Below are positions 1 through 35,827 of a stretch of 35,827 nucleotides of DNA, piece after piece (position 1 is the first letter of the stretch; the number at the start of each line of letters is the position of its first letter). Below the pieces are notes generated by a model. The model had not been told where the DNA came from, did no database searches, and worked only from the letters and a program-made list of their open reading frames with translations. The DNA lies in the NCBI GenBank assembly GCA_022340405.1, contig JAJDOA010000219.1, positions 1 through 35,827 of the forward strand. The letters run 5' to 3'. The stretch is from Desulfobacteraceae bacterium (GTDB lineage: Bacteria > Desulfobacterota > Desulfobacteria > Desulfobacterales > JAJDOA01). A program made the position numbers and the translations under genes.

Positions 1-400
1 GTTCCAGCTGCTCGCCGGCGTTCCAGTGGGGATGGTACCAGAATGTGCCCGAATCAATCAGTTTAAGTCGATAGGTAAACCGGCCTCCGGGCGGAATCGG
101 GTCTTGTGTGACGCCGGGCACGCCATCCATCGCGTTGTCGATGCGAAGCCCATGCCAGTGAACGGTGGTGGGTTCCTCGAGCCGGTTGATCACCTCCACC
201 TCCACCGTGGTGCCGACCGTTGCACGAATCGTCGGACCCGGAACTTGGCCGTTGTAATTCCAGACGGGTGTCGGTTGCTCGAAAAAAGAAAATGAGTGGA
301 CGCCCTCTTGAGGAATGAGCTGTATGCTTTCGGAAGGCCGCGCAGCGGCATTCGACGAAGATGCCATCAGTAGAATAACGGCTGCCAGACGGATGAGCAT
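1..400 (-). CDS. Multicopper oxidase, N-terminal part (runs off left edge)
   Basis: Reverse-strand reading from CAT at 398-400 gives MLIRLAAVILLMASSSNAAA (signal peptide) ... TVHWHGLRIDNAMDGVPGVTQDPIPPGGRFTYRL...GTFWYHPHW, with cupredoxin HWHG and HPHW copper motifs; absent from the ORF track because it has no stop within the window. Confidence 0.88.
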   Translation of the reverse strand, partial: MLIRLAAVILLMASSSNAAARPSESIQLIPQEGVHSFSFFEQPTPVWNYNGQVPGPTIRATVGTTVEVEVINRLEEPTTVHWHGLRIDNAMDGVPGVTQDPIPPGGRFTYRLKLIDSGTFWYHPHWNAGEQLE

Positions 401-797
401 TGTGTGATCCCCCTTTATCCCAGTTCTCTCTTGAACCGGCAGTAGCGAGCGCATTCCCCGCCGCTTGTTGGAGCGAAGCGGGAATCCTGGGCACCGGGGC
501 GGCAAGGAGTCTTCAATCCGCCAGAGCCGGACAAGGGTTCGTTCGGGCTGTTTGCGGCGCTGCGATCAAAAATATTGAATGGCTACCCCTCTGCTTGTGG
601 AGGGATCGTTATCCCCATCGGGTTGCTGTCGTCTTGCTGATTTCTCAGGCCCCATCATCGGCTGCCGACAGCCTCACCGAGCAGCCGTCCGTTCCCGGGT
701 CCGCAACAGACCCGACAGTAAGCAGTGCGTTGCGCGTTCGCAAATTCGGGATATTCGGCGCTTGATGGCAGGGAAAACGGTGATTGGGGCACCCTCG

Positions 798-835
798 ACC
801 GGAACGGGACCCGGTACCAGACCGGATCCCGTCGG
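798..835. terminator. Long imperfect hairpin downstream of the minus-strand DUF35/thiolase genes; possible terminator
   Basis: ACCGgAACGGGAcCCGG taccaga CCGGaTCCCGTcGGT inverted repeat; no strong T-tract. Confidence 0.35.
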
Positions 836-855
836 TTGGGGCCGCGAAAGCGGGC

Positions 856-1287
856 TCAGGCTTTGCGGAAAACGTAGGTGAGCTGTCCGTTGCGGGTCTT
901 GTCGGCGACGGCCTTCATCGCCATCCCCACGGAAAGCTCCTCGGGCGCCAGGCCGGGGTCGATGCGGCCGAACACCCGGTAGTCGCCGTAGTCCACCGTG
1001 GCGATGGTGTAGGGAAGGTCGTCCTTGAAGCCCGTGGGGGCGTATTTCAGCGTGGAAAATCCCATGAGCTTTCCGCTTCCCTTTACCTCGAACCACTCCA
1101 TGTCTCCGGAAAGGGAGGCGGCGCAGTGGGCGCGGGGCGGGAAGTAGTGACGGCCGCAATCCTTGCAGCGGGTGCCCATGAGTTTGCCCTGGTCCAGGTG
1201 GTCGATGAAGTCGTTGACCTGGGTGACCGCGGCGAAGCTCACAGTGCCGAACCGGGAAAATCGCGTGTCGAGTTCTTTCTTGGCCAT
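856..1287 (-). CDS. DUF35 OB-fold / Zn-ribbon thiolase-associated protein
   Basis: 143 aa, CKDCGRHYFPPRAHC rubredoxin-like motif followed by an OB-fold; adjacent to a thiolase. Confidence 0.85.
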   Translation of the reverse strand: MAKKELDTRFSRFGTVSFAAVTQVNDFIDHLDQGKLMGTRCKDCGRHYFPPRAHCAASLSGDMEWFEVKGSGKLMGFSTLKYAPTGFKDDLPYTIATVDYGDYRVFGRIDPGLAPEELSVGMAMKAVADKTRNGQLTYVFRKA

Positions 1288-1289
1288 GG

Positions 1290-2459
1290 CTAGTCCCTCC
1301 CCAGGATGGTGACGTTTCCGTAAAGGCCCACACCGCCGATGTTGTGCACCAGGCCGATGGTCGGGTCCTTGACCTGGATGTCCCCCGCCTCTCCGCGAAG
1401 CTGCAAAACAATGGTGCGGATCTGGGATCCGCCGGTGGCGCCGATGGGATGCCCTTTGGACAGGAGCCCCCCGTCTACGTTCACGGGGATGGAGCCTTCC
1501 TTGTAGGTTTCCTTGGAGCGGATCAGATCCCGGCCTTCACCGGGGGCGGCAAAGCCCAGGTTCTCGTAGGCCATCAACTCCGCGATGGTAAAGCAGTCGT
1601 GCACTTCAGCCACATCCACGTCCTTGGCCGTGATGCCCGCCATGCGGTAGGCCTGCTCGGCGGCCTTCTCGGCCACGTTCAACCCCGTCAGCCTTTCCCG
1701 GCCGGCCATGTTCACCGGTGCCGATGCGGCGCCGAGGCCGAGAATCCAAACCGGGTCGCAACCCAGCGCCTTGGCCTTTTCCTCGCTGGCGACGATGATG
1801 CAGGAGCTGCCGTCGGCGTTGGCGCAGCAGTCGCCGGTGCGCAGCGGTGTGGCCACCGGCTGGCTGAAAATATTTTCCGAATCCGTGAACTGCTCCAGGG
1901 CCACGGGCTTTCGGTAGACCGCTTTTTCGTTGAGCTGTCCGTAGGTGGCCGCCTTGACCCGGATCAACGCCAGGTCCTCCAGCGTGGTGCCGTAGGCGGC
2001 CATGTGCGCCTGGGCGTGCATGGCGTAATAGGCGGGCATCATGGTGCCGAAGGGCGATTCCCACTGAATGTCCGCACCCCGGCCCATCCGCTCCTGTGAC
2101 TCCTCGGAACTCAACTGGGACATGATCTGGAAACCGAGGACCATGACCGAATCGTGAAGCCCGGACTGAACCAGTGAATAGGCCAGCTTCAGCCCCGTGC
2201 TGCTGGAGGAGCACAGCGTCTCCGCATAGAAGGTGGGCTGCGGGTTCAGGCCCAGATATTCAGCGATCACGCCGGCCGGCGAACGCTGCTTGTCATATTC
2301 CGGCGCGGAGCAGACAACGGTGGCATCCATGTCGGCTGCGGTGATCTTCGCGTCCGACATGGCCTCCTGAAACCCCTCGAAAACCAGCTCTCGAATGGAG
2401 CCGGGGTAGCTGCGGACGAACGCGCTCTGCCCGACACCGATGATTCCGACTCTTCCCAT
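1290..2459 (-). CDS. Thiolase family protein (SCP-x/acetyl-CoA acetyltransferase-like)
   Basis: 389 aa; ETLCSSSSTGLKLAYSLVQSG catalytic Cys region, NVDGGLLSKGHPIGATGGSQI, C-terminal HNIGGVGLYGNVTIL. Confidence 0.9.
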   Translation of the reverse strand: MGRVGIIGVGQSAFVRSYPGSIRELVFEGFQEAMSDAKITAADMDATVVCSAPEYDKQRSPAGVIAEYLGLNPQPTFYAETLCSSSSTGLKLAYSLVQSGLHDSVMVLGFQIMSQLSSEESQERMGRGADIQWESPFGTMMPAYYAMHAQAHMAAYGTTLEDLALIRVKAATYGQLNEKAVYRKPVALEQFTDSENIFSQPVATPLRTGDCCANADGSSCIIVASEEKAKALGCDPVWILGLGAASAPVNMAGRERLTGLNVAEKAAEQAYRMAGITAKDVDVAEVHDCFTIAELMAYENLGFAAPGEGRDLIRSKETYKEGSIPVNVDGGLLSKGHPIGATGGSQIRTIVLQLRGEAGDIQVKDPTIGLVHNIGGVGLYGNVTILGRD

Positions 2460-2584
2460 AATCCCTTCTCCGTTTCATTGATTGTCGTTTTGGCGATATT
2501 CCGAAAGGCTCTGTCAGAAGGCATCGGCGTCTGCCGCCGCATGGGGGAGAAAATGCCGGGCCGTGAGGCGGTAGAGCGAATGGT

Positions 2585-2670
2585 TGTAGAGGAGGGGGTC
2601 ATCCCCTTCCGCTACCTTTCGGGATATGCAACCACGGGAGGGGATAAACCCCTCCCCTTCGGTACATGCG
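2585..2670. repeat. Intergenic palindromic repeat cluster
   Basis: GTAGAGGAGGGGGTCATCCCCTTCCGCTAC and GGGAGGGGATAAACCCCTCCCCT (2636-2658); the second is 22/23 identical to 28761-28783. Confidence 0.7.
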
Positions 2671-2722
2671 CAAGCCGTTCAGCCATCCGGTACGGCTCGC
2701 TCTCTGTCGATGGATGGAATGA

Positions 2723-3865
2723 CTATTCCTTCGGCTCGCCCATCACCTCGGCGAACATGTCCATGTCCCACAACCGGCCGGCAGCGATGTTCTGGCGGAA
2801 CTTGATGAAGTCGATCGTGTCGCTTCCGGTGATCTTCTTGCTGTTGAAGGCGCCGAAGCCCAGGAACGCCTCGCCGCTCATGTTTGCGGCGAGCCAATGG
2901 CGGTTGCCGTTTTTGACGACATCCCAGAAGAATTTCTTTTTCTGGCGAACGCCCTCCACGGATTTGATCAGACACCCCGGGAACAGATTGGCAAAACGCC
3001 AGACGATCTTGTCCACCTCGGCATCCAGAAGCTCGAAATCGGCCTGGGGCTGGTGTTCCTTGACCAGCGCACGGGCCTCCTTGAAGGCGTCTCCGGTTTT
3101 GTATTCACCAAAGACGATCTCACCGTCCTCGACGTACTTGTCGGTCACCACCATCGGGTTTCGGACCCACTGACCGTCCACCTTCAATACCGGCACGCAC
3201 TTGGTGATCAGGCCCTTCATCTTCGCCTTGTAAGCCGTCCACATCTCGCAACTGACGCAGTTCCACATGGCGTCTTCGATTCCCAGATACCAGGGTAGAA
3301 AATCCGTGGATCCGCCGTCGGGCGCCGACCCGTGCTTGGGTCCCGCCTGGCCGAATATCGCCAGGTCCGAAGAGACGGTGATATCGCAGGCCATGCCGAT
3401 TTCCTGCCCACCGGCCACCCGCATGCCGTTGACCCGGCAGATGGTCGGCTTCTTGCACTGCAAGATAGCGTCCACCATGTGGTTGAACAAATCCATGTAC
3501 TGGCCGTATTCGTCCGGGCGGCGGCTATAGTATTCGCTGTACTCCTTGGTATTGCCTCCGGTGCAGAACGCGAAGGGCCCCGTGGCCGTGAAGATGACGG
3601 CCACCACGCTGCGGTCGTTTCCCGCGTTTTCGAAACCGGCGATCACCCCCTTGACCATATCGGTGGTATAGGAGTTGTACTGCCGGGGGTTGTTCATGCG
3701 GACCCAGGCCGTGTAGAGGCCTTCCACCGCGTTTCCTTCCGGGTCCTTGAGCGGCCGTTTTTCGAAAACGACGTTGGGGGCTTCCTCGTCGGTTCCCCAA
3801 TAGGGGCTGGGATGCAGGTTGTGGTCCTTCAGCTCGTTGTCGCGCGGCATCCAATCTAAGGCCAT
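2723..3865 (-). CDS. bamA: 6-oxocyclohex-1-ene-1-carbonyl-CoA hydrolase (BamA/Oah family)
   Basis: MALDWMPRDNELKDHNLHPSPYWG...VVFEKRPLKDPEGNAVEGLYTAWVRMNNPRQYNSYTTDMVKGVIAGF...AFCTGGNTKEYSEYYSRRPDEYGQYM...CRVNGMRVAGGQEIGMACD...FGQAGPKHGSAPDGGSTDF; characteristic BamA motifs. Start set to the ATG at 3865 rather than 3907. Confidence 0.93.
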   Translation of the reverse strand: MALDWMPRDNELKDHNLHPSPYWGTDEEAPNVVFEKRPLKDPEGNAVEGLYTAWVRMNNPRQYNSYTTDMVKGVIAGFENAGNDRSVVAVIFTATGPFAFCTGGNTKEYSEYYSRRPDEYGQYMDLFNHMVDAILQCKKPTICRVNGMRVAGGQEIGMACDITVSSDLAIFGQAGPKHGSAPDGGSTDFLPWYLGIEDAMWNCVSCEMWTAYKAKMKGLITKCVPVLKVDGQWVRNPMVVTDKYVEDGEIVFGEYKTGDAFKEARALVKEHQPQADFELLDAEVDKIVWRFANLFPGCLIKSVEGVRQKKKFFWDVVKNGNRHWLAANMSGEAFLGFGAFNSKKITGSDTIDFIKFRQNIAAGRLWDMDMFAEVMGEPKE

Positions 3866-3928
3866 GTCGTATCCTCCGTGTTCCTTTCGTATCCTCGTTA
3901 TTATCACCGAATCCGTGCCGGAGTGCCC

Positions 3929-5032
3929 CTAAAAGTCAGGCACCAATACGATCCTCCGGTCCGGCGGCGTGCGGTGAGCCTCCTCGAAAGTCTCCGCAAT
4001 GGTGCTCATGGGTCGGGTCTGAACGAACGGTTCCAACGCCACCTTCCCCGTGAGCACCATCTCCAGCACCTGGGGATAGTACTCCGGCAGACAGCCCCAC
4101 GTACCGATCAACTCGGCATCGAAGGCCATCAAACGGCTGATGGAATACTCCACTTTGGCCATTCCGAAGCCCACAACGATAAGCTTTCCGGTGAAACTGA
4201 GCAGTGCCAGTGCGGTTTCCTGCCCCGGCTTGGTGCCCGTGCACTCGAAAATTTTCCATCCGTACGCCGGCAGGCCGCCCTGCTTGCGTATGGCCTTCAC
4301 TTCCCCGGCCACATCCCGGGGTCCTTTCCCGGTGGCGTCGATCACAAAATCCGCTCCGTAGTCGAGCATCTTCTGCAACCGCTCCTCCACGATGTCCACG
4401 GCGATCACCGTTCGGGCGCCCAGCGCCTTGACCTCCTGGACCATGTACTGCCCCACCCCGCCGACGCCGATGACGATCACGTCGTCGCCGATCTCCAGCT
4501 GTGCGCGTCTTGCGGCCTGAAACGGGGTGGTGGCGGCATCGGCCACCACGGCCAGGTGTTCGAGCGGAATCCCCTGCCGGTCCCGGATCTCGCACAGGTC
4601 GATGCTCGGCACCGGGATATGGCTGGAAAAGCCGCCGTAGATACCGATGCTGTTGCCGGGCATTTTCTGGTTCAGGCAACGGTTTCCCCTGCGCGTCTTG
4701 CAAAGGTGGCACTGCCGGCAGGGCATCACAGCCGGTATCAGCACTTCCTTGCCGACCCAGCGTTCGTCCCCGGCCACCACGGTGCCGGAGATTTCATGGC
4801 CGAGGGTCAGCGGCGGCTTGGAGACCGTGGGCACGCCGTCAAAAAAATAGCCCAGGTCCGTGTGGCAAACTCCGCATCCGGCCACCTTCACGAGAACGTC
4901 GCCGGCACCGAGTTCGGGAACGGGAATCTCGGTCTTCTCCAATCTGCCCGGAGTGACCTCTCCGGTATCCCGGTCGCGCACGGTTGGCTGCACCATTTGC
5001 CAGGTGAGGATCTTGTCAGGAACGTCTCCCAT
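3929..5032 (-). CDS. had: 6-hydroxycyclohex-1-ene-1-carbonyl-CoA dehydrogenase (Had/BamQ-type zinc alcohol dehydrogenase)
   Basis: MDR/Zn-ADH fold: CGVCHTDLGYFFDGVPTVSKPPLTLGHEISG, four-Cys structural Zn CRQCHLCKTRRGNRC, GVGGVGQYMVQ; adjacent to bamA. Confidence 0.88.
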   Translation of the reverse strand: MGDVPDKILTWQMVQPTVRDRDTGEVTPGRLEKTEIPVPELGAGDVLVKVAGCGVCHTDLGYFFDGVPTVSKPPLTLGHEISGTVVAGDERWVGKEVLIPAVMPCRQCHLCKTRRGNRCLNQKMPGNSIGIYGGFSSHIPVPSIDLCEIRDRQGIPLEHLAVVADAATTPFQAARRAQLEIGDDVIVIGVGGVGQYMVQEVKALGARTVIAVDIVEERLQKMLDYGADFVIDATGKGPRDVAGEVKAIRKQGGLPAYGWKIFECTGTKPGQETALALLSFTGKLIVVGFGMAKVEYSISRLMAFDAELIGTWGCLPEYYPQVLEMVLTGKVALEPFVQTRPMSTIAETFEEAHRTPPDRRIVLVPDF

Positions 5033-5166
5033 TTTCTCCCTCCTTCATGCCGTTGTTTCAGGCTTGCCGCACGGGCAGGCAGCACGTATCCCTTGCGGCC
5101 GCGAGCGCACCCGGGAACCGCAACGGTGCCCGTGGGAATGGATTTGTCAACGGGAAGTTATAAATT

Positions 5167-5181
5167 AGCTACAATGTAACT
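5167..5181. promoter_or_regulatory. Candidate operator palindrome overlapping the had promoter -10
   Basis: AGCTACAATGTAACT, near-perfect 15-bp dyad; 13/15 identical to AGCTGCAATGTAGCT at 6134-6148. Confidence 0.6.
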
Positions 5182-5201
5182 TTGCGAAATATCCATGTCA
5201 A
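5173..5201 (-). promoter_or_regulatory. Sigma70-like promoter for the had (possibly had-bamA) transcript
   Basis: On the minus strand TTGACA (5201-5196), 17 bp spacer, TACATT (5178-5173). Confidence 0.6.
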
Positions 5202-5235
5202 CGCCTTTTTTTCCCACGCAGGAAAGGCCTGGACC

Positions 5236-5290
5236 TTGACAGATGGATCTGACCCTGCAACAATAACGAACGCTATTCCATAATATGGAA
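5236..5290 (+). promoter_or_regulatory. iclR promoter and putative autoregulatory palindrome
   Basis: TTGACA (5236) - 17 bp - AACAAT (5259); perfect 7-bp-arm palindrome TTCCATA-A-TATGGAA at 5276-5290, 15 bp before the iclR ATG. Confidence 0.5.
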
Positions 5291-5305
5291 CAATAAACGA
5301 AAATC

Positions 5306-6070
5306 ATGATCCAGTCTATACAGCGTGCCGTCGAAATCCTCAATCTGTTCAGCCTCGCGCGCCCGAATTGGGGTATCGCCGAGATATCCCGGGCCACGGG
5401 CCTTGCCAAAACGACGGTTCACAACATCGTCAGCACGCTGTCCCAGGGTGGGTTTCTTCTCCAGAACACCGAAACCCGAAAATACACCTTGGGGCATAAA
5501 ATTTTCACCCTGGGCGCTATCATGGCCGGCACCATGGACATCAATCTCAAGGCTTCCGGACCGGCACACCAGATCACCGCAAGAACCGGCCTGATCAGCC
5601 GGGTGGCCGTTTGGGACAACGACGCTGCGCTGGTGACCCTCAATGTCAATCCGAAGTACGGCAGCTCACTTTCCCAGCAGATCGGACCCCGGGTGGTCGC
5701 TTACTGCTCGGCCATTGGCAGGGCGCTGTTGGCCCACCTGGCGCCGTCGGATCTGGAGATCTATTTGGAGCGGTGGAAGCCGGTGACCTTCACCCCGCAC
5801 ACCGTGACCGATAAAAAGGAACTGCTGCGGATCCTCGACCGAACGCGCCGGCAGGGGTACGCGCTCAACGACCAGGAGTTGGCTCCCGGCCAAAGCGCCA
5901 TCGCAGCCGCGATTTTTCGAAGTGGCGGGACGCTGGCGGCTTCCATCTGCCTGACCAGCACGCCGGAGGTGATCACCGGCAGCCGTATGCCGGAACTGGT
6001 GGCCGACTTGAGAAGCACAGCCGCGGAAATATCCCGATATCTGGGCCATTATCCGGCGGGGCCAGCATAG
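5306..6070 (+). CDS. IclR family transcriptional regulator
   Basis: MIQSIQRAVEILNLFSLARPNWGIAEISRATGLAKTTVHNIVSTLSQGGFL...; C-terminal effector domain with CSAIGRALLAHL. Confidence 0.95.
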   Translation: MIQSIQRAVEILNLFSLARPNWGIAEISRATGLAKTTVHNIVSTLSQGGFLLQNTETRKYTLGHKIFTLGAIMAGTMDINLKASGPAHQITARTGLISRVAVWDNDAALVTLNVNPKYGSSLSQQIGPRVVAYCSAIGRALLAHLAPSDLEIYLERWKPVTFTPHTVTDKKELLRILDRTRRQGYALNDQELAPGQSAIAAAIFRSGGTLAASICLTSTPEVITGSRMPELVADLRSTAAEISRYLGHYPAGPA

Positions 6071-6075
6071 AGATG

Positions 6076-6095
6076 CGGGGCTGAATTCAGCCCCG
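6076..6095. terminator. Perfect 20-bp palindrome after iclR; possible terminator
   Basis: CGGGGCTGAATTCAGCCCCG followed within ~10 nt by ATTTATTTTT. Confidence 0.45.
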
Positions 6096-6133
6096 AAAGC
6101 AGGATTTATTTTTCCCTTGACTAAATATAATGT

Positions 6134-6148
6134 AGCTGCAATGTAGCT
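6134..6148. promoter_or_regulatory. Candidate operator palindrome upstream of the SDR/dch operon
   Basis: AGCTGCAATGTAGCT, near-perfect dyad, just downstream of TTGACT (6117); 13/15 match to the site at 5167-5181. Confidence 0.58.
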
Positions 6149-6222
6149 TATATAGCTTCCCAATCCACTGAATGCCGCTACGCCGAACCGTTACCCAAAC
6201 AAGCGAACAACAGGAGAATTCC

Positions 6223-6972
6223 ATGCTGCTGGAAGGAAAAACTGCCGTTGTGACAGGGGGCTCGCAGGGAATCGGGGCCGCTGTCTCGTTGGAGCTGGCC
6301 CGAGAGGGTGCCGATGTCTGCCTGACCTATCGAAAGCACCAGGAGGAGGCCGAGCGCTATGCCGAAGAAATCCGCAGCATGGGACGCAGGGCCGTCGCCG
6401 TGCAGTGCGACATTTCCGTCTTTGCCGAAGCGGAAAAGGTGGTGCAGGCGGCCCTGGCGGAACTCGGCCGCATCGACATCCTGGTCAACAACGCCGGCAT
6501 GAATTGGGACGGCGTTTCATGGAAAATGTCCGAAGAGCAGTGGGACCGGGTCATCGAAGTCAACCTCAAAGGGTATTTCAATTTCTGCCGCCACGTCGCA
6601 CCGCTGTTCAAGGAGCAGAAGTACGGTAAGATCGTCAACGTCACGTCCATCAATGGGCTTCGGGGGAAATTCGGTCAGACCAACTACTCGGCATCCAAGG
6701 CCGGCATCATCGGGTTTACCAAGGCCTTGGCCAAGGAGCTCGGCGCCTTCGGCGTGAACGTCAATGCCGTAGCCCCCGGCTTGATCGAGACGGCCATGCT
6801 GCGCGACTCCGAAGCCCGGGACAAGATCATCGACATGGCCATGGGCGAGATGGTTCTCAAACGCGTGGGCCAGCCCGAGGACCTGGCCAACGTCGTGGTC
6901 TTCCTGGCCAGTGACAAGTCCCGGCACATCACCGGAGAAATCATCAAGGTCGACGGGGGACAATACATCTAG
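6223..6972 (+). CDS. SDR family 3-oxoacyl reductase (FabG-like)
   Basis: VTGGSQGIGAAV, NNAGMNWD, YSASKAG, C-terminal GEIIKVDGGQYI; start at ATG 6223. Confidence 0.92.
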   Translation: MLLEGKTAVVTGGSQGIGAAVSLELAREGADVCLTYRKHQEEAERYAEEIRSMGRRAVAVQCDISVFAEAEKVVQAALAELGRIDILVNNAGMNWDGVSWKMSEEQWDRVIEVNLKGYFNFCRHVAPLFKEQKYGKIVNVTSINGLRGKFGQTNYSASKAGIIGFTKALAKELGAFGVNVNAVAPGLIETAMLRDSEARDKIIDMAMGEMVLKRVGQPEDLANVVVFLASDKSRHITGEIIKVDGGQYI

Positions 6973-7008
6973 AAGTGATCTCAAAATTCGGAGTAAGGAG
7001 CGATCATC

Positions 7009-7779
7009 ATGCCCGAGTTGAAGCATCACCGCGTGGAAAGCACGGACGGGGTGGCCCGGATTACGCTCAACCGCCCCAAACACAACGTCTTCAACATCGA
7101 AATGCTGCAGGAATTCAACGCGCTGATGGACACGCTGGCCGAGGACACGGAACTCAAGTGCGTCGCCGTCTTTGGAGAGGGTCCCAGCTGGTGCGCCGGT
7201 GTGGAAGTGGGGGATCACAAGCCGGAACTGGCCCCGGATATGATCGCCACTTTTGCCGGCATGTTCGAACGAATCCATGCGCTGGAGGTACCGCTGATTG
7301 CCGCCGTTCACGGAAACTGCCTCGGCGGCGGCATGGAGCTGGCCATCGCATGCGACATCGTCATCGCGTCCGGGAAGGCCAAATTCGGGCAGCCGGAGAT
7401 CAAACTGGGATTCTTCCCCCCCTACGCGGCGGTTCGCCTGCCTGAACTGGTGGGTCCGGCCAAGGCAGTGGAAATCTGCACCACCGGCCGCATCTATTCA
7501 GCGGAACTGGGCCGATCGCTGGGTTTCGTAAGCCAGGTGGCGGAGCCCGAAGCCTTCGAGGCGGAGGTGGAGAAAACCATCGGTGAGATCGCGGCCTGCA
7601 GTCCGCTGATCGTACGGATGAACAAGCGGGCGGTCAACCGGTGCAGGGGGTTGGCCTTCCCCGCAGCCATGAAGGAGATCAACAGCGCCTTTCTCGACGA
7701 ACTGATGAAGACCGAGGACACGCTGGAGGGAATCGCCAGCTTCGAGGAAAAACGGCGGCCGGTGTGGAAAAATCGCTGA
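7009..7779 (+). CDS. dch: Enoyl-CoA hydratase family; probable cyclohexa-1,5-diene-1-carbonyl-CoA hydratase (Dch/BamR-like)
   Basis: GNCLGGGMELAIACD...KFGQPEIKLGFFPPYAAVRLPELVG; C-terminus LDELMKTEDTLEGIASFEEKRRPVWKNR resembles characterized Dch; context with had and bamA. Confidence 0.75.
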   Translation: MPELKHHRVESTDGVARITLNRPKHNVFNIEMLQEFNALMDTLAEDTELKCVAVFGEGPSWCAGVEVGDHKPELAPDMIATFAGMFERIHALEVPLIAAVHGNCLGGGMELAIACDIVIASGKAKFGQPEIKLGFFPPYAAVRLPELVGPAKAVEICTTGRIYSAELGRSLGFVSQVAEPEAFEAEVEKTIGEIAACSPLIVRMNKRAVNRCRGLAFPAAMKEINSAFLDELMKTEDTLEGIASFEEKRRPVWKNR

Positions 7780-7893
7780 CCGCGGGCCCGTACGGCACTC
7801 GTGCTGCAGGGTTCCCGGGGTTTCAGGTTTCAGCATAGAAAACCAATGCTTGTAGGCCACCTGAAACCCGGAACCTGAAACCGCCTCTGGGAA

Positions 7894-7921
7894 ACGCCCT
7901 GCCGAGGTCCCTGTAACGATC
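7894..7921. repeat. 28-bp dispersed repeat (copy A)
   Basis: ACGCCCTGCCGAGGTCCCTGTAACGATC; 25/28 identical to 24144-24171. Confidence 0.6.
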
Positions 7922-8003
7922 GAACCGGCTGCCGGACCAACCCCGGTGCCCGGGAACTCCGCTACGCTCCGACCGGCGGCCGGGCTGAAAAGGAAACAAC
8001 ACG

Positions 8004-10040
8004 ATGGCAAAACTGAGCAAAGTCGGCGTCGTCGGTGCAGGCAACATGGGCAGCGGAATCGCCCAGAAATTCGCCCAGGAGGGGATTCCCGTGGTCATGG
8101 TGGACATCCGCGAAGAATTCGTTCAGCGCGGCTTGGAAACCATTCGTGGACTCCTCGAACAGGCCGTGGAGAGAAAGATTTTCCGCCCCGATCAGATGGA
8201 GGCGATCCTATCGCGCATCACCGGCGCCACCGACCGGAAGATGCTCGCGGATGCGGACCTGGTGGTGGAGGCCGTCTTCGAAGACCGTGACGTCAAGTCC
8301 GAGCTGTTTCGAGAATTGGATGCCATCTGTTCGGACCGCACCGTTCTGGCCACCAACACGTCCAGCTTCACGGTGGAGGAATTCGCCCTTCAGACCCGGC
8401 GGCCAGACCGTTTCGTAGGGCTCCACTACTTCTACCACCCCGCCAAGAATCGCCTGCTGGAAATCATTCCCCACGCCGGGACCTCGGAAGAAACCGTGGA
8501 TTTCTGCATGCTGGCGGCCAAACTGCACGGCAAGACCGCCATCCGGGTGGCGGACGCGCCCGGTTTCGCCGTCAATCGGTTCTTTGTCCCATTCCTCAAC
8601 GAAGCCGGTCGCATGCTGGAAGAGAAAGTGGCCGACATCCCCACCATCGAGGCCGCTGCCAAAAAGGCCTTTCGCATCGGAATGGGACCGTTCGAACTGA
8701 TGAACGTGACCGGCGTACCCATCACCGCGCACGCCACCCGGGCGCTGGCGGAAAAACTGGGCCCCTTTTACGGCACGGCCGACATCATCGCCCGCCAGGT
8801 GGAAAAAAAGGAAAACTGGGATCTATCCGGCGATCCGGACGAATCTCTTTTCGCACCCGTGATGGACCGGCTCTATGGTGTGGCTCTCGGTGTCGCGGCC
8901 GCCCTGGTGGACGAGACGGTGGCCACACGCGAAGATACCGACCGGGGCGCTAAAATCGGACTGCGTTGGGCACAGGGGCCCTTCGAGATCATGAACCGCA
9001 TCGGCATCGAAGAGACGTGCCGGGTGGTGCAGGCGATCGCAGACCGGTATGCCGACTTCTCCTTTCCCGAAGGCCTCCGCAAGCAACGCGAGGCCGGAAA
9101 GCCCTTCACTTTCAACTGGGTGGACCTCGAGATACGCAACGGGATCGCCACCATCACCGTGAATCGGCCCGAGGCGATGAACGCCCTCAACGAGGAGGTG
9201 GTGGAACAGCTCGACCGGCGGTTCACGGAGGCCGAAAACCATCCCGATGTCCGCGCCATCGTTTTCCGGGGTGCGGGAAAGGCCTTCGTTGCCGGCGCCG
9301 ACATCCGGTTCTTCGTCAAGAACATCCAGGCTGGCGATGTCGAACGGAACGTCGCCTTTGCGCGTCGGGGGCACAAGGTGCTGCTGCGGATCGAAAACAG
9401 CGCCAAGCCGACCATCGCGGTGCTGGACGGGCTGTCGCTGGGCGGTGGCAGCGAGATGGCTCTGGCCTGCCAGGCCATCGTGGCCACCGACGCCGGCTCC
9501 ATGGGTTTTCCGGAGTCCGGCATCGGCATCTACCCCGGCCTGGGGGGCATGCTGCGGCTCAGCCGGCAGGTCGGCCCGGAACTGGCACGCTACTACGTAT
9601 TCACCGGCGCCCCCATCAACGCACAGGAGGCAGAGGCACTGGGCATCGTGCATCGGCGTGTGGGTCCGGAGGCGGTCGACGCTGCCGTTTCCGAACTGGC
9701 CTCCGCACCGCCGGACAAATACCGGAAACGGGACATCCCCCAGTCGTTTGCCCCGTTTGCACAGGCGTTCACAACGGAAAACGTGCAACGGCTGTTGACC
9801 GGAGAACCGCCGGAAGGGGTGGACGAGAAGATCGCCGCCAGGATCTCCAAGACGGTGGGGTACAAGTCCCCTCTGGCGCTGCGGATGACCGACGAGATCA
9901 TCACAGCGCAGCTGGATCGGAACATTCCGGAAGGCGTGGAAATCGAGCTCGGGCGACTGGCGGAGTGCTTCGGCTCGGAAGACGCCCTGGAGGGGTTGAC
10001 CTCCCTGGGCAGGAAGCGCCCGGAATTCAAAGGTCGATGA
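8004..10040 (+). CDS. Bifunctional 3-hydroxyacyl-CoA dehydrogenase / enoyl-CoA hydratase (HAD N-terminal, crotonase C-terminal)
   Basis: N-terminal KVGVVGAGNMGSGIAQKFAQEG Rossmann and HHxFxP-like LHYFYHPAKNRLLEIIP; C-terminal NRPEAMNALNEEVV...GAGKAFVAGADIRFF...LGGGSEMALAC. Confidence 0.93.
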   Translation: MAKLSKVGVVGAGNMGSGIAQKFAQEGIPVVMVDIREEFVQRGLETIRGLLEQAVERKIFRPDQMEAILSRITGATDRKMLADADLVVEAVFEDRDVKSELFRELDAICSDRTVLATNTSSFTVEEFALQTRRPDRFVGLHYFYHPAKNRLLEIIPHAGTSEETVDFCMLAAKLHGKTAIRVADAPGFAVNRFFVPFLNEAGRMLEEKVADIPTIEAAAKKAFRIGMGPFELMNVTGVPITAHATRALAEKLGPFYGTADIIARQVEKKENWDLSGDPDESLFAPVMDRLYGVALGVAAALVDETVATREDTDRGAKIGLRWAQGPFEIMNRIGIEETCRVVQAIADRYADFSFPEGLRKQREAGKPFTFNWVDLEIRNGIATITVNRPEAMNALNEEVVEQLDRRFTEAENHPDVRAIVFRGAGKAFVAGADIRFFVKNIQAGDVERNVAFARRGHKVLLRIENSAKPTIAVLDGLSLGGGSEMALACQAIVATDAGSMGFPESGIGIYPGLGGMLRLSRQVGPELARYYVFTGAPINAQEAEALGIVHRRVGPEAVDAAVSELASAPPDKYRKRDIPQSFAPFAQAFTTENVQRLLTGEPPEGVDEKIAARISKTVGYKSPLALRMTDEIITAQLDRNIPEGVEIELGRLAECFGSEDALEGLTSLGRKRPEFKGR

Positions 10041-10064
10041 GGCCATCGCACGGACGGAGCGTCG

Positions 10065-10292
10065 GTGAAGGAACAGCCCATACAACGAGATGCGCAGCTG
10101 GCTGCAGAGGGGTGGCGGAAACGCAGCTCCTACGAGGAACCGAGGCTTTCCGAAATCGTAGCGATGTACGAAAAAATCGGCCTGGAGGTTCACATAGAAC
10201 CGTTCAACCCGTTGGAGACACCGGGATGCTCCCAGTGCTTGAAACGACGTGCCCTACGGTGTCGAACCGTCTATACCAGAGATCCCCGGTGA
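10065..10292 (+). CDS. Small conserved-looking protein of unknown function (GTG start)
   Basis: 75 aa, SYEEPRLSEIVAMYEKIGLEVHIEPFNPLETPGCSQCLKRRALRCRTVYTRDPR; 24 nt after the upstream stop, CxxC motif, protein-like composition. Confidence 0.65.
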   Translation: MKEQPIQRDAQLAAEGWRKRSSYEEPRLSEIVAMYEKIGLEVHIEPFNPLETPGCSQCLKRRALRCRTVYTRDPR

Positions 10293-10371
10293 CGCACCGC
10301 ATTCGGGCCCACCGGGAACAGAGAGCCAACCATTCGAAACCACCACAGTCAATAGGATAAGAGGTACCGAC

Positions 10372-12234
10372 ATGCACAAATTACTCACCGATAGCCCCGG
10401 CCAGAAGATGCTGATGCTCGGCAACGAGGCCATCGCCCGCGGCGCCGTGGAAGCCGGCGTTGCGATGGCCAGCACCTATCCGGGAACGCCGTCATCGGAA
10501 ATCTCACTCAATTTCTTTCAGATGTCCCGGGAAAGCGAACTGTATTTCCAATACAGCACCAACGAGAAAGTCGCCATGGAGGTGGCCGCGGCTGCGGCCA
10601 ATTCCGGCGTACGCAGCATGTGCATCATGAAGCACGTCGGCCTGAACGTGGCCGCCGACGCCCTCATGACCCTGGCCTACGTGGGGGTGCGCGGAGGAAT
10701 GGTCATCATCACGGCGGACGACCCCTCCATGTTCTCCAGCCAGAACGAGCAGGACAACCGGTACTACGGAAAGCTCTCCGGTCTGCCGGTGGTGGAACCC
10801 TCCTCGGTGGAGGAGGCCAAAGAACTGGTGGGGTATGCCTTCGATCTTTCCGAGCAGTTGCAGGAGCCGGTGCTGTTCCGCACCACAACACGGATCAACC
10901 ACAGCTCCGCTTTCGTCACCCTCGGCGCGTTGAAACCGCCGGAAACCAAAGGCGATTTCCAGAAGGATCCGTTCCGTTACGTGACCGTTCCGGCAGTGGC
11001 CCGGAGGCTTCACGTCAAACTGCTGGAAAACCAGGCCCGGGCCAAGGAGCTATCCGAAGCCTCCCCGTACAACTTTGTCGAGGGCGCAGGCGGCTGGGGC
11101 ATTTTCTGCAACGGCGTCAGCTACAGCTATGTATCCGACGCCGTCCGGGATTTGGGCATGCAGGACCGCATTCGTATCTTCCGGATCGGATTCTCCCACC
11201 CCCTGCCCGAGCAGAAGATCAAGGCCTTTCTCGGCGAATGCGAAAAAGTTCTCGTGGCCGAAGAGGGAGAGCCGTTCATGGAGGAGGCCGTCAAAGCCTT
11301 TGCTCAGGAAGCGGGGCTCACACTTCCGATCCGGGGCAAGGCCGACGACCTCTTCTCCCGTCTGTACGAGTTCGATCCGGCCATGGTGAGGAAAACCATC
11401 GCATCCTATTTCGGCATCGACTACGCCGCACCCCCGGCGATTGATGTCCAGGACGTCCCGGATATTCCCATGCGGCCGCCGAACCTCTGCGCGGGCTGTT
11501 CCCATCGCGCCACCTACTATGCGGTGAAAAAGGCCGCAGAGGGAATGGAGACGATCTATCCCACGGATATCGGATGCTACACGCTGGGATTTTTGCCGCC
11601 CCTTTCCATGGGCGACTTTCTCATCTGCATGGGATCCTCGGTGGGCACCTCCTGTGGGTTCTCCCAGGCAACCGACCGGAAGGTGGTGGCCTTCATCGGC
11701 GATTCCACTTTTTTTCACTCGGGCATTCCCGGCCTGATCAATGCGGTGTTCAACGGACACAATCTCACCCTGGTGATCCTTGACAACGGCACAACCGCGA
11801 TGACCGGCCACCAGCCCCATCCGGGCGTGGACATGTCCCAACTGCAGATGGAGGGCTACGGGCGCGTTTCCATCGAGGCCGTGGTGCGCGCCGTGGGCGT
11901 CCGCCATGTGACGGTCATTCGTCCCTTCAAGGTCAAGAAAAGCATCGAACAGATCCGGGAGGCGCTGGCCTTCGACGGTGTTTCCGTCATCATCTCCCAG
12001 GAGCCTTGTGCACTGTACGCCAAGGGCCTCAAGCTGTTGAAGGGCAAACCGTTCACCGTCAGCGACAAATGCAAAAACCACAGGGATTGCGTCAACGATC
12101 TGGCCTGCCCGGCCTTCTATATCCAGGACGACCGGGTGCACATCGATGCCGATCTGTGCGTAGGATGCGCGGTATGCGCGCAAATCTGCCCGGAAAACGC
12201 CATACGGCCCGTAAAGATCGAAAAGACGGCCTGA
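10372..12234 (+). CDS. iorA: Indolepyruvate:ferredoxin oxidoreductase alpha subunit
   Basis: LMLGNEAIARGAVEAGVAMASTYPGTPSSE; CAGCSHRATYYAVKKA; TPP motif GDSTFFHSGIPGLINAVFN; C-terminal CVGCAVCAQICPENAI. Confidence 0.93.
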   Translation: MHKLLTDSPGQKMLMLGNEAIARGAVEAGVAMASTYPGTPSSEISLNFFQMSRESELYFQYSTNEKVAMEVAAAAANSGVRSMCIMKHVGLNVAADALMTLAYVGVRGGMVIITADDPSMFSSQNEQDNRYYGKLSGLPVVEPSSVEEAKELVGYAFDLSEQLQEPVLFRTTTRINHSSAFVTLGALKPPETKGDFQKDPFRYVTVPAVARRLHVKLLENQARAKELSEASPYNFVEGAGGWGIFCNGVSYSYVSDAVRDLGMQDRIRIFRIGFSHPLPEQKIKAFLGECEKVLVAEEGEPFMEEAVKAFAQEAGLTLPIRGKADDLFSRLYEFDPAMVRKTIASYFGIDYAAPPAIDVQDVPDIPMRPPNLCAGCSHRATYYAVKKAAEGMETIYPTDIGCYTLGFLPPLSMGDFLICMGSSVGTSCGFSQATDRKVVAFIGDSTFFHSGIPGLINAVFNGHNLTLVILDNGTTAMTGHQPHPGVDMSQLQMEGYGRVSIEAVVRAVGVRHVTVIRPFKVKKSIEQIREALAFDGVSVIISQEPCALYAKGLKLLKGKPFTVSDKCKNHRDCVNDLACPAFYIQDDRVHIDADLCVGCAVCAQICPENAIRPVKIEKTA

Positions 12235-12257
12235 AACCGCCAGGATAGGATGACATT

Positions 12258-12854
12258 ATGGATACGACGCGCTTGATCATTGTGGCAGTGGGCGGCCAGG
12301 GGAATCTCCTGGCATCAAAGGTACTGGGTGAAGCGGCATTGCGGGCCGGCATTCCGGTCCGCATGAGCGAAATCCACGGCATGGCCCAGCGGGGTGGGGT
12401 CGTGGAGTCGGCCATCGTTTTCGGGGATGCACAAAGCACCATCATCTCGGACGGAGAAGCCAACGTGCTGGTGGGGTTCGAACCGTCGGAAACCTTGCGT
12501 GCCGTGGGAAAATGCAACGCCGATACCGTCGTGATCACCAATCTGGCTCCTCTGCCGCCGTTTACCGTGGCGTTGGGAAAGGGTGTCTACCCGGACATCG
12601 ATGATCTCCAGGAACGGATCCGTTCCAAGGTGAAGAAGTTGCTGGCCTTCGACTCCACCGCTCTGGCCCGGAAGGCCGGCAACGTGATGGCCAACAACAT
12701 GGTGCTGCTCGGAGCCCTCCTGCAGACGGGGGTGGTGCCGATGACCGCCGACCAGGTGCGGGAAGCCATCGGCGCCACAACCAAACAGGCCTTTGTGGAC
12801 ACCAACTTGAAGGCCTTCGATCTGGGATACGAGGCCGCGCGGAAAGCCGCCTGA
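12258..12854 (+). CDS. iorB: Indolepyruvate:ferredoxin oxidoreductase beta subunit
   Basis: IIVAVGGQGNLLASKVLGEAALRAG...VRMSEIHGMAQRGGVVES. Confidence 0.93.
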   Translation: MDTTRLIIVAVGGQGNLLASKVLGEAALRAGIPVRMSEIHGMAQRGGVVESAIVFGDAQSTIISDGEANVLVGFEPSETLRAVGKCNADTVVITNLAPLPPFTVALGKGVYPDIDDLQERIRSKVKKLLAFDSTALARKAGNVMANNMVLLGALLQTGVVPMTADQVREAIGATTKQAFVDTNLKAFDLGYEAARKAA

Positions 12855-12938
12855 CCTACATCGATGTTCGAGGAAACGATTGTTCATTCGCAAGCCGGAA
12901 GACACCGGTAAACCATCATACTGTGAAGGAGGTCCGTA

Positions 12939-14240
12939 ATGCCTTGGGACGAGAAATTCGAATGCATGCCGGTGGAGGAGCTTCGCAAGTTTCAGTTGGA
13001 AAAGCTGAAGGAGACGGTGGCCTGGGCGTATGAAAAAGTTCCCTTCTACAGGAAAAAGCTGGATGAAAAGGGTATCCAGGCGGGGGACATCCAGAAACTG
13101 GAAGACGTTTCCAAGCTGCCCGTGACCGTCAAAAACGATCTGCGAGACAACTACCCCTTCAAGCTTTGCGCCGTTCCCATGAAGGACGTGGTGCGGGTGC
13201 ACGCCTCCTCGGGCACCACCGGCAAGCCCATCACCGGACCCTACACCGCTGAAGACCTCGACCAGTGGACCGAGTGCATGGCCCGCAATTTCCATGCCGC
13301 CGGGGTACGCTCCGACGACGTCATCCAAAACGCCTACGGATACGGTCTGTTCACCGGGGGACTGGGCTTTCACCAGGGGGCGGGCCGCATCGGCGCCACT
13401 GTGGTCCCCACCAGCTCCGGCATGACCGAGCGACAGATTTCCCTCATGCAGGATTTCGGTGCCACGGTATTGTGCTGCACACCATCCTATGCATTGACCA
13501 TTGCCGAACGAGCCGAGGAAATGGGCGTGGACATGCACAAACTGCCCGTTCGCGTGGGGATTTTCGGTGCGGAACCGTGGACGGTTCAGATGCGTCAGGA
13601 AATCGAGGACCGCTTGGGCATCAAAGCGATGGAAGCCTTTGGGCTTACCGAACTGGGCGGACCCGGCGTTTCCTACGACTGCAAGGAGCAGAACGGACTT
13701 CACATCAACGAAGACCACTACTTGGCCGAGGTGGTGGATCCGGACACCTTCGAGCCGGTGCCCGAGGGAGAAAAGGGAGAGCTGATCTTCACCTCCCTGC
13801 AACGCCGTGCCATGCCCATGATCCGCTACCGCACCAAGGACATCACGCGGCTGCACCGGGAAGCGTGCCCCTGTGGACGGACCTTCGTCAGAATGGAGAA
13901 ACTGTCCGGACGAACCGACGACATGCTCATCATCAGCGGCGTCAACATCTTCCCGTCCCAGATCGAGTCCCTGCTCCTGGACATTCCGGAGGTGGAGCCG
14001 CAGTACGTGCTGGTGGTCCGCAAGAAGGGCTATCTGGACCACTTGACGGTTCGCGTGGAGGCCCGGCGGGAGGTCTATGATGCGGGCCCGGAAAAAGAAG
14101 CAGAAGTGGAGAGGAAAATTGCAGATCACCTCAAAGGCCACATCGGCATCAACATCCGGGTGCGGCTGGTGGAACCCAAGCTCATCGCCCGGAGCGAGGG
14201 AAAAGCCAAGCGGATCCTCGACGAGCGTCCGAAGGAATAG
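12939..14240 (+). CDS. Phenylacetate-CoA ligase (PaaK) family aryl-CoA ligase
   Basis: YEKVPFYRKKLDE, HASSGTTGKPITGPYT, EAFGLTELGGPGVSYDCKEQNGLHINEDHY, GRTDDMLIISGVNIFPSQIE. Confidence 0.93.
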   Translation: MPWDEKFECMPVEELRKFQLEKLKETVAWAYEKVPFYRKKLDEKGIQAGDIQKLEDVSKLPVTVKNDLRDNYPFKLCAVPMKDVVRVHASSGTTGKPITGPYTAEDLDQWTECMARNFHAAGVRSDDVIQNAYGYGLFTGGLGFHQGAGRIGATVVPTSSGMTERQISLMQDFGATVLCCTPSYALTIAERAEEMGVDMHKLPVRVGIFGAEPWTVQMRQEIEDRLGIKAMEAFGLTELGGPGVSYDCKEQNGLHINEDHYLAEVVDPDTFEPVPEGEKGELIFTSLQRRAMPMIRYRTKDITRLHREACPCGRTFVRMEKLSGRTDDMLIISGVNIFPSQIESLLLDIPEVEPQYVLVVRKKGYLDHLTVRVEARREVYDAGPEKEAEVERKIADHLKGHIGINIRVRLVEPKLIARSEGKAKRILDERPKE

Positions 14241-14336
14241 CGTCCGCCGTACTGCCTCGGCAAAACAGCGCCCTTTGCCGGACGCTTCGGCAACCATCGG
14301 CAACAACCGGGCGAAGCGAGAGAAGGGAGAAGAACC

Positions 14337-15284
14337 ATGAGCCAGGATTCCAACTACCGTCCCCAATCGTTTGCCGTGATCGGTGCGGGCCCGGTGGGAT
14401 GCATCGTGGCGGCGTTTCTGTCCAAAGGCGGACATGAGGTCACACTCTGCGACGTCATTCCCGGTCTGCTCGCACCGGCCATCGACAGGGGAATCGTCCT
14501 GGAAGGCGCGGAAAACCTCCAACAGAAGGTGACCCGGACCTGCAACAGCGTGGACGATTTGGCCGATATTGGCCCGGATGTCATCTTCATCACGGTCAAG
14601 GCCAATGCGCTTCCGTTGATCGCTTCGGCCATCGGCGGGTTCCACAAAGAGGGCATGTACGTGGTCAGCTGGCAAAACGGCATCGACACCGAGCTGGAAA
14701 TCGCCAAGGCATTGGGCAAGGAGCCCACGATGCGGGCGGTGGTCAACTACGGCTGCGGCCTGGCCGGTCCGGCCCACGTGAAGATGCCCTTTCATCACCC
14801 GCCCCACTACATCCAGGAAATGGATCCGGCCGCAGCGGATGCGGCGGTTGCCATCGCCCGTGTGCTCAGTGACTGCGGGCTGACCACCGAACACACGGAT
14901 CACATCATCAACATGGTGTGGCGCAAGAGCATCATGAACGCCTGCATGAATCCCGTCTGCGCCGTGACCGGCCTCACCATGGCTCAGGCCATGGGGGATC
15001 CCATCGTGTTCGGTATCGTCGACGCACTGGCCAAGGAGTGCGTGAAGGTGGCCCGGGCCAACGAAATCGAGGTGGGCTGGGATTTCTACCCGCACGCCAT
15101 GTCCTACATGGGCAACGCCGGCAATCACAAGCCTTCCATGCTGATGGACATCGAAAACCGCCGAAGGACGGAAATCGACTTCATCAACGGTAAATTCGTG
15201 GAATACGGCCAACAGGCAGGCATCGAAACGCCTTACAACAATACCCTGCGATCCCTGGTCAAGGGGCTGGAATCCGGGTTCTGA
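14337..15284 (+). CDS. Ketopantoate reductase (PanE/ApbA) family protein
   Basis: FAVIGAGPVGCIVAAFLSKGGHEVTLCD; TVKANALPLIASAI; MVWRKSIMNACMNPVCAVTG; HKPSMLMDIENRRRTEIDFINGKFVEYGQQAGIETPYN. Confidence 0.9.
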   Translation: MSQDSNYRPQSFAVIGAGPVGCIVAAFLSKGGHEVTLCDVIPGLLAPAIDRGIVLEGAENLQQKVTRTCNSVDDLADIGPDVIFITVKANALPLIASAIGGFHKEGMYVVSWQNGIDTELEIAKALGKEPTMRAVVNYGCGLAGPAHVKMPFHHPPHYIQEMDPAAADAAVAIARVLSDCGLTTEHTDHIINMVWRKSIMNACMNPVCAVTGLTMAQAMGDPIVFGIVDALAKECVKVARANEIEVGWDFYPHAMSYMGNAGNHKPSMLMDIENRRRTEIDFINGKFVEYGQQAGIETPYNNTLRSLVKGLESGF

Positions 15285-15330
15285 GGGCAGGTCCATCGCA
15301 ACAAAGAACGAAACCGTCCACGGAGTGTAC

Positions 15331-16137
15331 ATGACCAAAGACCAAGGGAGCCGGGAGCGGCACAACCCACGCCCCATTTATGTCGGTGTCGATGTCGGAG
15401 CGTCACGCACCAAAGCGGTGGTCATGGATCGAGAACGCCGCCTTTTGGGCCGCGCCGTTCGGAAATCGGGAACGGATTTTTCGGAATCCTCCCGGCTGTG
15501 CGTGGAGACGTCGCTGGAAATGGCCGGCGCGTCCGAGAGCGATATCGTCAATGCCGTATCCACCGGCTACGGGCGGAAAAACGTCGCATGCGCAACGGAC
15601 ACCCGAACGGAAATCGGATGTCATGCCCGAGGATGCTACCTCGCTTTCCCCATGGCCATCACCATTATCGACATCGGGGGCCAGGACAACAAAATCATAA
15701 AGCTCGACGCAGAGGGCCGCCGGACGGGGTTCAAAATGAACCGCAAATGCGCGGCGGGAACCGGGGCCTTTCTGGAGGAGATGTCACCTCGCCTGGACGT
15801 TCCGCTGGAGGAGATGAACGGCCTGGCCATGCAGTCCACCGATATGGTGAAGCTGGGAAGCTTCTGCACGGTGTTCTCGGCCACCGAGGTGTTGCAGAAC
15901 ATCCGGGTGGGAAAGCACGTGACCGATATCGTGAAGGGGCTGTTCTTCTCGGTGATCAAGCGCGTGCTCGAGATGGACTCCCTGACGGAGAACGTCGTGA
16001 TGACCGGCGGTGTGGTCGCGCACAACCCGTACCTTGTCGAAATGACCGAAGAAGCCATCGGCAGACGCATATGGGTGCCGGAGTATCCCCAATTGACCGG
16101 TGCCATCGGCGCGGCACTCTACGCCATGCAGGAGTAA
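15331..16137 (+). CDS. BcrA/BadF/HgdC-type ATP-dependent activase (acyl-CoA dehydratase/reductase activase)
   Basis: YVGVDVGASRTKAVVMD, IIDIGGQDNKIIKLD, cluster ligands NRKCAAGTGAFLEEM and LGSFCTVFSATEVLQ, VVMTGGVVAHNPYLVE. Confidence 0.93.
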   Translation: MTKDQGSRERHNPRPIYVGVDVGASRTKAVVMDRERRLLGRAVRKSGTDFSESSRLCVETSLEMAGASESDIVNAVSTGYGRKNVACATDTRTEIGCHARGCYLAFPMAITIIDIGGQDNKIIKLDAEGRRTGFKMNRKCAAGTGAFLEEMSPRLDVPLEEMNGLAMQSTDMVKLGSFCTVFSATEVLQNIRVGKHVTDIVKGLFFSVIKRVLEMDSLTENVVMTGGVVAHNPYLVEMTEEAIGRRIWVPEYPQLTGAIGAALYAMQE

Positions 16138-16267
16138 AACGCGAAATCTGAACCACGAATATCGAAACCGTTTCGAATAACCCGAGATTGAAGAAATCTG
16201 GCCGTTCGAAACAGGCTTGGGTTTCACACCCCAAAAGCCCATCAACCGGAGATTCGGAGGAAAGCCC

Positions 16268-17515
16268 ATGCCGGATGAAAAAAAAGTTGTGCTGCGAAGA
16301 CTGCAATCCGCCAAGGATCTGGGAAAATTCATGGCGGAGTACTACTACGAATTGGACGAGGCCGCCAAAAACGGAAAGCGCAAGATCGCCTGGTGCACCA
16401 GCGTGGGTCCGGCCGAACTGCTGCGGGCCTTGGGGTTTCTGGTCTATTTTCCGGAAACGCACTCGGCCATGCTGGGCTCCACCCGCATGGCCACGGACCT
16501 GATCCCCAAAGCCAACGCCATCGGCTACTCTCCGGACATCTGCTCGTACCTGACGGCCGATATCGGCGCCTACCTGGAGGGGATCTCCCCGCTGGCCAAG
16601 GTGTTCAAGGGCATCGAGGGGCCGCCCCGGCCCGACGTGCTCGTGTACAATACGAACCAGTGCCGCGACGTGCAGGACTGGTTCGAATGGTACGGGACCG
16701 AGTACGGCGTTCCGGTGGTGGGCGTGCAGACCTACCGCAACGTGGGGGAGGTGACCGACGACCACATCATCTCCATCAAGAAGCAGATGGAGGCGCTGGT
16801 GGAGCCCCTCGAAAAGATTGCGGGGGTTCGCTTCGAAAGGGAAAAGCTGCAGGAAGCGGTGCGCTTGTCCCGGAAATGCTCCGATCTGTGGAAGGAGGTC
16901 CTCGACACGGCTTCCGCGGTGCCCTCCCCCATCACCTTCTTTGACGGAACGACGCTGATGGGAGCGGCCGTTGTCGGAAGAGGAACGCAAAAGGCCAACG
17001 ACGTCTACAACATCCTCCTTGAGGAACTCAACGACCGTATCGCGAAAAATGAAGGGGCCATCGAGGAGGAAGGATACCGCCTGTACTGGGACGGTATGCC
17101 GGTCTGGGGTCGGCTGCGGATGCACGCGGAGCTTTTCGCCGGTTTGAAGACCAACGTCCTGGCCTCCACCTACTGCAACAGCTGGATCTTCAGCGCCCTC
17201 GATCCCGCCGCACCCTTCACCAGCATGGCGAGGGCCTACACCGAACTGTTCATCGTTCGCTCGGACGAGTACAAGGAAAAATACATCCGCGAGATGCTCG
17301 AATTTTTCAAGTGCGACGGCATCCTGTACCACGATGCGAAGACCTGTCCCAACAACACCAACTGCCGCTACGGCATGCCGCAGCGGTTGCAAGACGAAAC
17401 CGGAATCCCCAGCGTTACGATCCACGGTGACCTGAACGACCTGCGCCTTCTCTCCGACGAACAGACCAAGACCAACGTGGAGGCGTTCATCGAACAGCTG
17501 GAGGAAAGAAGGTAA
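16268..17515 (+). CDS. 2-hydroxyacyl-CoA dehydratase / benzoyl-CoA reductase subunit B (BcrB/BadE)-like protein
   Basis: KIAWCTSVGPAELLRALGFLVYFPETHSAMLGSTRMATDLIPKA, SPDICSYLTADIGAYLEG, YNTNQCRDVQDWF, RLYWDGMPVWGRLRM, STYCNSW, YHDAKTCPNNTNCRYGMPQRLQDETGIPSVTIHGDLNDLR; 415 aa with 8 Cys. Confidence 0.9.
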   Translation: MPDEKKVVLRRLQSAKDLGKFMAEYYYELDEAAKNGKRKIAWCTSVGPAELLRALGFLVYFPETHSAMLGSTRMATDLIPKANAIGYSPDICSYLTADIGAYLEGISPLAKVFKGIEGPPRPDVLVYNTNQCRDVQDWFEWYGTEYGVPVVGVQTYRNVGEVTDDHIISIKKQMEALVEPLEKIAGVRFEREKLQEAVRLSRKCSDLWKEVLDTASAVPSPITFFDGTTLMGAAVVGRGTQKANDVYNILLEELNDRIAKNEGAIEEEGYRLYWDGMPVWGRLRMHAELFAGLKTNVLASTYCNSWIFSALDPAAPFTSMARAYTELFIVRSDEYKEKYIREMLEFFKCDGILYHDAKTCPNNTNCRYGMPQRLQDETGIPSVTIHGDLNDLRLLSDEQTKTNVEAFIEQLEERR

Positions 17516-17594
17516 CAGCCGTTTGACGGTCTGCATGGAGGAAAACGGCATCCCGGCATTGGGATCGTTCAGGACGGAATACAGGAGGAAACCC

Positions 17595-19673
17595 ATGTTA
17601 GACGCAGTGTTCAAACCCAGGGGCGTGGCGGTCATCGGAGCGTCCTCCAAGGAGCTCCACATCGGCAACCGGGTGATCCGGAACCTGGTGGACTTCGGCT
17701 TCACCGGCGGCATCTATCCCATCAACCCCAAGGCCGACGAGATCCGAGGGTTGAAGGCCTACAAGTCCCTCCTGGACGTCCCGGGGGACGTCGACGTGGC
17801 CCACATGGTCATTCCCGCCAAGTTCGTTCCCATGGCCATGGAGGACTGCGGAAAAAAGGGGGTTCAGCATGTGATCATCAACTCCGGCGGATTCTCGGAG
17901 ACCGGACCGGAGGGAGAGAAGATCGAAAAGGCGTTTCTCGAAGTCGCCGCCAAATATGGCATCCGGGTCTTTGGCCCCAACTGCCAGGGAGTTATCAACA
18001 CCGATCCCGCCTACCGCGCGTATTGCAACTTCACTTTCACCTTTCCGGGCCCCGGAGCCATCTCCATCGTGGCGCTGTCCGGCGGGGTGGCGGAGGTCAT
18101 CCACCAGGGCTTCGCTGCCGCGGGTGTCGGAACCCGCATCTATGCCTCCAACGGCAACGCCTGCGACGTTTCCATTCCTGAAATCATCGACTATCTGGCC
18201 GGTGACGAGGGAACCCGGGTCATCGTGACCTACGTGGAGGGTCTGCGGGAGCCCGCGGCATTTCTGGAGGCCGTTACCAATGCCGCGGCCAGAAAACCCG
18301 TTCTGGCCATGAAAGCCGGCCGGACCGCAGAAGGAGCCAAGGCGGCGGCTTCCCACACCGGAGGATTGGCCAAGGAGGACCTGGCCACCGATCTCATCTT
18401 CGACAGGGCCGGCGCACTGACCTTCACCGATGAGGGGGAGATGATCCAGGCGGCCATCGCGTTCGCCAGCCAGCCCCTTCCGAAGGGAAGCCGGGTGGGC
18501 CTCATCACCAACACCGGCGGCCCGGCGGTGATCGCCACCGACATCCTCGTGGGCGCGGGTCTCACGCTGCCCCCGCTTTCCGATGCCACACAAGCGCGGC
18601 TGAAGGAGACGCTCTTTCCCGAGGCTTCGGTGAAAAACCCTGTGGACGTTCTGGCCACCGGAACGGCCGAGCACTACCGGGCCTGCATGGACGCCATGAT
18701 GGAAGACGACGCTTTCGACGCCGTGCTCGTCCACTTTGTGACGCCCTTTTTCGTGGACACCGACAGCATCGCCCGTGAGATCGCGGAAGTCAATCGGCAG
18801 CGGAAAAAGCCGCTGGTGTGTAACCTCATGACGGATCGAAAGCAATGGACCGAAACGGTGGGCATTCTCAAAGAGGCCGAGGTCCCGTTTTTCGCGCTGC
18901 CCGGAGAAGCCGCTAGAGCCATGGCATCCCTGGTGCGCTACCACAAGATCCAAAGCCGTCCCGCCGGAGAAATCCAGACCTTTACGGAGATTCGGGCCGA
19001 AAAAGCACGCGGCATCCTCGAAAACGCGCAGGCGGCGGGCCGAAACCAACTTGCGGCGGAAGAAGTCTACCGGATCCTGGACGCCTACGGCTTCCCCACG
19101 GCATCGTGGCGAACGGCCGACGATCCGGATGCAGCGGCGAAGGCGGCCGAAGAGATCGGATTTCCCGTGGTACTCAAGGCGGACGCGGCTTCCGTGCTGC
19201 ATAAAAGCGACATGGGGGGCGTGGCCGTGAACCTGGCCGATGCCGATGCCGTTCGTGAGGCGGCCGAACGGATGCAGTCCAACATCGATGCCGACGACTT
19301 GCGGTTTTTCGTCCAGGCGTTCGTACCCGACGGACTGGAGGTCATCCTGGGCGCCAAGTCCGAGCCGGGCCTCGGGCATCTGTTGATGTTTGGTCTGGGA
19401 GGAATCTTCGTGGAGGTGCTCAAGGATGTCGTCTTCCGACTGACGCCGGTCACGGACGCCGAGGCCGGGCGGATGCTGGAGGACATCACCGGGGCACCCC
19501 TGCTGGAGGGCGTCCGCGGACAGAAAGGGGTGGACAGGGCGGCTCTGGCGTCGTTGATCCAGCGGCTCTCCCGCCTGGTATCCGACCTGCCGGAGATCGC
19601 CGAAATGGACCTAAACCCGGTGAAGGCGCTTTCCGACCGCGTCGTCGTGGTGGATGCGCGCATCGCACTGTGA
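17595..19673 (+). CDS. ADP-forming acyl-CoA synthetase (fused alpha+beta, Acd/acetate-CoA ligase type)
   Basis: Start ATG 17595: MLDAVFKPRGVAVIGASSKELHIGNRVIRNL; GPNCQGVINTDP; AAASHTGGLA; C-terminal ATP-grasp GFPVVLKADAASVLHKSDMGGVAVNL and EMDLNPVKAL. Confidence 0.92.
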   Translation: MLDAVFKPRGVAVIGASSKELHIGNRVIRNLVDFGFTGGIYPINPKADEIRGLKAYKSLLDVPGDVDVAHMVIPAKFVPMAMEDCGKKGVQHVIINSGGFSETGPEGEKIEKAFLEVAAKYGIRVFGPNCQGVINTDPAYRAYCNFTFTFPGPGAISIVALSGGVAEVIHQGFAAAGVGTRIYASNGNACDVSIPEIIDYLAGDEGTRVIVTYVEGLREPAAFLEAVTNAAARKPVLAMKAGRTAEGAKAAASHTGGLAKEDLATDLIFDRAGALTFTDEGEMIQAAIAFASQPLPKGSRVGLITNTGGPAVIATDILVGAGLTLPPLSDATQARLKETLFPEASVKNPVDVLATGTAEHYRACMDAMMEDDAFDAVLVHFVTPFFVDTDSIAREIAEVNRQRKKPLVCNLMTDRKQWTETVGILKEAEVPFFALPGEAARAMASLVRYHKIQSRPAGEIQTFTEIRAEKARGILENAQAAGRNQLAAEEVYRILDAYGFPTASWRTADDPDAAAKAAEEIGFPVVLKADAASVLHKSDMGGVAVNLADADAVREAAERMQSNIDADDLRFFVQAFVPDGLEVILGAKSEPGLGHLLMFGLGGIFVEVLKDVVFRLTPVTDAEAGRMLEDITGAPLLEGVRGQKGVDRAALASLIQRLSRLVSDLPEIAEMDLNPVKALSDRVVVVDARIAL

Positions 19674-19722
19674 CACATCCGCATCAGCGGCCGTCATCGG
19701 TTTTTGGAATGCGGAGGAGATC

Positions 19723-21267
19723 ATGACCTGCTGGATGAACCTCGGACAGCACCTGAAAGTCAATGCAAAGAAATATCCGGAGACTGTCGCCCTCAGAGAC
19801 GCCAAGCGCAGCTTCACCTATCCGGAAACCAACCGGAGAGTGAACCGTCTCGCCCACAGCCTGGAAGCTCTCGGCCTGCAAAAGGGCGAAAAGGTTGCGG
19901 TGCTCCTGGAAAACAGCATCGAAATCGTCGAACTCTACCTGGCCACGGCCAAGATGGGCCTGGTGATCGTACCCATCAACTTCCGCCTGGTGGGTAGGGA
20001 GATCGAGTACATCGTAAACAACTCCGATGCACGGGCCTTTGTGGTCCACGACGAGTTCACCGCCGAGGTGGACTCCATCAAGCCAGAGCTGACCAACGTG
20101 GACGCGGACCATTACGTGGTGGTCGGCCAGCCGATCGAGGGGTACCGGGAGTACGAGGATTTCATACGCGAGGCGGATGACACAGAGCCCGAGGTTGCGG
20201 TGGATTCCAGGGATCCATGGATTCTGATCTACACCTCCGGAACGACGGGAAAACCCAAGGGTGTCGTTCGATCGCACGAGTCCCACATTTCCTTCTATCT
20301 GATCAATGCCATCGACTTCGGGTTCCACGAAAACGACGTCTGCCTGAACGTGATGCCCTTGTGCCATATCAACTCCACCTTCTTCACTTTCACATTCACC
20401 TACATCGGGGCCACGGTGGTGATCCATCCGGCACGCTCCTTTCGCCCCGATGAAATCCTGGAGATCATCGAAGGGGAAAAGATCACATTCATCTCGCTGA
20501 TTCCCACCCACTACAACCTCATCCTCAACACCAGCGAGGAAGCCCGCCAGAGGGATCGCAGCTCGATCCGCAAACTACTGTGCTCCTCCGCGCCGGCGCG
20601 AAAGAGCATGAAGCTGGCCATCATGGAGTTTTTCCCGGGCGTGGAACTCTACGAAGCTTACGGATCCACAGAGGCCGGTATCGTCACCGTGCTCAAACCC
20701 GAGGACCAGATGCGCAAGCTTGGATCCATCGGCTACGAGTCGCTGGGCACGGATTTCGTCAAGATCCTGGGACTCGACAAGAAGGAGTTGGGGGTCGGGG
20801 AGGTGGGCGAGCTCTATTCCCGGGGCCCGATGCTTTTCGACGAATACTACAAACTTCCGGAAAAGACCGCCGAAGCCTTCGCGGGGGAATGGTTTTCCGC
20901 CGGCGACATGGCCGTAAAGGACGAGGACGGCTTCTACCAGATCGTGGACCGCAAAGACAACATGATCATCACCGGCGGGGAGAACGTCTACCCCAGCGAG
21001 GTGGAGGAAGTCATCGGCAGCATGCCGGAGGTTTTCGACGTGGCCGTCATCGGGGTTCCGGACGAAAAATGGGGCGAGCGGGTGGTGGCGGTGGTGATTC
21101 CCATGCGGGAGATCGACGAGAGAACCGTCATCGACGGCTGCCGGGGCAAACTGGCAGGCTACAAGATCCCCAAGGAAGTCCGCTTTATCAATCAGGAAGA
21201 GATGCCTCGCACACCCACCGGGAAGATTCTGCACAGGCGGTTGCGGGAAAAATTCGGAAGTCCCTAA
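19723..21267 (+). CDS. AMP-dependent acyl-CoA synthetase/ligase
   Basis: IYTSGTTGKPKGVVRSHESH; YEAYGSTEAGIVT; EWFSAGDMAVKDEDGFYQIVDRKDNMIITGGENVYPSEVE; PRTPTGKILHRRLR. Confidence 0.94.
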   Translation: MTCWMNLGQHLKVNAKKYPETVALRDAKRSFTYPETNRRVNRLAHSLEALGLQKGEKVAVLLENSIEIVELYLATAKMGLVIVPINFRLVGREIEYIVNNSDARAFVVHDEFTAEVDSIKPELTNVDADHYVVVGQPIEGYREYEDFIREADDTEPEVAVDSRDPWILIYTSGTTGKPKGVVRSHESHISFYLINAIDFGFHENDVCLNVMPLCHINSTFFTFTFTYIGATVVIHPARSFRPDEILEIIEGEKITFISLIPTHYNLILNTSEEARQRDRSSIRKLLCSSAPARKSMKLAIMEFFPGVELYEAYGSTEAGIVTVLKPEDQMRKLGSIGYESLGTDFVKILGLDKKELGVGEVGELYSRGPMLFDEYYKLPEKTAEAFAGEWFSAGDMAVKDEDGFYQIVDRKDNMIITGGENVYPSEVEEVIGSMPEVFDVAVIGVPDEKWGERVVAVVIPMREIDERTVIDGCRGKLAGYKIPKEVRFINQEEMPRTPTGKILHRRLREKFGSP

Positions 21268-21302
21268 CCAACCAAACGACAACCCGTCAGGAGAGATCGA
21301 CA

Positions 21303-22496
21303 ATGTTGAAAAAAGCATTCATTCCGTACAAAGGCTACTACTCCACACCGTTTGCACGATGGCAGGGAACGCTGGCCAACGAAAACGCCGTCGTTCTGGC
21401 CGCAGCGACCGCAAAGCGGTGGTTTGCCGAAAAGGGCCTGGAGCCCAATCAGGTGGACTACGTGATCCTGGGCATCACCATCGGACAGCCCAAGTGGTTT
21501 TACGGCAGTCCGTGGGCCGCGGCCATGATGGGCGCGGAGGGCACGCCGGGGACCATTCTCAGCCAGGCTTGCACCACTTCGGCCACTTGCATTTTTCAAG
21601 CCGCACTGGGTGTGGAAAACGGCCTGTACGAAATGCCCTATGCCCTGATGACCGACCGCACCTCCAACGGGCCGCATACCATATGGCCCAACCCCAACGG
21701 ACCGGGCGGCGAGGTCATCTCCGAAAACTGGCTGATGGACAATTTCAACCGGGATCCATGGGCGAAAAACGCCATGATCCAGACAGCGGAAAACGTGGCC
21801 AGGGAGGCCGGATTCAGCCGCGAGGAATGCGACGCCGTCGCGTTGCGCCGATACGAGCAGTACGCCGAAAGCCTGGCCGACGATCGAGCGTTCCAGAAAA
21901 CCTATATGATCCCGGTGGAGGTGCAAGTGTCCCGGAAAAAAACGGTGACACTGGAAGCCGACGAGGGCGTGATGCCCACTACCGCGGAGGGCCTTGCCAA
22001 ACTTCGCCCAGTGATACCCGAGGGCTGCCACACCTTCGGCTCCCAGACCCATCCGGCCGACGGCAACTGCGGCGTCATCGTCACCACACGGGACCGGGCA
22101 AAAGAAATCAGCGCCGACCCCGCACGGGACGCCCAGGTGGTCTCCTACGGCTATTCCCGTGCCGAAAAAGGCTACATGGCCAAGGCCGTGGTTCCGGCGG
22201 CCCGAATGGCGCTCGAAAAGGCCGGCATCACCATCGATGACGTGGCGGCCGTCAAGACCCACAACCCCTTTGCCGTCAACGATCTGTACTTCGCCCGCGA
22301 TTTCGGCATCGACGTCAACGGCTTCAACAACTACGGCTCGTCCCTGATCTTCGGTCACCCGCAGGGACCCACCGCCGGGCGCCTCATTGTCGAGGGCATC
22401 GAAGAGGTGGCGGCCAAGGGCGGCGGGTACCTCCTGTGGGCCGGCTGCGCGGCCGGAGACACCGGGGGAGCCTTGGTGGTAAAGGTCGGTTCGTAA
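21303..22496 (+). CDS. Thiolase family acetyl-CoA acetyltransferase
   Basis: Start ATG 21303: MLKKAFIPYKGYYSTPFARWQG; TILSQACTTSATCIFQAALG; GHPQGPTAGRL; GCAAGDTGGALVVK. Confidence 0.88.
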   Translation: MLKKAFIPYKGYYSTPFARWQGTLANENAVVLAAATAKRWFAEKGLEPNQVDYVILGITIGQPKWFYGSPWAAAMMGAEGTPGTILSQACTTSATCIFQAALGVENGLYEMPYALMTDRTSNGPHTIWPNPNGPGGEVISENWLMDNFNRDPWAKNAMIQTAENVAREAGFSREECDAVALRRYEQYAESLADDRAFQKTYMIPVEVQVSRKKTVTLEADEGVMPTTAEGLAKLRPVIPEGCHTFGSQTHPADGNCGVIVTTRDRAKEISADPARDAQVVSYGYSRAEKGYMAKAVVPAARMALEKAGITIDDVAAVKTHNPFAVNDLYFARDFGIDVNGFNNYGSSLIFGHPQGPTAGRLIVEGIEEVAAKGGGYLLWAGCAAGDTGGALVVKVGS

Positions 22497-22630
22497 ACCC
22501 AACGCCCCCCTCCACGACGGTATCGATTCTGCCGAATGGGCCGGCTCCGCTCCATTGCAGGGCCGGCCCGGTGTTTTCGTCCGCGGCGAAAACGGTGGAT
22601 AGACAGAAAAGGCATGTGGACGAGGCGAGG

Positions 22631-24133
22631 ATGAAAAAGGCGAAATGTCTTGCGGTCTTGGGAACCGGATCGGATGTGGGAAAAAGCGTCGTCTCTACGG
22701 CCCTCTGCCGCTGCCTGTCCGACGACGGCTACTCGGTGGCGCCCTTCAAGGCCCAGAACATGTCCAACAACTCCGGCGTCACCCCCGAGGGCTTGGAAAT
22801 GGGCCGGGCGCAGATCGTGCAGGCCGAAGCCTGCCGCCTCGCTCCTCATGTGGACATGAACCCGGTGCTTCTCAAGCCCACCAGCGAGATGGGATCCCAG
22901 GTGGTGCTTCTGGGCGAGGTGGTGGGCAGCACCGGCGCTGCCGACCGCCGCCGTCGCAGGGATGGATACTTTCCCGAGGCCGCGGCGGCGCTGGAGCGAA
23001 TCCGTGCGATCTGCGACGCAGTGGTGATGGAGGGGGCCGGCTCCTGTGCGGAAGTCAATCTGATGGACCGGGACATCGTCAACCTGCGCATGGCCGCCCA
23101 TGCGGATGCGCCGGCGATCCTGGTGGCCGATATCCACCGGGGCGGGGTTTTCGCACAAATCGTCGGAACCCTTGCCTGCCTCCCGAAACCGCAGCAGGAG
23201 CGCATCCGCGGTTTCATCATCAACCGGTTCCGCGGGGACATCCAGCTTTTCGAAGAAGGGGTGCGATGGATCGAGAAGCGCACGGGCAGACCCGTTTTCG
23301 GGGTCATTCCCTGGTACGAGGACATCCGCATCGAGCCGGAGGACTCGGTGGTTATCGAGTCTCCCCGGCATCCCCGACAGCCCCCCTCGGCCGGGAAGCC
23401 GGCCGTGGCCGTCATCCGGCTGCCCCACATCTCCAACTTCAACGACTTCGACCCGCTGTTGGCCGTGGAGGGATTGGAGGTGCTGTTTGTGGAGAGGCCG
23501 CAGGACCTTTCGGGATATCGGTCCGTGATTCTCCCCGGATCCAAGAACACGCGCTGGGACCTGCAATGGCTGCACACCACCGGATGGACGGAGAAGCTGC
23601 GATGTCATGCCCGGGGGGGCGGATCGATCCTCGGCGTCTGCGGCGGTTACCAGATGCTGGGCAGAAGGGTCCGTGATCCGCAGGGCCTGGAAGGCCGTCC
23701 AGGAGACACGGAGGGCCTGGGGCTTTTGCCCGTCGAAACCGAGCTGAGAGCGCCCAAGACCACCACCGTAACCCGGTTTTCATGGGGGAAGGCAGTGGGC
23801 CTCGGATATGAGATCCACATGGGACAAACGCTGCGCACGGGCGGCACCCCGATGTTTGCCGTAACCTCGCGCAACGGGCTTTCTGCAGACGATACGGACG
23901 GGGCGGTAGACGCCGACGGAAGGATATCGGGCACCTACATCCATGGCCTGTTCGATGCACCGGGCGTTCTATCCCGATGGTTGGGGAAGATCGGCCTGGG
24001 AGAGCTGGCAGTGCCAGAGATCGGCGGGCTGGAGGCCAGAAACCGTCAGTATGACCGCCTGGCCGCGCACTTTCGACGCTACGTTGACGTGGGGTCGCTG
24101 GAGGCGCTTCTGTTCAGGGACCGCAAGGAGTAA
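22631..24133 (+). CDS. cobQ: Cobyric acid synthase
   Basis: LAVLGTGSDVGKSVVSTALCRCLSDDGYSVAPFKAQNMSNNSGVTPEGLEMGRAQIVQAEACRLAPHVDMNPVLLKPTSEMGSQVV; GSILGVCGGYQMLG; GTYIHGLFD. Confidence 0.96.
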   Translation: MKKAKCLAVLGTGSDVGKSVVSTALCRCLSDDGYSVAPFKAQNMSNNSGVTPEGLEMGRAQIVQAEACRLAPHVDMNPVLLKPTSEMGSQVVLLGEVVGSTGAADRRRRRDGYFPEAAAALERIRAICDAVVMEGAGSCAEVNLMDRDIVNLRMAAHADAPAILVADIHRGGVFAQIVGTLACLPKPQQERIRGFIINRFRGDIQLFEEGVRWIEKRTGRPVFGVIPWYEDIRIEPEDSVVIESPRHPRQPPSAGKPAVAVIRLPHISNFNDFDPLLAVEGLEVLFVERPQDLSGYRSVILPGSKNTRWDLQWLHTTGWTEKLRCHARGGGSILGVCGGYQMLGRRVRDPQGLEGRPGDTEGLGLLPVETELRAPKTTTVTRFSWGKAVGLGYEIHMGQTLRTGGTPMFAVTSRNGLSADDTDGAVDADGRISGTYIHGLFDAPGVLSRWLGKIGLGELAVPEIGGLEARNRQYDRLAAHFRRYVDVGSLEALLFRDRKE

Positions 24134-24143
24134 GGTACAGGAG

Positions 24144-24171
24144 ACGCCCTGCCGAGGTCACTTCAACGATC
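24144..24171. repeat. 28-bp dispersed repeat (copy B)
   Basis: ACGCCCTGCCGAGGTCACTTCAACGATC; 25/28 identical to 7894-7921. Confidence 0.6.
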
Positions 24172-24255
24172 CACTCGGCCGCCACTGCAGCCGGCGGCAA
24201 GGCCGAACCCCGAAACCGGAACCCTAAGCCCTTTGCCTGGAGAAACAACCGTCCC

Positions 24256-25335
24256 ATGCTCTACGGTCACGGCGGCAACATTCGCGAGACGGCGCGGCAG
24301 GTCGGATGCGACCCGTCGGAAATCGTTGACATGAGCAGCAACGTCAACCCGCTCGGGCCTCCCCCGGGCCTGATCGACCGTCTGCACCTCGGTCTGGGCG
24401 AAGTCGGTAGGCTTCCGGAAGTCGATGCCGGGGCCAGCATCGAGGCCATGGCCGGCTTTTTGGGAATCGGTGCGCAGCGGCTTGCGTCGGGAAACGGGAC
24501 CACCCAGTTCATCTACATGCTGCCCGGAATATTGGACACGAGGCAGGCACTGATCGTCGGGCCCACCTACGCCGACTACGCCTCCGCCTGCCGCATGTCG
24601 GATGTTCGAACCCGGTTGTTGTCCAGTCGGGAGGAAGACGGTTTTCAGGTGGATCCGAGCCGCCTGGAGGGCGCGCTGGCCGGGGTGGACACCGTGTTCG
24701 TCTGCAATCCGAACAACCCTACGGGTGTTCTGGTCCCACCGGAGCAAATCCGCCGGCTGTGCCGACGCTACCCCGGAGTCCGCTTCGTCGTGGACGAGTC
24801 CTATTTCCCTTTTGTTACGGAGAGGACAGCAAGGAGTCTGGTGGGGAGCTCGGCGGACAACCTGCTGGTTCTGATCTCCGATTCGAAGATCTACCGTCTG
24901 CCCGGACTTCGGATCGGGTTCCTGTACGCCTCGAAGGCCACGACCCGCCGGGTCCGGGAAGCCATACCGCCCTGGAGCGTGAACGCATTGGCTCAGGAGG
25001 CCGTTCGCTTTCTCTGCGAAAACGAGGGGGAGACGCGGCGGTTTGTCCGGTCTTCGGCCCGCAAGATGGAGGAGCAGCGGAACGCCTTCTCCCGGGCGCT
25101 GCGGCGGGTTCCTTCCCTGGCGATCTATCCGAGCCGGACCTCTTTTCTGCTCCTGGGTCTTCCCGCGGCTCTTCGCGCTCCTGAGGTCTGCCGCCGAATG
25201 GCGCAGCAGCACTATCTCCTGCGCGACTGCAGCAACTTCGATGGCTTGTCCGATCGGTTCGTCCGCGTTTCCCTTCAAACCGGCGAGGTGAACCGGAAAG
25301 CAGCCGATGCGCTTGTCGAGGTGCTCTCGTCCTAA
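24256..25335 (+). CDS. cobD: Threonine-phosphate decarboxylase / HisC-like aminotransferase
   Basis: MLYGHGGNIRETARQVGCDPSEIVDMSSNVNPLGPPPGL; FVCNPNNPTGVLVPPEQI; VVDESYFPF; SDSKIYRLPGLRIGFLYA; next to cobQ. Confidence 0.88.
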   Translation: MLYGHGGNIRETARQVGCDPSEIVDMSSNVNPLGPPPGLIDRLHLGLGEVGRLPEVDAGASIEAMAGFLGIGAQRLASGNGTTQFIYMLPGILDTRQALIVGPTYADYASACRMSDVRTRLLSSREEDGFQVDPSRLEGALAGVDTVFVCNPNNPTGVLVPPEQIRRLCRRYPGVRFVVDESYFPFVTERTARSLVGSSADNLLVLISDSKIYRLPGLRIGFLYASKATTRRVREAIPPWSVNALAQEAVRFLCENEGETRRFVRSSARKMEEQRNAFSRALRRVPSLAIYPSRTSFLLLGLPAALRAPEVCRRMAQQHYLLRDCSNFDGLSDRFVRVSLQTGEVNRKAADALVEVLSS

Positions 25336-25463
25336 AAGAGATAGGGCCTTTCTTCGGGTTGATCCTGCAGCGCCTGCCAGAAATCCGTTCCTTTTATGGC
25401 TTGCTTTTCAATGAAACCCCGCCCCTGCAAAAAACAGGAAAAGCCCAATTCCACCGGAACCAG

Positions 25464-25479
25464 TTTTTGACAATTGCTA
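25464..25479 (+). repeat. 16-bp inverted-repeat arm (left)
   Basis: TTTTTGACAATTGCTA; exact reverse complement of 28659-28674. Confidence 0.6.
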
Positions 25480-25492
25480 CAGAAACAGCCTT

Positions 25493-26392
25493 CTAAGTCA
25501 TCGACATTAGATGGGAGCGAAGATTGGTGGACGTGTTGCGCAGCCCGAACTTCTGGCGCAGGTTCTTTCGGTGAAAGTTGATCGTCGTGACGGAAACGTT
25601 GAGAATATCGGCGATCTCCTGGCTGGTTCGACCCTCCTTGACCAGCGCGGCAACCTGAATTTCTTGCGGGGTGAGAATGCTCTTGGCGGTGGACATCCGC
25701 TGAAGAAACGGTGAGATGACATCGTCGAGGTGCGATTCGATGATTTCCAGCAGCGTCCGGTCTCGGGGCTTGAGGCGGGAGGTTTTCAGCTTTTCCACAT
25801 AGGGAAGCACGAGTTGGCGGACGTTGGACAGCACCTTCTGCTCGAGTTCGTGTTTGTCCGACTCTCGCTGTTTGAGCAGCACTTTCAGTGCGATGTTGGC
25901 CTCCTCCAGGCTCTGGGTCTGCTGTTCCAGTTCCGCTTCGTGCTGGCGAAGGGATTCCTCCGTAAGCTTGAGTGCCGTGATATCTTCATGGCTCACGATG
26001 ATTCTCACCGGACCCGAATACAGCACCCGGACCGCCCGCATGTAGTACCAGTGCTTTTCCTCCGGGGAGTGACAGGGATAATCGTATAGAAAGATCTCCT
26101 GCCTTCCCTCCGCCACGGCCTTGATACCCACCACCACGGCAGCGGCATCCGGGTCGCCGGCTTCGGCCGCCTGGCGGCACACCGTGAGATAGTTCTCCCC
26201 AACCGAATCGACGGAGCCCTCCATGTCGTTGGTTGTCGCATATTCCCGCCAGGCCTGGTTGGTGTCCAGAATCCGCCCTTCCGCGTCGATGATGGCAATG
26301 TTGGCGGAGAGGGAATCCAGAACGGTGCGGGCGAAGGGATCGGACAGGCGTCCTTCCGCAGGTTGTGCCTTGGATATCGACTCTGGGTCCAT
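25493..26392 (-). CDS. PAS domain LuxR-family transcriptional regulator
   Basis: PAS-like SANIAIIDAEGRILDTNQAWREYA; C-terminal HTH LTPQEIQVAALVKEGRTSQEIADILNVSVTTINFHRKNLRQKFGL. Confidence 0.92.
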   Translation of the reverse strand: MDPESISKAQPAEGRLSDPFARTVLDSLSANIAIIDAEGRILDTNQAWREYATTNDMEGSVDSVGENYLTVCRQAAEAGDPDAAAVVVGIKAVAEGRQEIFLYDYPCHSPEEKHWYYMRAVRVLYSGPVRIIVSHEDITALKLTEESLRQHEAELEQQTQSLEEANIALKVLLKQRESDKHELEQKVLSNVRQLVLPYVEKLKTSRLKPRDRTLLEIIESHLDDVISPFLQRMSTAKSILTPQEIQVAALVKEGRTSQEIADILNVSVTTINFHRKNLRQKFGLRNTSTNLRSHLMSMT

Positions 26393-26635
26393 GAATCCTC
26401 CACGTATGGGGTGTTGTTTCAGAAAGCCACTGCAACATCATAGCTTTCGTTTGCATGGTTGGCAAGCGGTGGACGGCTCTCGCAGCGGTTTTCCGCCGCC
26501 GGATGCACACGGAAAAGGATGCCGGCCACGCTTGAAAGTTTTGCGAAGGAATGATAGGGAAAAAAGGCTTATACCGGGCGGCAGCAACGACATGCCCGAA
26601 CCATGCTGAACCCCAAACGCAGATGGTGGAGGACC

Positions 26636-28591
26636 ATGAACGACATCCTTTTCAGTTCCTGGGGCGGTAACATCGTCGACAACCGCGACAAGGATCCGGG
26701 GGCTTTCCAGGTTCCGGAATCCCTCGCATTTCCAGAAACCTTCGGCAAGGACGAAGCCGTCAAAGCGTTGATCGGCTGGTACGGATTGGTGCTGCGATCG
26801 GCCGACGTCCACGTCGTGGACCTGTGCCGGTCCTACATCGAAGCCGTAAGCCAGGCATCCTGCGGCAAGTGCATTCCGTGCCGGACGGGAACCAACGTCA
26901 TGGCCGGCATTTTGCAGCGGATCTGCGCGGGAAAGGGGAAAACGGGAGACTTGAAGCGACTGCGCGAGCTGGCGGAAACCATCCGCGCCGCATCCAAGTG
27001 CCAAGTGGGCCAGACCGGTCCCGTTGCCCTCATCGATGCCCTATCCCATTTCGAGGAAGTTTTTCGAGATGCCATCACCAGCGGAGAAGTGATCGAAGCC
27101 GGCGATTACCGCTCCACGGTCAGCGCCCCCTGCATGGACGCCTGCCCGATTCATCTGGACATCCCCACCTATGTGGAGTGCATCCGGGAAGGCCGATACC
27201 AGGACGCTCTGGAGGTGATACGGGAGCGGCTGCCGCTGCCCGGCGTCGTCGGGCGCGTGTGCGTGAGGCCCTGCGAAGAAAACTGCCGCAGGGCCAACAT
27301 GGACGATTCCGTTTCCATCAAATACCTCAAGCGTTTCGTGGCGGACCAGGAACTGGCGTGCCACTGTCGCCCTCACTACACGGTGGATCAGCCGTCGGAG
27401 AAAACCGGCAAGGTCGCCGTCGTGGGCGCTGGACCGGCCGGAGTCACCTGTGCCTACCACCTGGCCCGCAGGGGCCACGAGGTCACCATCTACGAAAGTC
27501 TGGGGGAACCAGGGGGAATGGCCGCCATGGGAATTCCCGACTACCGCCTGCCTCGCGACGTTCTGCAGACGGAAGTGGGTTGGATCGAGGATCTCGGCGT
27601 CAAGATCCACTACAACACCGCCGTGGGCAAGGATATCAAGCTTTCCGAACTGGAGGAGCAAAACGACGCCGTATTCGTGGGCATCGGGGCCCAGAACAGC
27701 ACCTCCATGCGGGTGGAGGGCGAGGACAAGGGCTACGAAGGCTTCATTCCCGGCGTCGCCTATCTTCGGGCGGTCAACGAAGGCTACGACCCCTATCCCG
27801 AGGGCAAAAAGATGGTGGTCATCGGCGGCGGCAACGTGGCCATCGACTGCGTTCGCTGCTCGTTCCGCATCGGCAAGGAAGACGTCCACCTGGTGTACCG
27901 CCGAACGGAAAAAGAAATGCCGGCCGACGATGTGGAAATCGAGGACGCCAAAGAAGAGAAGGTGAAGTTTCACTTTCTCACCACGCCCGTGCGCATCCTG
28001 GAAAAGGACAACAAGGTGGTCGGACTGGAATGCATTCAGATGAAGCTCGGCGAACCGGACGCCAGCGGCCGCCGACGGCCGGTGCCCGTGGAGGGCTCCG
28101 AGTTCGTCTTTGACTGCGACCTGGTGATCCCGGCCATCGGTCAGCGCGTGGACCTCAGCCTGCTGGAAAGCGTCGACGGTGTCGAAACCACGCGCTGGCA
28201 GACCCTCGTTGTGGATGAGTTCACCAAACAAAGCACCCGGCCGAAAATCTTTTCCGCGGGTGACTGCGAAACCGGCCCTGGAGCCCTGATCACGGCCTGT
28301 GCCGGCGGCCGGAAAGCCGCTATCAACATCGACCGAATGATCAACGGCCTGGAACTCGTCTGGGAGGAAGGCGACCATTTCGACAAGCTCTTCGACGCCG
28401 TCAAGCTCTACGACGCCGACGAGGACATCGGCATACCCGGCGGCGGCCCCCGCAAGCATTTGAAGATGTTGCCACCGGATTCCCGAAAATACACTTTCGA
28501 CGAAGTCGAGGCCGGCTTTCCGGTGGCCGATGCCGTGGCCGAGGCCCGGCGCTGCCTGCGCTGCTACCGGGTGGCCACGCTGGCCGTGTAA
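26636..28591 (+). CDS. NuoF C-terminal Fe-S domain fused to GltD-like FAD/NAD(P) oxidoreductase
   Basis: ASCGKCIPCRTGTNVMAGILQRI (NuoF 4Fe-4S); CMDACPIHLDIPTYVECIREGRY, RVCVRPCEENCRR; GKVAVVGAGPAGVTCAYHLARRGHEVTIYE; VVIGGGNVAIDCVR; IFSAGDCETGPGALITACAGGRKAA. Confidence 0.9.
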   Translation: MNDILFSSWGGNIVDNRDKDPGAFQVPESLAFPETFGKDEAVKALIGWYGLVLRSADVHVVDLCRSYIEAVSQASCGKCIPCRTGTNVMAGILQRICAGKGKTGDLKRLRELAETIRAASKCQVGQTGPVALIDALSHFEEVFRDAITSGEVIEAGDYRSTVSAPCMDACPIHLDIPTYVECIREGRYQDALEVIRERLPLPGVVGRVCVRPCEENCRRANMDDSVSIKYLKRFVADQELACHCRPHYTVDQPSEKTGKVAVVGAGPAGVTCAYHLARRGHEVTIYESLGEPGGMAAMGIPDYRLPRDVLQTEVGWIEDLGVKIHYNTAVGKDIKLSELEEQNDAVFVGIGAQNSTSMRVEGEDKGYEGFIPGVAYLRAVNEGYDPYPEGKKMVVIGGGNVAIDCVRCSFRIGKEDVHLVYRRTEKEMPADDVEIEDAKEEKVKFHFLTTPVRILEKDNKVVGLECIQMKLGEPDASGRRRPVPVEGSEFVFDCDLVIPAIGQRVDLSLLESVDGVETTRWQTLVVDEFTKQSTRPKIFSAGDCETGPGALITACAGGRKAAINIDRMINGLELVWEEGDHFDKLFDAVKLYDADEDIGIPGGGPRKHLKMLPPDSRKYTFDEVEAGFPVADAVAEARRCLRCYRVATLAV

Positions 28592-28621
28592 ACGGCGGAG
28601 ATCCGACACCGAACCGAAAAA

Positions 28622-28647
28622 GCCGCCGGGTTTCCGGCGGTTTTTTT
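28622..28647 (+). terminator. Rho-independent terminator
   Basis: GCCGCCGG GTTT CCGGCGG followed by TTTTTTT, 31 nt after the stop. Confidence 0.88.
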
Positions 28648-28658
28648 ATGTGGAGATA

Positions 28659-28674
28659 TAGCAATTGTCAAAAA
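28659..28674 (-). repeat. 16-bp inverted-repeat arm (right)
   Basis: TAGCAATTGTCAAAAA; exact reverse complement of 25464-25479. Confidence 0.6.
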
Positions 28675-28710
28675 TATGTTCCGATTGGAATGGCCTTTTT
28701 CTTGTCTTTC

Positions 28711-28785
28711 GTAGGGGCGGGGTTTATCCCCGCCCGTTCGGGGTAGGTGATCCCACCAGCGGGAGGGGATCAACCCCTCCCCTAC
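28711..28785. repeat. Nested palindromic intergenic repeat
   Basis: GGGGCGGGGTTTATCCCCGCCC and GGGAGGGGATCAACCCCTCCC enclosed by GTAGGGG...CCCCTAC. Confidence 0.75.
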
Positions 28786-28794
28786 CGATCGATT

Positions 28795-28940
28795 TAGGGG
28801 CTGTTTCTACATTAGGATTTTGGTTCAAGGTCAAGGAGGATCCGAATTTTCAGCTGCAGGAATACGGCTGTATTTCGAGGACTGGAAACGCGGACCCGAC
28901 GCCGAGATGGGGCCAAAAGACAATGTAGAAACAGCCCCTA
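28795..28940. repeat. 146-bp MITE-like element, copy 1, with perfect 19-bp terminal inverted repeats
   Basis: TAGGGGCTGTTTCTACATT ... AATGTAGAAACAGCCCCTA; 114-bp core (28811-28924) ~91% identical by eye to 30122-30235. Confidence 0.85.
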
Positions 28941-29012
28941 GAAGCCATATCGGAAACGGAACAGAATTCTGACAATCGCTAAAGAAGCAACGCCCAGCAT
29001 CCGGGGTTTGTC

Positions 29013-30104
29013 GTGTCCTTGCCCGTCATTGCACTGGAGCCCTTTTTTGGCGGATCCCACAGGCAATTCCTGCTGGGACTGAAGGCCCATGCGGACCTGG
29101 ATCTGCGGATCCTGCCCATGTCCCCGCATCATTGGAAGTGGCGGATGCACGGGGCCGCACAGCACTACGCCGATCTCTTCCGGAGGGAAGCCATCCCTCC
29201 CGGGGTCGTACTGGCCTCCGACTTCGTTCACCTGGCTGCGCTGCGCGGGCTGATACCCTCTCCGGAACGGTGGTCGTGGCTTCTGTATTTCCACGAGAAC
29301 CAGCTCACCTATCCTTTCCGCCAACAACGGAAAAGAGACCTGGCCTTTGCCCACATGAACATCCAGTCGGCCCTGGCCGCCGAAAGGGTCTACTTCAACT
29401 CCTCCTTTCACCAGACGGATTTTCTCAGGGCGATTCCCGCGTTCTACGGACATTTTGCCGACTACAGGCCGAAGGATGCCGCGCGGCGGATCCTGGAAAA
29501 GGCGGCGGTGTTGCCGCTGGGTTTGGAACTGCGGCGCTACGACACCGTGTTGGCTGCCTGCGCAGGACGGGGGGCCGGCATTGTGCTGTGGAACCAGCGG
29601 TGGGAACACGACAAAAATCCTGAGCTCTTTTTCCGAACGCTGTTCCAACTGGCCGATGACGGGGTCCCTTTTCAGCTGATCGTCTGCGGAGAACGATTCG
29701 AAGAATACCCCGAAATCTTCGACACCGCTCGTCGGCGCCTCGCCCGCCATACGCTCCACTGGGGGTACGTAAAGGAATGGCGGCGCTATGCCGAACTGCT
29801 GCAAGGTTCCGACATCGTGGTGTCGACTGCCCGTCATGAATTTTTCGGGGTTTCCGCCCTGGAGGCCCTTTACTGCCGATGCTATCCCCTGTTTCCCAAG
29901 CGGCTGGTGTACCCGGAGTACATCCCGGGTGACCGCAGGAGACAGAACCTGTACACGTCGGATCGCGATCTGTACCGGAAACTGAAATTCGCCCTCACTC
30001 GAATCGCGGAGACCCGGAGCATCCATTTTCGGGATGTGGCGGCATCATTCGACTGGACGCGAATGGCTCCGTTGTGGCGCGAGGCGTTGGGGGGACCTGG
30101 ATAG
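29013..30104 (+). CDS. DUF3524 glycosyltransferase; tRNA-queuosine alpha-mannosyltransferase (GTDC1/QTMAN)-like
   Basis: IALEPFFGGSHRQFLLGL...MSPHHWKWRMHGAAQHYAD...LASDFVHLAALRGL...YFHENQLTYPF...VYFNSSFHQTDFL...NQRWEHDKNPELFFRTL...VSTARHEFFGVSALEAL. Confidence 0.88.
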   Translation: MSLPVIALEPFFGGSHRQFLLGLKAHADLDLRILPMSPHHWKWRMHGAAQHYADLFRREAIPPGVVLASDFVHLAALRGLIPSPERWSWLLYFHENQLTYPFRQQRKRDLAFAHMNIQSALAAERVYFNSSFHQTDFLRAIPAFYGHFADYRPKDAARRILEKAAVLPLGLELRRYDTVLAACAGRGAGIVLWNQRWEHDKNPELFFRTLFQLADDGVPFQLIVCGERFEEYPEIFDTARRRLARHTLHWGYVKEWRRYAELLQGSDIVVSTARHEFFGVSALEALYCRCYPLFPKRLVYPEYIPGDRRRQNLYTSDRDLYRKLKFALTRIAETRSIHFRDVAASFDWTRMAPLWREALGGPG

Positions 30105-30106
30105 AC

Positions 30107-30250
30107 AGAACCCATCGCAAAATTAGGATTTTCATTCAAGGTCAAGGAGGATCCGAGTTTTCAGCCGCAGGAATACCGGGGTATTTCGAGGACTGGAAAC
30201 GAGGACCCGACGCCGAGATGGGACGAAAAGACAATTTTGAGATGGGTTCT
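30107..30250. repeat. 144-bp MITE-like element, copy 2, with 18-bp imperfect terminal inverted repeats
   Basis: AGAACCCATCGCAAAATT ... AATTTTGAGATGGGTTCT (17/18 complementary); core 30122-30235 matches copy 1. Confidence 0.83.
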
Positions 30251-30286
30251 AACAAAAACCCCGGGCCGTTCGGGGGCACCGGGGTT
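30251..30286 (-). terminator. Rho-independent terminator of fdhA
   Basis: Minus strand AAACCCCGG TGCCCCCGAACGG CCCGGGGTTTTTGTT. Confidence 0.7.
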
Positions 30287-30318
30287 TCGGTATACGTGCA
30301 TCAGCGCAGAAGCCGGGA

Positions 30319-33093
30319 TCAGGCAGCTCTTTTCTCCAGTTTCACGGCGCACACCTTGAATTCTGGGATGCCGCACACCGGGTCCAGCGCCGCGTTGGTG
30401 AGCTTGTTGGCCGCGGCCTGGGCGTAGTGAAAAGGCATGAAAACCGTCCCGGAAACGGCTTTTTCCGAAATTTGTGCGCGGGCGGTCACCTTGCCTCTTC
30501 GGGAAGCGACGCTGACCGTGTCTCCGTCCGCGATGCCCAACCGCTGGGCGTCCTCGTCGGCGATCTCCACGAAGCCCTCCGGAGCGATCTCGTTGAGGCC
30601 CTCGGATTTCATGGTCATGGTGCCGGTGTGGTAGTGGTAGAGCACCCGCCCTGTGGTGAGGTACAGAGGATAGTCCTCGTCCACCTGCTCGGCCGGCGCA
30701 ACGTATTCGATGGCATGGAACAATCCCTTTCCCCGAGTGAACATCTCCCTGTGCAGGATGGGAGTTCCCGGGTGCTCCTCGTTTGGGCACGGCCAATGAA
30801 TGCCCTCGCCTTCGATGCGTTCGTAGGTGATGCCGGCATAGGAAGGCGTTACCTTCCGAATCTCCTCGAACACCGCCTCGCTGTCTGCGTACGACATGGG
30901 GTACCCCATCCGATTGGCCACGTCGCAGAGAATCTCCCAGTCGTAGTGGGCCTGCCCGGGCGGCTCCACCGCCTTGCGAACCCGCTGCACGCGCCGCTCG
31001 CTGTTGGTGAAGGTTCCCTCTTTTTCCGCAAAACAGCGGGAGGGCAGCACGACGTCGGCCATCTGGGCGGTCTCGGTGAGAAAAATGTCCTGCACCACGA
31101 GAAAATCCAGGTGTTTGAGGCACTCCTCCACATGGTTGAGGTCGGCGTCGGACACCATCGGGTTCTCACCGATGATGTACATGGCCTTGAGCGTTCCATC
31201 ATGAGCCGCCGGAAACATCTTCGTCACAGTCAATCCGGGTTTGGTGGACAGGCTGGTCACGCCCCAAGCCTCTACGAACCGCGCGGACACGGCTTTGTCG
31301 ATTACCGGCAGATAGGCCGGAAAGACATTGGGCAGGCCGCCCATGTCGCAGGCTCCCTGCACGTTGTTCTGGCCCCGGAGCGGGTTGACCCCTCCCCCCT
31401 CCATGCCGAGAAAACCGCACAACATGGACAGGTTGGCCAGGCTTTTGACGTTGTCGGTCCCTGTGGTGTGCTGGGTGATGCCCATGCAGTAGAGGATGCT
31501 GCCCTTTTTGGCGGCAGCGAAGGTCCGGGCCGCCTCCTTCAGGGATTCGGCCGGAATGCCGGTGATTTCCTCCACATGCTCGGGGGTGTATTTTTCCACG
31601 ACCTTGCGAAGGGTTCCGAATTCTTCGGTTCGTTTTTCGATAAAATCTTCGTCGTGTAGATTTTCATGCAAAATGACGTTCATCAGGCCGTTGATCCAGG
31701 CCACGTCGGTTCCCAATCGGGGTCGAATCCACAAGTTGGCGAATTCGGTCATCTTGATTCGCCGGGGGTCCACAACAATGAGCTTGGCACCTTTGAACTT
31801 CACCGCCCGTTTCACGAAGCTGGACAGCACGGGATGGTTTTCCGTAGTGTTGGAACCGGTGACCAGGATCACCTCGGCATCCCCGATGTCGGCGATGGTG
31901 TTCGTCATCGCTCCACTGCCGAATGCTGCGGCCAGACCGGCCACGGTGGAGCTGTGTCAGAGACGTGCGCAGTGGTCGATGTTGTTGGTTTTCAGCACCG
32001 CCCTGGCAAATTTGTTGGCGACGTAATTCTCTTCGTTGGTGATGCGCGCCGAAGTGAGCATCCCGATGGCATCTCCGCCATGATCGTTTTTGACCTGGCC
32101 GAGTTTTTTGGCCACCAAATCGAGCGCTTCCTCCCAGGTGGCTTCGCGGAATGTTCCACCCTCCTTGATCAAAGGAGCGGTGAGTCGGTTCTCGTCCCCG
32201 ACGAAATCATATCCGAACCGGCCCTTGACGCAGAGGCTGCCGTGGTTGGGCGCCGACTCTTCCACACCGGTGACTTGTTCGATCCGGTTTTCTTTCACGT
32301 GGAGCCACATCTGGCACCCGACGCCGCAATAGGTGCAGGTGGTTCGGACCTTTTCGGTTTCCCAGGGCCGGGCCTCGTAGCGCACATTTTTGAGCACCAG
32401 GGCCCCCACCGGGCACACCTGAACGCACTCTCCGCAGAATACGCAATCCGAGTTTTTCAGCGGGCGGTCTTCGGGTCCGGTCACGATTTTGGTGGCGGCG
32501 CTTCGATAACCGAACTCGATGGCCTCGTTGACCTGGACGTCGTTGCAGGCCTGAACGCAGCGGCCGCAGAGAATGCAGCGGGAGAAGTCGCGGACGATGA
32601 AAGGGTTGACCGTTTCCATGGGGTAGGGCACGGGTGTTTCCAGCTCGGGTTCACTGCTGACCTGATAGCGGTAGGCCAGGTCCTGCAGCCGACAGTCTCC
32701 CCAAACCGGGCAGAGTTCGTCGGCCCCGTCTGCCTGCATCACCTGCAGCTGAAAACTCGTCCAGTCGTCTCCCGCATGGCCCCGGACGGCACAGTTGTGA
32801 TTGCCTGAGGACAGCATCAGGCGGATGATCATTTTCCGCGCCTCGACAACGGCGGACGATTCGGTCTGCACCACCATGCCAGCGGCGGCCGGCGTCGCGC
32901 ACGAGGCGAGGAGCTGAGTCGCCCCCTCGACTTCCACCACGCACATCCGGCAGATGCCGGTGGGCATGGCGCTTTTCAAATGGCAGAGGGTGGGGATGTC
33001 GATGTCGTTTCTGCGGGCCACATCCAAAATGGTTTCCCCGGGTTCGAAAGCCAGTTCGTTTCCATTGATCACGAAAGTGTTTTCTCCGGCCAT
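30319..33093 (-). CDS. fdhA: NAD(P)-type formate dehydrogenase alpha subunit, selenoprotein (UGA at 31957-31959 read as Sec)
   Basis: Two in-frame ORFs (31957-33168 and 30319-31944) separated by one TGA: ...[29 protein letters not shown]...; NuoG-like N-terminus with 2Fe-2S, CILCGRCVQAC, CVFCGECVQVCPVGAL, CTYCGVGCQM; start ATG 33093. Confidence 0.95.
31921..31959 (-). promoter_or_regulatory. Bacterial SECIS element and Sec UGA codon
   Basis: UGA-CACAGCUCCACCGU-GGCC-GGUCU-GGCC: hairpin with GGUCU apical loop 18 nt after UGA, the same spacing as my recollection of E. coli fdhF SECIS. Confidence 0.88.
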
Positions 33094-33267
33094 GTCAGTG
33101 CTGTCTCTCCTCAGGGTTTGGGGGTTGGGTCGGTTGCGGCGTGCGGCCGACAAACGTAGTCGCTGCACGCGGTTTCAACAGCCTGTTAGATGTAAAGGAA
33201 ACCGCCCGGTTTGTCAATGTCGGATCGGCCACGGACCGGATCCCAACACCGAAGCCAGGGCCTCCAG

Positions 33268-33390
33268 CTACCGGTCCACATTCTCCGGACGCGCGGTGTG
33301 TCCTATGAGCCCGATGCGCCAGATTTTGGCGGCCAAGGGTCCGAGGCCGGCGCCGATCTCGATGCGGTGGTCTTCTCGCAGCCGGCGGCG
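33268..33390 (-). pseudogene. C-terminal remnant of class-V (serine-pyruvate/alanine-glyoxylate) aminotransferase
   Basis: Minus-strand reading [37 protein letters not shown]; the same frame is interrupted upstream by TAA with no catalytic domain. Confidence 0.7.
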
Positions 33391-33519
33391 GCAGAAGGGA
33401 ATTTACATATCACAGCCCGCGGCCGCCATCAACGTGCCCTGCGGACAGCCGAATGTTGTTGACACATGTCACAATGTGGTATAAGCAGCGCCATAGTAGC
33501 AACGCAACGTACCGAAAAA

Positions 33520-33939
33520 ATGAAACAGACGCTCGGAAAACTCGGTTTCCTTCTTCTCGCCGTCCTGCTGGGGGCAATCCCCGCTACCGGAGCCTTGACG
33601 GGTGCATCCCCATGTGCAGCCGCACCCTGTTGCTGCTCCGGTGTTTCCGCATCCGGCGGAAACGGCTATTCCTTTTCCATGGCGCCTCGAATGGAAGCCA
33701 TGGACTGCTGTTCCCCAACGGCAGTCGGCCGTTGCCGCCTGCGTGCGGACGCGGTTCCCGCGCCAACCTGCTTCATCGGCAGCCATGCCTTTCATGCGGC
33801 AGGCTGGATTCTGCCAGCGGGAATCCGTATTTCTCTTTCCCCCGAAGGCGATAGCCAGCTGCGGCCCCCATCCGCAGATGGCTTGGCCCTTTATGGGGCG
33901 ATTCCGCTGTACCTTGTGAAACAGACGCTCCTGCGTTGA
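33520..33939 (+). CDS. Small exported Cys-rich protein
   Basis: MKQTLGKLGFLLLAVLLGAIPATGALTGASPCAAAPCCCSG...MDCCSP; signal peptide; upstream of the DUF2318 gene. Confidence 0.65.
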   Translation: MKQTLGKLGFLLLAVLLGAIPATGALTGASPCAAAPCCCSGVSASGGNGYSFSMAPRMEAMDCCSPTAVGRCRLRADAVPAPTCFIGSHAFHAAGWILPAGIRISLSPEGDSQLRPPSADGLALYGAIPLYLVKQTLLR

Positions 33940-34140
33940 GTGTCTGCACAATCCTTCCCACTGCGCAAAGCACCTTTGCATCTATCTGAACCGGGGGGTC
34001 CTCCGCAGGACGGCGTCCCCTATCGGAAAGAGTGCGCGACGAAACACCAGCGAACCGGCTGAAAGCGTATCGATGCCCCTGACCCTTGGGATGGGCCCAT
34101 CGGCAACGACTCGTTTTGAAAAGAAGAAAAGGAGACATCC

Positions 34141-34728
34141 ATGTCCAAAAGGACCCAAACCGACAAAAACCGCAAGCTTCAGGCAAAAAAGGACGCCGTA
34201 ATGAAAACCCGGAAAGCCTCCCCTGACCGGAAAGGGATGGCCTCCCTGCTAGGATACGGCCTTGTCGCCGTTGTTTTGGCGGTGGCTGTGGCAGCCGCCT
34301 CCATGTGGTTTTTTGGAAACACCTCGAATACCGTCGCCGCCGATCGTCAAGACGCCCCCCTGGACGATGCCACCGTCGTAACACTGCCCGTATCCCGTTT
34401 CGAGGACGGCACGGCCCGACATTTCCAATACCGGCACGGAAACGACACCATTCGGTTTTTCGTGCTGAGGAGCGCGGACGGCGTCATCCGTGCGGCATTC
34501 GATGCCTGCGACGTATGCTGGCCCGCCGGCAAAGGATACTACCAGGAAGGGGACAACATGGTCTGCCGCAACTGCGGGAGGCGTTTTGCCTCCAACCGGA
34601 TCAACGAAGTGAAGGGCGGATGCAATCCTGCACCCCTCACCCGAAGCATCGTCGGGGAGAATCTGATCATTCAGGTCTCGGACATTATCGAGGGAAAGGC
34701 ATACTTCAACTATTCCGGAAAGGCATAG
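34141..34728 (+). CDS. DUF2318 (FtrD-like) membrane-anchored Fe-S/metal protein
   Basis: TM segment LLGYGLVAVVLAVAVAAASMWFF; FDACDVCWPAGKGYYQEGDNMVCRNCGRRFASNRINEVKGGCNPAPL. Confidence 0.9.
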   Translation: MSKRTQTDKNRKLQAKKDAVMKTRKASPDRKGMASLLGYGLVAVVLAVAVAAASMWFFGNTSNTVAADRQDAPLDDATVVTLPVSRFEDGTARHFQYRHGNDTIRFFVLRSADGVIRAAFDACDVCWPAGKGYYQEGDNMVCRNCGRRFASNRINEVKGGCNPAPLTRSIVGENLIIQVSDIIEGKAYFNYSGKA

Positions 34729-34731
34729 GAC

Positions 34732-35827
34732 ATGACGCTCAGAGAGATCGCCGTAAAGAGTTTGCTGCGCAGGAAGACGAAGGCGGCCTTCATCCTGGCC
34801 GGCCTGGTCATCGGTATCGCCACCACCGTGGCCATCATCAGCTACGCGGACGCCATGACCGGCGACATCAACGACAAGCTGGAAAAATACGGAGCCAATA
34901 TCCTAATTGTGCCGCGCACCGACCATCTGAGCCTCACCTACGGCGGAATGGCGCTCGGAGGAGTGTCCTTCGAGATGCAAGAGATCCGGGAGGAGGACCT
35001 CGCCGCCATACAGACCATCGCGAATGCGCGCAACATCGCAGCGGTGGGACCGATGGTTCTGGGAGGGGTTCGGGTCAAGGGGCACCATGTACTCCTGGCC
35101 GGAGTGGACCTTCGCGTGGCGCCGGTACTCAAGCCGTGGTGGAAAATCGAAGGGGGCCGCCCCGGGCAAGGCCAGGTGCTGCTGGGAGCCGAGGCCGCCC
35201 GGGTCCTGGGTACGACCATCGGCGAGACCCTGCAGCTGGAGCAAGGCTCGTTGACGGTTTCCGGTGTCCTCCGACCCACAGGCTCTCAGGACGACCACCT
35301 CCTGATCAGCCCCCTGGCAACGGCGCAGCGTCTTCTCGGGAAGCAGGGCCAGGTCTCCATGGTGGAGGTGGCCGCACTGTGCAGCGAGTGTCCCATCAAG
35401 GAAATGGTCCAACAGATCACTGCGGCGCTGCCGGCGGCCAAAGTCATGGCCATTCAGCAGGTCGTCAAGAGCCGGATGGAAACCCTGGCGCAGTTCAAAC
35501 GGTTCTCCTACGGCATCTCCGCAGTGGTGGTCCTGATCGGTGGATTGGTCGTGCTGGTGACCCTGATGGGCAGTGTACGGGAGCGGACCGAGGAAATCGG
35601 CATCTTCCGGGCCATCGGTTTCCGGCGCAAAGATGTGATGCGGATCGTGTTTATCGAAGTGGGCATCGTGTCCCTTCTGGCCGGCGGGATCGGCTATGCC
35701 GCCGGAATCGGAGCCGTCAAGGCGGGCCTGTTGTTGCTGTCTTCATCCGCAGTGGTGCCCGTGACCCCGGAGTTGGCAGCCGCTGCAGTGACCATGGCGG
35801 TAACCGTGGGGTTGGCCTCCAGCGCCT
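34732..35827 (+). CDS. FtsX/MacB-type ABC transporter permease (runs off right edge)
   Basis: MTLREIAVKSLLRRKTKAAFILAGLVIGIATTVAIISYADAM...; FSYGISAVVVLIGGLVVLVTLMGSVRERTEEIGIFRAIGFRRKDVMRIVFIEVGIVSLLAGGIGY; no stop before the window end. Confidence 0.9.
   Translation, partial: MTLREIAVKSLLRRKTKAAFILAGLVIGIATTVAIISYADAMTGDINDKLEKYGANILIVPRTDHLSLTYGGMALGGVSFEMQEIREEDLAAIQTIANARNIAAVGPMVLGGVRVKGHHVLLAGVDLRVAPVLKPWWKIEGGRPGQGQVLLGAEAARVLGTTIGETLQLEQGSLTVSGVLRPTGSQDDHLLISPLATAQRLLGKQGQVSMVEVAALCSECPIKEMVQQITAALPAAKVMAIQQVVKSRMETLAQFKRFSYGISAVVVLIGGLVVLVTLMGSVRERTEEIGIFRAIGFRRKDVMRIVFIEVGIVSLLAGGIGYAAGIGAVKAGLLLLSSSAVVPVTPELAAAAVTMAVTVGLASSA

Follow-up and report, generated by a model that had tools for sequence, protein, structure and literature searches.

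A HadB-like protein without a partner subunit and its activase in a Desulfobacteraceae aromatic-degradation locus: a probable one-gene (R)-2-hydroxyacyl-CoA dehydratase

The stretch of DNA analysed here, hereafter the window, comprises 35,827 nucleotides of a contig from a Desulfobacteraceae bacterium and carries, among genes for the degradation of aromatic compounds, one activase gene followed by one gene for an HGD-D protein. Which reaction would such a two-gene pair catalyse? The initial annotation favoured a homodimeric ATP-dependent aryl-CoA reductase, and named as further options a double-cubane cluster protein (DCCP) or an atypical 2-hydroxyacyl-CoA dehydratase. Given its likeness to HadB, the last of these is the best supported of the three, and we consider it probable from the sequence evidence that the pair represents a one-gene (R)-2-hydroxyacyl-CoA dehydratase with its activase, (R)-phenyllactyl-CoA being the most likely substrate. 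This reading draws on the family of the protein, its resemblance to HadB, the lack of a partner HGD-D gene, a conserved gene module, co-occurrence with the benzoyl-CoA pathway and the location of the orthologues in a gene cluster of Desulfococcus multivorans; from these we infer the substrate, the homodimeric state and the direction of the reaction.

The gene pair and its neighbourhood

The activase gene starts at the ATG at 15331, with GGAG upstream, and the HGD-D gene at the ATG at 16268, just preceded by GGAGGAAAGCCC, with a clear GGAGG site (Table 1). As first described, a single activase harbouring both cluster Cys motifs, CAAGTG (C140) and CTVF (C179), comes ahead of the HGD-D gene in an aromatic-degradation locus. 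It scores 202 bits against TIGR00241 (CoA_E_activ, cut-off 125), and its best PDB match is HadI (4eht, E 6.5e-53). The eight Cys of the HGD-D protein (43, 92, 132, 204, 303, 349, 360 and 366) also correspond exactly to those initially listed.

The pair belongs to a same-strand run in the order IorA, IorB, PaaK, KPR (a ketopantoate-reductase family protein), activase, HGD-D protein, ADP-forming CoA synthetase, AMP-forming CoA ligase and thiolase. Upstream of this run lies a hydratase/dehydrogenase fusion, and BamA/Oah and Had are encoded on the opposite strand. The structures matched by KPR (3wfi/3wfj/5x20) are those of a D-2-hydroxyacid dehydrogenase. Among the neighbours named in the initial annotation, IorAB, the PaaK-type ligase, KPR, Had and BamA/Oah were recovered, whereas the supposed Dch gave only a generic enoyl-CoA hydratase match.

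Table 1. Features of the window, with the evidence for each assignment
Feature	Position	Strand	Evidence
BamA/Oah, ring-cleaving hydrolase of the benzoyl-CoA pathway	2723..3907	-	TIGR03200 560 bits, cut-off 464
Gene 3929..5032	3929..5032	-	TIGR03201 474 bits, cut-off 339
Enoyl-CoA hydratase, possible cyclohexa-1,5-diene-carbonyl-CoA hydratase (Dch)	7009..7779	+	TIGR03189 145 bits, under cut-off 292
3-Hydroxyacyl-CoA dehydrogenase/enoyl-CoA hydratase fusion	8004..10040	+	Pfam 3HCDH_N and ECH; 62% to two D. multivorans fusion proteins
IorA, arylpyruvate:ferredoxin oxidoreductase alpha	10372..12234	+	TIGR03336 770 bits, cut-off 651
IorB, beta subunit	12258..12854	+	TIGR03334 191 bits (cut-off 206); PRK06853.1-3 203 bits (cut-off 238)
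PaaK-type phenylacetate-CoA ligase	12939..14240	+	TIGR02155 565 bits, under cut-off 646
KPR, proposed (R)-2-hydroxyacid dehydrogenase (phenylpyruvate to phenyllactate)	14337..15284	+	TIGR00745 189 bits; rank-3 PDB match 3wfi/3wfj/5x20
Activase (HgdC/HadI type, 268 aa), ATP-dependent electron donor	15331..16137	+	TIGR00241, HadI 4eht match, both cluster Cys motifs
HGD-D protein (415 aa), proposed one-gene (R)-phenyllactyl-CoA dehydratase	16268..17515	+	PF06050 (HGD-D) 211.6 bits; HadB top in NCBIfam, PDB and Foldseek
ADP-forming acyl-CoA synthetase family protein	17595..19673	+	Pfam CoA_binding, Succ_CoA_lig, ATP-grasp_5
AMP-forming CoA ligase, proposed phenyllactate (or aryl acid) ligase	19723..21267	+	PF00501 293 bits
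Thiolase, proposed benzoylacetyl-CoA thiolase	21303..22496	+	64-66% to D. multivorans thiolases of the cinnamate and phenylacetate clusters

Family placement and subunit composition

HadBC is the (R)-2-hydroxyisocaproyl-CoA dehydratase of Clostridioides difficile, and HadB is its catalytic subunit. The NCBIfam profile for HadB scores highest on the HGD-D protein (226 bits), ahead of BcrB (141.8), BzdO (86.7) and DCCP (59.5), all of them under the equivalog cut-offs, which stand at 486.6, 448.6 and 350 for the last three. Sequence matches in the PDB likewise place HadB (E 3e-54) before MbdO (3e-26), BzdO (5e-22) and DCCP (1e-6). AlphaFold modelling, first suggested for the homodimer, was performed on the monomer (mean pLDDT 95.5), and the closest fold is that of HadB (Foldseek TM 0.90), followed by MbdO (0.87), BzdO (0.86), DCCP (0.76) and the beta-type subunits (0.66-0.72). 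At the active-site columns W42, S45, E63, C92, Y94, C132, V135, Y302, W306 and C360, the protein resembles HadB, with its Ser, Glu and Tyr and without the BzdO-type His. Indeed, His131 and Trp46 of BzdO, for which residue roles were taken from PMC11971306, align with Val135 and Gly47 in this protein and its clade of orthologues. Judged by profile, sequence, fold and active-site residues, the HGD-D protein is therefore of the alpha type (substrate-binding) and nearest to HadB.

In the phylogeny, called for in the initial annotation, the clade of orthologues falls on the alpha side, is strongly supported as a group and stands apart from DCCP, and the BzdO/MbdO-type reductases form separate well-supported clades. 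The trees give no settled branching order of the clade relative to HadB, BzdO and MbdO, all of them long branches, and no firm placement inside the known dehydratases or reductases.

The likeness to HadBC and HadI (PDB 3o3m, 4eht) extends to the HGD-D fold, the three cluster Cys, the Ser/Glu/Tyr/Trp columns and the HadI-type activator. In contrast, identity is 29%, no HadC-like beta subunit is present, three extra Cys (C43, C204 and C303) are invariant, and the pair is linked to the benzoyl-CoA pathway, whereas HadBC serves Stickland fermentation. With regard to FldABC and its initiator from Clostridium sporogenes, the proposed reaction would be identical, namely, (R)-phenyllactyl-CoA to cinnamoyl-CoA; compared by description, Fld combines two HGD-D subunits with a CoA-transferase, while a single HGD-D protein and CoA ligases are found here.

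The source genome (4.0 Mb, 93.7% complete) encodes exactly one HGD-D protein, confirming the single BcrB-like/HadB-type subunit initially described, and a single open frame of 1568 codons, located on a separate contig, accounts for all its other activase-type domains. In the window, as first noted, BcrC, BcrD and BamB-I are absent. A genome-wide search likewise found no BcrC/BcrD-type partner genes, the discovery of which had been named as an argument against the two-gene reading, but it did reveal a BamB on a different contig (1264 bits over 650 residues against Geobacter BamB 4z3w, with aldehyde oxidoreductases far behind). By its sequence, this BamB covers benzoyl-CoA reduction in the source genome. 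The earlier suggestion that the pair supplies ring reduction for want of another reductase fails, because BamB is encoded in the same genome.

The single HGD-D gene is not peculiar to this assembly. At the 72 loci with the gene called, the flanking DNA retrieved (up to 10 kb) contained no second one, and only one is present in each of 10 genomes that are 90% complete or more and represent eight families (the source genome and nine more). D. multivorans and D. magnum, whose genomes are closed, do encode further HGD-D proteins, but these are all of the DCCP type. Loss of a beta subunit through incomplete assembly was considered, and is ruled out by these ten genomes and the two closed ones. Since the ten genomes lack another HGD-D gene, the protein probably acts as a homodimer.

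In the dehydratases described so far, an alpha and a beta subunit form a heterodimer, and the electron is stored on the cluster of the beta subunit (PMC11574389; PMC8473912). With one HGD-D gene this arrangement is not found here, and we therefore describe the pair as working like the HadBC/FldBC enzymes and not as a standard member; it is most likely, on sequence grounds, a one-gene variant of that kind. The dehydratase reading does not account for how a homodimer lacking the beta cluster would store the electron, which counts against it, and we know of no radical-family dehydratase without a beta subunit. A homodimer, if true, would have consequences for how the electron is kept from one turnover to the next, and for the evolutionary paths that connect dehydratases, benzoyl-CoA reductases and double-cubane proteins.

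A conserved module linked to the benzoyl-CoA pathway

A scan of genome contigs turned up 312 relatives, 80 of which were retained; among plasmids, a search for labelled relatives returned only matches of at most 28% identity. Orthologues, more than 100 in number, occur in Desulfobacterota, Chloroflexota, Spirochaetota and Thermoplasmatota, and the clade is sharply delimited, as matches in 146 relative genomes range from 52% to 77% identity and then drop straight to 37%. In the clade alignment (110 sequences, identity from about 64% upwards), C92, C132, C204, C303 and C360 are present in all 110 sequences and C43 in 109, with C366 less conserved (98) and C349 not conserved (16). The six conserved Cys are three more than a cluster needs, C43, C204 and C303 being the extra ones.

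At 42 loci, 6.5 kb or more of sequence was available on either side of the gene, and neighbouring genes were counted there by tblastn. The activase is found at 37 of these, KPR at 34, the AMP-forming ligase at 31 and the ADP-forming synthetase at 29, followed by IorA (19), the thiolase and the hydratase/dehydrogenase (18 each) and PaaK (17). The AMP-forming ligase, mostly 62-77% identical across phyla, is kept with the HGD-D gene even in archaea. A small protein with a pair of ACT domains, likely an amino-acid sensor, is encoded at 14 loci.

Across the 146 genomes, the clade occurs with Oah/BamB in 47 and alone in 5, Oah/BamB alone in 9, and neither in 85 (Fisher p 2.5e-23, in a test that ignores relatedness). 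In bacteria, it is the class II BamB that accompanies the clade. Of the 52 relatives with the clade, 38 also have BamB. In a closed, one-contig archaeal genome, the module (activase, HGD-D protein, synthetase, ligase and KPR) is separated by about 20 kb from the genes of a complete BzdNOPQ, whose BzdO-BzdN-activase-activase set adjoins Oah. Because the clade is found in genomes with either BamB or BzdNOPQ, it seems, as far as gene content can tell, to feed benzoyl-CoA whichever reductase comes after. Phenylglyoxylate dehydrogenase PadE exceeded its cut-off in only one of the 146 genomes, from which the clade is absent.

These associations bear on the aryl-CoA reductase favoured by the initial annotation, in which the pair would reduce benzoyl-CoA or a dienoyl-CoA as a homodimer. 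The protein has its fold and three cluster Cys in common with BzdO and MbdO, the alpha subunits of the class I reductases BzdNOPQ and MbdONPQ, and Oah and Had adjoin the pair here and in Chloroflexota. Further, two Anaerolineae genomes possess Oah and the clade, with BamB not detected and no other full-length HGD-D protein, which leaves a residual opening for a ring-reductase role, although these genomes may be incomplete or misassembled. However, class I reductases, BcrABCD included, combine two catalytic-type and two activase-type subunits, which are not found here, and the BcrB and BzdO cut-offs are missed by far. Residues, profile and fold, as well as the activase, are nearest to HadB and HadI, a ring reductase is already encoded in most relatives with the clade, and the module includes 2-hydroxyacid and CoA-ligase genes that ring reduction would not need. 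We consider this alternative unlikely.

The dehydratase reading gains a likely substrate from D. multivorans DSM 2059, whose closed genome carries orthologues of the HGD-D protein (70%), activase (66%), KPR (68%) and ligase (67%) at 2.789-2.794 Mb, with the thiolase and hydratase/dehydrogenase orthologues located at 2.776-2.780 Mb. According to passages of the proteogenomic study PMC5109826, two gene clusters near 2.77 Mbp encode proteins formed specifically on phenylacetate and phenylpyruvate, part of one cluster is tied to phenyllactate and phenylpyruvate, and the strain grows on phenyllactate. The orthologous genes lie around Dmul_C24740-24870, so that the link to phenyllactate and phenylpyruvate is already published there; we map Dmul_C24850-70 to the HGD-D protein, activase and KPR, with a possible off-by-one in the locus tags. 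The same passages report the absence of PadB and PadEFGHI, leave the step to benzoyl-CoA unclear and propose an oxidation of phenylacetyl-CoA to phenylglyoxylate; they describe no route via a dehydratase and cinnamoyl-CoA, and do not state whether the HGD-D protein itself was detected.

Between the hydratase/dehydrogenase of the phenylacetate cluster and its counterpart assigned to the beta-oxidation of cinnamate/3-phenylpropanoate, identity reaches 99.7%, and between the thiolases it is 73%. Because of this near identity, the simplest explanation would be that cinnamoyl-CoA is the common intermediate of both clusters. Phenylpyruvate can reach cinnamoyl-CoA via phenyllactyl-CoA through a dehydratase of the HGD-D family, and the only candidate of this kind in the closed genome is the clade member. 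Mandelyl-CoA was also considered as a substrate and is ruled out, having no beta hydrogen to eliminate.

The same enzyme type might instead act on 4-hydroxyphenyllactyl-CoA, indolelactyl-CoA or a branched-chain substrate (e.g., 2-hydroxyisocaproyl-CoA). The sequence gives the alpha-type group and does not fix the side chain, and the IorAB family accepts several arylpyruvates. Against such substrates stand the strong association with the benzoyl-CoA pathway in the 146 genomes and the D. multivorans phenylacetate and phenylpyruvate clusters with their enzymes in common with cinnamate degradation, in a strain described, in the relevant passages, as not using p-hydroxyphenylpropanoate. Hence, this alternative also appears improbable.

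Proposed reaction and a possible route for phenylacetate

In the phenyllactyl-CoA dehydratase that we favour, a homodimeric activase with one [4Fe-4S] cluster would use ATP to inject one electron, as in the HadBC/HgdAB family. The HGD-D homodimer would bind phenyllactyl-CoA beside a [4Fe-4S] cluster carried by C92, C132 and C360; a ketyl radical would be made, the alpha-hydroxyl expelled, cinnamoyl-CoA released and the electron recycled. Upstream, KPR would convert arylpyruvate to (R)-phenyllactate, and members of two ligase families could activate it with CoA. Downstream, cinnamoyl-CoA would be hydrated, oxidised and thiolysed to benzoyl-CoA and acetyl-CoA, with BamB presumably reducing the ring at the end. 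If true, this activity may fill a missing step in the anaerobic breakdown of phenylalanine and phenylacetate.

Two other functions are far less probable. The pair resembles the DCCP of Carboxydothermus hydrogenoformans (6eno) in having one gene and one activase and, putatively, in being homodimeric, as DCCPs are (PMC11971306), and the extra invariant Cys of the clade would also suit a DCCP with small-molecule reductase activity. This is nevertheless very unlikely, as the similarity is low (TM 0.76, 19% identity), the profile score stays far below its cut-off, the clade lies in another part of the tree, the six-Cys double-cubane ligand columns differ, with the distal-cubane pattern not kept (at column 44, Cys in DCCP is Thr/Ser in the clade, and DCCP also has Cys at column 303), and genuine DCCP-type proteins are separately present in D. 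multivorans and D. magnum. Dehydration is reversible in the HGD-D dehydratase family, and every gene is at hand at the locus for cinnamoyl-CoA to be hydrated to phenyllactyl-CoA and its side chain shortened by IorAB (an alpha-oxidation of phenylpropanoids to phenylacetyl-CoA), but we hold this direction to be highly improbable, since D. multivorans on cinnamate/phenylpropanoate uses a separate beta-oxidation operon and the clusters of the module are expressed on phenylacetate and phenylpyruvate, according to passages of PMC5109826.

Returning to dehydration of phenyllactyl-CoA, PaaK and IorAB both yield phenylacetyl-CoA, which is odd beside a phenyllactate branch unless one of them supplies it. 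If IorAB carboxylated phenylacetyl-CoA reductively, all genes of the locus would, hypothetically, be linked. We can thus put forward, tentatively and at somewhat less than an even chance, an undescribed phenylacetate route, in which PaaK would form phenylacetyl-CoA, IorAB running backwards phenylpyruvate, and KPR (R)-phenyllactate; after activation, the homodimeric dehydratase, its extra invariant Cys perhaps storing the electron, would deliver cinnamoyl-CoA and then benzoyl-CoA. Sulfate reducers, Chloroflexota and some archaea would have this route in place of the Pad pathway. Reductive carboxylation has a precedent in rumen microbes, which make phenylalanine from phenylacetate (PMC7356843). 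Sulfate reducers such as D. multivorans degrade phenylacetate and phenylpyruvate without the Pad enzymes of denitrifiers, and the module would offer a concrete, testable route. For a benzene-degrading sulfate reducer, a 2026 study (PMC13416013) lists a possible phenyllactyl-CoA dehydratase, encoded by a singular gene and 30% identical to FldB.

A small ACT-domain protein near the ketopantoate-reductase family gene

Directly upstream of KPR, the proposed (R)-2-hydroxyacid dehydrogenase, some relatives encode a small protein whose copy at locus L055 is a pair of ACT domains (PF19571). The L055 family is present in 14 of the 80 loci retained, with no member seen in the window, and it is possibly a phenylalanine sensor.

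Features discussed in this section, with their coordinates
Feature	Sequence	Position	Strand	Remark
Small protein upstream of KPR	L055	7746-8192		149-150 aa
Small protein upstream of KPR	D. multivorans	2794221-2794673		149-150 aa
Hydratase/dehydrogenase, L123	D. multivorans	2770112-2772154		
Hydratase/dehydrogenase, L124	D. multivorans	2776549-2778591		
Formate dehydrogenase alpha subunit	window	30322-33168	-	single 949-codon frame on reading through TGA
Activase-domain region, L003	contig C337, window's own genome	5780-7174		

Ring-cleavage and reductase genes in Anaerolineae and an archaeon

Oah, the ring-cleaving hydrolase, was found in Anaerolineae genomes G147 (L050/L173) and G159 (L175), in neither of which BamB or a second full-length HGD-D protein was detected. 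With regard to archaea, the one-contig genome of Thermoplasmatales archaeon bin45 (G146, L170) carries a complete BzdO/BzdN set with two activases, adjoining Oah and about 20 kb away from the dehydratase module.

A possible duplication, an in-frame TGA and a fused activase

The two D. multivorans hydratase/dehydrogenases share 99.7% protein identity and appear to reflect either a recent duplication or gene conversion. They sit in neighbouring operons with differing induction.

In the window, the ORF list divides the formate dehydrogenase alpha subunit into two pieces at an in-frame TGA, which occupies the expected selenocysteine position (NNIDHCARL-U-HSSTVAGL). Elsewhere in the same genome, L003 is a fused activase, with two activase domains within one 1568-codon open frame.
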